Shown here piece by piece: positions 1 through 54,032 of a stretch of DNA of 54,032 bases (position 1 is its first letter; every line of letters begins with the position of its first letter). The notes below the pieces were generated by a model. It made no database searches and had not been told where the DNA came from. It worked only from the letters and a program-made list of their open reading frames with translations. This stretch comes from a bacterium BMS3Abin02 (GTDB lineage Bacteria > Actinomycetota > Acidimicrobiia > Spongiisociales > UBA4744): assembly GCA_002897675.1 (NCBI GenBank), contig BDSU01000028.1, positions 1-54,032 on the forward strand, read 5' to 3'. The translations under genes were made by a program, and so were the position numbers.

Positions 1-101
1 ACGCCTTCACCGGGATCGACACGTAGAGAGACATCGCGCAGAACGGTGAGCCGGCCGAACCGCACGCCGACGCCATCGAGGTTGATCAACGGTACGTTCA
101 C
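1..101 (-). CDS. ABC transporter ATP-binding protein, N-terminus only (cut by window edge)
   Basis: Reading the minus strand from a GTG at the right end gives 33 codons that look like the start of an ABC ATPase: a beta strand, then VRFGRLTVLRDVSLRVDPGE, the usual A-loop and 'xVLxdVSLxVxpGE' segment just before the Walker A motif. The Walker A itself lies beyond the window. The substrate cannot be told. No strong Shine-Dalgarno precedes the GTG, so the start is uncertain. The frame and family pattern are directly visible. Confidence 0.6.
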   Translation of the reverse strand, partial: MNVPLINLDGVGVRFGRLTVLRDVSLRVDPGEG

Positions 102-225
102 GAGTCCAGAATGTTACGGGATCGGGCCGCGATGACTCGAATCGAGAAGCCGCTCAGACCCATCGCGACTCCGGTGATGCACCAGGCGCTGAGGCCTCGG
201 TGAAGGAAGACTGACTCGCCTTCTT

Positions 226-506
226 GCTTCCCCTCGCAGGGGAAGTGGCCTCGGGGCTTTGGCCGAGGTCGATGGGGTGTCTTTGCTTCCCCTCGCAGGG
301 GAAGTGGCCTCGGGGCTTTGGCCGAGGTCGATGGGGTAGAGACTCTTCGCACCCCCATCGCCTCGCGAAGCTCGGCACTTCTGTCTGAGGGGTCTGGCTC
401 CGGTTGCGCCGGTCCTGGTACACCCCCATCGCCTCGAAGACTCGGCACTTCCCCCTGAGGGGGAAGGAAAGAGAGGAATGAGCCGAGGGGGATGGGGTAG
501 GGAAGG
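226..506. repeat. Dispersed GC-rich hairpin repeats (tandem pair plus diverged copies) in a 616-bp intergenic gap
   Basis: Two near-identical units sit in tandem with a 59-bp period from 226. Each has a TTCCCCTCGCAGGGGAA hairpin, then a CCTCGG/CCGAGG hairpin, and ends in GGTCGATGGGGT. Diverged, mostly inverted copies follow at about 351-397 and 419-506. Related units occur near 4321-4580 and 43142-43432. The gap from 102 to 717 otherwise holds only the promoter at 647-678. ORFs here are rich in Arg, Pro and Ser and are translations of the repeat, not genes. Confidence 0.8.
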
Positions 507-646
507 AAGATTCGCCCGCAGACTGAAGCAACCGTTTCTTGATCCGGGAGGCTGCCGGGCAGCGGTGGTGGGACGTGCTGCGAAGCGGCGAACAGCGCGG
601 CGGGAGCTTGCACACGAGATTTCTTTGCCAAACCGTACGTACCCCC

Positions 647-678
647 TTGACATTCCAGTCGACTAGAAGGCTTACGAT
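647..678 (+). promoter_or_regulatory. MerR-type promoter: TTGACA-N20-TACGAT with palindromic operator in the spacer
   Basis: A -35 TTGACA (647-652) and -10 TACGAT (673-678) are separated by 20 bp, too long for an ordinary sigma-70-type promoter. The spacer holds the imperfect palindrome TTCCAGTCGACTAGAA (653-668) around AGTCGACT. A 19-20 bp spacer with a central palindrome is the hallmark of MerR-family activators (ZntR, CueR, MerR). A 37-bp stretch including this promoter is repeated identically at 1324-1360. No MerR gene is in the window. Confidence 0.65.
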
Positions 679-717
679 GGTGGTGCACATCGAGTGCAAC
701 AGGAAAGGAGGTGCACC

Positions 718-1140
718 ATGACCTCGAAGAAGCGCTGGCAGGACTGGGTCCTGCTCCTCGGCGGCATCTGGCTGTTCGTAGCTCCCTGGGCGTTGGGCAC
801 CAGTTCCGACGCCGGCTCCTCGTGGAACGCCTGGATTCTGGGTGTCCTTGTTACCGCGACCGCCTGGTGGGCGCTCACCAGACCGGCCGACAAATGGAAC
901 GCATGGCTCCAGGCCCTCTACGGAGTGTGGCTCTTCGTTGCGGCGTGGCTGCTCGGATTCACCGGGCTGGCAGCCGCGGCCTGGAATGCATGGGCGGTGG
1001 GCGTGGGCGTCGCCGGCCTCGCTGCGTGGGTGATCGCAGAGCAAGCCTCGACACCCGCGATGCAAGCCGGTTCGATGGAGGACCATCAGATGGGGGACCA
1101 TCAGATGGACGACCATCACCTGGCGCAAGGCTCCCACTGA
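718..1140 (+). CDS. SPW-repeat-like small membrane protein with His/Met/Asp-rich tail
   Basis: A 140-aa protein begins at an ATG with an ideal AAAGGAGGTG ribosome site 5 bases upstream. It has about four hydrophobic segments arranged as two similar halves (WVLLLGGIWLFVAPW and ALYGVWLFVAAWLLGF), which fits the SPW-repeat membrane family. The C-terminal 25 residues are hydrophilic with repeated MEDHQMGDHQMDDHH, a possible metal-binding tail. It lies directly behind the MerR-type promoter, so a metal or stress response is plausible. Biochemical function is unknown. Confidence 0.75.
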   Translation: MTSKKRWQDWVLLLGGIWLFVAPWALGTSSDAGSSWNAWILGVLVTATAWWALTRPADKWNAWLQALYGVWLFVAAWLLGFTGLAAAAWNAWAVGVGVAGLAAWVIAEQASTPAMQAGSMEDHQMGDHQMDDHHLAQGSH

Positions 1141-1202
1141 ACGCCGAGGATTCCCGGTTCTTCGACCCATCGACGGCCGGGTCCCCTCCCTCCTCGGCAT
1201 CC

Positions 1203-1235
1203 GCGGGGTCGACGGTCATCGACCGCCGACCCCGC
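1203..1235 (+). terminator. Probable intrinsic terminator after the SPW gene
   Basis: Nine-base arms GCGGGGTCG/CGACCCCGC flank an inner ACGGTC/GACCG pairing, and the stem is followed by CTCGTTTTG. It lies 60 bases after the SPW stop and before the second MerR-type promoter, so it separates the two units. Confidence 0.5.
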
Positions 1236-1327
1236 ACTCGTTTTGCCGACCGATCGGAGCGTGGCGCATCTCCGAGTTATCCTTCCGACTGCGTCGTTCG
1301 CGAGTTTCGCGACTGCGCGGTGACCCC

Positions 1328-1359
1328 TTGACATTCCAGTCGACTAGAAGGCTTACGAT
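1328..1359 (+). promoter_or_regulatory. Second, identical MerR-type promoter
   Basis: TTGACA (1328-1333), palindrome TTCCAGTCGACTAGAA (1334-1349) and TACGAT (1354-1359) repeat the 647-678 promoter base for base. Its first downstream gene is the 64-aa Cys-rich ORF at 1400. The two genes therefore probably belong to one regulon. Confidence 0.65.
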
Positions 1360-1399
1360 GATATCTGAAGAACAAGAGCAGCAGGCAGGAGCGCTCAAG

Positions 1400-1594
1400 A
1401 TGATGAATCAATCGGCTGTGAGGGGGACCAGGGTTCGCCCTCGAGGACGAGCCCCGAGACGGTTCTCCGCCGAGAGGGTCTGTGTCGAGCCGGACTGTTC
1501 GACACGGCTCAGCACCTACAACCGCAACGACACATGCTTCCGGCACAGCCCGCTCCGCTTCCCGCGGGTCCGTGGCCGTGTCAAGCCGGAGTGA
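1400..1594 (+). CDS. Small Cys/His-rich protein, probable zinc-binding
   Basis: A 64-aa basic protein starts at an ATG preceded by AGGAG about 9 bases upstream; a second in-frame ATG follows at once. The C-terminal half reads CVEPDCSTRLSTYNRNDTC and continues FRH, giving a C-x4-C-x12-C-x2-H pattern typical of a small zinc-binding fold. The arrangement resembles short actinobacterial proteins of unknown role, from memory. It follows the duplicated MerR-type promoter, which supports its being a real regulated gene. Function is not known. Confidence 0.6.
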   Translation: MMNQSAVRGTRVRPRGRAPRRFSAERVCVEPDCSTRLSTYNRNDTCFRHSPLRFPRVRGRVKPE

Positions 1595-1640
1595 TGGTGT
1601 CGGGGACAACACCGATGTCTCATGAGAGAAAGCGAGCGTG

Positions 1641-1925
1641 ATGATGGCGAACAGACGACTCGAGTATCTGCCGGTGGCCCTGGCGGTCGGTGTCTTTCTC
1701 GCCGTTTCGTTCGTGGCGTGCGTGGCCTGGGACGCGATTTTTCCCGACTGGGCCATGCGGAGCGCATGGGCGCCGTTCCTCCCGGGGTTCGAGTGGCTAT
1801 CGGTTGGTAGCTTCCTCCTCGGGTTGGTGGAGTCCTTTGCCTACGGGTTCTGGTTCGCACTGGTGGTACCGACGGCCCGGTGGATGAACCGTCGATTCGC
1901 CATCCGACCGGTGGGCCCGGCGTGA
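1641..1925 (+). CDS. Small two-helix membrane protein (DUF5676-like)
   Basis: About 94 aa, with one hydrophobic helix near the N-terminus (LPVALAVGVFLAVSFVACVAW) and a second near residues 55-75 (SVGSFLLGLVESFAYGFWFA). The 'sfllGlvesfayGfwfa' helix is reminiscent of DUF5676 membrane proteins. The exact start is ambiguous among GTG 1638, ATG 1641 and ATG 1644. The stop overlaps the GTG of the next gene by four bases (GTGA), suggesting translational coupling to the hydrolase. Function is unknown. Confidence 0.6.
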   Translation: MMANRRLEYLPVALAVGVFLAVSFVACVAWDAIFPDWAMRSAWAPFLPGFEWLSVGSFLLGLVESFAYGFWFALVVPTARWMNRRFAIRPVGPA

Positions 1926-3052
1926 ACACTCTCGACGGCGCGGACGGCATCATCGACGCCAAAGCCCTCGGACAGGTGACCCCGGGGCGTAACCGCACCG
2001 GGCCCCTCGCCTCTCCGGCTCGAACCGAGGCGGCGCGGGCCACCCGCAACGCCACCGAACTGTTCGTTCATGCCGTCGGGCGCCAAGACGACGGTCGGCC
2101 GGTGCGTGCGTCGCGATCGTTCGTGTTTCTCCATGGCCTGGGCGGCACGCAGGTGTACTGGACCGCAGCCGATGGCGAATCTCATCTCCCGCCGGGTTCG
2201 ACCCTGGTCGATCTTCTCGGCTTCGGCCGTTCGCCCCGCCCCCTCATCCGATACACACTCGAGACTCACCTGGCGGCGCTGGAACCGGTGTTGGTGCGAC
2301 GGGCGCCGTTCATACTCGTGGGCCATTCGCTGGGTGCGGCCCTCGCCCTCGCCTACGCCGCGAGGCACCCGAGCCAAGTCGCGGCGTTGGTGCTCATCAG
2401 TCTTCCCTCCTACGGGGGGCCCAAGGGTGCGATTCGCTGGTTCCGACGGAGCCTCAGAGGCTGGTTCCTCACGAACATGGTGCTCACCGCCCTGGTCTGT
2501 GTCGCGACGCGACGCCTTCTCGGGCCGATCCTCCCGATGCTCATACGCGACGTGCCCCGCGAGGTTGCCCGGGACATGGTCGAGCACAACTTCATGTCTT
2601 CGACGACCTCGCTCTGGAACGTCTTGTACCGTCGGGACGTCGCCCTCGACCTCGACGCACTTCCTGAGGACCTCCCGGTCATGTTCATCCACGGCACGGA
2701 CGACGCCACCGCCCCGATCGACGCCGTCCGGCGTCTGGTCGACGGGCGGGCAGGCCGACAGCTGATCGAGCTCACCGGCGTCGACCATCATCCGTGGCTG
2801 CGGAACCCCGCCGAGTGCGCCGAGCTGATCACCGCCACGGGCCGCCTCGGACGGCTCCCCTCCGCCGATGGCGGTTCCGGCGGGCGGTGGATCAGCTCGG
2901 CGGCTTGGGGGGCGCAGAACGAAAGTTGCAGCTCTCTCGCATCTGGCTTGACCGAGCGGGAGTTACTCGCAGGGCGACGGCCCGTGGATCTCCCGGCCGG
3001 AACGGCCCGCCGGGACGGCAGTGGTCGAAACCGGAGGCGAAGGGAGTCGTGA
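1922..3052 (+). CDS. Alpha/beta-fold hydrolase
   Basis: A 376-aa protein. It shows the oxyanion motif HGLGG near residue 70, the nucleophile elbow GHSLGAA (catalytic Ser), a HGTDDATAP segment with the acidic residue, and a late GVDHHPW that supplies the His. A helical cap-like stretch lies between elbow and acid. The first 55 residues and the last 60 are low-complexity and poorly recognisable. The start is the GTG overlapping the previous stop, and the end overlaps the following ATG by one base. Coupling to a fatty-acid-modifying methyltransferase hints at a lipid or ester substrate, but that is inference. Confidence 0.8.
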   Translation: MNTLDGADGIIDAKALGQVTPGRNRTGPLASPARTEAARATRNATELFVHAVGRQDDGRPVRASRSFVFLHGLGGTQVYWTAADGESHLPPGSTLVDLLGFGRSPRPLIRYTLETHLAALEPVLVRRAPFILVGHSLGAALALAYAARHPSQVAALVLISLPSYGGPKGAIRWFRRSLRGWFLTNMVLTALVCVATRRLLGPILPMLIRDVPREVARDMVEHNFMSSTTSLWNVLYRRDVALDLDALPEDLPVMFIHGTDDATAPIDAVRRLVDGRAGRQLIELTGVDHHPWLRNPAECAELITATGRLGRLPSADGGSGGRWISSAAWGAQNESCSSLASGLTERELLAGRRPVDLPAGTARRDGSGRNRRRRES

Positions 3053-4311
3053 TGGACACTGCGCTGGCCACGTCGCGGTCGGTGTACGAACAGCTGGCGG
3101 CGATGGCAGGAGAACCGACTGTCGCCATGCGTGCCTGGAACGGGGACGTGTGGGGGCCGAGAGACGCTCCGGCCACCGTCGTGCTCAACCATCCGGGCGC
3201 CCTGCGCGCACTGTTGGTGCCACTCGACGATCTGACAGCAGGCGAGGCATACATCTACGACGACATCGATATCGAGGGCAGCATCCTCGAGGTGCTGCGG
3301 TTCGCGACGTCGCTCCGCGCGACGCGACGGCGGCCTCTGGCCTCACTGCGGCTGTTGCGCCGACTGCGGAAACTCCCTGCGGAGAACCGGCGCGGCGAAC
3401 ACACCCGCCCGGGGAAAAAGGGGCGGCTCCACTCCAAGAGGCGGGACAGTGCGTCGGTCAGCGCCCACTACGACACCGGCAACGACTTCTTCCGCCAATT
3501 CCTCGATCCCGGGATGGTGTACTCGTGTGGTGCGTTCCTCGATCCGGGCGAGCCGCTCGAAATGGCACAGCGACGAAAGATCGACCTGATCTGTCGCAAA
3601 CTGCAGCTCCGGTCCGGGCAACGGCTGCTCGACATCGGGTGCGGCTGGGGTGCCCTGGCGATCCATGCCGCCCAGCACTACGACGTGGACGTCATGGGAG
3701 TGACTCTCAGCAGGCCACAGGTCGAGCTGGCGACCGCGGCCGCCGCTGATGCCGGTGTGGGCAATCGGGTCACGTTCGAGGTCCTCGACTATCGCGACGT
3801 AAAAGGGCGATTCGACGCCATCGCGTCGGTCGGGATGTTCGAACATGTCGGCAAGGCAGAGCTCGCCAAGTACTTCGCCAGGGTCCGGGACATGCTCGAA
3901 CCGGGCGGGACGTTCTTGAACCATGGCATCGTGACCCGGGACCGGCAGCGCCGTCGGTCCCGGGTCAGGCCCAGCTTCATCGACACCTATGTCTTCCCGG
4001 ACAGTGAGCTGGTCACGGTGGACGATGTCATCCGGCAGGCCGAGGCCGCCGGTTTCGAGCTGCGCGACGCCGAGTCGCTGCGCACCTCCTACGCCCTCAC
4101 TCTGCGACACTGGATCCACAACCTCGAAACCAACAGCGAGGCCGCAATGGACGCGGCCGACGAGACGACCTACCGGATCTGGCGCCTCTACATGGCCGGC
4201 TCGGCTGTCGGCTTCGACACGGCCGCCCTCTCCGTCTATCAGCTCCTCTTCGACACGACCGACCGACCATGGACGTTCGGTCGGAGCCACATGCTCGCCG
4301 CCGACGAGTAG
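3052..4311 (+). CDS. Cyclopropane-fatty-acyl-phospholipid synthase family methyltransferase
   Basis: 419 aa. The C-terminal two-thirds is a class I SAM methyltransferase with YDTGNDFF, LDIGCGWG (SAM loop), GVTLSRPQ and the family signature SVGMFEHVG. The ending GFDTAALSVYQLLF is also typical of this family. The N-terminal ~130 residues form the usual lipid-binding domain. Members add a methylene or methyl group across unsaturated acyl chains of membrane phospholipids using S-adenosylmethionine. The start ATG overlaps the hydrolase stop (TGATG). Whether it makes a cyclopropane or a methyl-branched product cannot be told from sequence. Confidence 0.88.
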   Translation: MDTALATSRSVYEQLAAMAGEPTVAMRAWNGDVWGPRDAPATVVLNHPGALRALLVPLDDLTAGEAYIYDDIDIEGSILEVLRFATSLRATRRRPLASLRLLRRLRKLPAENRRGEHTRPGKKGRLHSKRRDSASVSAHYDTGNDFFRQFLDPGMVYSCGAFLDPGEPLEMAQRRKIDLICRKLQLRSGQRLLDIGCGWGALAIHAAQHYDVDVMGVTLSRPQVELATAAAADAGVGNRVTFEVLDYRDVKGRFDAIASVGMFEHVGKAELAKYFARVRDMLEPGGTFLNHGIVTRDRQRRRSRVRPSFIDTYVFPDSELVTVDDVIRQAEAAGFELRDAESLRTSYALTLRHWIHNLETNSEAAMDAADETTYRIWRLYMAGSAVGFDTAALSVYQLLFDTTDRPWTFGRSHMLAADE

Positions 4312-4320
4312 CCGAGCACC

Positions 4321-4580
4321 TCCTTCCCCCTCGGGGGGAAGTGGCCGAGGGGAGGGACGAGCCGAGGTCGATGGGGGTGGTGGGAAGGACGAAGGTGCTC
4401 TACCCCATCCCCCTCGCTGCGCTCGGGTACTTCCCCTGCTAGGGGAAGGAGGAGGTGGGGTCGTTCTTGAGGATGTCCTGTTTCTCGTGGAAGTTCTGTG
4501 GCGGCCTCCTCTTTCCTTCCCCCTGAGGGGGAAGTGGCCGAGGGGAGGGACGAGCCGAGGTCGATGGGGGTCTCCCCGCC
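4321..4580. repeat. Dispersed GC-rich hairpin repeats between cfa-like gene and UDG
   Basis: Two similar units, near 4321-4378 and 4520-4574, each have a C-rich/G-rich hairpin followed by AAGTGGCCGAGGGGAGGGAC and ending GGTCGATGGGGG. A variant unit in opposite orientation (near 4402-4450) carries CTCGCTGCGCTCGGGTACTT and a CCCCTGCTAGGGG hairpin. They belong to the same family as the copies at 226-506 and 43142-43432. No gene is supported in the 312-bp gap. Confidence 0.8.
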
Positions 4581-4623
4581 GCGCGGACGCGCCATTCGCC
4601 AACGCTCCCTACCCTGGCAGGCG

Positions 4624-5316
4624 ATGAACGCGTTGGAGACTCTCGAGACGAAGATCGCCGAATGCCACCGCTGTTCCCGTCTCGTCGAATGGCGTGAACG
4701 AGTTGCCGTCGAGAAGCGGGCGGCGTTCCGTGACCAGGAGTACTGGGGGAGACCGGTGCCCGGGTTCGGAGACCCTGCCGCACGGCTCCTGATCGTCGGC
4801 CTCGCCCCGGCGGCACACGGTGCGAACCGCACGGGCCGCATGTTCACCGGAGACCGGTCGGGAGATTGGCTCTACCGGGCGCTGCATCGGACAGGATTCG
4901 CGAATCGGCCAGGGTCGACGGACCGGCACGACGGCCTCGTGCTCACCGACGCATTCGTGAGTGCGATCGTGCGCTGTGCCCCTCCTGCCAACAAGCCCAC
5001 CGCCGAGGAACGGGAAGCCTGCCGCCCGTGGCTGGAAGCCGAAATCGACTTGCTCGACCACCTCGAAGTCGTTGTCGCTCTCGGCGGGATGGCGTTCGCC
5101 CAGGTGCTGCGGATCTACGTCGCGCGCGGGGCACGCGTCCCCAGGCCTCGGCCCCGATTCGGCCACGGTGTGCAGGTCGACCTCGGGCCCGGGCTCACCC
5201 TCGTTGCGAGCTACCACCCGAGCCAGCAGAACACGTTCACCGGGCGGCTCACCGAGGCGATGCTCGACAGCGTGTTCGGCCGAGCCAGGGATCTTCTGGA
5301 TCGCACGACCCGGTAG
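4624..5316 (+). CDS. Family 5 uracil-DNA glycosylase (UdgB-like)
   Basis: 230 aa, the usual family length. It removes uracil and related deaminated bases from DNA in base excision repair. Visible signatures are the [4Fe-4S] cysteines beginning CHRC near residue 14 and further Cys at IVRC and EAC, motif [16 protein letters not shown] near residue 60, and the C-terminal [16 protein letters not shown]. The [13 protein letters not shown] form of the first motif points to family 5 rather than family 4. The ATG was chosen because family homology begins there; upstream codons are translated repeat. Confidence 0.88.
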
Positions 5317-5365
5317 ATTCACCTGTCTTCGCAGTGGTAATAGGATATCCCTTCGAGAGGAGCCG

Positions 5366-6643
5366 ATGCAGCCACTTGACCAGGACACCCTTGACCGACT
5401 CAACGCAACCGCTCTCGACTGGGTTCGAGAGAGCCGATCGCGTGGATTCGAGCAGTTCGAGAAGCTGACGATGCCCGCCTCGGAGGAAGAGGCGTGGCGC
5501 TACGTGAACCTCGACTTCGCTCTTTCCGATTTCGGCCTGGCCGACCAGGGAACCCCGATGAGCGAACCGGACGAGGTCGCGGCGGCCCTCGGCGAACTCG
5601 CAGGACACGCCACGATTCTCGACGGCTACGCAACAGTCGGCCGTTGCGACGATGCGATCTTCACCTCCGTGGCCGCGAAACTCGGCGACGGGACGAACGA
5701 GCTGCGCGACGTGTTCGGCACCGGCATCGACGCCGGCGCCGACATCTTCTCGGCAGCGCATCACGCGTTCGTTCACGATGGCGTCTTTCTGCACGTGCCC
5801 GCGGGCCGGACCGTCGAGCGTCCGTTCTACGTCGACGTTCAGGCGACCCGGGGAGGGGCGATCTCATTCCCGCACATCACGATCGTCGTGGAGTGCGACG
5901 CAGAAGCCTCGATCGTGATCGGCTTCCGATCCCCCGACGGCGAGCACATCGTCGTCAACCCTCAGATCGAAGCGTTCGTGCGCGACGCAGGACGCCTGAA
6001 GCTCTCCACCTACCAGCGCTTCGGCAACGAGACGCGCTCGATCATCCACGATCGGGTTGTCATCGGACGCGACGCGACGGCCAAGCTCGGCGAGGTCGGC
6101 TTCGGCGGTTCGCTGGGGCGTCTCGACCTGGACCTGGAACTCACCGGGAAAGGGGCGCACACGGACCTCGTCGGAGCCTTCTACGGTGAGCATCACCAGG
6201 TCCTCGACTACCGCCTGCTCATGCACCACGTCGGCGTGAGCACATCCTCGGATGTCTTCCTCAAAGGAGCGGTCCAGGACACCGCAGAATCGGTGTTCAC
6301 GGGGTTGGTCAGGATCGAGCGCGACGCCGCGAAGACGAGTGCATTCGAGACGAACCGCAACCTGGTGCTGTCCGAAGGTGCGCGTGCGAACTCGGTGCCG
6401 AACCTCGAGATTCTGTGTGACGACGTGATCTGCGGCCATGGCTCGACGGTCGGGCCACTCGACGAGGAGCCGCTCTACTACCTGATGAGCCGTGGGCTGA
6501 GCAGGGAACGAGCGTCGCGTCTCCTCATCCGCGGCTTCTTCGAAGAGGCCCTCGACCGGTTGCCGCAGCCCGAGCTCGCCGTGCCGGCGCGAGTGGCCGT
6601 CAACCGGCGGTTCGTCACCGCCCAGCAGGAAGGACGGGTCTGA
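5366..6643 (+). CDS. sufD: Fe-S cluster assembly protein SufD
   Basis: 425 aa, SufD length; SufB is normally about 470. SufD pairs with SufB and SufC in the scaffold that builds Fe-S clusters. Evidence includes the early PASEEEAWRYVNL segment typical of SufD and the beta-helix core with TYQRFGNETRS. The C-terminal block is NLEILCDDVICGHGSTVGPL, then YLMSRGLSRERA, diagnostic of the SufB/SufD family. The start has a GAGAGGAG ribosome site. It overlaps the Rieske gene by one base. No sufB lies beside it in the window. Confidence 0.9.
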   Translation: MQPLDQDTLDRLNATALDWVRESRSRGFEQFEKLTMPASEEEAWRYVNLDFALSDFGLADQGTPMSEPDEVAAALGELAGHATILDGYATVGRCDDAIFTSVAAKLGDGTNELRDVFGTGIDAGADIFSAAHHAFVHDGVFLHVPAGRTVERPFYVDVQATRGGAISFPHITIVVECDAEASIVIGFRSPDGEHIVVNPQIEAFVRDAGRLKLSTYQRFGNETRSIIHDRVVIGRDATAKLGEVGFGGSLGRLDLDLELTGKGAHTDLVGAFYGEHHQVLDYRLLMHHVGVSTSSDVFLKGAVQDTAESVFTGLVRIERDAAKTSAFETNRNLVLSEGARANSVPNLEILCDDVICGHGSTVGPLDEEPLYYLMSRGLSRERASRLLIRGFFEEALDRLPQPELAVPARVAVNRRFVTAQQEGRV

Positions 6644-6963
6644 TGGGGGACTGGGTGAACATCGGCGCATTGGACGACTTGTCGCAGGGGCAGGGAGTGC
6701 GCGTCGAGATCGGGTCCGATGCCGTCGCGGTGTTCCGCATCGGTGACGACGTCTACGCCATCGGCGATCGGTGCAGCCACGCGCAGGCATCCCTGTCGGA
6801 TGGCGAAGTGTTCGACCACGACGTCGAGTGTCCCCGTCACGGCTCCGAGTTCAGCCTCGAAACCGGAGTACCGCACTCGCTCCCCGCGACGATGCCGGTT
6901 CCGGTTTTCGAGACGAAGGTCGAAGACGGCAGCGTGCTGGTGAGAGTGGGGGAGACATCGTGA
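6643..6963 (+). CDS. Rieske [2Fe-2S] ferredoxin (Suf-operon type)
   Basis: 106 aa, a complete small Rieske domain. The ligands are CSH (near residue 45) and CPRH (near residue 65), i.e. C-x-H and C-x2-H, with the following GSEFSLETG. This NirD-like or biphenyl-dioxygenase-ferredoxin-like protein is often found inside actinobacterial suf operons between sufD and sufC, as here. Its likely job is electron supply or quality control for Fe-S assembly; the exact role is not established. It overlaps both neighbours. Confidence 0.88.
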   Translation: MGDWVNIGALDDLSQGQGVRVEIGSDAVAVFRIGDDVYAIGDRCSHAQASLSDGEVFDHDVECPRHGSEFSLETGVPHSLPATMPVPVFETKVEDGSVLVRVGETS

Positions 6964-7760
6964 GCGGCTTGAAGGTCGACGGGGTGCGGGCATCGATCGA
7001 CGAGAAGCAGATTCTCGAAGGTATCGACCTCGAGGTTCCTTGCGGGGAACTGCACGTGATCATGGGACCGAACGGTTCCGGCAAGTCGACGCTGAGTCAT
7101 GTTCTCACGGGCAAGGAGGGCTACGAGGTCGAGGGCTCGGCGACGCTCGACGGTGTCGAGTTGCTCGACAAGCCGGTCGACGAACGGGCCAAGCTGGGTC
7201 TGCTGCAGGCCTTTCAGTATCCGGTCGAGGTGCCCGGTGTCCGGCTGCGGGAGCTGCTGCTCGAGGTGGGCGATGAGCACGGCCTGAACTTCGAGGAGAG
7301 CAGCGACGTCATCGAGGAGACCGCCGAGAAGTACGGGGTGACTCAGTTCCTCGACCGCCCGGTGAACGTGGGGCTGTCGGGTGGAGAGAAGAAGCGTTCG
7401 GAGATCTTCCAGATGGCGATGCTTCGGCCACGCGTCGCAATCCTCGACGAGATCGACTCGGGTCTCGACATCGACGCGGTGCGCGAAGTCGCTGCGGCGG
7501 TCGAGGAGATGCGCGGCCCGGACATGGCGGTGCTGCTGATCACCCACTATTCGAGAATCCTCAAGCACATGACGCCGGACCGGATCCATGTGCTGATGGC
7601 CGGGCGGATCGTCGAGTCCGGTGGTCGTGAGCTGGCCGACGAGCTCGAGGCCGGAGGCTACGAGGTGCTGCGCGAACGGCTCGGGATCCAGCCCCGGGTC
7701 GAGGAGCCCGCAGAGAAGCCGGTGTCGGAGTTCTTCACCGACACGCCGTTCGACTTCTAG
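6960..7760 (+). CDS. sufC: Fe-S cluster assembly ATPase SufC
   Basis: 266 aa. An ABC-type ATPase that powers the SufBCD scaffold: Walker A GPNGSGKST, SufC-specific signature LSGGEKKRSEI, Walker B VAILDEIDSGLD, and the H-loop THYSRILKH. The GTG start overlaps the Rieske stop (GTGA), and the family match begins there. Its stop overlaps that of the convergent hcrB through a shared CTAG. sufB, sufS and sufU are not in the window, so they must lie elsewhere if the system is complete. Confidence 0.92.
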   Translation: MSGLKVDGVRASIDEKQILEGIDLEVPCGELHVIMGPNGSGKSTLSHVLTGKEGYEVEGSATLDGVELLDKPVDERAKLGLLQAFQYPVEVPGVRLRELLLEVGDEHGLNFEESSDVIEETAEKYGVTQFLDRPVNVGLSGGEKKRSEIFQMAMLRPRVAILDEIDSGLDIDAVREVAAAVEEMRGPDMAVLLITHYSRILKHMTPDRIHVLMAGRIVESGGRELADELEAGGYEVLRERLGIQPRVEEPAEKPVSEFFTDTPFDF

Positions 7761-8806
7761 CTGTCTGCTTCCCCTCTGTCCGTTCTTGCGTGAGTTGTGG
7801 CCTGACGGCGGGGGTTACTCACGCAAGAAGAGGAGTGTTCGGTGAGTTCTTCGAGGGCCCGCCTCACGAACACCGGGACCATGCGCTTGCGGTAACGAGA
7901 GGTGAGGTCGGTGTTGTGGAGGGGTCGGGCGAGTTTTCTCGCCGCCTCGGCCGCCTCGGCGATCGGGCCGGGGCCGAACGGCCGTCCCACGAGCGCCTCT
8001 TCTGCGTCGGGAACCCGCAGAGGCGCAGAGGCCACGGCGCCGAGGACGATTCTGGCGGCGGTGCAGGTTCCTCCGTGGTCGAGTCGGATGGCCGCGGCGA
8101 CCCCGAGGATGGGGAAGTCGACGGTGCCTCGGCGTCGCAACTTGTGGTAGGTCGCCAACAGGTCGGTGTCGAACGGGATGGTGATCTCGGTGAGGATCTC
8201 CTCGGGGGCCTTGGCGAGGTGGGCCATGCCGTCTTCCCGGTATAGCTCGTCGACGGCGACGTGCCGCTCCCCGTCGGGACCTACGAGCGTGACCGAGGCG
8301 CCGACGGCGACCATCACAGGAGCGAGGTCCGATGAGCTCACCGCCCAGCAGACCTGCTTCGCGGGCGCCACCCAGCAGGTGTCGCCTCCGGTCTTGAGGC
8401 ATGGCTTGGCCGCCTGCCGCCACAGATCTGGAACGTTGAGCCAGAAGCACCGGGTGTCGACGCAGAGATTCCCGCCGATGGTGCCCTGGTTCCGGATCGA
8501 GGGTGATGCCACCTCGGCGGCGGCGCGTGCCACCACCGGAGGGGTCAAGTCGGAGGAGGCGATCTCGTGCAGCGTGGTCCGGGCTCCGATGCGAACCTTC
8601 CCGTCCTCGATCCGGATCCCCGCCAACCCGTCGAGACGGTCGAGTGAGATCACGGTCTCGACGCTGAGCTGATGCCGCTTGAGGTTGGGAAGCAGGTCGG
8701 TGCCGCCCGAGAGCACAACCGCCCGATCCCCGAGCTCGGCCAGCAGTCTCGTTGCATCCTCTACGGTCTCCGGCGAGGTCAGTGCAAACTTCGGCAGGCG
8801 CATCAT
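7757..8806 (-). CDS. hcrB: 4-hydroxybenzoyl-CoA reductase, FAD/[4Fe-4S] subunit
   Basis: 349 aa. FAD-binding subunit of the xanthine oxidase family, with the FAD motif VVLSGGTDLLP and SPSIRNQGTIGGNL. An insert carries Cys at 120, 136, 144 and 153. That spacing (16, 8, 9) matches, as I recall it, the four ligands of the extra [4Fe-4S] cluster found in Thauera HcrB and absent from ordinary xanthine dehydrogenases. This cluster is the hallmark of reductive dehydroxylation of 4-hydroxybenzoyl-CoA to benzoyl-CoA with ferredoxin electrons. The C-terminal 25 residues read through a hairpin and look non-conserved. Start overlaps the hcrA stop. Confidence 0.9.
   Translation of the reverse strand: MMRLPKFALTSPETVEDATRLLAELGDRAVVLSGGTDLLPNLKRHQLSVETVISLDRLDGLAGIRIEDGKVRIGARTTLHEIASSDLTPPVVARAAAEVASPSIRNQGTIGGNLCVDTRCFWLNVPDLWRQAAKPCLKTGGDTCWVAPAKQVCWAVSSSDLAPVMVAVGASVTLVGPDGERHVAVDELYREDGMAHLAKAPEEILTEITIPFDTDLLATYHKLRRRGTVDFPILGVAAAIRLDHGGTCTAARIVLGAVASAPLRVPDAEEALVGRPFGPGPIAEAAEAARKLARPLHNTDLTSRYRKRMVPVFVRRALEELTEHSSSCVSNPRRQATTHARTDRGEADS
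7783..7829. terminator. Perfect 13-bp inverted repeat at the sufC/hcrB convergent end
   Basis: Arms TTCTTGCGTGAGT and ACTCACGCAAGAA are perfectly complementary around a 21-base loop, inside the last codons of hcrB and 23 bases after the sufC stop. No T-run follows on either strand, so it may act as a structural barrier between convergent transcripts rather than a classic intrinsic terminator. Confidence 0.5.
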
Positions 8807-11187
8807 GAGATGCCTCCCGGGGAGTCCTCGGGCGGTTCGACCCGGTACACCGGCGGGAACCGATGGTCGGGGAGGGCGGTTGGGCCGACCCGTCCCGAGC
8901 CTCCTCGAGCGAGGTCGGCGAGCGCCGCCAGCACCGTGTCGGGTCGCACCGGCGTCTCGTCGATCCGGATCCCCAAGGCGTCGTGTACCGCGTTGACCAC
9001 CGCCGGGATCACCGGGAGCAGCGGGCCCTGGCCCACCTCCTTGGCACCGAAGGGGCCCTCAGGGTCGTCGGTCTCCACGAGGATCGACTCCACGGCCGGC
9101 ATCTCGAGGATCGTGGGGATCTTGTAGTCGAGGAGCGACGGTCCCTGATGGAGACCGCCGCGAAAGACGTGTTCCTCCATGAGAGCTTCTCCGAGACCCA
9201 TGTGCACGCTTCCCTCGATCTGGCCCACCACCAACAGGGGGTTGATGGCTCGTCCGATGTCGTGTGCCAGCCAGACCCGATCCACGGTCACGAAGCCGGT
9301 CTCGGCATCACAGGTGACTTCGGCGACGCACGCCGAATACGAATAGGCGGGGGTGGGGCCGACGCCCGCGCCCCGGTAACGACCTGCGATCCCCTCGGGG
9401 GGGCGGTAGCTCCCGGACGTGACGAGGGTTCCGGAGCGGGCTTCGGCGAGCTGCACCGCCTCTTGCCAGGAGACGCTGTGGTCGGGGTCGTCGGCGGCGA
9501 CGATCGTCCCGCAGTCTGCGATGAGGGACTTCGCGGCAACGCCCAGCTTGGCGGCGACCGCCTCGAAAACCAGGTCCCGGAGGCGCTCGGCGGCCTCGAG
9601 AGCCGCGTTGCCGGCCATGAAGGTGACGCGGCTGGAGTAGCTGCCGAGATCGATGGGTGTGAGGTCGGTGTCCGCAGTCACCACCGTCAGGTCCGTTGGG
9701 TCCAAGCCGAGCGTCTCGGCGACGATCGTGGCCAGAATCGTGGTCGAGCCCTGGCCGCAGTCCGTCGCCATCGAGTACACGGTGACGCCTCCCCCGCGGC
9801 CCACCTTCAGCATGACCTCCGATTGGGGCATGTCGTTGAAGTGGATCGGAAACCCCGCTCCCGACAGATAGGCCGAGACGGCGACCCCCACTCCCCTGCC
9901 CACGGGGAGGGAGGTGTGCTTGTCGTCGAACCCGGACGCCTCGACGACACGGTCGAGGCACTGCTCGAGGCCGCAGCTGGTGATGCGGAGATGGTTGACG
10001 GTGCGTGAGAACGGCTCCACCAGGTTGCGTCGCCGGAGCGTGACCGGGTCGATCCCGAGCTCGGCGGCCGCCTGGTCCAGGTGGCTTTCGATGGCGAAGC
10101 GGGGCTGCGGCGTGCCGTGGCCCCGCTTCGCGCCGCAAGGAGGCTTGTTGGTGAAGACGCGCACCCCCTCGAAGCGGTAGCGGGGGATGCGGTACGTCGT
10201 GGTCTGGAGCTGGCCCGTGTACAGCAGGCTGGCGGCCCCGTAGCTGCCGTAGGCGCCCCCGTCGAGGAAGGAGCGGAACCACATGGCGGTGATGCGGCCT
10301 TCGGAGGTGAACCCGGTGCGGACCCACATGAGTACGGGGTGGCGTCCCCGGTGCGCGTAGAAGACCTCTTCCCGGGTGAGGGTGATCTTCACCGGTCGGC
10401 CGGTCGTGAGGGCGAGCCTGGCGGCAACGATCTCGTGGGAGAAGACGTCGGTCTTGCCTCCGAACCCACCTCCCACCGCGGTCGCGATCACCCGGATCCG
10501 GCTGACGGGAATCTCGAGGACCTTGGTGAGAATCTGGTGCAGATAGTGGGGCACCTGGGTGGAGGACCAGACCGTGAGTCGACCGTCTTCACCGACGGAG
10601 GCGACCACGGCGTGAGGCTCGAGGGCGGCGTGCGTGGTGCCCTGGAAGAAGAAGAGGTCTTCCCGGACGTAGTCGGCCGAGGCGAGACCCTCGTCCACGT
10701 CACCAAACTCGAGCGCCGTCTCCCGGTGGATGTTGGTGCCGGCGCCCTCGCCGTGGATGAGGGGCCGGGACGGGTCGAGCGCCTCCTCGATGGTCGTGAC
10801 GTCCGGCAGCGGCTCATACTCGACCTCGATGAGGCCCAAGGCCTGTTCGGCGATCTCGGGATCCGTCGCTGCCACCGCGGCGACCGGCTCTCCCACATAG
10901 CGCACCCTGTCGATGGCGAGCGCGTTCTCGTCCTGGCTCACCGGAAGAATCCCGTAGCGGACGGGAAGGTCCGCTCCCGTGAGCACCGCCTGGACGCCTG
11001 GAAGCGCACGGGCGGCGGATGTGTCGATGCGGAGGATCCGGGCATGAGCGTGGGGGCTGCGCAGGAGCTTGGCGGTGAGGGAGCGCGGGAGCATCAGGTC
11101 GTCGGCGTAGACCGTCTGTCCCGTGACCTGGCCGAGGGCGTCGACCCTCCCGGAGGGTCTGCCGACGACCCCGTGCGTGCTCTTCAT
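8803..11187 (-). CDS. hcrA: 4-hydroxybenzoyl-CoA reductase, molybdopterin subunit
   Basis: 794 aa, close to HcrA length. It carries the xanthine-oxidase-family molybdenum cofactor domains: an N-terminal 'a/b hammerhead' (DALGQVTGQTVYADDL), the VGGGFGGK motif, and CGQGSTT in the cofactor domain. With hcrB and hcrC it would remove the para-hydroxyl of 4-hydroxybenzoyl-CoA. Oddity: the segment that normally holds the family's catalytic Glu reads GAKEVGQGPLLP, so residue 720 is Gln (codon CAG). The start ATG was chosen because the family match begins there and it overlaps the hcrC stop (ATGA). Confidence 0.88.
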   Translation of the reverse strand: MKSTHGVVGRPSGRVDALGQVTGQTVYADDLMLPRSLTAKLLRSPHAHARILRIDTSAARALPGVQAVLTGADLPVRYGILPVSQDENALAIDRVRYVGEPVAAVAATDPEIAEQALGLIEVEYEPLPDVTTIEEALDPSRPLIHGEGAGTNIHRETALEFGDVDEGLASADYVREDLFFFQGTTHAALEPHAVVASVGEDGRLTVWSSTQVPHYLHQILTKVLEIPVSRIRVIATAVGGGFGGKTDVFSHEIVAARLALTTGRPVKITLTREEVFYAHRGRHPVLMWVRTGFTSEGRITAMWFRSFLDGGAYGSYGAASLLYTGQLQTTTYRIPRYRFEGVRVFTNKPPCGAKRGHGTPQPRFAIESHLDQAAAELGIDPVTLRRRNLVEPFSRTVNHLRITSCGLEQCLDRVVEASGFDDKHTSLPVGRGVGVAVSAYLSGAGFPIHFNDMPQSEVMLKVGRGGGVTVYSMATDCGQGSTTILATIVAETLGLDPTDLTVVTADTDLTPIDLGSYSSRVTFMAGNAALEAAERLRDLVFEAVAAKLGVAAKSLIADCGTIVAADDPDHSVSWQEAVQLAEARSGTLVTSGSYRPPEGIAGRYRGAGVGPTPAYSYSACVAEVTCDAETGFVTVDRVWLAHDIGRAINPLLVVGQIEGSVHMGLGEALMEEHVFRGGLHQGPSLLDYKIPTILEMPAVESILVETDDPEGPFGAKEVGQGPLLPVIPAVVNAVHDALGIRIDETPVRPDTVLAALADLARGGSGRVGPTALPDHRFPPVYRVEPPEDSPGGIS

Positions 11188-11681
11188 CGTGAGGCCTCCC
11201 GGTTCGCGGACCCTCGGGCGGCCAACCGGACCGCTTCGAGAATCTTGACGTAGCCGGTGCAACGGCACATGTTCCCGGCGAGGGCGTCACGAATCCGATC
11301 GACGTCGGGGTCGGGCTCCTGGTCGAGCAGCGCGGCCGCGGTGACGATCATCCCCGGCGTGCAGTAGCCGCATTGGGCGGCGCCGAGGGAGGCGAAGGAC
11401 TCCTGGAGCGGGTGAAGGGCTCCGGCCGAGGCCAGTCCTTCGATCGTCGTCACTTCCCGCCCGGCGACCTGCGCCGGGAGGGTGATGCAGGACAGCCGGG
11501 GGACCCCGTCCACGAGCACGGTGCAGGCGCCGCACTCGCCGAGCTCACAACCGTGCTTGGTGCCGGTGAGTCGGAGGTCTTCTCGAAGCACCTCGAGGAG
11601 GGTCCGGTGGGCCGGCACCGTGAGATCGTGTTGCTCCCCGTTCACTCGCAGCTCGAAGCGCCTCAACGGTGTCTCACTCAT
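11184..11681 (-). CDS. hcrC: 4-hydroxybenzoyl-CoA reductase, 2x[2Fe-2S] subunit
   Basis: 165 aa. It has the two [2Fe-2S] sites of the small subunit: plant-type CELGECGACTVLVDG with a later Cys (RLSC), and the helical-domain CGYCTPG plus CRCTGY. It passes electrons between the FAD and molybdenum sites. It is the first gene of the minus-strand operon hcrC-hcrA-hcrB. Start is ATG 11681 or the adjacent in-frame GTG 11684. A TACAAT box 6-9 bases upstream suggests the transcript is leaderless or nearly so. Confidence 0.9.
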   Translation of the reverse strand: MSETPLRRFELRVNGEQHDLTVPAHRTLLEVLREDLRLTGTKHGCELGECGACTVLVDGVPRLSCITLPAQVAGREVTTIEGLASAGALHPLQESFASLGAAQCGYCTPGMIVTAAALLDQEPDPDVDRIRDALAGNMCRCTGYVKILEAVRLAARGSANREASR

Positions 11682-11683
11682 CA

Positions 11684-11695
11684 CGGTCGATTGTA
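11684..11695 (-). promoter_or_regulatory. Possible leaderless promoter for hcrCAB
   Basis: On the minus strand TACAAT (11695-11690) lies six bases before GTG 11684 and nine before ATG 11681, as in actinobacterial leaderless promoters. No clear -35 is seen. The 264-bp gap up to 11945 otherwise shows no gene; it contains a TGATGCAT half-site at 11901-11908, resembling the palindromes at 22439 and 30055. Confidence 0.4.
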
Positions 11696-11945
11696 CTTTC
11701 GTGCCGACTCGCCTGCGATGGCCTGCACCCCGTCCCCACCCGCGTGTTCCTCGTTGCGGATCGATCGCGGGCGAGCCCCGACCGCACGCCCGGCAGGGGC
11801 GGGGGCTCCGGGGTCCGGGCGGAACGAGGTGCCCGGCAAGGCATCTCTTCGTGCCGGCGAACGACCCCGCGACGAACGGCGAGTGACCCGCCAATGCCGA
11901 TGATGCATGACTCCCTCCAGGCCGATTGTCGGGTCCGACGTACCG

Positions 11946-12000
11946 TTGACAAGGGCCGAGCCCGCTCGTTATGATACTACCGACCGGTCAGTCGGTCGGT
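11946..12000 (+). promoter_or_regulatory. Promoter and TetR operator for the tetR-bcr operon
   Basis: TTGACA (11946-11951), an 18-base spacer and TATGAT (11970-11975) form a near-consensus promoter. Just downstream, 11979-12000 is a near-perfect palindrome with outer arms ACCGACCG and CGGTCGGT around a six-base centre, covering the likely transcription start. The adjacent TetR starts 7 bases later, so autorepression of tetR and the bcr genes is the simplest reading. Confidence 0.75.
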
Positions 12001-12006
12001 GGAGAT

Positions 12007-12630
12007 ATGACACAGAAGATAGCAGAACTTCCCACCAGATCGGAGGCCACCGCCGCCCGGATCGTGGCTGCCGCCAGAGGGCTGTTCGTGGCGAGCACCT
12101 ACGCCGACGTCACCACCGAGATGATCGCTCGGGCGGCCGAAGTCACCAAGGGTGGGCTGTATCACCACTTCGCCAGCAAGGAGCAGCTCTACTTCTCGAT
12201 GATGCTCGAGGACTTCGAACGCAAGCGCCGCCTCTTCGGACAAGCCGTTTGCGCGTCCGGAACGTGTCGCGACCGCCTTGCCCGGCTCACCCGCGACTTT
12301 CTCGAACTTCCCGATGAGGAGCGTGAACTGGCCCGCCTCGTCCGGCGCGACATCAACACGTTCACCGGGGAGAAACGAGACCGTCTCGTGCGGGCATACC
12401 AGCAGGCCCTTCCCGAACAGGTCGAGAGCATCATCCGCGATGGAATCGAGGACGGTGAGCTGGCCCGTGGAGACGCCCGGATCCTCTCCTGGTCGTTCGT
12501 CGCCCTGGTGGAGGTCGTGATCGGAGAGTACGCGGATCGTGTCTTCGGAAGCACGGAGGCCCGCCTCGATCATGTGCTGGGTCTCTTCTTCGAGGGAGCA
12601 GCCGCCAAGCCACTGAAGGGGACGGTATGA
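12007..12630 (+). CDS. TetR-family regulator, likely repressor of the bcr operon
   Basis: 207 aa. The N-terminal helix-turn-helix reads TAARIVAAARGLFVAS, YADVTTEMIARAAEVTKGGL and YHHFASKEQLYF, a textbook TetR DNA-binding domain. The C-terminal domain would bind a ligand, perhaps an aryl-CoA as in PaaR-type regulators; that is inference. The ATG has GGAG six bases upstream. The last bases overlap the ATG of bcrC (ATGA), so regulator and reductase are translationally coupled. Confidence 0.88.
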   Translation: MTQKIAELPTRSEATAARIVAAARGLFVASTYADVTTEMIARAAEVTKGGLYHHFASKEQLYFSMMLEDFERKRRLFGQAVCASGTCRDRLARLTRDFLELPDEERELARLVRRDINTFTGEKRDRLVRAYQQALPEQVESIIRDGIEDGELARGDARILSWSFVALVEVVIGEYADRVFGSTEARLDHVLGLFFEGAAAKPLKGTV

Positions 12631-13802
12631 CAACGACTGCAACGAGGACCTTTGACGAGTGGCGTGACAAGACGCTCGCCGAGGCGCTGTTCGAGTGCCG
12701 GGAGATGGTCGAATCTCCCGAGTTCGAGACGGTGCGCCGCTGGCGCGAGGCCGGAGGCAAGGTGGCCGGCCACTTCCAGGTCTATTTCCCCGAGGAGATC
12801 GTCCACGCAGCAGGCATGCTCCCCTTCAAGGTGCGGGGCGCCCCGGTGGAGACGAACCGAGCCGATTCGAACTTCGGTTCCTACCTCTGCTCGATCCTCA
12901 AGACGTCTCTCGAGCTCGTCCTGACCGATCGGGTCGAGCTGGACCTGTTCGTCTCCCACCCGATCTGTGACGCGGCCCGCAACCTCTCGGCGATATGGAG
13001 TCGCAACTTCGACTACCCGTGCCAGATCCTGTACCTGCCCCAGAACCCGAACTCGGCGGGAAGCCTCGAATACCTGTGTCACGAGTACGACCGGATGCGC
13101 CGGGTCGTCGAGGATGTTTCGGGGCGCGAGATCACCGATGAGGATCTCCGCAACTCGATCGCCGTGTTCAACGAGAACCGCAGGCTCCTGCGGGAGCTGT
13201 ACGACATCAAGAGGAAGACGCCATGGCTGATCGCGGCAGAGGACGCATACGCATTGGTCGCCCTCGCCGGGATGATCCCTCGTGAGGAGCACAACGAGCT
13301 CCTGGCGACGCTGCTGCCGAGGATCCGGGAGAACACCGCCAAGCGGGAGGACCGCATTCGCGTGGTTTTCGAAGGCGGCTTCTGCGAGCAGCCTCCTTTC
13401 GATCTCGTGCGGATGCTGGGCCGCACCTGTTACCTGGTGGACGACGACTTCCACATCGGGATGCGCTGGATCACCGAGGACGTGTCCGTCGACGGTGACC
13501 TCCTCGAGAACCTGGCCGTCGCATACATCGAGCACTCCTCGTACAGCTCCGTGCAGCACGATCTGCGCAAGCCCAAGGAGAAGATGCTCATGCGCCGAAT
13601 CCGCGATGCCGGTGCCGACGCCGCCATCCTTGCATCCGCCAAGATGTGCGAGCCCGGCCTCGAGGAGCAGGTCGCATACACGCACGCCCTCGACGCCGAG
13701 GGGTTCGCCTACTTCGTCAGCGAGTTCGAGGAGAGCATGACCTCCTTCGACCAGCTCGAGCTGCAAGTCGAGACGTTTCTCGAGAACCTGCTCTTCGCAT
13801 GA
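12627..13802 (+). CDS. bcrC: ATP-dependent (class I) benzoyl-CoA reductase, subunit BcrC/BzdN type
   Basis: 391 aa, near BcrC/BzdN length (about 43 kDa). It belongs to the 2-hydroxyacyl-CoA dehydratase D-component family (HgdB-like). Visible features are YFPEEIVHAAGMLPFKVRG, Cys 88 (SYLCSILK), Cys 114 (HPICDAARN) and Cys 132 (YPCQILY), candidate [4Fe-4S] ligands. With BcrB it forms the part that reduces benzoyl-CoA to a cyclic dienoyl-CoA. A 2-hydroxyglutaryl-CoA dehydratase is the main alternative. The gene order, which matches bcrCBAD/bzdNOPQ, and the had-oah-dch genes nearby favour benzoyl-CoA reductase. Confidence 0.88.
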   Translation: MTTTATRTFDEWRDKTLAEALFECREMVESPEFETVRRWREAGGKVAGHFQVYFPEEIVHAAGMLPFKVRGAPVETNRADSNFGSYLCSILKTSLELVLTDRVELDLFVSHPICDAARNLSAIWSRNFDYPCQILYLPQNPNSAGSLEYLCHEYDRMRRVVEDVSGREITDEDLRNSIAVFNENRRLLRELYDIKRKTPWLIAAEDAYALVALAGMIPREEHNELLATLLPRIRENTAKREDRIRVVFEGGFCEQPPFDLVRMLGRTCYLVDDDFHIGMRWITEDVSVDGDLLENLAVAYIEHSSYSSVQHDLRKPKEKMLMRRIRDAGADAAILASAKMCEPGLEEQVAYTHALDAEGFAYFVSEFEESMTSFDQLELQVETFLENLLFA

Positions 13803-13829
13803 AGGAGCGCATCATTCCAGGAGGTGGAC

Positions 13830-15134
13830 ATGGCCACTCGAGATAGCACACCAGAACTGGTCGGCCGCGGCAACCGCGAGGGTGCCGCCCTGTTCCGGGA
13901 ATGGTTCGCCGAGCTCGACGAGACGGCAAGGAACGGCGGCCAGTCCGCATACGTCTTCGTGATGGGAAGCATCAACGAGATCTTGAAGACGTTCGATCTC
14001 CCCGTCGTCTTTCCCGAGATCAACTCGCTTCAGACCGCGGTGCGCCGTGTCGCCCACGAGTACCTCGAAGAGGCCGAGGATTATGGGTATTCGCCCGACA
14101 TCTGCGGGTATGTCAAGGCCGATGTCGGCACCCAGCTACGTGGTGGCGAGCATCCCATGGGCCGGATACCGAAGCCGACCCTCTCGGTGCTCACCAACGC
14201 CTGCAACACCTACATCAAGTGGGCCGAGATCTGGGAACGGATGTACGGAATGCACAACTTCACCATCGACATTCCCGGTACCCGCCAGGCCGGTGGTCAG
14301 ACCTGGAGGGGTGATTCCGATTTCGAGGCCGACCGCAAGTATGTCGAGGTGCAGCTCGGCGAGCTGATCACGCTGTGTGAGGAGGTCACCGGCAAGAAGT
14401 TCGACATCGACAAGTTCCGTGAGGTCCTCACTCACGCCAACACGATGAGCCGCTCGTGGAAACGGATTCTCGAGCTCAACCGTGCGAAGCCCTCCCTGTT
14501 CAACGCGCTCACCGACGGAACGATATTCCTGGGAGTCGCCAACGGCTTCAGGGGCACCGAGGCCGGTGCCCGCTACTTCGAGCGCCTCGTGGAGGAGATG
14601 GAGTACAAGGCGGCGAACGGGATCGGCCAGAGCATCGAGGAGCAGTACCGGCTCGTGTTCCTCGGGGTTCCCTGCTACCCGATCTTCCGCCGGTTCAACG
14701 AGCTGTTCACCGACTGGGGCGGCAGTTTCGTCAACTCCACGTATCTCTGGTTCGCCTCGGGAGGCACGAACCGCGGTTTCGAGTACGACCTCGCAGATCC
14801 GTTGGCGAGCCTCGCCGAGGGGGTGCTCGTGAGCGTCCGTGACGCGATGGATGCCATGTTTCACCAGAACGAGGCGCTGGCTCACATGACAGAAGACTTC
14901 GACGTGGACGGCATCATCTACCACTCGATCAAGAGCTGCCGGACCGTCTCGACGGGTCTCGTAGACAGCCGCCGGCACATGACGGAGGATCTCGGCATAC
15001 CGAGCCTGTTCATCGAGTCGGACATGATGGACCGGCGGGTCGTCTCCGAAGCCCAGATGAAGAACCGGGTCGACGCCTTCTTCGAAGGCTTGGCATCTCG
15101 CCGGCGACAAGCCCTTGCCGGCGCAGAAGGATGA
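13830..15134 (+). CDS. bcrB: ATP-dependent benzoyl-CoA reductase, subunit BcrB/BzdO type
   Basis: 434 aa, matching BcrB/BzdO (about 49-50 kDa). Same dehydratase-like fold as BcrC, with SALTERNATIVE ligand candidates in [20 protein letters not shown] and [12 protein letters not shown], and the closing [20 protein letters not shown] block seen in this family. It would contribute the second half of the substrate-binding active site. ATG 13830 was preferred to GTG 13824 because AGGAGG lies five bases before it. It follows bcrC by 27 bases. Confidence 0.88.
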
Positions 15135-15144
15135 GGTGATCGCA

Positions 15145-15963
15145 GTGGCATACGCAGCCGGAGTCGATGTCGGTTCGACCCAGACCAAAGCCGTCATCAT
15201 CGACGAGGATGGCAAGATCGCCGGCCGCTCTCTCATCGACACGGGAGCCAACGTCGTCAAGGCCGCCGAGTCGTCCTTCATCGCCGCCCTCGAGGCGGGA
15301 AACATCAGCGAGGAGGAGATCAACTACGTTGTCGGTACCGGATACGGCCGCTACCGGGTGACCTTCGGCAACACCCAGGTCACCGAGATCAGCTGTCACG
15401 GCAGGGGTGCGGTCCACCTGTTCCCCAACACGAGGACGGTCGTCGACATGGGTGGCCAGGACACCAAGGCGATCGCCGTCAACGCCATCGGCGAGATCAC
15501 CGACTTCTGCATGAACGACAAGTGTGCTGCCGGGACGGGACGCTTCCTCCAGGCCGCCGCAACGGCTCTCGACATCCCCCTCGACGATCTCGGCCCCCTC
15601 TCGCTCCAGAGCAGGAAGTCCGTCAAGATCAGTACGACCTGCACCGTCTTCGCAGAATCCGAGGTACTGGCGTGGATCGGCAAGGGCAAGAAGATCGAGG
15701 ACATCCTCTGGGGTGTCCACAAGTCCATTGCCGCTCGTTCGGCGAGCCTGATGCGCCGGGTCGGCATCAACGACGAGATCACCTTCACCGGTGGCGTATC
15801 CCGGAACGACGGCATGGTCAAAGCGCTCTCGGAGCGCCTGGGAAAGCCCCTGAACGTCAGCGCCGACTGTCACTACATCGGGGCGCTGGGAGCCGCCCTG
15901 TTCGCTCTCGACCACGTCATGGCCGGTCGTGCGCCGGTCGCCGGCACGGAGGTGGCATCGTGA
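15145..15963 (+). CDS. Benzoyl-CoA reductase activase ATPase subunit (BzdP/BcrA-like)
   Basis: 272 aa. ASKHA-fold ATPase of the BadF/BcrA/HgdC family: phosphate loop [12 protein letters not shown], second nucleotide motif [12 protein letters not shown], and cluster ligands Cys 127 (NDKCAAGTG) and Cys 166 ([11 protein letters not shown]), the same positions I recall for the HgdC activator. It drives low-potential electrons to BcrBC using ATP. It is short like BzdP/BzdQ rather than the ~440-aa BcrA of Thauera. GTG 15145 was chosen for its upstream GAGGTGA; an upstream TTG is possible. Confidence 0.88.
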
Positions 15964-16793
15964 TCTACACCGCAGGGTTGGACGTAGGGTCCACCTACAC
16001 GAAGGCTCTCATCCAGTCGGACGACGAGGAGATCGTCGGCAAGGCGTTCGGGCCGACCGGCTTTCGGCTCAAGGAGGTGGCGCGGACGATGTATGACCGG
16101 GCACTCGCGGACGCCGGCCTGAGTGAGGACGATATCTCCTATGTGATCGCCACCGGTGGCGGCCGCCACCATGTCGACTTCAAGGATCTCCATGTGACGG
16201 ACCTCACCGCAAGCGCCCGCGGGGCCTGTTTCCTGTTCCCGGGCACCCGCACCATCCTCGACGTGGGCGGCCAGACCATGAAGGCGAGCCGGGTGGACGG
16301 GTCGGCGAACGTCCTCTCGTTCCGGCTCAACGACAAATGCGCCGCCGGCACCGGGGCCTTTCTGGAGAAGACGGCCCGCTACATGGGCTATGGCACCGAA
16401 GAGATCGGCGCGCTGATGTCGACCTCGAAGGAACCCGTTCCGATCTCGGGCGTGTGTGCAGTCTTTGCCGAGTCGGAAGTGATCAACCACCTCTCGCTGG
16501 GCACGCCGCCGGCGGACATCATGCAGGGCGCCATCGAGTCGCTCACCGGACGCTCGGTACAGCTGATGAGACGGGTGCGGGCGGAACCGGAGTTCACGCT
16601 CATCGGGGGAATCCTCCGGTTCGAGACCATGGGGAGATCCGTCAGCGAATCACTCGAAGCCGATGTGAACGTCCCCGACGGCGACATGGTGCAGTTCGTA
16701 TCGGCACTCGGCTGTGCCATCCTTGGTCGGCGCCGCCTGGAGAAGCTTCACGCAGGCGGTGGCGTGCCGGCCACGTCGGGGACGCCGAAGTGA
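15960..16793 (+). CDS. Benzoyl-CoA reductase activase ATPase subunit (BzdQ/BcrD-like)
   Basis: 277 aa, paralogous to the preceding gene: [24 protein letters not shown], Cys 127 (NDKCAAGTG) and Cys 166 ([12 protein letters not shown]). The two activases would form a heterodimer bridged by one [4Fe-4S] cluster with two Cys from each. The GTG overlaps the previous stop (GTGA). The assignment to BzdQ/BcrD rather than BzdP/BcrA rests only on gene order. Confidence 0.86.
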
Positions 16794-17062
16794 GCGAGAC
16801 AGAAGGCTCTGAGCCGGTCTACTGCTCCGAGGGCATCCAGATCCTGAGGGCTCTGGAGGCCGCAGACGAGGGCTGGGAACGGCGCACCGTCACGGATCCG
16901 GCCCGGATCGCCGAGCTGGAGGAGCTCTATTCGAGTCTGGGCTTCGAGACGATGGTCACGGGGCTCGATCCGTCGAGCTTCGGTGAGGCGTGCACGAGCT
17001 GCGCAGTCACCGCATGTTCCGAATACGTTGCGCTGTTCACGCGCAAGCGGGACGTGGGCTGA
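16790..17062 (+). CDS. Small Cys-rich protein of unknown function, last gene of bcr operon
   Basis: 90 aa, starting at a GTG that overlaps the activase stop by four bases. It is acidic, with a helical middle (TDPARIAELEELYSSLGFE) and a C-terminal cluster EACTSCAVTACSEYVALF, giving C-x2-C-x4-C; a fourth Cys is near residue 12 (YCSEG). This could bind an iron-sulfur cluster or zinc. It is not a normal ferredoxin. The coupling suggests a role with benzoyl-CoA reductase, such as maturation or electron transfer, but no function can be assigned. Confidence 0.7.
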   Translation: MSETEGSEPVYCSEGIQILRALEAADEGWERRTVTDPARIAELEELYSSLGFETMVTGLDPSSFGEACTSCAVTACSEYVALFTRKRDVG

Positions 17063-17127
17063 AGACCGGACGCGCTCCCGAGGCACTAGGGTCACGGACG
17101 GCGGCGGGAGGATTCCGGTCCGGCCGA

Positions 17128-17859
17128 CTACTCCCCGGCCGCACCTCCGAGGTAGGCCGCATGGACCCGGTCGTCCTCCAGCAGGTCGGTGGCCGCTCCC
17201 TCCAGAACCACCTTTCCCACCTCCAGCAGGTAGCCCCGACCGGCAAGTTTGAGAGCCGCGTGGGCATTCTGCTCCACCAGGAGTACGGTGACGCCACCAT
17301 CGCGGAGGCCGCGGATGACCTCGAACAGCTCCTTGACCACCAGCGGTGCCAGACCGAGTGACGGTTCGTCGAGCAGCACCAGCTTGGGATCGGCCATCAG
17401 CCCGCGGGCGATCGCCAGCATCTGCTGCTGCCCCCCGCTGAGGGTCCCGGCCAGTTGGTTGCGGCGTTCCGAGAGGATGGGGAAGATTCCGAACAGCTTT
17501 TCGGCATCGGCCGCGACGGTTGCCTTCCCCACCTTCCGATACCGGCGGTAGGCACCGAGGACGAGGTTCTCGTCCACCGTCATCGTGGAGAAGAGCTGTC
17601 GGTTCTCGGGGACGTGGGATATGCCCCGGGCGACGATCTTCTCCGCTGTGATCCGCGTGATCGGTTGGCCGTCGAAGGTCACTTCGCCCGTGCGGGGCCG
17701 CATCATGCCGCTGATGGTCTTCAGGAGTGTCGTCTTGCCCGCTCCGTTGGCGCCGATGAGGGCCACGATCTCGCCCTCGCCCACCTCGAGCGACACGTCA
17801 TCCAGGGCGCGGATTCGCCCGTAGAAGGTACTCACCCCGGATACGACGAGGGTACTCAT
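17128..17859 (-). CDS. livF: Branched-chain-amino-acid-type ABC transporter ATPase LivF
   Basis: 243 aa. Walker A GANGAGKTT, signature LSGGQQQMLAIARGL, Walker B LVLLDEPSLGLAP and the H-loop region LLVEQN, as in LivF. It is last in a minus-strand livK-H-M-G-F operon; the start overlaps the livG stop (ATGA). In aromatic gene clusters such systems often import aromatic acids rather than leucine, and the position between the bcr and ligase genes supports that here; substrate is inferred. Confidence 0.9.
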   Translation of the reverse strand: MSTLVVSGVSTFYGRIRALDDVSLEVGEGEIVALIGANGAGKTTLLKTISGMMRPRTGEVTFDGQPITRITAEKIVARGISHVPENRQLFSTMTVDENLVLGAYRRYRKVGKATVAADAEKLFGIFPILSERRNQLAGTLSGGQQQMLAIARGLMADPKLVLLDEPSLGLAPLVVKELFEVIRGLRDGGVTVLLVEQNAHAALKLAGRGYLLEVGKVVLEGAATDLLEDDRVHAAYLGGAAGE

Positions 17860-18638
17860 TCCTCAGGTGTCCCGAGATAGGCGGCGATGACCTGCTCGTC
17901 GGCCTGGATCTCCGCCGGTGTGCCTTCGGCGATGGCAGACCCGTGGTCGAGGACGAGCAACTCGTCCACGAGCCCCATGACGAACTCCATGTCGTGCTCC
18001 ACCAGCAGAATGGTGGTCCCGTCGTCCCGGATCCTGCGGATCAGGCTCGCCAGCGACCGCCTCTCGGTGGCGTTGAGCCCTGCCGCCGGCTCGTCGAGAA
18101 GCAGCATTGTCGGTTCGGTGGCCAGCGCCCTGGCGATCTCCAGGGTGCGCTGAAGCCCGAACGGCAGGTCGGTGGCCTTGTCCGCCGCCCTTTCCGACAA
18201 TCCCACCTGCTCGAGGAGGGCCGCAGCCGTGGCCACGATCTCGGACTCCTCCCGCCGGACAGAGGTCCGGCGCAGAGCCGCCTGGAGAAAACCGGATGTT
18301 GCATGGAGGTGGCGACCCACCATCACGTTCTCGAGAACGCTCATGTTTGCGAAGAGCCTCACGTTCTGGAACGTCCGGGTGATGCCGAGCGCCGCCACCC
18401 GGTTCGGCTCCCGGCCGACGATGCTGTCGCCCTGAAAGGTGATATCGCCGGTCGTGGGAGTGTAGATGCCGCTGATCAGGTTGAACAGCGTCGTCTTGCC
18501 GGCCCCGTTCGGCCCGATCAGCCCCTTGATCTGGCTTTCGCGTACCTCGGTCGTCACCCGGTTGACGGCCACGAGACCGCCGAAGAACATCGAGACGTCC
18601 GACAGCGAGAGAAGTGGAGCACCGTTCACCCGCTCCAT
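17856..18638 (-). CDS. livG: Branched-chain-amino-acid-type ABC transporter ATPase LivG
   Basis: 260 aa. Walker A GPNGAGKTTLFNLISG, LivG-specific GITRTFQNVRLF, a signature region reading LPFGLQRTLEIARAL instead of LSGGQ, and Walker B LLLDEPAAGLN with LVEHDM. The LivG-type signature lacks the canonical LSGGQ, which is normal for this subfamily ('LPYGqqR'). The ATG (MERVNGAPLL) overlaps the end of livM by 13 bases; longer upstream reading frames are translated livM in another frame. Confidence 0.88.
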   Translation of the reverse strand: MERVNGAPLLSLSDVSMFFGGLVAVNRVTTEVRESQIKGLIGPNGAGKTTLFNLISGIYTPTTGDITFQGDSIVGREPNRVAALGITRTFQNVRLFANMSVLENVMVGRHLHATSGFLQAALRRTSVRREESEIVATAAALLEQVGLSERAADKATDLPFGLQRTLEIARALATEPTMLLLDEPAAGLNATERRSLASLIRRIRDDGTTILLVEHDMEFVMGLVDELLVLDHGSAIAEGTPAEIQADEQVIAAYLGTPEE

Positions 18639-19711
18639 CGTCGGACCACCTCCCTCGTTCGGGCGACGACGCCCTCCGGCATGAAGATCATGATGAGGAT
18701 CAGGATGATGCCGAAGGCGACGACTTCGTACGCGCCACCGACGGCCTCGATCACCAGATTCAGGTGGGTGCGCAGCAGGTCGCGCAGTATCACCACCGCA
18801 GCCACACCGAAGGGGGCGCCCCACACCGACGCCATGCCGCCCACGGCAGCCATGACGACGAGTTCCAGTGAGGCGCCGAAGTCGAAGGGTGTCGGCGAGA
18901 CGGCCACCCGGAAGTGGGCGTACAGGCTGCCCGCGATGCTGGCGTACATGGCGCTCAGCACCAGCGCCCTCACTTTGTACCGTGCCGTGTCCACACCGAG
19001 GGTCTCGGATGCCAGCTCGCTGCTGTGGAGAGCGCGCAGGGCACGGCCCGAGCGTGACTTCACCATGTTCAAGGCAAGGAGGATCCCCACGATCGCCACC
19101 AGCCAGACCAGGTAGTAGTAGCGCTCTATGGGCCAGATGTCCCACGATCCGATGCTGAGCCGGGGGATGCCGTAGATGCCGTCGGAGCCACCCGTGATGT
19201 TGATTTTGTCGACGGCGAAGCCGAGGTTCTCCCGGAAGAGGATGTTGACCATGACGCCGAGACCAAGAGTTGCCATCGCCAGGTAGTGGCCCCGAAGGCG
19301 AAGGATGGGGCGACCCACCAGGTAGGCGAGGCCGCCTGTGAACAGCGTGCCGCCGAGGATCAGCAGCCACGGCCACCACCATCGCTCGGCCAGGCCCGAT
19401 GCTCCGATCAGTGAGGGACGCGTGGTCAGGACCGCCGAGAAGTAGGCTCCCAGCCCGATGAAGGCGACCTGGCCGAGCGACACCTGTCCTGCATACCCCA
19501 TGAGGAGGTTGAGGCCCACGACGGCCGTGGTGAGGATGCCGATCCGGACCATCGTGTCGAATGTGACGACGCCGCCGGTGAGGGCGGCGATGTCCACCCC
19601 GCCGGGCTGTGCGCTTTCGAGCCATCCGATGATCAGGATGATGGCACTCAGCACCGGGATGCCGACGATGACGCTCCCGTGCCTCGTTTTCGGGCTCTCG
19701 GTGACCGTCAC
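18626..19711 (-). CDS. livM: Branched-chain-amino-acid-type ABC permease LivM
   Basis: 361 aa with about nine hydrophobic segments. The family blocks GLNLLMGYAGQVSLGQVAFIGLGAY and GRALRALHSSELASETLGVD are clear (the latter is the cytoplasmic loop that contacts the ATPases). The C-terminus ends FMPEGV, typical of LivM. GTG 19711 overlaps the livH stop (GTGA). It forms the membrane channel with LivH. Confidence 0.9.
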   Translation of the reverse strand: MTVTESPKTRHGSVIVGIPVLSAIILIIGWLESAQPGGVDIAALTGGVVTFDTMVRIGILTTAVVGLNLLMGYAGQVSLGQVAFIGLGAYFSAVLTTRPSLIGASGLAERWWWPWLLILGGTLFTGGLAYLVGRPILRLRGHYLAMATLGLGVMVNILFRENLGFAVDKINITGGSDGIYGIPRLSIGSWDIWPIERYYYLVWLVAIVGILLALNMVKSRSGRALRALHSSELASETLGVDTARYKVRALVLSAMYASIAGSLYAHFRVAVSPTPFDFGASLELVVMAAVGGMASVWGAPFGVAAVVILRDLLRTHLNLVIEAVGGAYEVVAFGIILILIMIFMPEGVVARTREVVRRWSG

Positions 19712-20718
19712 TCGAGTCCCCGTCCCAGCTGACGGCGCTGTCGCAGGAGGACCGCGATGAGGACGATGAAGGCAAAGATGTCCTTGAGACCGGACTTGGT
19801 GACGCCGGCTGCGATGTTCTCGGTGAGACCGAGGAGGAGGCCGCCCAACACGGCTACGGGCGAACTGATGAGACCCCCCATGGCCGCGGCCACGAAGCCC
19901 TTGAGGCCGAGCTTGAGGCCCATGTCGTAGATGGGCCGGCTCGCCGGCGCAAGGACGATCCCGGCGATGGCTCCCATGGCCGCCGCCAGCCCGAAGGCGA
20001 AGATGGACATGCGTGAGGGGCTGATGCCCATGAGCCGGGCGGCGTACCTGTTGACCGAGCACGCCCGCAGCGCCTTGCCGAGAAGCGTCCGGCGGAGAAA
20101 CACCATGAGGAGAGCCAGCACGACGGCCGTGGTCCCCCAGATCCACAGCGACTGCGCCTTGAGGACGATGCCGCCGGGCCTGAAGATGAGGTCGGAGGTC
20201 GCGACCGTCGTGAAGGCGGGCAGGATCCGGGCGTTGCTCCCCCAGAAGATCAGGGCCAGGCCCTCGAGGGTGATGTAGACACCGACGGTGATGATGATCA
20301 GTGTCAGAGAGTCTGCGTTGCGGGCGGGAAAGACGGTCAGCCGCTCGACGACGACCCCGATCACCGTCGTGGCGACGATGGCGAGAAGGGCGGCGACGAC
20401 GAGGCCCATGGCGCCGGTGCCCCCGACCTTGGATGCATAGAGGGTCACGGCGATCATCGACCCCAGCATCACGAAGGCGCCCTGGGCGAAATTGATGATG
20501 CCGGTGACGGTGTAGATCATCACGAAGCCGAGTGCGATGAGGGCGTAGATGGCCCCGTCCCCGAGCCCGGCGACGATCAGTTGGCCGTACTGCTGAGGGC
20601 CGAAGTTCTTCTGGGCTCCCAAGATGAGGATGACCGCCACCACGGCGACGGTCATCCCGCCGATCGCCAAGACCCTATATGACTTGTGCTTGAGCGATCG
20701 AAACAAGATACCCCTCAT
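19708..20718 (-). CDS. livH: Branched-chain-amino-acid-type ABC permease LivH
   Basis: 336 aa. LivH signatures are LGDGAIYALIALGFVMIYTVTGIINFAQGAFVMLG near the N-terminus, LGKALRACSVNRYAARLMGI in the coupling loop, and a GGLLLGLTENI segment near the C-terminus. Eight or more hydrophobic segments. An in-frame internal Met (MTVAVVAV) could be the true start. A strong hairpin lies between it and livK, perhaps lowering its expression relative to the binding protein. Confidence 0.9.
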   Translation of the reverse strand: MRGILFRSLKHKSYRVLAIGGMTVAVVAVILILGAQKNFGPQQYGQLIVAGLGDGAIYALIALGFVMIYTVTGIINFAQGAFVMLGSMIAVTLYASKVGGTGAMGLVVAALLAIVATTVIGVVVERLTVFPARNADSLTLIIITVGVYITLEGLALIFWGSNARILPAFTTVATSDLIFRPGGIVLKAQSLWIWGTTAVVLALLMVFLRRTLLGKALRACSVNRYAARLMGISPSRMSIFAFGLAAAMGAIAGIVLAPASRPIYDMGLKLGLKGFVAAAMGGLISSPVAVLGGLLLGLTENIAAGVTKSGLKDIFAFIVLIAVLLRQRRQLGRGLE

Positions 20719-20756
20719 ATCGCCGGCTCTTCTCCCTCGGATCGGGAGGTTGCGGG

Positions 20757-20784
20757 CCGGGGGACGACCAAAGCCGTCCCCCGG
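20757..20784 (-). terminator. Hairpin in the livK-livH gap (attenuator or mRNA stabiliser)
   Basis: Ten-base arms CCGGGGGACG and CGTCCCCCGG surround an eight-base loop in the 90-bp gap. No T-run follows. In binding-protein operons such hairpins commonly allow more binding protein than permease to be made. Confidence 0.5.
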
Positions 20785-20808
20785 TTCCGCTTGTCTGAGC
20801 CGTTTGCT

Positions 20809-22134
20809 CTACCAACTGTCCGGTGGGAAGTTGACGAACTTGCCTCCCTCCACACGGACGAAGGTGAGACCGGTGTACTTCAGGCCGAGGTGGTCATCTT
20901 TGGTGACGTTGAAGACGCCGCCGGTGCCCGGCCAATCCTTGATGTTGGTTTCGATGTACTCACGGATCCCGGCCCGCCTGTCCTTCAGATCGGGTCCCTC
21001 ATCGAGACTGCTCAGGCCCTTGTAGGCCCACATGAGGGCGTCCCAGGCGTGTCCGCCGAAGGTGCTTACCGGGTCACCCCCGGTGAACGCCGTGTAGTCG
21101 GCGATGTACTTCATCAGGATCGGCTTCTGCGGGTCGTTGTCCGGCAGATCGTCGGCCACCATGAGGCGACCACACGGCAGCACGACGCCCTCGGTGGCTT
21201 GCGGTGCCAGGGAGATGAATGTGGCGTTGCAGACGCCGTGGCCCTGGATGACCGGAATGTCGGGGACGAAGTCACGCAACGCCACCGTCACCATCGAGGC
21301 GCCGGGCGGGATGGCTCCCACCACCGCGGCCTGGCATCCGGAAGATTGGACTCCCTGCATCTGTGGGAACTCGGTATCGGACCGCTCGAACGTGTCGCTG
21401 AAGACGATCTTGATGCCGGCCTCGGGGAAGAACTTCTTGGCGTTGTTCAGGGTGTCCTGCCCAAAGCCACTGTTCTCGTACAGGTAGCACACGGTCGTGA
21501 TCCCCTGCGACTTGAGGTAGGCGGCCTGCCAGCGGGCGCTGTGGCCGTTCTCCTGCGGCGTCTTGAAGATCCAGGGCCTGGTCACGCCGTCGGTCTCGAT
21601 GATGCTGCGCGCCGAGGCCATGGAGATCATCGGGATCTCGGCCTCTTCCGCCAGTGGCGCCATCGCCAGAGCGTTGCCGCTCAGCGTGCCCGCAACCAGC
21701 ACGTCGACATCTTTCTCGGTGATGAGGCGGCTCACCGCCGCCGCTCCGACGTCGGGGTTCGACTCCGAATCGAGGACGATCACATCCAGGGCGTGGTGTA
21801 CTCCGTCAGGGCCCGTGATACCGTCGGCCCACTGCTCGGCGAGCATGTGAGCCGTGTTCGTCTCGGGCAGACCGAGGCTGGAACCGGGGCCGGTGGCCGA
21901 GGCCACGAAGCCGATCTTGTAGGCCACTCCCTCGGTGGCGGGCGCTGCGGTGGTCGCAGGCGCTGCGGTCGTGGCAGGCGCTGCGGTCGTGGCAGGCGCT
22001 GCGGTCGTGGCAGGCGCTGCGGTCGTGGCAGTCGTTGTGGTGGCGCCGGCGCTACAGGCCGCGGCAACGAACATCATCACGACCGCTACGGCGAACAGTC
22101 GTGGAGTCCTTTTGTTTCTTCGTCCCGTCCTCAT
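20809..22134 (-). CDS. livK: Periplasmic-type substrate-binding lipoprotein of the Liv ABC importer
   Basis: 441 aa. The N-terminus is basic then hydrophobic (LFAVAVVMMFVAAAC) with the lipobox VAAAC, so it should be anchored outside the membrane. A Thr/Ala/Pro linker of six-residue repeats follows, then a class I periplasmic-binding fold beginning YKIGFVASATGPGSSLGLPE. The ligand is unknown; an aromatic acid is the best contextual guess. ATG 22134 was chosen because GGAGGG lies upstream and the signal peptide begins there. Confidence 0.9.
   Translation of the reverse strand: MRTGRRNKRTPRLFAVAVVMMFVAAACSAGATTTTATTAAPATTAAPATTAAPATTAAPATTAAPATEGVAYKIGFVASATGPGSSLGLPETNTAHMLAEQWADGITGPDGVHHALDVIVLDSESNPDVGAAAVSRLITEKDVDVLVAGTLSGNALAMAPLAEEAEIPMISMASARSIIETDGVTRPWIFKTPQENGHSARWQAAYLKSQGITTVCYLYENSGFGQDTLNNAKKFFPEAGIKIVFSDTFERSDTEFPQMQGVQSSGCQAAVVGAIPPGASMVTVALRDFVPDIPVIQGHGVCNATFISLAPQATEGVVLPCGRLMVADDLPDNDPQKPILMKYIADYTAFTGGDPVSTFGGHAWDALMWAYKGLSSLDEGPDLKDRRAGIREYIETNIKDWPGTGGVFNVTKDDHLGLKYTGLTFVRVEGGKFVNFPPDSW
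21942..22031 (-). repeat. Five 18-bp tandem repeats encoding the livK Thr-Ala-Pro linker
   Basis: Five copies of GGCGCTGCGGTCGTGGCA (plus-strand reading), the first slightly diverged, encode repeated TTAAPA in the spacer between lipid anchor and ligand-binding domain. Copy number could change by slippage and alter linker length. Confidence 0.85.
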
Positions 22135-22650
22135 TCCAGTCCCTCCTTGAGTCTTCCGCAAGTTTTGCGCGGCAGTCTTTCTCGTTTCGAGCCGACCGAC
22201 TCGTCGATCCCACACATGCCCAGGATCCGATTGGGCGGATCAAGCGTCGGGATGCTCTTCTCTCGGACCCACGTACGGTGTACGGCTCGTCATCGTATCA
22301 GCCTGTCCAGTGCCATGCGGAGGGAACCATGATCTATTTCACCTCTCCGGCGTCCTCGTCCCGGGACCCGCAGGCACGTCGCCGTTGCCCGAATGGGCCG
22401 GGAACGCCGACCGGCACGCCGACTGAATCAGTCAACCATGATGCAAATACATCACTTCCAATCAACACCAATTAGGTCATGAGAACGCGCGCGAATAGGT
22501 GGGCCATCGGTTCCTCTTGCCGACCTATTTGCCTCGTTGTAGGTTGTGTGCACAGATGAATACATCGATGGCGGCGACGACAACGACCCGCTCCGCGCAA
22601 ACGAGCCGACCGGTTGGTAGCCTGGTCGCAAAGCTGACAGGAGGCTGACC
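22135..22650. promoter_or_regulatory. Divergent control region between livK and the aryl-CoA ligase
   Basis: No gene is supported in these 516 bp. Three palindromic sites are visible: GACTGAATCAGTC (22421-22433, perfect 6-bp arms), TGATGCAAATACATCA (22439-22454, one mismatch from perfect symmetry) and CCGACCGGTTGG (22606-22617). The second is nearly the same as the palindrome at 30055-30070. The third shares CCGACCGGT with the TetR operator at 11979. The ligase has ACAGGAGG eight bases before its GTG. Clear -35/-10 boxes were not identified. Confidence 0.55.
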
Positions 22651-23964
22651 GTGTTTCTTCCGGAAATCGAGACGTTGCCCCCCACCGAGCTCAAGAAGCT
22701 GCAGGGGGAACGGCTGTCGGGTTTGATCGAGAGGCTGCGGGCGAGCGACGCCGAGTACTGGAAGAAGAAGCTGAACGGAATCGGTTCGGTGGCGTCGATC
22801 GAAGACCTCCCTTCCATACCGTTCACCTCGAAGTCGGAGTTTCGCGACCAGTACCCGACCGGAATGCTCGCGGTGCCGTTGCGAGACGTCGTCCGGGTCC
22901 ATGCCTCCTCAGGGACGTCGGGAAAGCCGACCATCGTCGGCTACAACGCCGCCGACGTTGCGCTCTTCGGCGAGGTCAACGCCCGTTGCCTCGCCGCGTG
23001 CGGCGGCACTCCCGATGACGTGATCCATGTCGCCTACGGCTACGGCCTCTTCACCGGTGGCCTCGGTGTCCACTACGGGGCCGAGGCGCTGGGGGCGGTC
23101 ACCGTCCCCGCCTCGGGAGGCAACGCCGTCTTCCAGGTGGGATTGCTGGCCGATCTCGGCGCCACCGGTCTCGCCGCCACGCCCTCGTTCGCCCTCCGTC
23201 TCGCCGAGCAGGCGGCAGCCGACGGCAGGTTGGCCGACATCAGACTGCGCTGGGGCATCCACGGTGCCGAGCCCTGGTCGGAGGGCTTCCGTGAGAAGAT
23301 TCAGGAGGCTTGGGGTGGCGACTATGACGCCTGTGACCTGTACGGGCTCTCCGAGGTGATCGGACCCGGAGTCGCCGCCGAGTGCTATCAGAACAAGGGC
23401 GGGTTGCACATCCTCGAGGATCACTTCTACCCCGAGATCGTGGATCCCGACACAGGCGAGCCGCTCCCTGACGGCGAACTGGGCGAGTTGGTCCTCACCA
23501 CCCTGACCCGCCAGGCACAGCCCGTGCTCCGTTACCGGACGCGGGACATCACGCGGATCCTGGGGGCGGGTTGCCCATGCGGACGGACCTCGCGACGCAT
23601 CGACCGTTTCCAGGGCAGGGTCGACGACATGCTGATCATCCGCGGTATCAACGTCTATCCGCGGACGATCGAGTCGCTCCTTCTCGACGACCCGTGCATC
23701 TCGGGGCAGTTCGCCATCGTCGTCGACCGCCGGTCGACCATGGTGGAGCTCGAGGCCAGGGTCGAGCTGGCGGATTCCTCGCTCGTCCCCCGACGGGAGG
23801 AGATCCTCAATCGGCTGAAGAAGCACCTCGCCGACACCCTCCGGGTGCGAGTCGAGGTGCTCCTCGGCGACCCGGGCAGCATTCCCCGTCAGGACACCGG
23901 CAAGGCGAAGCGGGTGTTCGTGAGGGTGGACGACACCGATCCCCTCGCCGCTCTCCTCCACTGA
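22651..23964 (+). CDS. Aryl-CoA ligase, phenylacetate-CoA ligase (PaaK) family
   Basis: 437 aa, PaaK length. AMP-forming adenylate enzyme: ATP loop HASSGTSGKPTIVGY, then YGYGLFTGG, DLYGLSEVIGPG, YRTRDIT (adenylate contact) and DDMLIIRGINVYP before the C-terminal swivel domain. It joins an aromatic acid to CoA using ATP, giving AMP and pyrophosphate. Phenylacetate is the family default. Here benzoate or 4-hydroxybenzoate is possible because no other ATP-dependent ligase is in the cluster. The GTG has a strong upstream GGAGG. Confidence 0.85.
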   Translation: MFLPEIETLPPTELKKLQGERLSGLIERLRASDAEYWKKKLNGIGSVASIEDLPSIPFTSKSEFRDQYPTGMLAVPLRDVVRVHASSGTSGKPTIVGYNAADVALFGEVNARCLAACGGTPDDVIHVAYGYGLFTGGLGVHYGAEALGAVTVPASGGNAVFQVGLLADLGATGLAATPSFALRLAEQAAADGRLADIRLRWGIHGAEPWSEGFREKIQEAWGGDYDACDLYGLSEVIGPGVAAECYQNKGGLHILEDHFYPEIVDPDTGEPLPDGELGELVLTTLTRQAQPVLRYRTRDITRILGAGCPCGRTSRRIDRFQGRVDDMLIIRGINVYPRTIESLLLDDPCISGQFAIVVDRRSTMVELEARVELADSSLVPRREEILNRLKKHLADTLRVRVEVLLGDPGSIPRQDTGKAKRVFVRVDDTDPLAALLH

Positions 23965-24106
23965 CGCCCTGGCGGCCAAGGTTCGTGGGCCGGTGCCGAG
24001 TCCCGTCGCTCGCGAGGCCGCGCAACGAAGGCGCACCCCTTGCAGCGCTTCGGGTCGGAGAACGCCGCAGAGGTTGCCTGTGGAGGCACGGGGAGCGCTC
24101 CGCAGG

Positions 24107-24121
24107 GCTCGGCGCCCGAGC
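24107..24121. terminator. Weak hairpin between convergent ligase and dch
   Basis: GCTCGG/CCGAGC arms around a three-base loop in the 244-bp convergent gap. No T-run follows. The rest of the gap shows nothing gene-like. Confidence 0.3.
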
Positions 24122-24208
24122 TTCGGTCGGAGGACCGGTCGCAGGTCATGCGACACGTTGCGGTGACGTGCGACCGGGGCGTGGGTCGGAGGCCTGCGCG
24201 CTCGAAGC

Positions 24209-24973
24209 TCAGGCATTCCTCCACACGGGAGGGCGTTTCTCCATGAACGCCCTGATGCCCTCGACACCGTCGTGTGTCGTCAACAGCTCTTCGACGTAGA
24301 ACCGCTCCGTCTCGTCGAGTCTGCTCTCGATCTCGGCTCGGCGGCTCTCTCTCACCGCCCTGGTTGCCATGCGTAACGAGAGTGCCGATCGGGGAACGAA
24401 GTGCTTGGTCACGAAGGTGTCGATCGTCGCGTCCAGGTCGCCGTCGGCGGCGATGACGTTGACGATGCCGATCCGGCGGGCCTCGGTCGCCGTCAGGCTG
24501 CGGCCGGTGAGGACGATGTCTTCGGCGGCCCTGCCGGACAGCAAGGCGATTGCCGCCGGTGGCAGGACCCCGAGTTGGATCTCCGGGCTGGCCAGGGTTG
24601 CACTCTCCTCCGCGATGACGATGCCGCAGGCGAGGACGAGCTCGAGCCCGCCGCCCAGACATCTGCCCTGGACACCGGCGACGGTGGGGTAGGGGAATCC
24701 GATCAGGTCACGGATGACGCCGCCGAGAGCGGCCAGCATCTCGGGCGCCTTGTCCGGCAGGTGTTCCTCGACGCTGGCGCCGAACGAGAAGTGCTTGCCC
24801 GACCCGCGAAGAATCAGGACCTTTGCGTCCTCGGAAGCGGCAGCCGCCTCGATGCCTCGACGGAGCTGCTCGCAGAGAGCGATGTCGATCACGTTTCCCG
24901 GAGCCTTGTCGAGCGTGATCGTGTGAATCCCTCCGTCCGCCGAGACGGTGTGACGGATCCAGGTAGTGCTCAC
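24209..24973 (-). CDS. dch: Cyclohexa-1,5-diene-1-carbonyl-CoA hydratase
   Basis: 254 aa crotonase-fold protein. It carries PGNVIDIALCEQL and HFSFGASVEEHLPDKAPEM, which closely recall the Dch signature rather than ordinary enoyl-CoA hydratases. GGGLELVLACG forms the oxyanion/CoA region. Dch adds water to the dienoyl-CoA made by benzoyl-CoA reductase, giving 6-hydroxycyclohex-1-ene-1-carbonyl-CoA, the Had substrate. The GTG start overlaps the oah stop. It is last in the operon. Confidence 0.87.
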   Translation of the reverse strand: MSTTWIRHTVSADGGIHTITLDKAPGNVIDIALCEQLRRGIEAAAASEDAKVLILRGSGKHFSFGASVEEHLPDKAPEMLAALGGVIRDLIGFPYPTVAGVQGRCLGGGLELVLACGIVIAEESATLASPEIQLGVLPPAAIALLSGRAAEDIVLTGRSLTATEARRIGIVNVIAADGDLDATIDTFVTKHFVPRSALSLRMATRAVRESRRAEIESRLDETERFYVEELLTTHDGVEGIRAFMEKRPPVWRNA

Positions 24974-26070
24974 GAGTCCGACTCGTGTTGCGGTGAGACG
25001 GCCCTGATGAGGTCGTCGCCCCAGAGCTCCCCGGCGGCGAGGCGGCGGCGAAGCTCGATGAAATCGACCACTCTGCCGACCTCCCGCGATCCTCGATGAA
25101 AGGCCTGGAACCCGGCCTTGGCCTCCGTCATCATGTTGAGGGAGAGCCAGGCCCGGTTCGTCTCACGGTTCTTGTCCCAGTGCTCGAGCTTCTTCTTCCG
25201 GAGCGACTCGATCGTCTTCAGCGTGCAGTCCGGCATCGTGTACAGGATCTTGGTCACGATGGCGTCGACGCCCGCGTCGAGCATCTCGAAATCGATGGTC
25301 CCCGACTTCAGCAGCGCCTTGCCTTCGGCCAGGGCGTCGCCCTCTTTCGGCTTCCCGTGGACGATCTTGCCCCATTCGTCGAGGTAGCGATCGGTGATGA
25401 CGAGCGGGTTGGGAATGAACTCTCCGTTCACCTCGAGTACCGGGAAGATGTCGTTGACGAGACCGAGACGAAGCGCCTCGTGTGCGCTCCACGTCTCGCA
25501 GATGACACAGCTCATCACGGCCTCACCCCAGCCCACATAGAGGTCGAGGAAGTCGGTTGAGCCCCCGTCCGGGGCCGAGCCGTGCTTGGGGCCTGCCTGG
25601 CCGAACCTGGCCAGATCGGAGGCCAGCGTGAAGTCGCAGGCCATACCGATCTCTTGCCCGCCACCGATCCGCATGCCGTTGACGCGGTTGATGACCGGCT
25701 TGTCACAGGTGAGAATTGCCGAGACCATGTCGTTGAACAGGCGCATGTACTGGCGGTACTCGCCGGGCCGGCCGGCGTAGTACTCGGAGTACTCCTCGGT
25801 GTTGCCGCCGGTGCAGAACGCCCGATCGCCGACTCCTGTGAAGACCACTGCGACGGCTGCACGATCCACCGAGGCGCGGCGGAAGGCCAGGATGACGTCT
25901 TTGACCGTCTCGGTCGCATACGAGTTGAGTTGCCGGGGGTTGTTCAGTGTGATCCAGACCGCGTGCAGGCCGTCGACGGGTGTCTTGTCGTTGTCGAGCA
26001 CCGGGCGCTCCTCGTAGAGGATTCCGGTGAAGTCGTGGTCCGGGACCAGGTCGTGGCTCATGAACTCCAT
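24970..26070 (-). CDS. oah: 6-oxocyclohex-1-ene-1-carbonyl-CoA hydrolase (ring cleavage)
   Basis: 366 aa, longer than normal crotonases and in the range of Oah (about 375). It has crotonase motifs (DRAFCTGGNTEEY, VNGMRIGGGQEIGMACD) and Oah-like long C-terminal blocks such as FGQAGPKHGSAPDGGSTDF. It adds water and then hydrolytically opens the ring, yielding 3-hydroxypimeloyl-CoA. Start ATG has AAAGGTG upstream. Eleven bases separate it from had. Confidence 0.9.
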   Translation of the reverse strand: MEFMSHDLVPDHDFTGILYEERPVLDNDKTPVDGLHAVWITLNNPRQLNSYATETVKDVILAFRRASVDRAAVAVVFTGVGDRAFCTGGNTEEYSEYYAGRPGEYRQYMRLFNDMVSAILTCDKPVINRVNGMRIGGGQEIGMACDFTLASDLARFGQAGPKHGSAPDGGSTDFLDLYVGWGEAVMSCVICETWSAHEALRLGLVNDIFPVLEVNGEFIPNPLVITDRYLDEWGKIVHGKPKEGDALAEGKALLKSGTIDFEMLDAGVDAIVTKILYTMPDCTLKTIESLRKKKLEHWDKNRETNRAWLSLNMMTEAKAGFQAFHRGSREVGRVVDFIELRRRLAAGELWGDDLIRAVSPQHESDS

Positions 26071-26080
26071 GGTGCACCTT

Positions 26081-27148
26081 TCATGGGACGAGGATCGTTC
26101 GGCGGGGGTCGCCTCTACCGTGCGCCTCCGCGATGACCGTTGCGATGTCGCTCATCGGAACCTTGCGGATAAAGGGAAGCAGCTTCACGCTACCCGACGT
26201 GACCAGATCGACTGCCTCGGGATACCGTTCCGGTGGGCATCCCCAACTCCCGAAGGCGGTGGCGTCGAATGCCATCAGGTTCGACAGCCTGATGGTCACC
26301 TTTTCCCGGGTGAACCCGACCACCGCCAGCGTGGCTGCCGGACCGAGCAGACCGTATGCGGTCTCCTGTCCGGCAGGAGTGCCGGAACACTCGAAGATCT
26401 TCCAACCGGTGTGCGGCGCTCCCGACGACTCTGCGTGCTCTCGGACCCGATCCCGGACGTCTCGCGCCGAAAGTCCCCGTGCGTTGACGGTTCCGGCCAC
26501 ACCGTGATCGAGGAGGGGGGCGAGGCGAGCGTCGTCGATGTCCACCGCGACAACGGTTGCTCCACTCGCCGCGGCGATCTGGCAGGCGTAGGTCCCGACC
26601 CCACCGGCGCCGACCACCACGACGAAGTCTCCCTCCGAGACCTCCGCCCTCCGGACCGCTTGGAGCGGTGTGGTCACGGCGTCGGCGATGACCGAGAGGT
26701 CGGCAACGTCGTATCCCGCCGGCAGTTCCCCGATCGCGGTCAGACCGTTGGCCGGGACCGTCACGTGGGTTGCGAAGCCGCCGTCGAGGTCGTTGCCGGG
26801 CATCTTCTGATTGCGACACACGTTGCCGCGGCCCGAGGAGCACAGTTCACAGGTCCCACACGGGATGACGGCCGGCACCAGGACATCCTTGCCGATCCAC
26901 TCCTCGGCTCCCGTTCCCGCCTCCAAGACCCGGCCGCTGATCTCGTGTCCGAGCACGAGAGGGAGGTCGGCGCGGGTCTTGACGTGTCCTTCGAGAAAGC
27001 CGAGATCCGTGTGGCAGAATCCACACCCTGCGATCTCGATCAGTACTTCGCCGGCCTCCGGTGCCCTGGCGGCGCCCTCGAACCGTTGGAGCGGCCGACC
27101 GAACTCGACCAGGCGCCATGAGTACCGATCGCTGTGGGGTTCGCTCAT
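26081..27148 (-). CDS. had: 6-hydroxycyclohex-1-ene-1-carbonyl-CoA dehydrogenase
   Basis: 355 aa zinc-dependent medium-chain dehydrogenase. Catalytic zinc site GCGFCHTDLGFLEG and GHEISG; structural zinc Cys CGTCELCSSGRGNVC; NAD motif VVVGAGGVGTYACQ with an acidic residue after beta-2 (VDID), fitting NAD use. With dch and oah beside it, it fits Had of the Thauera-type pathway, oxidising the alcohol made by Dch to the 6-oxo compound. The start (MSEPHSD) has GAGGAAC upstream; a further in-frame Met lies five codons earlier. Confidence 0.88.
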   Translation of the reverse strand: MSEPHSDRYSWRLVEFGRPLQRFEGAARAPEAGEVLIEIAGCGFCHTDLGFLEGHVKTRADLPLVLGHEISGRVLEAGTGAEEWIGKDVLVPAVIPCGTCELCSSGRGNVCRNQKMPGNDLDGGFATHVTVPANGLTAIGELPAGYDVADLSVIADAVTTPLQAVRRAEVSEGDFVVVVGAGGVGTYACQIAAASGATVVAVDIDDARLAPLLDHGVAGTVNARGLSARDVRDRVREHAESSGAPHTGWKIFECSGTPAGQETAYGLLGPAATLAVVGFTREKVTIRLSNLMAFDATAFGSWGCPPERYPEAVDLVTSGSVKLLPFIRKVPMSDIATVIAEAHGRGDPRRTILVP

Positions 27149-27185
27149 CGTTCCTCGCTCCACTGCCGTTGCAGATCACATTCTG

Positions 27186-28358
27186 TCATGATGGTCGGTC
27201 TCCGAAGATGCTGCTCCGACGGATGAAAGCGGTTCCTTCCGCGAGTCGGCGGGCCGTGCGATCGTAGAGGGCCTGGTCGACCCTCCAGGTCTCTCCGTCA
27301 TGGCCGACGCGAACGCGGATCGGCATCACGCCGCTCGTGTGACCGATGCGGATCTCACCGTCCCGTGCCTGATTCGTGACCTCGTGTACGGTCGTCCCCG
27401 GGATGCAGGCCGCGACTCCGGTGCATGCCCCAACGGTGCCCGGATAGGCCTTGTGGAGGACGGGTGGGCGGCCGCCGACCACCCGGGCGACCAGGTCGAC
27501 GTCTTCGGGAGCCACCCGATCCCCCGTGGCAAAGCTCGTGTAGGCGGCGGGCGGGGAGACGATCGAGGGCACCGGCGTCAAGCCATCGGTTGCCATGCCC
27601 AGGAGCTTGGCCGCCGCCTCCTTCACCGCGCCGACGGCGGCAACGTGCTCGTCGCGGAACTGCCCGGGGCCCTCGGTCCCGGCCAGGCCCACCGCCCCGG
27701 CCGCGAAGAATACCGTGAGGTTGCCCAGGTCGACGATGGTGGCCTCGACCGGACCGATCGCGGTGTCGAGCACGTCGATCACGTTGCCGGTCGGTAGCAG
27801 CGCCCCGGTGATACCTCCCGCCGTCCGGCTGAAGTCGAGGCCGATCGGAGCGCCCGTTCCGGGGACACCGTGGATTGCGCAGGCGCCGTCGACGGCGGCG
27901 GTTCCGTTGACGGTCGGCACCTCCGCAAGGAGGATGCGCCCGGTGTTCGTGTTGTGGATTCGAACGGTGGTGACGGGCTCTTGGATCTCGACGAGCGCCT
28001 CGTCGATCGCGTAGGCGCCGACCGCGGCGGAGATGTTGCCGCAGTTGATGTCGTAGTCGACCACCGGCTCCGTGATGCTCACCTGCGCGAACGTGTAGTC
28101 GAGGTCGGCGTCCGGTCGGGACGGCGGATCGATGATGGCCAGCTTGCTCGTGAGCAGGTCGGCTCCTCCGAGACCGTCCACCTGGCGCGGGTCCGGGCTC
28201 CCGAAGAGCGACAGGATCATCGCGTCGCGCACCGTGCGATCGCGCGGGAGGGTGCTCCCGCGAAGGAACACCGCCTTGCTCGTTCCGCCCCGCATGAGGA
28301 CGAACGCAATCGGCGTCTGCTCCTCGGAGGTCAGCGAACCAGGATCTGGACTGTGCAC
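27186..28358 (-). CDS. PrpF-family isomerase (methylaconitate / methylitaconate / oxalomesaconate type)
   Basis: 390 aa. Family motifs are FVLMRGGTSKAVF at the N-terminus, YDINCGN (catalytic Cys) and a later HTSGVMPIRV. PrpF-type enzymes shift double bases, i.e. move a carbon-carbon double bond in unsaturated tricarboxylic or dicarboxylic acids. None is part of the classical benzoyl-CoA route. The start GTG has AAGGAGC upstream and overlaps the thiolase by 28 bases. A possible partner is the aconitase-type pair at 39981-41745; the substrate is unknown. Confidence 0.8.
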   Translation of the reverse strand: MHSPDPGSLTSEEQTPIAFVLMRGGTSKAVFLRGSTLPRDRTVRDAMILSLFGSPDPRQVDGLGGADLLTSKLAIIDPPSRPDADLDYTFAQVSITEPVVDYDINCGNISAAVGAYAIDEALVEIQEPVTTVRIHNTNTGRILLAEVPTVNGTAAVDGACAIHGVPGTGAPIGLDFSRTAGGITGALLPTGNVIDVLDTAIGPVEATIVDLGNLTVFFAAGAVGLAGTEGPGQFRDEHVAAVGAVKEAAAKLLGMATDGLTPVPSIVSPPAAYTSFATGDRVAPEDVDLVARVVGGRPPVLHKAYPGTVGACTGVAACIPGTTVHEVTNQARDGEIRIGHTSGVMPIRVRVGHDGETWRVDQALYDRTARRLAEGTAFIRRSSIFGDRPS

Positions 28359-29473
28359 GCAGCTCCTTCGATGCCGACGGCCTTACCTCCCCGGCAGTGG
28401 GCGAGGCCCACCCGGGCGCCTTCTATCTGACGATCGCCGGCCTCGCCGCGCAGTTGCTTGACCAGCTCGACGACCTGAGCCACACCGGTGCCGCCGAGGG
28501 GGTGACCCTTGCCCAGCAAACCTCCGCTGGGGTTGACGGGCAGCCTGCCGCCGATGTTGGCGTCGCCGTGCTCGACGGCCGTCGGGTACTCACCCTGTTC
28601 GAACAGCCCGAGGCCTTCCACCCGCAGCACCTCGGCGATGCTGAAGCAGTCGTGGACTTCCGCGAAGTCGATGTCCTCGGGACCGACACCCGCCTTCTCG
28701 TAGGCGTCGTGTGCGGTTGCCCAGGTGAGTGGCTCGAAGGTCATCGATGTCGGCTCGACGTCGACCGTGCCCGATCGCAGTGCGGACGCGGCGAGACGGA
28801 CGGCCCGGCCGTTGGCGTACTTCTTGGCCGCCTGTTCGCTCATCACGATCACCGCTGCCGCCCCGTCGCTGACCGGCGAGCAGTCGTACAGGTTGAGGGG
28901 GTCGGCGATCGGACGCGATGCCAGCACGTCCTCGACCGTGATCTCCTTGTGGAACTGGGCCAGAGGGTTGTGCGCCGCATTCATCTTGTTCTTGACGGGA
29001 ATCAGCGCGAGCTGTTCCCGGGTCAGCCCGAACTCTTCCATGTAGCGGCGTGCCCTCATCGCGTAGATGCCGGGCATGGTGGCCCCCACGGCGGCCTCCG
29101 GATCGCTCGGATCGGGGGTCAGCGCCCCCCGAAACCTGGTCGTGAGGTGCTCGGTGCCGATGGCCGCGACAACGTCGTTCTCGCCTGCCCGAATGGCGAG
29201 CGAGGCCTCCCGAATGGCGGTGGCTCCGCTGCTGCAGGCATTCTCGACGTTGGAGAGGGGCAGTCCGGCCAGACCGACCTGGGCGAGGATCCGCTGGCCG
29301 GTGACCATTCCCTGAAACACGTGGCCGCAGTACGCGGCCTCGATGACGCGCGGGTCGATCCCCGCGTCGGCGACGGCGCCTCGCAGCGCCTCCGAGCCGA
29401 GGTCGGCGGCATCGCGGTCGGGGTGTTTCCCGAACTGGGTCATGCCGATTCCGAGAATATAGACGTCAGTCAC
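28331..29473 (-). CDS. Thiolase-like acyltransferase (SCP-x/BbsB type)
   Basis: 380 aa thiolase fold with VENACSSGATAIREA (nucleophile Cys), VHDCFSIAEVLR, and NPSGGLLGKGHPLGGTG. It belongs to the SCP-x-like branch that often works with a DUF35 partner, here encoded just upstream. The best-known such pair is BbsA-BbsB, benzoylsuccinyl-CoA thiolase. In this operon a 3-oxopimeloyl-CoA thiolase giving glutaryl-CoA and acetyl-CoA is plausible, by inference. GTG start with GGAGGC upstream; it overlaps DUF35 by eight bases. Confidence 0.8.
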   Translation of the reverse strand: MTDVYILGIGMTQFGKHPDRDAADLGSEALRGAVADAGIDPRVIEAAYCGHVFQGMVTGQRILAQVGLAGLPLSNVENACSSGATAIREASLAIRAGENDVVAAIGTEHLTTRFRGALTPDPSDPEAAVGATMPGIYAMRARRYMEEFGLTREQLALIPVKNKMNAAHNPLAQFHKEITVEDVLASRPIADPLNLYDCSPVSDGAAAVIVMSEQAAKKYANGRAVRLAASALRSGTVDVEPTSMTFEPLTWATAHDAYEKAGVGPEDIDFAEVHDCFSIAEVLRVEGLGLFEQGEYPTAVEHGDANIGGRLPVNPSGGLLGKGHPLGGTGVAQVVELVKQLRGEAGDRQIEGARVGLAHCRGGKAVGIEGAACTVQILVR

Positions 29474-29888
29474 TGTCTGCCTCCGCTGGTCGGAATCGGT
29501 AGCCGGTCAAGGCGTTGCCCTCCGCGTCTTCTCCGAAGGGCTCGAGCGACAGGACCATCGGCATGCCGAGTGTGAGCTCGTCTGCCTCACATCCGCTGAT
29601 CTGGCCCATGATGCGGACGCCTTCGGGGAAGTCCACGTAGCCGAGGATGTAGGGGACTTCGAAGGCGGGGGTCGATTGCCTCACCACCGTGTACGTGTAC
29701 AGGGTTCCCTCCGTGGAGAACCTGACCGTTTCCAGTTCGTCGTTCAGGCAACCGGAGCAGGCCTCTCGAACAGGGAAGAAGTGGGCACCGCACGAGGGGC
29801 ATCGGCTGCCCAGCAGGTTCCCGGTTCCGTCGGGACGCACTTCCAGTTCGCCCGGACGGAACGACACTTGGGCTGCACATCCGGTCAA
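29466..29888 (-). CDS. DUF35 Zn-ribbon/OB-fold protein, thiolase partner
   Basis: 140 aa. A rubredoxin-like zinc ribbon CPSCGAHFFPVREACSGC near residues 30-50 is followed by an OB-fold (LYTYTVVRQSTPAFEVPYILGYVDFPEG), as in ACP/CoA-binding partners of SCP-x thiolases. It is the first gene of the minus-strand ring-cleavage operon. The TTG at 29888 was preferred because AAGGAGG lies five bases before it; an in-frame GTG at 29903 would overlap that ribosome site. Confidence 0.78.
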   Translation of the reverse strand: MTGCAAQVSFRPGELEVRPDGTGNLLGSRCPSCGAHFFPVREACSGCLNDELETVRFSTEGTLYTYTVVRQSTPAFEVPYILGYVDFPEGVRIMGQISGCEADELTLGMPMVLSLEPFGEDAEGNALTGYRFRPAEADSD

Positions 29889-30173
29889 AAGATCCTCCTT
29901 CACCGGTCGGATAGAGAGTATCGTACACCCTAACCGTCCAACCGTTCGGTCGACTAGATGGAGTGTCCACCGTACTTTATGCCTCCGTCAATGAGGCACT
30001 GGCTCTGTTTGCCTGATGTATTTGGCTCACATATCTCTTTGGCGAAGGGGGGAGTGATGCATTTGCATCAGGAGAATGACACAGTAGCCGGATTGCCACC
30101 CGGAGGACTCTCTGGGATTCTTGGTGTTGACCAACCGACCGGCCGGACGGTTGGATCGGCCCAAGGAGGCACC
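29889..30173. promoter_or_regulatory. Divergent control region with three palindromic sites
   Basis: This 285-bp gap drives the DUF35 operon leftward and the LeuA-like/oxidoreductase operon rightward. Sites: ACCGTTCGGT (29941-29950); TGATGCATTTGCATCA (30055-30070, perfect 7-bp arms); and a 24-bp near-perfect palindrome at 30131-30154 with arms CCAACCG and CGGTTGG around a CCGGCCGG core. The last lies 20 bases before the GTG of the LeuA-like gene, next to its AAGGAGG. A TACGAT on the minus strand (29925-29920) is a possible -10 for DUF35. Confidence 0.6.
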
Positions 30174-31427
30174 GTGGCACTGGGAGAGACGACTGGCACC
30201 ATGGAAGAAGAGTATCTCTACGACTGGAACGTGATCGGAGAGGGTGAGATCGCCCGACCCGCCGCCGTGGAGGTGAACGACGAGACCTTGCGTGACGGCC
30301 TGCAGAGCCCCTCGGTGCGTCAACCCGATCTGAGCGAGAAGGTCGAGATTCTCCACCGGATGGAGGCGCTCGGCATCCACGCGGCCGACATCGGGTATCC
30401 GGGCGCCGGCCCGGGAATGCTCGATCATGTCGTCGCCCTCGCGAAGGAGATTGCCGCAGAGGACCTCGAGATCAAGCCGAATTGCGCCGGCCGCACGCAT
30501 GTCTCCGACATCCTGCCCATCAGTGAGGCGCAGCAACGCTCCGGCGTCGCGATCGAGGCCGCGGTGTTTCTCGGATCCAGTCCCATACGCCAGTTCGTGG
30601 AGGGCTGGGACGCGGACTTCCTGGTCCGTACGACGGAGAAGGCGGTCACGTTCGCCCGCAACGAGGGTCTCGAGGTCATGTACGTGACCGAGGACACCAC
30701 CCGGGCCCGGGCCGACGTCCTCCGGAGGGTGTACACCGCCGCCATCGAGGCCGGGGCGCGCCGCATCTGCCTCGCAGACACCGTGGGTCACGCCACGCCC
30801 TGGGGGGTCCGGGTGCTCGTGAGCTTCGTCCGCCAGATCGTGGCCGACAGCGGCGAAGAGGTGAAGATCGACTGGCACGGTCATCGCGATCGAAACCTCA
30901 GTGTGTTCAACTCGCTGGTCGCCCTCTCGGCGGGTGCGGATCGGGTCCACGCGTGCGGCCTCGGCCTCGGCGAGCGGGTGGGGAACACGCCGATGGAGGC
31001 GCTTCTGGTGAACCTCAAGCTTCTCGGCTGGCTCGATGCCGACTTGCACGGACTGCCGGCCTATTGCGATGCGATCTCGGAGGCGACCGACACACCGGTG
31101 CCGAACAACTGCCCCGCCGTCGGCAAGGATGCCTTCGAGACGAGCACGGGAGTGCATGCCGCGGCCGTGCTCAAGGCGTTGCGCACCGGTGACACATGGT
31201 TCGCCAACCGCATCTACAGCGGGGTCCCTGCAGACGAGCTGGGCCGTGAGCAGGTGATCACCGTTGGACCGATGAGTGGGAAGGCCAACGCGGTGGCCTG
31301 GCTGACCAAGCGTGGCCACCCGTGCGACGAGGCGACGGTCGACAAGGTCCTGTCCGCGGCCAAGTCGTCCGACCACGTTCTTCGCGAGGACGAGATCCTC
31401 CGGCTCCTGAGCACGGAGCACACATAG
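30174..31427 (+). CDS. LeuA/homocitrate-synthase-like Claisen condensing enzyme
   Basis: 417 aa. DRE-TIM metallolyase: NDETLRDGLQSPSV (metal-binding Asp, the usual DGxQ), DWHGHRDRNLSVFNSLVALSAG (metal His pair) and GLGERVGNTPMEALLVNL. There is a shortened C-terminal region and no LeuA regulatory domain, so feedback by leucine is not expected. Members join acetyl-CoA to a 2-oxoacid (isopropylmalate, citramalate, homocitrate or Re-citrate synthase). The substrate cannot be chosen from sequence. GTG 30174 has a perfect AAGGAGG; earlier in-frame Met codons run through the operators. Confidence 0.82.
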   Translation: MALGETTGTMEEEYLYDWNVIGEGEIARPAAVEVNDETLRDGLQSPSVRQPDLSEKVEILHRMEALGIHAADIGYPGAGPGMLDHVVALAKEIAAEDLEIKPNCAGRTHVSDILPISEAQQRSGVAIEAAVFLGSSPIRQFVEGWDADFLVRTTEKAVTFARNEGLEVMYVTEDTTRARADVLRRVYTAAIEAGARRICLADTVGHATPWGVRVLVSFVRQIVADSGEEVKIDWHGHRDRNLSVFNSLVALSAGADRVHACGLGLGERVGNTPMEALLVNLKLLGWLDADLHGLPAYCDAISEATDTPVPNNCPAVGKDAFETSTGVHAAAVLKALRTGDTWFANRIYSGVPADELGREQVITVGPMSGKANAVAWLTKRGHPCDEATVDKVLSAAKSSDHVLREDEILRLLSTEHT

Positions 31428-33235
31428 TGACTACCGACACCGTGCCGGGCTCGGCCGTCGAATCCAGGGTGCTGCTGTCCGGCAACGAGGCCGTCGGCCA
31501 GGGAGCAGTCGAGGCAGGGGTCCTGCTTGCGGTCGGCTATCCGGGAACACCGAGCACCGAGATCCTGGAGTCCATCGCACATCGCGACGACATCGACGTC
31601 CGCTGGTCGCCGAATGAGAAGGTGGCGCTCGATGTGGCCCTCGGGGCGTCACTCGGTGGCGTCAGGGTGCTGGCGACGATGAAGCATGTCGGCCTCAATG
31701 TCGCCGCCGACACGTTCATGACCGCGGCATACACCGGTGTCGGTGCCGGTCTCGTGATCGTGAGTGCCGACGATCCCGGCATGCACAGCTCTCAGAACGA
31801 GCAGGACAACAGGGCGTACGCTCGGATGGCGGGCGTCCCGCTCCTCGAGCCGAGTGACAGCGCCGAGGCCAAGGAGTACACCGCGATCGCCTTCGAGATC
31901 TCGGAGGAGTTCGACACGCCGGTTCTGCTGCGCACGACGACTCGTGTGTCGCACAACAGGGGAGTGGTCGAGGTTGGAGAGCGCGTCGAGAGGCCGTCGA
32001 CGGGGTTCACTCGCGATCCCGGCAAGTACGTCATGCTTCCCGGGAACGCCCGCGGCCGGCGTCGCGTGCTCCTCGAGCGCCTCGAGCGCCTCACCGCGTA
32101 CGTCGAGGCGAGTCCGTTGACCGTCGAATTCGGGGATGGCGCCGACTTCGGAGTCGTGACCTCGGGCATCGCCCACCACTACGTGCGCGAAGTCCTCCCC
32201 GATGCCCGGATCCTCAAACTGGGCATGAGCTATCCCCTTCCCATGGGGCGGATCCGAGCATTCTCCGAGTCGGTCGACCGGCTCTTCGTGGTCGAGGAAC
32301 TCGACCCGCACGTCGAAGACGCCATCCGGGCCGCCGGTATCGCGGTCGAGGGCAAGGCCTTCTTCCCCCAGATCGGAGAGCTGAGCCCCGACGTGGTCCG
32401 CCGCGGTTTCGCCGCCGCCGGGATCCTTCCCGCGACGGCCGACGTCGTCCCGGCCCCTCCGACGGTCGTCCGGCCGCCACTGATGTGCCCCGGATGTCCT
32501 CACACGGCACCGTTCCTCGCCCTGAAACGGATCGGGGCGGTCGTCGCAGGCGACATCGGCTGTTACACGCTTGCCGCGTTGGAGCCGCTGGCGGCAATGG
32601 ACACATGTGTGGCGATGGGGAGCAGCATCGGCATGGCGGTGGGGTTGGCCGCATCCGGAGGAGCCGGTGGGCCGGTGGTCGCCGCCATCGGCGACGGCAC
32701 GTTCTTGCACAGCGGGATCCCGGGGCTCGCCGAGGCCGTATACAACCAGGCCAACATCACCGTGCTCATCCTCGACAACGGGACCGTCGCCATGACCGGC
32801 GGCCAGGAGCATCCCGGTACCGGGGTGACGCTGCAGGGCTCGGACACGACTCCGGTGGACCTGATCGGGTTGTGTACGGCGCTGGGTGTCCGGGACGTGA
32901 GAGTCGTCGACCCGTACGACGTGGCGGCCACCTACAACGCACTCGAAGGTGCCATCGCCCATGTCGGACCTTCTGTGGTGATCACCAACCGTCCCTGTGT
33001 CGTAGCGCCCGTGAAGATCAAGGACAGGCCGTACCAGGTCGTTTCCGAAGCCTGCACCGCTTGCCAGGCCTGCATGACCCTCGGGTGCCCGTCGATCGTC
33101 TGGTCCGACGAGACGTACGAAGGAAGGCGCAAGGTCGTCGTCGACCTGGACACCTGCACGGGCTGCACGTTGTGTGCCCAGCTCTGCCCGCCCCACGCCC
33201 TCGTGCCGGTTCCCGTGGGGGCCCCCGATGCCTGA
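31427..33235 (+). CDS. iorA: Indolepyruvate-type 2-oxoacid:ferredoxin oxidoreductase, alpha subunit
   Basis: 602 aa, IorA length. An N-terminal pyrimidine-type domain (GNEAVGQGAVEAG, VGYPGTPSTEI) leads to a ThDP-binding domain with MCPGCPHTAPF and IGDGTFLHSGIPGLAEAVYN. The C-terminus carries two ferredoxin-type sites, CTACQACMTLGC and CTGCTLCAQLC. It oxidises an arylpyruvate or related 2-oxoacid to acyl-CoA and reduces ferredoxin. In this setting reduced ferredoxin would feed benzoyl-CoA reductase. The GTG overlaps the preceding stop by one base. Confidence 0.9.
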   Translation: MTTDTVPGSAVESRVLLSGNEAVGQGAVEAGVLLAVGYPGTPSTEILESIAHRDDIDVRWSPNEKVALDVALGASLGGVRVLATMKHVGLNVAADTFMTAAYTGVGAGLVIVSADDPGMHSSQNEQDNRAYARMAGVPLLEPSDSAEAKEYTAIAFEISEEFDTPVLLRTTTRVSHNRGVVEVGERVERPSTGFTRDPGKYVMLPGNARGRRRVLLERLERLTAYVEASPLTVEFGDGADFGVVTSGIAHHYVREVLPDARILKLGMSYPLPMGRIRAFSESVDRLFVVEELDPHVEDAIRAAGIAVEGKAFFPQIGELSPDVVRRGFAAAGILPATADVVPAPPTVVRPPLMCPGCPHTAPFLALKRIGAVVAGDIGCYTLAALEPLAAMDTCVAMGSSIGMAVGLAASGGAGGPVVAAIGDGTFLHSGIPGLAEAVYNQANITVLILDNGTVAMTGGQEHPGTGVTLQGSDTTPVDLIGLCTALGVRDVRVVDPYDVAATYNALEGAIAHVGPSVVITNRPCVVAPVKIKDRPYQVVSEACTACQACMTLGCPSIVWSDETYEGRRKVVVDLDTCTGCTLCAQLCPPHALVPVPVGAPDA

Positions 33236-34088
33236 GGGCTCGCACGGCCTGCTGCTGGCCGGAGTCGGTGGCCAGGGAGTGGTACTGGCCAGCATGATCG
33301 TCGCCGACGTTCTGCTTCGCGCCGGCTACGACGTCAAGCAGAGCGAGGTGCACGGGATGGCTCAACGGGGAGGCTCGGTGTCCAGCCACGTTCGCTGGGG
33401 GCCCAGAGTCGACAGTCCCATCGTCTCCCGGGGGAGCGCCGAGGTGCTGGTCGCGTTCGAGTGGGCCGAGGCGATTCGCTGGGTCGATTTCGTCCGAGAC
33501 GGAGGAGCGGTCGTCGCCGACATCCGCACGATCGTCCCCCCCGGTGCCTGCAGCGACAGACGGTCCTGGTCGGAACGGTATCCCGGCATCGATGCGGGGC
33601 TCTTCACCGGCCGTCACCTGAAAACCCGGCTGATCGATGCCGGTGCCGCGGCGACCGAGCTCGGCAACGTCCGAGCCGCGAACAGCGTCGTCCTCGGTTC
33701 GGTGGCGTCCTTCCTCGACATCGATCCTGTCCACTGGGAGGCGGCCATCGAACGGCTCGTGCCCCGGGGCACGGAGGAAGTGAACCTCGCTGCGTTCCGA
33801 GCGGGGCGTGAGATCGCGAGAGCCCCGGTGCCTCGCCGGGCACCGGACCCCGAGGGTTTCTCCGGACCGCACGAGATCGACATCCTCCACGACTGGTGCA
33901 AGGGCTGTGGTATCTGCTCCCGGGTCTGCCCCGGATACTGCCTGGCGGTGGACGTCGACGGGAAGCTGAACATCGTGGATGCGGAAGCGTGCACCGGCTG
34001 CAAGCTCTGTGAGCTGCTGTGCCCCGACTTCGCCATCAGGATCCATCCTCCCCTGACTCCGGCGGTGGTGGGGAGTCGCGATGAGTAG
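33228..34088 (+). CDS. iorB: IorB-type gamma subunit fused to a 2x[4Fe-4S] ferredoxin domain
   Basis: 286 aa. The first ~200 residues are a 2-oxoacid oxidoreductase gamma domain (LLLAGVGGQGVVLASMIVAD, HGMAQRGGSVSSHVRWG). The last ~60 residues add a bacterial ferredoxin with CKGCGICSRVCPGYC and CTGCKLCELLCPDF. Ordinary IorB lacks the ferredoxin part. It lies between iorA and korA, so the ferredoxin domain may serve as the missing delta subunit of the KorABC complex. Overlaps both neighbours by eight bases. Confidence 0.85.
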   Translation: MPEGSHGLLLAGVGGQGVVLASMIVADVLLRAGYDVKQSEVHGMAQRGGSVSSHVRWGPRVDSPIVSRGSAEVLVAFEWAEAIRWVDFVRDGGAVVADIRTIVPPGACSDRRSWSERYPGIDAGLFTGRHLKTRLIDAGAAATELGNVRAANSVVLGSVASFLDIDPVHWEAAIERLVPRGTEEVNLAAFRAGREIARAPVPRRAPDPEGFSGPHEIDILHDWCKGCGICSRVCPGYCLAVDVDGKLNIVDAEACTGCKLCELLCPDFAIRIHPPLTPAVVGSRDE

Positions 34089-35217
34089 AGCCGAACTGGT
34101 CCAAGGCAACGAAGCCTGTGCCCGGGGAGCACTTGCGGCCGGCTGCCGCTTCTTCGGTGGGTACCCGATCACTCCCTCGTCGGAGATCGCCGAGCACATG
34201 GTTCGGCGCCTGCCGGGGGTCGGCGGAGTGTTTGTGCAGATGGAGGACGAGATCGCGTCGCTCGCCGCCGTCATCGGCGCCTCCCTCGCCGGATCGAAGG
34301 CAATGACCGCCACCAGCGGACCGGGCTTCTCGCTGATGCAGGAGCACATCGGGTATGCCGCGATGGCCGAGGTCCCGTGCGTGATCATCGACGTCATGCG
34401 GGGAGGTCCCAGTACCGGGCTTCCGACATCGCCGTCTCAAGGCGACGTGATGCAGGCGCGCTGGGGAACCCACGGTGACCATCCCGCGATCGTTCTCGCT
34501 CCTTCGTCCGTGGGAGAGGTGTTCGATCTCACCATCCGGGCCTTCAATCTGGCGGAACGCTTCTGCACCCCGGTCATCGTCATCTACGACGCGGTCATCG
34601 GCCACACGCGGGAGAGCGTCGTTCTGTCGGAGCCCGAACAGATCGAGAACCGGTTGCGTCCCGACGGCAGTGCCGATACCTCCTGGCCCAGGGCGACGCC
34701 GGTCGACGGTGTTCCCCCTCTGCCCGCCTTCGGGGACGGCTACCGGTTCCACGTGACCGGGCTGACCCACGACGAACGCGGCTTCCCGACCACGAATGCC
34801 AAACTGGCCGAGGCGTTCATCACGCGGATCCATGCCAAGGTCGAAGCCCATGCCGAGGACATCATCCAGGTGGAGCGTTACCTGCTCGACGACGCCGACA
34901 TCGCCATCTTCGCCTACGGGATCGTGGGTCGATCGGCACGTGAGGCGGTGGATCGGGCTCGCGCCGCCGGTGTCAAAGCCGGTCTGATCCGGCCCCTGAC
35001 CCTGTGGCCGTTCCCGCACGCGCAGGTCATCGAGGCCGCAAAGCAGGTCGACCGCCTCATCGTGGCCGAAATGAACCTGGGACAGCTCATCGGTGAGGTC
35101 GAGCGATCTGCTGCGGGACAGGTCGAGATCGTCGGGCACCTGCGAGCCGACGGTGAGCCGATCACCCCCACCGATCTCTTCGACGTGCTCACGTCCGGTG
35201 GCGGAGGGCGGCCATGA
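34081..35217 (+). CDS. korA: 2-oxoacid:ferredoxin oxidoreductase, alpha subunit (KorA type)
   Basis: 378 aa. LVQGNEACARGALAAGCRFFGGYPITPSSEIAE is the KorA/VorB opening; SGPGFSLMQEHIGYAAMAEVPCVIIDVMRGGPSTGLPT is the classical core. It has no gamma domain fused, so it pairs with separate korB and korC. Substrate may be 2-oxoglutarate, as in Thauera where KGOR regenerates reduced ferredoxin for benzoyl-CoA reductase, but phenylglyoxylate or another 2-oxoacid is possible. Confidence 0.88.
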   Translation: MSRAELVQGNEACARGALAAGCRFFGGYPITPSSEIAEHMVRRLPGVGGVFVQMEDEIASLAAVIGASLAGSKAMTATSGPGFSLMQEHIGYAAMAEVPCVIIDVMRGGPSTGLPTSPSQGDVMQARWGTHGDHPAIVLAPSSVGEVFDLTIRAFNLAERFCTPVIVIYDAVIGHTRESVVLSEPEQIENRLRPDGSADTSWPRATPVDGVPPLPAFGDGYRFHVTGLTHDERGFPTTNAKLAEAFITRIHAKVEAHAEDIIQVERYLLDDADIAIFAYGIVGRSAREAVDRARAAGVKAGLIRPLTLWPFPHAQVIEAAKQVDRLIVAEMNLGQLIGEVERSAAGQVEIVGHLRADGEPITPTDLFDVLTSGGGGRP

Positions 35218-36038
35218 GCGCCGTCGACACCTACCTTCGCGAATGGGCAATGCCCCATATCCTCTGTCCCGGCTGTGCCCACGGCATCGTGCTCAAGGCC
35301 TTCCTGGAAGCCGTCGACGAGCTACGGATCGACCAGGACAAGCTGGCGATGGTGGCCGGGATCGGCTGCAGCGGCCGGTTGGTGGGCTACGTGGATTCCT
35401 GCACCCTGCACGGAACCCACGGCCGGGCTCCCGCCTTCGCGACCGGGCTCAAGCTCGCTCGCCCCGAGCTGAACGTGGTCGTGATCACCGGGGACGGAGA
35501 TGGTCTCGCCATCGGCGGCAATCACCTGATCCATGCGGCCCGCAGGAACATCGACATCACCGTGCTCTTGCTCAACAATGCGACCTACGGGATGACCGGA
35601 GGTCAGGTCGCTCCCACCACTCCGGGAGGTGCCGTGACGTCGACGACCCCGGAAGGGAACACCGAGCCGGACTTCGATGCCTGCAAACTACTCATCGGAG
35701 CCGGAGCCTCCTTTGTGGCTCGCGTTCTCGCCGCGAACCCCCTCGAGATGACGAAAGTCATGGCAGACGGCATGAGCCATCGAGGCTTCTCGTTCATCGA
35801 AGTGATCAGCGACTGTCCTGCGATCTACGGGCGGTACAACAAGCTCGGCGACGGCGCGGAGATGCTGGCCTGGATGGCGCGCTGTGACGACAGCGTCTCC
35901 GGTCCGTTGTTCTCCAAGAAGTTCGTGAACCACGTGCCCTCCTCGGTGGCGCCACCCGGGTTGGCGACCGGCGTCCTCCAGAGGGACGTGAAGCCGGTGT
36001 TCGCCGGAGTCCGAAAGGTCGAAGACGATGAGTCGTAG
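35214..36038 (+). CDS. korB: 2-oxoacid:ferredoxin oxidoreductase, beta subunit (KorB type)
   Basis: 274 aa. ThDP-binding beta subunit: GDGDGLAIGGNHLIHAARRN for Mg/ThDP, NNATYGMTGGQ, and proximal [4Fe-4S] ligand candidates in LCPGCAHG, GIGCSGRL and ISDCPAIYG. It holds the active-site cofactor and first electron acceptor. ATGA overlap with korA and an 11-base overlap with korC indicate equal expression of the complex. Confidence 0.9.
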   Translation: MSAVDTYLREWAMPHILCPGCAHGIVLKAFLEAVDELRIDQDKLAMVAGIGCSGRLVGYVDSCTLHGTHGRAPAFATGLKLARPELNVVVITGDGDGLAIGGNHLIHAARRNIDITVLLLNNATYGMTGGQVAPTTPGGAVTSTTPEGNTEPDFDACKLLIGAGASFVARVLAANPLEMTKVMADGMSHRGFSFIEVISDCPAIYGRYNKLGDGAEMLAWMARCDDSVSGPLFSKKFVNHVPSSVAPPGLATGVLQRDVKPVFAGVRKVEDDES

Positions 36039-36558
36039 CGAGATCCGGATCGCGGGCGCCGGTGGCCAGGGCGTTGTCACGGCCGGCCGGATCCTTGCCG
36101 AAGCCGCGATCCTGTCCGGCAGCAACGCCACCCACAGCCAGGTCTACGGGCCCCAGTCTCGTGGTGGCGCCAGCCGCTCCGACGTCGTGATCGCAACGGG
36201 GGAGATCGGCTTCCCGCTGGCGGACGACATCGACGTCTTGGTGGTCCTGAGTGCCGAGGCGTACGCCCGGTACCAGCCCGAGCTGGGAGAGCACGGCCGC
36301 CTGGTCGTCGACGGGCGCTGCGCCCCCGATTCGGTCGATGTCGACCGGTTTCCGGTCGTCGACACGGCGCGTGCGATCTCGGGCGGCCAGCTCGTCACCG
36401 GCGTGGTGGCCCTGGGGTTGCTGCAGGCCCTCACCGGAGTGGTCGACACGGATGCCCTTCGCCGGGCGGTCGCGGCCAGAGTTCCCACCCTGCACCGGAA
36501 GATGAACCTGGATGCCCTGAGCGCCGGGATGGCTCTGGTCGGTGGGGGGACGGCATGA
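36028..36558 (+). CDS. korC: 2-oxoacid:ferredoxin oxidoreductase, gamma subunit (KorC type)
   Basis: 176 aa. IRIAGAGGQGVVTAGRILAEAA and HSQVYGPQSRGGASRSDVVIA are the gamma-subunit CoA-region motifs. It is similar in fold to the IorB N-terminal domain but carries no ferredoxin extension. It completes a KorABC set lacking a separate delta ferredoxin gene. Overlaps the following tetR by four bases. Confidence 0.88.
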   Translation: MSRSEIRIAGAGGQGVVTAGRILAEAAILSGSNATHSQVYGPQSRGGASRSDVVIATGEIGFPLADDIDVLVVLSAEAYARYQPELGEHGRLVVDGRCAPDSVDVDRFPVVDTARAISGGQLVTGVVALGLLQALTGVVDTDALRRAVAARVPTLHRKMNLDALSAGMALVGGGTA

Positions 36559-37166
36559 CGGACGAATTCACGACGAGGGAGCGCATCCGTCGGGAAGCCG
36601 CGGCGCTCTTCCGCAAGAAAGGATTCAACGGGACGAGCATGGCCGAGCTCGCCGAGCACGTGGGCATCACCAAGTCGAGTCTCTACCACCATTTCCCGAG
36701 CAAGCAGGCCCTGCTGTCGGAGATCATCGAGCTGACGGTGAATCGGGTGACGCCGCTCCTGCAAGAGGTGGCGGACTCCGATCTGCCGATCCGTGAGCGG
36801 CTGGGCAGGGCGGTGGTCCTCCATACCGTGGAGGCGATACGCGATCGGGACGCCGTCGCCTGCTTCGTCGAGGAGGGCCGATACCTGGCTCCCGACCTCA
36901 TGGCTGCCCACGTGGCAAGGAGGGACCGCTACGAGGCCATCTTCCGGCGAATGCTCGAGGAAGGTATCGCGTCGGGCGAGTTCGTGGATCAGGATGTTGC
37001 CCTCTCCGTAAGGGCCATCCTCGGGACGTGCAACTCGGTGGTGCGTTGGTACCGGTCGGACGGAGACCACACCCCCGAGGAGATCGCGTCGCAGTTCGCC
37101 CACTTCACGGTGCGCGGTGCAAGTGGCGCGAAAGGTGTGTATTCCGTCCTGGGAAGTGACAGGTGA
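36555..37166 (+). CDS. TetR-family regulator, second in the island
   Basis: 203 aa. The N-terminal domain RIRREAAALFRKKGFNGTSM, AELAEHVGITKSSLYHHFPS and KQALLSEII is a clear TetR helix-turn-helix. It is embedded mid-operon between korC and the CoA-transferase with ATGA and GTGA overlaps, so it is co-transcribed with its probable targets. It may act at the CCAACCG-type palindrome at 30131-30154 or at the other ACCG-containing sites; that is inference. Confidence 0.87.
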   Translation: MTDEFTTRERIRREAAALFRKKGFNGTSMAELAEHVGITKSSLYHHFPSKQALLSEIIELTVNRVTPLLQEVADSDLPIRERLGRAVVLHTVEAIRDRDAVACFVEEGRYLAPDLMAAHVARRDRYEAIFRRMLEEGIASGEFVDQDVALSVRAILGTCNSVVRWYRSDGDHTPEEIASQFAHFTVRGASGAKGVYSVLGSDR

Positions 37167-38386
37167 GCGGGGCACTCGAAGGCGTCACCGTGCTCGACCT
37201 CTCCCAGGGGGCGGCCGGACCCACCTGCGCCATGTACCTCGGCGACCTGGGCGCCGACATCCTCAAGGTGGAGCCCCCCGGTGGGGAGTGGGGGCGGAGG
37301 TTGGGCCCTCCTTTCGTCGGGGGCGTCGCGGCGGCATTCCTGGGGATGAACCGCAACAAGCGGAGCGTCGTGGTCGATCTCAAGAAGCCGGGAGGATCCG
37401 AAGTCGTCCTGAGGCTGGCCGAGCACTCCGACGTGGCCCTCGAGAGCTTCCGGCCAGGGGTCGCCGAACGTCTCGGCATCGGCTACGAAACCATGGCGAA
37501 GCGCAACCCCCGGCTGATCTACGCGGCAATCTCCGCCTTCGGCCGGTCCGGGCCGTGGCGTGACCGTCCCGGCGTCGACGGTGTCGCCCAGGCCATGGGG
37601 GGAATCATGAGTGTCACCGGAACGGCCGACGGCCCACCGGTCAAGGTGGGGGTCCCGGCCGCCGACATGGCCGGGGGCATGTATACGTCGCAGGCCATCA
37701 TCGCGGCCCTCTTCGCCAGGGAGCGGACGGGCCGCGGCCAGCGGGTCGACGTATCCCTGCTCGATTCGCTTCTCGCCTACCAGGTCGTGCCGCTCTCGAT
37801 GTTCCTCGCAAGCGGAGAATCGCCCCGACGCCTGGGAAGCGCAGCCCCCTATGCGGCTCCGAACGAGGCATTCGCGACCAGCGACGGTCATGTGATGGTT
37901 GCCGCCTACACCCCCAAACGGTGGCCGGCGCTCTGCCGCGTCTTGGGCAAGCCGGAACTGGCGACCGATCCGCGCTTCGACACCAACGAGAAGCGAGTCC
38001 GCGGCCGACCTGCGCTGCGAGAGGTCCTGGAACCGTTGTTTCGTGCCAGAACGACGGCGGAGTGGATCGAGGTGCTCGACGAGGCCGACATCCTCTGTGG
38101 ACCGCTGCTGACGTACTCCGAATTGGTCGCAGAGGAACACGTCGTCAAAGGGGATGCGATCGTGACCGTCACGCATCCTGCGATCGGCGAGGTCAGCTCG
38201 CCGGTGTTCCCGGGCCGCTTCTCGGAGACGCGCGGCGACGTCACCGGACCGCCGCCGCCACTGCCCGGTGAGCACTCGGAAGCGATCCTGGGGGAGTGCG
38301 GTTTCGGCGAGGACGAGATCCGTGAGCTGCTTCGCATCGGTATCGTGAGTGGCGTCCAGGACGAACCCGAAAGGAGTACCCAGTGA
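37163..38386 (+). CDS. Class III (CaiB/Frc family) CoA-transferase
   Basis: 407 aa. Family marks are the N-terminal [20 protein letters not shown] and [40 protein letters not shown] with the probable catalytic Asp, and [15 protein letters not shown]. It moves CoA from one acyl-CoA to a carboxylic acid without ATP. In this operon it could activate an aromatic or dicarboxylic acid using succinyl-CoA or glutaryl-CoA; the acceptor is unknown. Confidence 0.88.
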
Positions 38387-39195
38387 CGGATGAGCAAGCC
38401 GCCAACGGCGAAGAAACCCCTGTGCTGTATGAGCGCGTCGGAGCGGTAGGGGTACTGACCCTGAACCGACCCCATGCCCTCAACTCGATGACCGTCGCGA
38501 TGCTGGAGGAGATGGCCCGCATTCTCGACGAGATCGAGGCCGACCCGGACACCCGGGTTCTCGTCGTGACCGGATCGGGTGAGAAAGCATTCTGCGTGGG
38601 AGCCGACCTGAAGAGCCGGGGCAAGAAGTTCGAGGCGGGTTTGATCCACGACCCGCTCGGTCTGCTCGTACGCAGCGTCTTCGGTCGTCTCGAGAACCTG
38701 CACATGCCGGTCATCATGGCGATCCGCGGCTACGCCTTGGGAGGCGGTCTGGAGCTGGCTCTGGCCGGTGACCTTCGAGTGGCGGCGGAGGGAGCCCGAC
38801 TGGGCTTTCCCGAGGCCAAGGTCGGGAGTCTGCCGGGAGCCGGCGGGACCCAGCGGGCCACACGTCTGATCGGACCCGGTTTCACGAAGGAGCTGATGTT
38901 CACCGCCGACCATATCGGTGCCGAGGATGCGTTGCGCATGGGCCTGGTCAACCGCGTGGTGCCCGATGACGACCTGATGGAGGAGACGATGGCGCTGGCT
39001 CGGCGCATCGCCGGCCGTGCCCCGCTGTCCCATGATCGGGTCAAGGTGCTGGTGAACCGGGCCACCGAGACCGACCTCGAAACCGGCCTGGAGCTCGAGT
39101 CGACGAGTCACGCCGTGCTGCGTGCCAGCGAAGATCGAAACGAGGGGATCCAAGCCTTCATCGACAAGCGGCCCCCGAAATTCAAGGGACGATGA
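38383..39195 (+). CDS. Enoyl-CoA hydratase/isomerase family protein
   Basis: 270 aa crotonase: [14 protein letters not shown] and [17 protein letters not shown] form the oxyanion hole with one Glu, and [17 protein letters not shown] supplies the second catalytic Glu, so it should hydrate a 2-enoyl-CoA. It lacks the Dch SFGASVEEH motif. A role in side-chain beta-oxidation or on a pimeloyl-type intermediate is reasonable. GTG start with AAAGGAG seven bases before it. Confidence 0.87.
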
Positions 39196-39217
39196 GAGCA
39201 CGAAGGAGGTAACGAAC

Positions 39218-39964
39218 GTGAATGTGAAAGACCGAGTTGCCATTGTCACGGGTTCCGGCCAGGGGATCGGTGAGGGGATCGCCCGGGCACTGGCCGGAGC
39301 CGGCGCCAAGGTCGTCGTGAACGATCTCGTGCCCGAGAAGGTCGAAACGGTCGTCGCCGATCTCAAAGCCGCAGGCTTCGATGCCGTTGGTCACACCGCC
39401 AACGTGGCGACCGCCGAAGGAGCCGAAGGTCTGGTGGCCGCGGCGCTGGAAGCGTACGGCCGTGTCGACATCCTGGTGAACAACGTCGGGATCGCCCGAG
39501 ATGGCTGGCTGGCCAAGATGAGCGAGGAAGACTGGGACAGCGTCCTGCAGGTCAACCTCAAATCCCAGTTCCTGTGCTGTCGGGCCGTTGCGCCGCACAT
39601 GATGGCGCAGAAGTCGGGCCGGATCATCAACATCTCGTCGCGTGCCTGGCTGGGGGGACCGGGCCAGGCGAACTACGCGGCCTCCAAAGGCGCCGTGATC
39701 AGCCTGACCCGCACGCTGGCGCTCGAGATGGCCCGCTACGGGATCACCGCCAATTGCATCGCTCCGGCGCTCGTGGACACCCCGCTCTTTCGGGGGCTGA
39801 AGGAGGAGGTTCGGGAGCGGCTCGTCAAGACGATTCCGCTGCGTCGAGTCGGCACCCCGGCGGATATCGGCAACGCCGCGCTGTTCCTGGCGTCGGACGA
39901 GTCGTCCTACGTGACCGGCCAGACGCTGTACGTCTGCGGCGGCCGCAGCCTGGGGGCAGGTTGA
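39218..39964 (+). CDS. Short-chain dehydrogenase/reductase (FabG-like 3-hydroxyacyl-CoA dehydrogenase candidate)
   Basis: 248 aa classical SDR: TGSGQGIGEG cofactor loop, NNVG, catalytic Ser (ISSRAW) 13 residues before Tyr in YAASKGA, and the FabG-type ending DESSYVTGQTLYVCGG. ND at the end of beta-2 (VVVNDL) favours NAD over NADP. With the neighbouring hydratase it could oxidise 3-hydroxypimeloyl-CoA or another 3-hydroxyacyl-CoA. GTG 39218 has AAGGAGG upstream. Confidence 0.86.
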   Translation: MNVKDRVAIVTGSGQGIGEGIARALAGAGAKVVVNDLVPEKVETVVADLKAAGFDAVGHTANVATAEGAEGLVAAALEAYGRVDILVNNVGIARDGWLAKMSEEDWDSVLQVNLKSQFLCCRAVAPHMMAQKSGRIINISSRAWLGGPGQANYAASKGAVISLTRTLALEMARYGITANCIAPALVDTPLFRGLKEEVRERLVKTIPLRRVGTPADIGNAALFLASDESSYVTGQTLYVCGGRSLGAG

Positions 39965-39980
39965 GGGAGGTTCCGACACG

Positions 39981-41255
39981 ATGGGCATGACGCTGGCAGA
40001 GCGTATCCTGGCCAAGGCGGCAGGGCGGGAGCAGGTCACGGCGGGCGAGTTCGTCGTCGCCGACATCGACCTTGCCCTACTGCACGACATCTTCGCCGCC
40101 CAGGTGTTCGACCTGCTTCGAGATGTGGGGGTGGGCCGCCTCTTCGACCCGACCAGGACGGTGGTCGTGATCGACCACCTCGTTCCGGCGCCTTCGGTCG
40201 AGGCGGCGAGCGTTCACCAGAGGATCCGAGAACACGTATCCCGGCTCGGTATCACCACCTTCTACGACGCGGGCGAGGGTATCTGCCACCAGTTGCTCCC
40301 TGAGCGGGGCCATGTCCGGCCGGGGATGCTGATCGTGGGAACGGATTCGCACACGACGACGTACGGCGCGCTCGGTGCCGGCGGCACCGGAATCGGCACC
40401 TCGGAGATGGTCTACGCGCTGGCCACGGGGAGGCTCTGGTTCCGGGTGCCCGAGACCATCCGATTCGAGTTGACCGGTGACCTGCTGCCTGCGGTCTCGT
40501 GGAAGGACGTGATCTTGTACCTGGCCGGACGTTTCGGAGCCGACGCCGCCCAGTACCGCGCGATGGAGTTTGGTGGACCGGCCGCGGCGAACGCAGACAT
40601 GTCGAGCCGGCTCACGGTCTCCAACATGGCGGTCGAGATGGGAGCCAAGTTCGGCCTGTTCGCCGCCGACGAGGTCACCGACGCCTATCTGCGAGAGCAC
40701 GGAGGAACCGGCTCCGAGCCTTTCGAGCCGGACACCGACGCGAGCTACGAGGCCGTCCACGAGATATCGCTCTCGGATCTGCCTCCGCAGGTGGCGATGC
40801 CGAACGAGGTGGACCGGGTCGGCCCGGTGGCCGATGTCGAGGGTGTCACGATCGACCAGGCCTTCGTCGGATCCTGTACCAACGGGCGGATCGAGGACCT
40901 TCGAGCGGCGGCGGACGTGCTCGACGGGCGCCACATAGCCGCAGGAGTTCGTCTTCTCGTGGCCCCGGCCTCCCGGGCCGTCCTCCAGGAGGCCATGAGG
41001 ACGGGAGTGCTGGCCTCGCTCGTCGATGCGGGCGCCTCCGTGCTCGTACCCGGGTGCGGTCCCTGTTTCGGGGGTCACGGCGGGCTCCTCGGGCCGGGCG
41101 AACGCTGTATCGGCACCAGCAACCGCAACTTCATCGCACGGATGGGAAGCGCCCAGGCCGAGATCTACCTCGCTTCGCCTGCGACCGTGGCGGCGTCGGC
41201 GCTGGTCGGGCGCATCACCGATCCCCGGCACCTGGAGGCGACCGATGTCTCGTGA
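39981..41255 (+). CDS. Aconitase-superfamily large subunit (LeuC/homoaconitase/dimethylmaleate hydratase type)
   Basis: 424 aa, length of the two-subunit archaeal/bacterial LeuC type. It has GTDSHTTTYGALGAGGTGIG, then FVGSCTNGRIEDLRAAA and PGCGPCFGGHGG, which together give the three Cys of a [4Fe-4S] cluster. It hydrates and dehydrates a 2- or 3-hydroxy di- or tricarboxylic acid with its small partner. A housekeeping LeuC is less likely inside this catabolic run. Substrate could match the LeuA-like synthase product or a PrpF-family product. Confidence 0.86.
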   Translation: MGMTLAERILAKAAGREQVTAGEFVVADIDLALLHDIFAAQVFDLLRDVGVGRLFDPTRTVVVIDHLVPAPSVEAASVHQRIREHVSRLGITTFYDAGEGICHQLLPERGHVRPGMLIVGTDSHTTTYGALGAGGTGIGTSEMVYALATGRLWFRVPETIRFELTGDLLPAVSWKDVILYLAGRFGADAAQYRAMEFGGPAAANADMSSRLTVSNMAVEMGAKFGLFAADEVTDAYLREHGGTGSEPFEPDTDASYEAVHEISLSDLPPQVAMPNEVDRVGPVADVEGVTIDQAFVGSCTNGRIEDLRAAADVLDGRHIAAGVRLLVAPASRAVLQEAMRTGVLASLVDAGASVLVPGCGPCFGGHGGLLGPGERCIGTSNRNFIARMGSAQAEIYLASPATVAASALVGRITDPRHLEATDVS

Positions 41256-41745
41256 CCTGCTGCGAGGCCGCGTGTGGAAACTCGACCACAACGTCAGCAC
41301 GGATGTGCTGTCTCCCGGTGCGTACGCCGTCGACCCGGTCGAGGTCCGCAAGCTCCACGTTCTCGAATCGGTGAACCCGGCGTTTGCCTCCGAGGTGGAA
41401 CCCGGCGACGTCATCGTGGCCGGGCGCAACTTCGGGTGCGGGTCGAGTCGCGAGACGGCCGCGGAGAACCTGAAGGCGCTTGGCGTGGCCTGTGTCGTCG
41501 CCGAATCGCTCTCGCGGCTCTTCATGCGCAACGCGGTCGCCGTCGGGTTGCCGATACTCGTCTGCGCCGGCGTTCATGCGGCGTTTGCGGATGGGGACGT
41601 CATCGAAGTCGACCTCGCCTCGGGCCGGGTCCGCAACATCGCCGGCGGCTCCGAGCTGCAAGGCGACTCGTTGCCCGAGGAAATGCGGGAGATCCTCGCG
41701 GCCGGCGGGATTCTCGCCATGCTCAGGAAGCAGAGTGCCGTATGA
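41245..41745 (+). CDS. Aconitase-superfamily small subunit (LeuD type)
   Basis: 166 aa, LeuD-like swivel domain: NVSTDVLSPGAY at the N-terminus and GRNFGCGSSRETAAENLKALGVACVVAESL for substrate binding. The short bridging loop after the first motif, where specificity of LeuD versus homoaconitase versus dimethylmaleate hydratase is read, shows AVDPVEVRKLHV, which I cannot assign. Overlaps the large subunit by 11 bases. Confidence 0.87.
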   Translation: MSRDLLRGRVWKLDHNVSTDVLSPGAYAVDPVEVRKLHVLESVNPAFASEVEPGDVIVAGRNFGCGSSRETAAENLKALGVACVVAESLSRLFMRNAVAVGLPILVCAGVHAAFADGDVIEVDLASGRVRNIAGGSELQGDSLPEEMREILAAGGILAMLRKQSAV

Positions 41746-41819
41746 CTGAAGCTCCTGCGTCGAGAGGGACTTCCGGCCGGCTCGCCGACGCCCATCGTGT
41801 GCAACCGCACAGGCGGTAA
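41742..41819 (+). CDS. Possible 25-aa leader peptide ORF
   Basis: A 25-codon frame begins ATGA-overlapped with the small-subunit stop and ends three bases before the PAS-LuxR ATG. It may only carry ribosomes across the gap to couple translation, or be meaningless. The peptide (MTEAPASRGTSGRLADAHRV...) has no recognisable motif. Confidence 0.25.
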   Translation: MTEAPASRGTSGRLADAHRVQPHRR

Positions 41820-41822
41820 CCG

Positions 41823-42488
41823 ATGAGCACCGTGACCGCGATCGATTCGAGCGTCGGAGGGGCGCTCGCCGAGCTGCTCGACATTCTCGGCAGGACCGCC
41901 GATGGCATGATCGCGATCGACGGGGAGTTCCGCATCATCGCCTGGAACGAGGCGGCTACCGAGCTCCTGGGCTACTCCCCGGCCGAAGCTCTGGGGAGAC
42001 CCTGCCACGAGATCCTCTGCTGGCGTGATCGACATGGAGACGCCGTATGCGACCTCTGCCCCGCGGCCGCCCCGGGTGAAGCCGACGAGATCATCGCAAC
42101 CCGGGAGGTGCTGGGCAGGTCCGCGGCCGGCAAGACGCTCTGGCTGAACGCATCCACCATCGTTCCCCCCGCCGGGCTTCGTGACCGGTGCCGGCTGGTG
42201 CACCTGATCAGAGAAGTCGCCCTTCCCCCCGAGCTGGAGAGGGTCGTCGTCGAGCGGTTGGGAGGTTGGAGCCTTGCCACCGCCGACGGTGTCGGGAATC
42301 TCGACGTGTTGACTTCCCGGGAGCGGGACGTGCTTCGCCTCCTGACCGAGGGACTCGACGGGGCCGCCATCGCCGAGCGGCTGTTCCTGTCGCCGGCGAC
42401 CGTCCGCAATCACATCCAGCACATTCTCACCAAGCTCGGTGTCCACAGCCGGGTCGAGGCCGTGGCGCTGGCTCTACGCCGTCGCTAG
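41823..42488 (+). CDS. PAS-LuxR regulator with Cys-rich sensor
   Basis: 221 aa. A PAS domain (residues ~15-120: LGRTADGMIAIDGEFRIIAW, NEAATELLGYSPAEALGRPC) contains C-x4-C-x9-C-x2-C in CHEILCWRDRHGDAVCDLCP, then a LuxR-type DNA-binding domain (LTSRERDVLRLLTEGL, IAERLFLSPATVRNHIQHIL). The four Cys could hold a metal or Fe-S cluster and sense oxygen or redox state. As last gene of the aromatic operon, it may tie expression to anoxia; that is inference. The stop overlaps that of hemerythrin. Confidence 0.83.
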   Translation: MSTVTAIDSSVGGALAELLDILGRTADGMIAIDGEFRIIAWNEAATELLGYSPAEALGRPCHEILCWRDRHGDAVCDLCPAAAPGEADEIIATREVLGRSAAGKTLWLNASTIVPPAGLRDRCRLVHLIREVALPPELERVVVERLGGWSLATADGVGNLDVLTSRERDVLRLLTEGLDGAAIAERLFLSPATVRNHIQHILTKLGVHSRVEAVALALRRR

Positions 42489-43063
42489 TGCCCTGGCCCG
42501 TGACGTTCGAGGATCTCTCCTGCGAGACGTTCGAGATCCTCCACGGTCCGGCCCTCGAATCGTCGTCGGCAGACCTCGTCGTATCTGGCACAGAGATCCT
42601 GGCAAGCCGACCCGACGATCCAGTCGTCGGCCATGTTGAAGAGGACGTTGTTCTCCTTGCCGATGTGGGCCACGATCAAGTTGGTGAAGCCCTCGGCCGC
42701 GCTCCTCAGAGCGGCGTTCGCCGTCTGGTCCTCACCACGGGCGTCCTCGAGCGATTCCGCCATGGCCCGCACCAGCGCTCGACCTTGCTCATGTTCATCG
42801 AGCATCACGGCGATCGGGCCGGCGTCCCGCGGTAGGCCGTTGGCCTCCAGCTCCGGAAACAGGTGGACCTCCTCTTTGCCGTGATGGCAGGCGTCCACGA
42901 AAAGGCGGAAGAACGTGACGCACCGGGCGACGGCGTCGTAGTCGAGGGGATCCCCGTCCTTCTCGGCTGCGAACATCCGCGCCAGCGCGTCGGCAACTTC
43001 GAGGATGAGTTTGTGCTCCTCCCGGAGCAGTGCGGTCGCTGTGGACGGGTGCTGGTCGGTCAT
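42485..43063 (-). CDS. Hemerythrin-domain protein
   Basis: 192 aa. A four-helix HHE domain with metal-ligand candidates in LREEHKLIL, CHHGKEEVHLFPEL, LDEHEQGRALV and HIGKENNVLF. The His/Glu/Asp pattern suits a di-iron oxygen- or NO-binding site. A C-terminal helical region of about 40 residues follows. It could scavenge oxygen near oxygen-sensitive enzymes, or be a stress protein. Convergent with PAS-LuxR; the start was placed at the ATG before MTDQHPST since upstream codons are translated repeat. Confidence 0.85.
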   Translation of the reverse strand: MTDQHPSTATALLREEHKLILEVADALARMFAAEKDGDPLDYDAVARCVTFFRLFVDACHHGKEEVHLFPELEANGLPRDAGPIAVMLDEHEQGRALVRAMAESLEDARGEDQTANAALRSAAEGFTNLIVAHIGKENNVLFNMADDWIVGSACQDLCARYDEVCRRRFEGRTVEDLERLAGEILERHGPGH

Positions 43064-43141
43064 GCCGGACCAACGTAGATGACGGTGTGTCGCAGTGCAA
43101 GATGGCCCGCGGCTGCGCCGGCCCACGAAGGCCGCCATCTC

Positions 43142-43432
43142 TTCCTTCCCCTGGCAGGGGAAGTACCCGAGCGCAGCGAGGGGGATGGGGTTTCTTTCCT
43201 TCCCCTCGCAGGGGAAGTGGCCTCGGGGCTTTGGCCGAGGCCGATGGGGTAGAGGATCTCCCCTCGCAGGGGAAGTACCCGAGCAAGAGTGACCCCACTT
43301 CTTCCTTCCCCTAGCAGGGGAAGTACCCGAGCGCAGCGAGGGGGATGGGGTAGAGCGCCTTCCTACCACCCCCATCGACCTCGGCTCGTTCCTCGCCTCG
43401 GCCACTTCCCCCCGAAGAGGGAAGCAAAGAGG
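43142..43432. repeat. Cluster of dispersed GC-rich hairpin repeats
   Basis: At least five units in a 375-bp gap, each with a hairpin such as TTCCCCTGGCAGGGGAA. Tails are either GTACCCGAGCGCAGCGAGG or the GTGGCCTCGGGGCTTTGGCC type seen at 226-337, usually ending GATGGGGT. An inverted unit lies near 43370-43430. They extend to the hemerythrin promoter side. No gene is supported here. Confidence 0.82.
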
Positions 43433-43438
43433 AGGCGT

Positions 43439-44239
43439 CTACCGGTCCAGTTCGGAGCGCAGCGACCGGGCCATCAGCCGTTCATACAGGGCCGGTGCGA
43501 CGCGAACGAGGAACCGGGTCAGCTTGCCGACCCCGCCAAGCACGACGAAACGCCGGCGGCGCTCCACGGCTCGGAGGACCGCGTCGGCGACCTGCTCAGG
43601 GGACAGCATCGACCCGACGCGTGACTGGGGATGATCCGTGATCGACCCGTCCCCATCGAGGGTGCGGAAACGAAACGCGGTGTCGACAAAGGTCGGTGCC
43701 ACGATCGTCACGTCGACACCGGTGCCGCGCAGCTCGGCTCGCAGCGTCTCGAGGAACCCGCCGAGGGCGTGCTTGGACGCCACGTACCCGCTGCGGCCGA
43801 GCAGGGGAGCGAACCCTGCCACGGAACTGATCGCCACGATCGCCCCTTGCCGCTCGACGATCGAGGCCAGGGCCGCCTTCGTGGCGTGCACCGCCCCGAA
43901 GTAGTTGACCTCCATGACGCTGCGCAGCACCGACAGGTCGGTGTCGGCGAACGCGCTGCGGTGGGTGAGACCGGCGTTGTTGATCAGCACGTCGACGCCG
44001 CCGAGGCTTGTGACGACCTGTGCGATCGCGGCCTCGACCTGCTCGAAGTCGGTCAGATCGCACACGGCGGTCACGGCGGCGGACAGGTCCGCGTCGAGGG
44101 CGTCGAGGCCCGCGTCGTCGACGTCGAGCAAGACCAGGCGCGCGCCTGCGCCGGCGAAACGACGGGCCATTGCAGTGCCGAGCCCCCCCGCTGCTCCGGT
44201 GATCACGACGACGGCGTCGCTCAGGTCACGTCCCGCCAC
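43439..44239 (-). CDS. Short-chain dehydrogenase/reductase of unknown substrate
   Basis: 266 aa classical SDR: ITGAAGGLGTAMARRFAGAG, acidic residue after beta-2 (LLDVDD, so NAD likely), INNAGLTH, and catalytic SSVAG ... YVASKHA. The extended C-terminal region ('RVAPALYERLMARS') resembles SDRs acting on lipid or steroid-like substrates. Start GTG overlaps the stop of the upstream epimerase by 14 bases; an alternative upstream start would extend into it. Confidence 0.82.
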   Translation of the reverse strand: MAGRDLSDAVVVITGAAGGLGTAMARRFAGAGARLVLLDVDDAGLDALDADLSAAVTAVCDLTDFEQVEAAIAQVVTSLGGVDVLINNAGLTHRSAFADTDLSVLRSVMEVNYFGAVHATKAALASIVERQGAIVAISSVAGFAPLLGRSGYVASKHALGGFLETLRAELRGTGVDVTIVAPTFVDTAFRFRTLDGDGSITDHPQSRVGSMLSPEQVADAVLRAVERRRRFVVLGGVGKLTRFLVRVAPALYERLMARSLRSELDR

Positions 44240-45182
44240 GACGTCCCGCCAGGAACTCGTCGAAGACCTCGGAAGTCGTCTTCTGTGGCACATAGCCGAA
44301 CTCGTCCTTCAATCGCCGGTTCGCCAGCACCGGCCGGTAGCGGAGAAAGTCCACTTGTTCCGGTCCGTACTGGGTGAGACGGAGACGCTGCAGCACCGCC
44401 AGCACACCGCGCACGACCCGAGCAGGCACCGCCACGTAGCGTTTGCCCATCCGTTCGGCCATCTCGGCGAGAGTGAGAACGCCGTCCCCGGCAAGGTTGA
44501 ACACTCCGGTCAGGTCGGTGAAGATGCCCCGCCGAAGGCACGCGACGACATCTTCGTCCCAGATGAGCACGAACGGTGTGGGAGCCCCGCGGATCCCCAT
44601 GATGATCGGCCGGTCGAAGAGGTCGGTGATCTGATTGTGGGTGGCTCGCCCGAGGATCGTTCCGGGACGAAACACGAGCTGGCCCAACTCCGGGTGCCTG
44701 GAGCGCCATTCCGTCAGCATCTCCTCCACCTGCCGCTTGTGGTCCGCGTACGCGAACTCGACATTGCCGCGCAGCGCATCGTCCTCGCCGAGCCGATGCG
44801 GGTTGTCGGCGTGGTACCCGTAGGCGGCACCGGAGGACGACACGATCACCTTGCGCACCCCGGCGTCGAGACACGACTCGAGAACGTTCTCGGTGCCACC
44901 TACATCGATCGAGTACTCGAGGTCTCGATCCGGTGTGCGTCCGGGTGTCACGATCGCCGCCAGATGCACGACGGTGCCGATCCCGTGTTCGCCGAGGACC
45001 CGTCGCAACGACGGGTCGCGGATGTCCATCGTGACGTAGGTGATACCGTCCAGGCGCTCGGAGGGTTCCCGAACATCCATCGCGACGATGGTCCCGAGCC
45101 CGCCCGGATCGGTGGCCAGCGATTCGATCAGCAGGCTTCCGACGTACCCGCCGGCGCCGGTGACGAGGACGGATCGGGTCAC
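44226..45182 (-). CDS. NAD-dependent epimerase/dehydratase family protein
   Basis: 318 aa extended SDR: VLVTGAGGYVGSLLIESL, VVHLAAIV, SSSGAAYGYH with YADHKRQVEE supplying the YxxxK pair. The substrate, sugar nucleotide or otherwise, is unknown. GTG start overlaps the BASS-transporter stop (GTGA), so it lies in a minus-strand operon ThDP enzyme - transporter - epimerase - SDR. Confidence 0.83.
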   Translation of the reverse strand: MTRSVLVTGAGGYVGSLLIESLATDPGGLGTIVAMDVREPSERLDGITYVTMDIRDPSLRRVLGEHGIGTVVHLAAIVTPGRTPDRDLEYSIDVGGTENVLESCLDAGVRKVIVSSSGAAYGYHADNPHRLGEDDALRGNVEFAYADHKRQVEEMLTEWRSRHPELGQLVFRPGTILGRATHNQITDLFDRPIIMGIRGAPTPFVLIWDEDVVACLRRGIFTDLTGVFNLAGDGVLTLAEMAERMGKRYVAVPARVVRGVLAVLQRLRLTQYGPEQVDFLRYRPVLANRRLKDEFGYVPQKTTSEVFDEFLAGRRGGT

Positions 45183-46096
45183 GCCGGCGCGACCTCGGCT
45201 TCGGCCTCGATCGGTCTGCGGGACCAGAACGCGACGACGGTCAGGCCCGCGATGATGTGCCAGATGCCCCACCACGCGGCGATCAGGGCCATTCCGCCGA
45301 GACCGTCGAAGAAGTTGAAGATCAGAATCAGCGCGAGGGCGGAATTCTGCAATCCGACTTCGATGGTGACGGCCCGCCGGTCACGCTCGGTCAGTCGAGC
45401 GGCCCGCGCCGAGACGTAGCCGAGGAAGAAAGCCAGCGTGTTGTGGACGAACACGGCGAACACGACGAACCCGATGTAGGTGACGAAGTTGCTCCAGTTG
45501 TTCGCCAGGGCGACGGCGACGAACGCCATGAACACGATCACCGAGCCGGTTTTGAACGGACCGCGCACCCTCGCGGCGATCCTGGGCCACTGGCGTGCAA
45601 TCAGCATGCCGAGCACGAGGGGGATACCGAGGATCACGAAGATCGTCATGAAGAGGTCGAGTGGCCCGAGGGAGACCCGCGTGAGGATCGCGGCGGTGTC
45701 CGGGTTGAGACTGCCCCAGAACGCGAAGTTGAGGGGGGTCATCACGATCGCCGCGGCGGTGGAGACCGCCGTCATCCCGACCGACAGGGGAGCGTTGCCG
45801 CGCGCCAGATAGGTCATGATGTTCGAGAGGTTCCCCCCAGGGCATGACGCCACCAGAATCATGCCGAGAGCGATCGACGGCGCCGGATGCAGGATCAACG
45901 TGAGAAGATACGTGAACGCCGGGAGCAGGATGAACTGGGCGCCGAGGCCGATTGCCGGCGGCTTCGGCTGGCGCAAGAGACGCCTGAAGTCTTCGATGTC
46001 GAGGTCCATGGCCACGCCGAGCATCATCAGACCGATGAGAACGTTGAGTGCCAGCAGGCTGCTCTTGTCGAAGTTGAGGGTGAGCTGATCGATCAC
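45179..46096 (-). CDS. Bile acid:sodium symporter (BASS) family transporter
   Basis: 305 aa with about nine to ten hydrophobic helices. Family marks are LGVAMDLDIEDF near the N-terminus and ASCPGGNLSNIMTYLARGN, plus TIEVGLQNSALAL. BASS members move organic anions (pyruvate, pantothenate, bile acids) with sodium. Substrate is not identifiable. It is adjacent (one-base gap) to the ThDP enzyme, which uses 2-oxoacids, so a 2-oxoacid is a plausible cargo. Confidence 0.85.
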   Translation of the reverse strand: MIDQLTLNFDKSSLLALNVLIGLMMLGVAMDLDIEDFRRLLRQPKPPAIGLGAQFILLPAFTYLLTLILHPAPSIALGMILVASCPGGNLSNIMTYLARGNAPLSVGMTAVSTAAAIVMTPLNFAFWGSLNPDTAAILTRVSLGPLDLFMTIFVILGIPLVLGMLIARQWPRIAARVRGPFKTGSVIVFMAFVAVALANNWSNFVTYIGFVVFAVFVHNTLAFFLGYVSARAARLTERDRRAVTIEVGLQNSALALILIFNFFDGLGGMALIAAWWGIWHIIAGLTVVAFWSRRPIEAEAEVAPA

Positions 46097-46097
46097 G

Positions 46098-47843
46098 TCA
46101 TTTCCCTTCCGGCTCTTGGTGCATCTTCTTGAAGTGCATCAACCCCGGCGCCCACAGGTGCTTCTTCGGGTCGACATCGACGTGGATGACCGCACATCCC
46201 CCCACCGCGAGACTCCGCTCGATCGCCGGACGCAACTGCGCAGGGTCGGCGACCCGCTCACCGTGCGCACCCATGGATCGGGCCATGGCGTCGTAGCCGA
46301 TCTCGCCGAGCTCGGTGTTGATCGTCTCGTCCGGATCGAGGGACTTGCGGACCATCATCTTGACCGGGTGCCGGGCCATCGACTGGGACATCTTGACCAT
46401 TCCCCATTGGCGGTCGCTGACGACCAGGAACACGATCCGGTTGCCGTTACGGACCGCGGTCTCGATCTCCTGTGGATGGAACCCGAAGGCCCCGTCCCCG
46501 ATGATGCAGCACACCTGACGGTCACCGAACGCCTCCGCGGCGCCGAGCGCCTGCCCGAGGCCCGCGCCCAGCATCCCGAAGTGCGGAGTCGAGAGCATCG
46601 CGCCGGGGGTGCGCACACGCAGGAAGAAGTTCGCCCACACCGCCGTGTTGCCGCCGTCGACGACGAAGATCGCGTCATCGTCGAAGACATCCATGCACGT
46701 GGCAGGGACGTGCGCGGTGTTCATCGGCACGGAGCGGTCCTCGAGGTGCTTGTCGAGTTTGGCGGCCGTCTCTGTGCGCGAAGCGATGAGCCGGTCCACT
46801 TCGGATCGGCGCGCGTCGAGAAGCGCCTCGTCTTGCTCTCCTTCGAGCGCCTTGCCGAGAGCTTCGAGGAACGTCCCGGCGTCGCTCGTTATGGCCAGGT
46901 CTACCGGCTTGTTCAGTCCGAACGCCGCCTCGTCGACGTCGACCTGGATCACCTGCTGGTCCTGACGCCAGTTGGGCGCCTTGCCCCACCAGTCGGTCTC
47001 ACCGATACGTGACCCGAGCACGAGCACGACGTCCGCAGCGTTGCGCACCTCGTTCGTGGCGTCGATGGCAGTGATCGGCCAGACGAGAGGGGAGGTCTCC
47101 GACATCGATCCACGGCCGCTCCACGAGGTCGTGACCGGAGCGTGCAGCAACTCTGCGACCTGTGCGAGCTGATCGTGGGCTCGAGCATGGATGACGCCGC
47201 CGCCCGCGTGGATGATCGGCAGGGTGGCCTCGGCGAGACGCTGCGCAGCTCGTTCGACCAGTTGCGGATCCGGCAGGAGAGGATCGACGCGCCGGTAACG
47301 GTGTCGCTGCCACACCGCCGCCGGTTTGGTCTTGCCGTTCATGATGTTCTGCGGAACGTCGAGGTGCACGACACCGGGCCGGCCACGGAACGACTCGCGC
47401 AGTGCGGTGCGCAGGAGTTCGGGGACGCGCTGCGCCGAGGATGCGCGTGCGGACCATTTCGCAATCGGCGTGATCGCCCCCACCTGATCGAAGTACTGGT
47501 ACGCGCCTCCCCGGTCGGGGTCGCTGATCGCCAAACGCCGTGAGCTCGTGATCAGCAGGACCCGGTTGCCCTCGGCGTTCTCGACGGCGACGCCGGGGAG
47601 CGCGTTGGCGACGCCGGGGCCGTTGCTTGCGATGGCGACACCGAGACGGCCGGTCAGCCTCGCGTAGGCGCCCGCCATGTGCAGCGCGGTCGTCTCGTGC
47701 CGGGGCGTCACGAGGGAGATCCCCCTCGTTTCGAGACCGTTGAGCAGCCCCATGTACGTGCCGTCCGGCAGGCCGAACACCTTCTCGACGCGTTCTGTGG
47801 CGAGTACGTCCGCGATCAGATCGCCACCGGTCACCGAGCCCAT
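46098..47843 (-). CDS. Thiamine-diphosphate-dependent enzyme (acetolactate synthase-like family)
   Basis: 581 aa in the three-domain POX/AHAS arrangement: catalytic Glu in RHETTALHMAGAYARLTGR, central cofactor-like domain, and IGDGAFGFHPQEIETAVRNGNRI followed by VSDRQWGM for Mg-ThDP. It could be an acetolactate synthase-like, 2-hydroxyacyl-CoA lyase-like or benzoylformate decarboxylase-like enzyme; the sequence does not settle it. The ATG has AGGAGGTG five bases upstream. Confidence 0.83.
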   Translation of the reverse strand: MGSVTGGDLIADVLATERVEKVFGLPDGTYMGLLNGLETRGISLVTPRHETTALHMAGAYARLTGRLGVAIASNGPGVANALPGVAVENAEGNRVLLITSSRRLAISDPDRGGAYQYFDQVGAITPIAKWSARASSAQRVPELLRTALRESFRGRPGVVHLDVPQNIMNGKTKPAAVWQRHRYRRVDPLLPDPQLVERAAQRLAEATLPIIHAGGGVIHARAHDQLAQVAELLHAPVTTSWSGRGSMSETSPLVWPITAIDATNEVRNAADVVLVLGSRIGETDWWGKAPNWRQDQQVIQVDVDEAAFGLNKPVDLAITSDAGTFLEALGKALEGEQDEALLDARRSEVDRLIASRTETAAKLDKHLEDRSVPMNTAHVPATCMDVFDDDAIFVVDGGNTAVWANFFLRVRTPGAMLSTPHFGMLGAGLGQALGAAEAFGDRQVCCIIGDGAFGFHPQEIETAVRNGNRIVFLVVSDRQWGMVKMSQSMARHPVKMMVRKSLDPDETINTELGEIGYDAMARSMGAHGERVADPAQLRPAIERSLAVGGCAVIHVDVDPKKHLWAPGLMHFKKMHQEPEGK

Positions 47844-47924
47844 TCCCACCTCCTGTGCCGTTGCGAGCCTAACGGGCGTCCGGCGGCGGGGCACTCGAGA
47901 CCCGGGACTAACCTTCGCGTCACG

Positions 47925-48395
47925 ATGATCGAATCGGGAAACCGGGTACCGGACACACGTTTGCTCGACCGGGACGGGAAGCGATATGCGCTCTACGATC
48001 TTCTCGACCGGCCCACCCTCGTGATCGTCTTCAAGACCACGTGCTCCACATGCCGGCTGGCGCTGCCCGTGTACGACCGGTGGCGCCGGTACGAGCCTGC
48101 GGTGAAGGTTCTGGCCGTCTCGCAGGACACCCCGGCGCTCACCGACGGGTTCTACGAGGATCTGGGTGTCGGTTTCGAGACCCTGTATGACGAGCCTCCC
48201 TATGCGATGTCGAACGCGTTCGGTGTGATCGCCGTGCCATCCCTGGCCTTGATCGAACACGGGCAGGTGACCTGGTCAGGGCACGGATGGGTGCGTGCCG
48301 AGGCCGAGGAACTGGAGACGCTGCTCGCCACGCATGCGGGCAGGCGGCCGGCGCTCGTCGGAGCCGATGACCTCCCGGTGTTCAAACCCGGCTGA
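47925..48395 (+). CDS. Thioredoxin-fold (AhpC/TSA or TlpA-like) redox protein
   Basis: 156 aa. A redoxin fold with VIVFKTTCSTCRLALPVYDRW, a C-x2-C active site near residue 40, then VLAVSQDTPALT and VIAVPSLALIEHG with the cis-Pro. No signal peptide, so cytoplasmic. It probably reduces disulfides or peroxides. Start ATG is the first codon giving the family's N-terminal strand (VPDTRLLDRDGK). Divergent from the ThDP gene by 81 bases. Confidence 0.8.
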   Translation: MIESGNRVPDTRLLDRDGKRYALYDLLDRPTLVIVFKTTCSTCRLALPVYDRWRRYEPAVKVLAVSQDTPALTDGFYEDLGVGFETLYDEPPYAMSNAFGVIAVPSLALIEHGQVTWSGHGWVRAEAEELETLLATHAGRRPALVGADDLPVFKPG

Positions 48396-48471
48396 AGTGG
48401 AAAGAACGTCCTCTAGGTGGAGGACTCGAGTGTCGGGGGCCGGCGCCTCCGATCGATGAGAGGAGTGAATC

Positions 48472-49863
<1,392 letters not shown>

Positions 49864-49870
49864 CCCCCCT

Positions 49871-49925
49871 GTTGAACCCAGGGCTCGTAGTGACCCTGTG
49901 GGTATCCCTGAGCCCTGGGTTCAAC
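49871..49925. repeat. 55-bp extragenic inverted repeat, copy 1
   Basis: Arms GTTGAACCCAGGGCTC and GAGCCCTGGGTTCAAC are perfectly complementary (16 bp) around a 23-base centre that itself contains ACCC/GGGT. It lies between the fumC stop and the convergent DUF559 stop, so it may end transcription from both sides. Confidence 0.8.
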
Positions 49926-49932
49926 GAGGGTG

Positions 49933-50832
49933 TCACTTCGCCAGGAGAGAGCGGACGGTCTCGGCGACGTCTCCCGGGCGGGTGGTGAGGTCATCCCACG
50001 TGAATCGGACGAGCCGCCAGTCGTGCAATGTTGCGAGTCGATCTCGGCGCCGGTCGCGTTCGAACGCCTCGACCTGGGTGTGCCACCTTCGCGAGTCCCA
50101 CTCGATCGCGACCTTCTCGTCCGGGTACGCCGCGTCGAAGCGCCGGTTCTCGTCCCACGGAATCGGATACTCGAGCAGGGGATCGGGGAGCTGGAAGGAT
50201 CGCAGAACGTCGAGGCCGAGCAGTTCGAGGCGACTCGCATTCTCGTTGGGTGATTCGGCCCGCTCCGCGAGTACGGTTCGAAGAGAAGTCGAGCCGGGTT
50301 TGCCCCGCCTCAGAACAGTGGACGCCACATCCTGCACGTCCGAGACGGTCACCTTCTTGGCGGCGAGGAGATCATCGACAATCGCCGAGAGGTGCCTGGG
50401 GCGTAGGAGCGCGGCGAGGTCGACGATCGTGCGGGCCATCGTCGTCACGGGCAGGCCATCGATCGTGGCGATGTGCGACTCATCGAGGTCGTGACAGCGA
50501 TGGATGGTGACGTCGGGGAAGCTGTGGGTGGTCCGGCTGTGGACGGTGACCACGGCGAGCCCCCGCCAGACGCGGGGGATCGAGAGCATCTCGGCCGCCG
50601 ACTCGTGAGAGACGACGGCGTCGGGCAGCCCTGCGACGGCGGCACGTATGCGGTTGGCCGGGTCCAGCATGTCGAAGATCCGGTACACCGAACGGGCGAG
50701 GGGCCGCCATTGGCCCGAGCGGATCCGCTTTATGATCATGCCTTCGGACATGCCGCGTGCGAGGGCCTGGTCCTTCCTGATCACGCCGCCTTGGCCGGCT
50801 GCCAGGTCGAGGATGAGTTTGTCGGTCTGCAT
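49933..50832 (-). CDS. DUF559/AbiEi-type protein with Vsr-like nuclease fold domain
   Basis: 299 aa. The N-terminal part (ILDLAAGQGGVIRKDQALARGMSEGMIIKRI) is a winged-helix AbiEi-antitoxin-like segment. The C-terminal ~100 residues (ENRRFDAAYPDEKVAIEWDSRRWHT and GDRRRDRLATLHDWRLVRFTWDDL pattern) match the DUF559/very-short-patch-repair-like fold. Function is unknown and no cognate toxin is adjacent. An in-frame ATG six codons upstream is possible. Confidence 0.78.
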   Translation of the reverse strand: MQTDKLILDLAAGQGGVIRKDQALARGMSEGMIIKRIRSGQWRPLARSVYRIFDMLDPANRIRAAVAGLPDAVVSHESAAEMLSIPRVWRGLAVVTVHSRTTHSFPDVTIHRCHDLDESHIATIDGLPVTTMARTIVDLAALLRPRHLSAIVDDLLAAKKVTVSDVQDVASTVLRRGKPGSTSLRTVLAERAESPNENASRLELLGLDVLRSFQLPDPLLEYPIPWDENRRFDAAYPDEKVAIEWDSRRWHTQVEAFERDRRRDRLATLHDWRLVRFTWDDLTTRPGDVAETVRSLLAK

Positions 50833-50875
50833 GCCCCGATCATGAGGCATGGGTGTGACACATCGTGGTGTCCTC

Positions 50876-50928
50876 CTGAACCCTGGGCTCGTAGTGACCC
50901 TGTGGGTATCCCTGAGCCCTGGGTTCAG
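50876..50928. repeat. Extragenic inverted repeat, copy 2
   Basis: Arms CTGAACCCTGGGCTC and GAGCCCTGGGTTCAG (one mismatch), with a centre identical to copy 1. It lies between divergent DUF559 and the ABC ATPase, so at this site it is not simply a terminator. Confidence 0.8.
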
Positions 50929-50951
50929 CGTTCAATGAGTATCGTGGCGGC

Positions 50952-51626
50952 GTGAGGGCCCTGTTCGAGTTCGAAGATGTTGTTGTCACCGGCGGCGACG
51001 ATGCGCCGATCCTCGAGATCGATCACGCGGCCGTTCATGACGAGGGCATTACCGTCATCGTCGGCCCCTCGGGCGCAGGCAAGACGACACTGCTCCGGTT
51101 GTGCAACCGCCTCGCCGTCCCTGATCGCGGATCGATCCGGTTTCGGGGCGAGGATCTGTCCACGATGGACACGCTGGCCCTTCGCCGCAAGGTCGGCATG
51201 GTGTTCCAGCATCCGGTGCTCTTCGGTGGAACCGGTCTCGACAACTTGCGGGTGGCGGAGCCGTCCATAGCCGAGCCCGAGGCGAGAGCGCTCTTTCAAA
51301 GCGTCGGCCTCGATGAATCGTTTCTCGACGGAGCCGTCGACGACTTGTCCGGGGGAGAGGCGCAGCGTCTCTGTCTCGCCCGTACGCTGGCAACCGGCCC
51401 GGAGGTCCTGCTGATGGACGAACCGACGGCGTCGCTCGACCCGGCGGCAACCGAACGTCTCGAGGGTCTCGTTCGTGGCCTCGACGGTGTCCCGATCCTG
51501 TGGGTCACCCACGACGTGTCGCAGGTCCGCAGGTTGGCGGACGAAGTGATGGCGATCGTCGACCGGCGCCTCGTCTCGGATGAGGCTTCGGTGCAGAGCT
51601 TTCTGAATGGGGGGAACCGTGCGTAG
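50952..51626 (+). CDS. ABC ATPase of a FetA/YbbL-like system
   Basis: 224 aa. Walker A GPSGAGKTT, Q-loop VFQHPVLF, signature LSGGEAQRLCLARTL, Walker B VLLMDEPTASLDP and H-loop THDV. It pairs with the next gene, a UPF0014 membrane protein, as in the E. coli FetAB (YbbL-YbbM) system linked to iron export or peroxide resistance. Substrate is unproven. GTG start; overlaps the permease. Confidence 0.87.
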   Translation: MRALFEFEDVVVTGGDDAPILEIDHAAVHDEGITVIVGPSGAGKTTLLRLCNRLAVPDRGSIRFRGEDLSTMDTLALRRKVGMVFQHPVLFGGTGLDNLRVAEPSIAEPEARALFQSVGLDESFLDGAVDDLSGGEAQRLCLARTLATGPEVLLMDEPTASLDPAATERLEGLVRGLDGVPILWVTHDVSQVRRLADEVMAIVDRRLVSDEASVQSFLNGGNRA

Positions 51627-52461
51627 TGGCGATGTCACGACTCTCGGTTTGATCGTGTCGTTGGTGCTCATCGCGGTGGCACTCGGCTTGTCACTCTGGC
51701 AGCGCCTTCACCTCGAACGCGAGATCGTCTGGGCGACCATTCGCTCGATCGTTCAGCTGCTCGCCGTGGGAGCGATCTTGGCGATCGTCATCGATCCGGA
51801 CCAGCCGCTGATCTTGTCGTGGATCTGGGTTGCCGCAATGATGGTCTTCTCGGCGATCGTCGTGCAGCGTCGTGCCCGGGAGGTCCCGGACATCCTTCGG
51901 CTCAGTTTCCTGTCGCTCGGGATCTCCTCGGTGGTGACGCTCGGAGTCATCTTCGGGTTGCGCGTATTCCCGCTCGAGGGTCGAACCCTCGTGCCGTTGG
52001 GCGGGATGATGATCGGCAATTCGATGAAAGCGACGGTCGTGGCGGCGCGCAGAGTCATCGAAGAGATCCGGGACAAGCGGCGTGAGGTCGAGGCACGCCT
52101 CGCGCTGGGACAGGCGTCGCGTTTGGCTTCGCGACCGTACGTCAGGGCTGCGCTCCGCACCGCGCTCACGCCACAGATCGAGACCACGAAGGCGGTGGGC
52201 CTCGTGTTCCTTCCGGGGGCGATGACAGGGTTGATCCTGGCCGGTGTCGATCCTGTCGACGCGGTCCTGGTGCAGGCGGCGATCATGTTCCTGATCTTGG
52301 GTTCGGTGGCGACGACCTCGACGGTCGTTACGCTCGGAGTCGCGAGCCGGCTGTTCACCGACGATCACCGACTCAAGCGGCTCCCTCGTCCCTCCGACGT
52401 GTTGGCGCGGCCGGGGCTGCTGGCGTCGCTCGCCGCTCGACTGCGACACAGAAGACACTGA
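51619..52461 (+). CDS. UPF0014/FetB-like ABC permease
   Basis: 280 aa with six or so hydrophobic segments. UPF0014 marks: REIVWATIRSIVQLLAVGAIL, VPLGGMMIGNSMKATVVAARR, and VGLVFLPGAMTGLILAGVDPVDAV. Together with the ATPase it forms a two-gene exporter-type ABC system, possibly for iron. GTG 51619 follows GGGGGGA; an ATG at 51607 is a possible longer start. The TGA stop lies inside the inverted repeat. Confidence 0.87.
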   Translation: MRSGDVTTLGLIVSLVLIAVALGLSLWQRLHLEREIVWATIRSIVQLLAVGAILAIVIDPDQPLILSWIWVAAMMVFSAIVVQRRAREVPDILRLSFLSLGISSVVTLGVIFGLRVFPLEGRTLVPLGGMMIGNSMKATVVAARRVIEEIRDKRREVEARLALGQASRLASRPYVRAALRTALTPQIETTKAVGLVFLPGAMTGLILAGVDPVDAVLVQAAIMFLILGSVATTSTVVTLGVASRLFTDDHRLKRLPRPSDVLARPGLLASLAARLRHRRH

Positions 52462-52509
52462 ACCCTGGGCTCGTAGTGACCCTGTGGGTATCCCTGAGCC
52501 CTGGGTTCA
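52459..52509. repeat. Extragenic inverted repeat, copy 3 (contains the permease stop codon)
   Basis: Arms TGAACCCTGGGCTC and GAGCCCTGGGTTCA with the same centre as copies 1 and 2. The first TGA of the element is the stop codon of the upstream permease gene. Confidence 0.8.
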
Positions 52510-52524
52510 ACAAGATGGACAAGA

Positions 52525-52553
52525 AAGAGCCGCCGGGGGTACCGGCGGCTCTT
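52525..52553 (-). terminator. Intrinsic terminator of the RRM gene
   Basis: Perfect 12-bp arms AAGAGCCGCCGG and CCGGCGGCTCTT around five bases. Read on the minus strand the stem is followed by TCTTGT, so it fits a terminator just after the RRM stop. Confidence 0.75.
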
Positions 52554-52568
52554 CCGACTCGATTGGTG

Positions 52569-52814
52569 CTAGCGCCGAGGACGAGCCTCGTTGACCTTCA
52601 GCCTACGACCGCTGAAGTCGTGTCCGTCGAGTTCTTGGATGGCAGTCTTCGCCTCATCGGCATTGGCCATCTCCACGAATCCGAACCCGCGTGAGCGGCC
52701 GGTCTCCCGGTCACTGATCACGCTGGCGGAGGTCACTTCACCGTGCTCCCCGAACAGACGCTCGAGGTCGCTACCGGTGGTGTTGAAGGGAAGGTTCCCC
52801 ACATAGATATTCAT
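52569..52814 (-). CDS. RRM-domain RNA-binding protein
   Basis: 81 aa, a single RNA recognition motif. RNP2 is IYVGNLPFN and RNP1 is RGFGFVEM, with the RPRR basic end. Small RRM proteins are common in actinobacteria and cyanobacteria and often respond to cold. A long leader is likely since about 115 bases of unassigned sequence lie upstream; no promoter is clear there. Confidence 0.9.
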   Translation of the reverse strand: MNIYVGNLPFNTTGSDLERLFGEHGEVTSASVISDRETGRSRGFGFVEMANADEAKTAIQELDGHDFSGRRLKVNEARPRR

Positions 52815-53012
52815 ACTGGCTTTCGCCCTTTCCTACTGGGTCCGTCCGCCCCCCGGGTCCGCTGTCCTGTCTGACTCGGCCACACTCAGTTGGGCGGAAA
52901 GAGAAACCGGGCGAGTCGCTGCTCATGCAGCATCACTTAGGTTAGCGGATCTGGGGCCGGGCAGCGCATCGGCGGGCCCGAGGCGTAGGGTGGGACACGA
53001 GGAGATGACCCG

Positions 53013-54005
53013 ATGGCCCGCATTGAACCCGTGAAATGGCAGCCTCCTGCCGCTCCTGGACTCGTCGGCATGTACGAGGTGAACCACGCCCTCGCCGACG
53101 TCGAGATCTGGCCCGCCCCCGGCGTCGCGCCCGAGGATGTCGTTCTCGACACCCAGGGGCATGTCTACGCCGGTCTGGAAGACGGCCGAATCCTGCGTTA
53201 CGGGGCCGACGGGGGAGAGCCGGACATTCTCGCCGACACGAACGGACGGCCGCTCGGATTGGAGATCGACGGTGACGGCAACCTCGTCATCTGTGACGCG
53301 TATCGAGGGCTCCTGCGTCTCGAACCGGACGGGACGCTCAGAACGCTGGCCGACAGTTTCGAAGGCGAACCCTTCCTCGTGACGAACAACGCGGCGATCG
53401 GCACGGACGGGACGATCTACTTCAGCGTGTCCAGCACCCGGTTCGACCTGGCGCACTACAAGCTGGACCTCATGGAGCATTCGGGCACCGGGCGGCTGTT
53501 CGCCCTGCACCCCGACGGCGATCTCGAGGTGCTCCTCGACGGCCTGTACTTCTCCAACGGTGTGGCGCTGAGCGGAGGCGAGTCGTTCGTCGCGGTCGCC
53601 GAGACGGGCATGTACCGGGTGTCGCGCCTCTGGCTCGCGGGCGAGCACAAGGGCGAGGTCGACGTCCTGGTCGACAACCTGCCCGGCTTCCCGGACAACG
53701 TGTCGCAGTACGGGGGCGTGTTCTGGATCGCGATCCCGAGCCCCAGGGACAAGATCGTCGATGCGCTCGGGCCCCGTCCGTGGCTGGCCAAGGCGGTGGC
53801 AGGGCTGCCGGAACGATTCCAGCCCGCCCCGTCACGCCACGCGATCGTCGTGGGGGTGGACGAGCACGGCACGGTCGTGCACAACCTTCAGGATCCCGAC
53901 GGCGCCTATGCGGTCATCACCGGTGTGCGACAGTTCGGCGGCTACCTGTACTTCGGCAGTCTCGCCGACCCCGGGATCGCACGGCTCCGTCTGGCCGACG
54001 ACTGA
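53013..54005 (+). CDS. SMP-30/gluconolactonase- or strictosidine-synthase-like beta-propeller
   Basis: 330 aa. Repeating NHL/propeller-like blades are visible, such as PEDVVLDTQGHVYAG, GRPLGLEIDGDGNLVICDA and FLVTNNAAIGTDGTIYFS. FSNGVALSGGESFVAVAETGMYRVSRLWL is characteristic of the strictosidine-synthase-like family. Likely a lactonase or esterase with a divalent metal; substrate unknown. ATG has GAGGAGA upstream. It ends just before the window edge. Confidence 0.82.
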   Translation: MARIEPVKWQPPAAPGLVGMYEVNHALADVEIWPAPGVAPEDVVLDTQGHVYAGLEDGRILRYGADGGEPDILADTNGRPLGLEIDGDGNLVICDAYRGLLRLEPDGTLRTLADSFEGEPFLVTNNAAIGTDGTIYFSVSSTRFDLAHYKLDLMEHSGTGRLFALHPDGDLEVLLDGLYFSNGVALSGGESFVAVAETGMYRVSRLWLAGEHKGEVDVLVDNLPGFPDNVSQYGGVFWIAIPSPRDKIVDALGPRPWLAKAVAGLPERFQPAPSRHAIVVGVDEHGTVVHNLQDPDGAYAVITGVRQFGGYLYFGSLADPGIARLRLADD

Positions 54006-54032
54006 GCCGGCCGGCACACGTCGGGCCCGGCC

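Follow-up and report, generated by a model that had tools for sequence, protein, structure and literature searches.

The regulator encoded at positions 41823 to 42488 of the window (the whole stretch of 54,032 nucleotides analysed here) joins a PAS domain with an unvarying set of three cysteines and one histidine (Cys61, Cys76, Cys79 and His127, hereafter the Cys3His set) to a LuxR-type helix-turn-helix (HTH), and a 16-bp dyad recurs beside the genes of its relatives in other phyla. Our best reading of the whole, a regulator that would sense oxygen or redox state through an iron–sulfur cluster and act through this dyad, is given slightly less than an even chance (about 48%).

Domain architecture and fold of the regulator

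The regulator gene and its two domains are placed as follows.

41823..42488, + strand: PAS–LuxR one-component regulator gene, 221 amino acids plus stop
41865..42227, + strand: PAS domain, about residues 15–135 (Pfam PAS_9/PAS_4, AlphaFold model and PAS structure matches)
42303..42473, + strand: LuxR/GerE HTH, residues 161–217 (PF00196, E 1.5e-20)

As the first-pass annotation had proposed, a PAS domain lies inside a LuxR regulator, both Pfam models being matched above their cut-offs: PAS_9 in the N terminus at 37.6 bits (cut-off 27) and the GerE/LuxR HTH, PF00196, in the C terminus at 73 bits (cut-off 23.5). The protein is a one-component transcription regulator, and PAS–LuxR regulators are a known kind. 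The AlphaFold model of the regulator has a mean pLDDT of 80.0 and a pTM of 0.56, with the Cys loop less sure (pLDDT 68 for residues 71–80 and 57 for residues 81–90). Foldseek gave EL222 and VqmA as the best matches, and VIA-align of the PAS part ranked a Shewanella sensory-box domain, FixL, DosP and EL222 highest. No PDB structure with the Cys trio was recognised among 60 of the 67 matches to the PAS profile; these matches mostly end at about the position of Cys61, with the LOV proteins and a few kinases extending further.

The presence of EL222, other LOV proteins, FixL and DosP among the top fold matches raises the question of a flavin (LOV-like) or heme PAS sensor. Cys61 lies in the sequence GRPC, at the position where LOV domains carry their reactive, photoactive cysteine. 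The LOV flavin motif around that cysteine is GxNCRFLQ, and it is absent here, where Cys61 is followed by HEILCWRDR; moreover, neither cofactor accounts for Cys76, Cys79 and His127 together. A flavin or heme sensor is for these reasons considered very improbable.

Conservation of cysteine and histidine residues

Relatives were gathered by a search of 59 related genomes and a scan of GTDB species genomes, the best 80 of 115 relatives from the scan being kept; the alignment of the set (A2) has 80 rows. Going by record titles, the close clade consists almost entirely of Acidimicrobiia or unclassified actinobacterial MAGs, and the distant relatives come from Nitrospirae, Proteobacteria, Methylomirabilota, Chloroflexi and Acidobacteria. 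Because the distant set was found via the HTH peptide TVRNH[IV]QH, its HTH conservation is by construction, which does not apply to the PAS domain; selection by best full-length score does favour relatives with similar PAS domains. The residues concerned are listed below.

42003..42005, + strand: Cys61 codon, invariant (80/80 aligned)
42018..42020, + strand: Cys66 codon, variable (15/25 clade, 7/53 distant, best 80 of 115)
42033..42035, + strand: His71 codon, Cys in 24/25 clade sequences
42048..42050, + strand: Cys76 codon, invariant (80/80 aligned)
42057..42059, + strand: Cys79 codon, invariant (80/80), with x2 spacing here and x3 in most
42201..42203, + strand: His127 codon, within the final strand of the PAS domain (DSSP E125–131), invariant (80/80)

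The only PAS residues invariant across the 80 rows, window included, are Trp41, Cys61, Cys76, Cys79 and His127. Counted separately, the Cys3His set is complete in 25/25 clade sequences (window included) and in 53/53 distant ones, the latter from the best 80 of 115 relatives. Around Cys61 the A2 consensus reads GRPCxEVL and the window protein GRPCHEIL. Spacing between Cys76 and Cys79 is x3 in nearly all relatives; the x2 form is common to the window, L050 and L034/L059. For these counts, seven partial or mis-framed loci (L034, L056, L059, L067, L068, L073 and L114) were excluded, as were six presumed duplicates apart from L029, which has no second copy; the clade of 25 includes the window and L029. 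The frame of L055 is altered after residue 128, and without this locus Cys66 is found in 14/24 clade sequences. In alignment A2, L067, L068 and L073 are present, their starts corrected, whereas L055, L034, L056, L059 and L114 are absent.

Cys61, Cys66, Cys76 and Cys79 do spell the C-x4-C-x9-C-x2-C motif that had been read in the PAS domain, and the motif is more than chance, three of its four cysteines being invariant in 80/80. As a four-Cys ligand set it was rejected because Cys66 varies, and the invariant His127 had been overlooked. Lack of Cys conservation in close homologues had been named as the observation that would count against the original proposal; Cys61, Cys76 and Cys79 are conserved, and only Cys66 behaves in that way.

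A probable shared site in other PAS domains

For a broader view of the site, a PAS-only profile (A3, 42 rows) was run on a phylum sample of 296 genomes, in most of which at most 14 candidates were scored; at least 175 of the genomes gave a match with an E value no higher than 1e-6. The domains read comprised 30 returned loci and 40 further matches, hand-picked for full coverage rather than drawn at random. Output types were assigned by simple motifs and an HTH profile, and a domain was termed trio-bearing when Cys61 was kept and at least three cysteines lay in the segment. In the 42 trio-bearing domains residue 127 is His in 16, Glu in 16, Ala in 5, Val in 2, and Asp, Cys and Ile in 1 each; in the 26 domains lacking the trio it is Cys in 11, His in 5, Ala in 4, Leu and Val in 2 each, and Thr and Gly in 1 each. 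The full set (Cys61, two more cysteines and His127) was present in 12/15 LuxR-type matches. The other three, L124, L138 and L156, have lost the cysteines and kept His127, so the Cys–His link is not absolute.

Glutamate occupies position 127 in 8/8 GGDEF-motif proteins whose match covers it. Proteins of this type at L130–L133, L137, L139, L148 and L149 were seen to carry the same Cys trio with Glu127 in a GAVEVFSD-like context. In one long-ORF family, Val, Ile or Ala at 61 is paired with Cys127 in 11 members and Cys61 with Ala127 in 5, and L168 has both cysteines; on the family tree this swap amounts to about one or two changes, within that one family only. Such an exchange fits a single shared site formed by residues 61 and 127 and two loop cysteines. 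Covariation and topology suggest that Cys61, Cys76, Cys79 and His127 lie together, and the site would presumably face the PAS cavity. It probably binds a metal of some kind, and the PAS–GGDEF type with the Cys trio and Glu127 may share the cofactor of the regulator.

Three cysteines and one histidine are a common ligand set for zinc. A zinc ion at the Cys3His site could fix the position of the long PAS loop, or zinc itself could be the signal, in either case with no redox chemistry. There is a documented precedent in S. aureus, where the output of WalK is controlled by zinc in its PAS domain, according to the accessible text of PMC6624279. WalK PAS chains match the PAS profile to position 58, just past Cys61. 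Against zinc stands residue 127, where many trio-bearing relatives have Glu and some have Ala or Cys. Variation of this kind would be unusual for a structural zinc site, and we regard zinc as an unlikely but not negligible occupant.

Operon and genome context

The gene closes a plus-strand operon that starts at an HMGL-like gene, and it runs towards a hemerythrin gene on the other strand, as had been noted; the two stops overlap (42486–42488 on the + strand and 42485–42487 on the − strand).

29958..41745, + strand: operon HMGL-IorA-IorB-KorA-KorB-KorG-TetR-CaiB-ECH-SDR-AcnL-AcnS, ended by the regulator (Pfam/NCBIfam, synteny)
36555..37166, + strand: TetR regulator of the same operon (PF00440/PF17932)
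42485..43063, − strand: convergent hemerythrin gene (PF01814)

The description of the surroundings as aromatic and oxygen-sensitive is sound, since benzoyl-CoA pathway-like genes occur in the window: BcrA/B/C/D-, 4-hydroxybenzoyl-CoA-reductase-alpha-, PaaK-, dch-, oah- and had-like genes, with class I benzoyl-CoA reductase-like genes at 12627–16790. Of these, oah and had score above the NCBIfam cut-offs set by curation, whereas the matches of BcrB, BcrC, the alpha subunit, PaaK and dch fall short of them, and the two BcrA/D-like genes pass a general activase domain model only. Near the left end of the window (4961–7757), SufD and SufC genes of Fe–S assembly were found above curated cut-offs.

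In 25/25 clade loci that reach that far, the regulator is directly preceded by AcnS in the same orientation, with gaps of 45–479 bp. Apart from the window, the divergent thiolase-PrpF/HMGL layout is kept in 9/10 loci reaching it, L191 being without a thiolase there, and G025 (L029) is without IorAB-KorABG between HMGL and TetR. Hemerythrin is found within 200 bp of the regulator in 6/23 relative loci with enough downstream sequence, the window aside. Beside the window's hemerythrin gene, several copies of a palindrome-like repeat, CCCCTCGCAGGGGAAGT and similar, were noted by eye at 43140–43420.

Across the order (138 genomes), a strong match to the regulator occurs in 19 genomes, oah in 15 and both in 11. 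The regulator is thus present in 11/15 oah genomes vs 8/123 others (Fisher p 1.4e-8, with genomes that are not independent). The 8 carriers lacking oah indicate that the regulator follows the HMGL-AcnLS operon, not ring reduction alone. Among the five genomes listed for the family (G000–G004), only that of the window (G000) has the regulator and oah, a pattern that points to acquisition of the cluster by horizontal transfer or to its loss in the others. The operon at 29958–41745, which may represent an unusual route for 2-oxoacids or glutaryl-CoA, joins a homocitrate/isopropylmalate-synthase-like gene (below cut-offs) to genes for IorAB, an oxidoreductase of KorABG type, a CoA transferase, ECH, SDR and a hydratase resembling LeuC/LeuD.

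A dyad recurring beside the regulator gene

The sites at 22439 and 30055 that the first-pass annotation had named for DNA binding turned out to be copies of a 16-bp dyad, TGATGC-N4-GCATCA, that recurs beside the regulator across phyla. The copies in the window and the elements around them are as follows.

30055..30070, no strand: candidate operator TGATGCATTTGCATCA, between the divergent promoters (region compared across 10 genomes)
22439..22454, no strand: second candidate operator TGATGCAAATACATCA, 1 mismatch, upstream of a PaaK-like CoA ligase gene
30093..30121, + strand: promoter-like boxes TTGnCA-N17-GAnYCT, 38 bp past the first base of the dyad
30133..30153, no strand: TetR-type repeat, candidate operator putatively assigned to the TetR at 36555
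29932..29952, no strand: second TetR-type repeat, on the thiolase side, 1 mismatch to the pattern and likewise putatively assigned

The dyad at 30055 lies between thiolase-PrpF-had-oah-dch on the − strand and the operon from HMGL to the regulator on the + strand. The distance of 38 bp from its first base to the −35-like box is constant in 6/10 genomes, and no such boxes were matched in the other 4; this spacing would put the centre of the dyad near −65. The six genomes are close relatives, so shared descent or general conservation may explain the constancy in part. The left arm is weak in 3/10 close genomes. Within the window, 2 sites were counted vs 0.08 expected, a number equalled in 1/100 shuffles. 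A further TetR-type repeat, with 2 mismatches, was seen at 11977–12001, where another ORF starts, ahead of the BcrC-like gene.

Having been derived from the window, the pattern was then examined in distant loci, in the 700 bp around the regulator gene. Covered were 55 of the 56 loci L058–L113 (L059, a clade member, was left out), L033 not being included. With expectations taken from the remaining sequence of the loci, exact dyads were found within 700 bp of the regulator in 14/55 distant loci vs 0.21 sites expected, and dyads with at most 1 mismatch in 28/55 vs 0.62 sites expected, the latter limit giving 0–3 of 55 loci for seven control palindromes. When 2 mismatches were allowed, 43/55 loci had a site vs 4.0 expected; one control palindrome then reached 19 loci (13.85 expected), for which reason the 1-mismatch limit was adopted. 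After clustering at 60% identity, the dyad was retained in 19/28 clusters and was exact in 11. It lies downstream of the regulator gene in 27/28 site-bearing loci. Since the genes that come after it differ between groups, the regulator is the common factor.

The dyad does not accompany every LuxR-type gene with the trio: no copy within 1 mismatch was present at 14 LuxR-type genes of other branches (L117–L124, L138, L156, L163, L172, L173 and L033). Nor is a global regulon marked by the dyad supported in this genome, where 6 sites (at most 1 mismatch) equal the 6 of the reversed control. Over the 138 genomes of the order, the association between exact dyad and regulator is weak (9/19 carriers, 16/119 others, p 0.0015). 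In one genome with no close orthologue of the regulator, an exact TGATGC-N4-GCATCA begins about 54 bp past the end of a LuxR-type match (G045:C67:44209-44484).

From its recurrence beside the regulator gene, to which the copies in the candidate pathway promoters at 30055 and 22439 are assigned on the same ground, TGATGC-N4-GCATCA is with high probability the operator of this PAS–LuxR branch.

Gene neighbourhoods of distant homologues

Names for the neighbours of the distant loci were obtained by scanning representatives with Pfam. In 19–21 distant loci the regulator is followed by a DsrE-like gene, a PMT_2 gene and one for sulfur transport. At L075, L090, L113 and others, PAS–LuxR, DsrE-like, PMT_2 and sulfur transporter genes form a cluster with the dyad between regulator and cluster; in some loci an FAD amine-oxidase-like or a radical-SAM/B12 gene then follows. 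Downstream of the regulator come genes resembling NuoE/NuoF and a molybdopterin oxidoreductase gene at L060, and the gene of an NAD(P)-dependent Fe–S flavoprotein at L070; at the Methylomirabilota locus L063 the regulator stands beside TetR-ECH-SDR. In Nitrospira defluvii (L089, 10901–14105), small secreted-looking proteins follow, several of them cupredoxin-like by eye; no Pfam match was obtained for these. Unrelated neighbours were also met, among them FtsQ/A/Z (L106), a dehydrogenase E1 (L109) and a saccharopine dehydrogenase (L033). An Fe–S theme appears in few neighbourhoods, and most others examined are not Fe–S or oxygen-labile.

The sulfur-related genes are the strongest point for a metal-free thiol switch, in which disulfides or persulfides of the cysteines would sense oxidants or sulfane sulfur and His127 would tune their reactivity. 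VqmA, a LuxR-family regulator, is moreover among the top fold matches. VqmA has a disulfide redox switch. A strict Cys trio together with His or Glu at 127 nevertheless exceeds the needs of a disulfide pair, and the predicted targets in the window are ferredoxin-dependent, Fe–S-type enzymes; we put such a switch level with zinc, as an improbable explanation that still deserves weight.

The diversity of neighbours also bears on the possibility that the PAS pocket accommodates a small molecule, for instance an aryl-CoA or an acid of the pathway, with the cysteines in a structural role. The link of the regulator to the pathway through oah (11/15 genomes vs 8/123 others) would suit it. The same Cys3His set, however, adjoins quite different genes, which makes a shared aromatic ligand unlikely, and the TetR of the operon would be the likelier metabolite sensor. 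Small-ligand binding is accordingly held to be distinctly improbable.

Proposed mechanism

In the iron–sulfur reading preferred here, the regulator would be specific for the oxygen-sensitive genes around it, and the PAS site formed by Cys61, Cys76, Cys79 and His127 would hold an oxygen- or redox-labile iron–sulfur cluster, His71 or Cys71 being a possible clade-specific extra. Whether the dimeric LuxR HTH occupies the 16-bp dyad would depend on the state of the site. The first predicted target is the divergent promoter region at 30055, serving the lower benzoyl-CoA genes and the HMGL-to-regulator operon, and the second is the CoA-ligase promoter at 22439. A dyad centre near −65 suggests activation, so that the bound regulator would activate while a TetR repressor would act at the adjacent repeats; the TetR of the operon may also control ring reduction. 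The metal, the type of cluster, the signal, binding as a dimer and activation are the parts of this scheme that we infer.

More tentatively, and with less confidence than in the window regulator itself, a family spanning phyla could be envisaged in which oxygen or redox state is sensed by a PAS Fe–S cluster held by three cysteines and an exchangeable fourth ligand. The latter would be His in LuxR types, Glu in GGDEF types and a relocated Cys elsewhere, and the TVRNH[IV]QH branch would read TGATGC-N4-GCATCA ahead of widely differing pathways, one of them the reduction of benzoyl-CoA in Acidimicrobiia.

Few bacterial sensors are as widespread as PAS domains, most of which have no known signal. 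The PAS subtype described here, in which the Cys3His set is invariant, can be tested at the bench, together with its relatives that have different outputs and the operator predicted for one LuxR branch. Were the iron–sulfur reading true, oxygen would be tied directly to transcription in the anaerobic breakdown of aromatics by uncultured Acidimicrobiia, and targets of the branch in Nitrospirota, Proteobacteria and Methylomirabilota could be predicted with the aid of the dyad.

Comparison with known systems

A literature search, mostly outside subscription papers, returned no description of a Cys3His PAS–LuxR type or of a TGATGC-N4-GCATCA operator. In the best Foldseek matches, EL222 (LOV–LuxR) and VqmA (LuxR family), a sensor domain is likewise followed by a LuxR HTH; the LOV flavin chemistry of EL222 and the DPO ligand of VqmA are unlike what is predicted for the window regulator. 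BzdR, MbdR and similar regulators of anaerobic benzoyl-CoA pathways are not known to be PAS–LuxR proteins. According to the accessible portions of the reports, these control benzoyl-CoA pathway genes and respond to benzoyl-CoA or 3-methylbenzoyl-CoA (PMC6678401, PMC4424350, PMC4985591). For UBA5794 actinobacteria, which we infer to belong to the same order as the window, benzoyl-CoA reductase and KOR genes and a potential for anaerobic aromatic metabolism are reported, with no mention of a regulator or operator in the accessible text (PMC12008989).

The PimM/PteF PAS–LuxR regulators of Streptomyces, as far as the available parts of the sources describe them, likewise have an N-terminal PAS domain and a C-terminal LuxR HTH and are mostly pathway-specific (PMC9774167, PMC9394381). 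Their operator is given as the 16-bp CTVGGGAWWTCCCBAG with an AWWT centre (PMC9774167). The dyad shares its length and A/T centre but has the half-site TGATGC, not CTVGGG. The window regulator differs further in its Cys3His site and its predicted catabolic targets, cysteine not being mentioned in the accessible text on PimM types (PMC9774167). FG214 is, as proposed for the window regulator, a one-component, redox-responsive PAS regulator with a LuxR-type HTH; it differs in that the HTH is N-terminal and a heme is bound by His, and the available text does not mention cysteine (PMC13060918). In WalK a metal in the PAS domain controls output, as far as its accessible account goes, but the site is at the surface and the protein is a histidine kinase (PMC6624279).

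A parallel in the proposed chemistry would be NreB of Staphylococcus carnosus, described in the material available as a PAS oxygen sensor whose [4Fe-4S] cluster is held by cysteines. NreB has a histidine kinase output and a different Cys spacing, and Fe–S PAS domains of its type have four conserved cysteines. The window regulator has three invariant cysteines and His127 instead, with Cys71 in 24/25 clade sequences and His in its place here. PAS–LuxR regulators, Fe–S PAS domains (NreB) and zinc PAS domains (WalK) are each known kinds.
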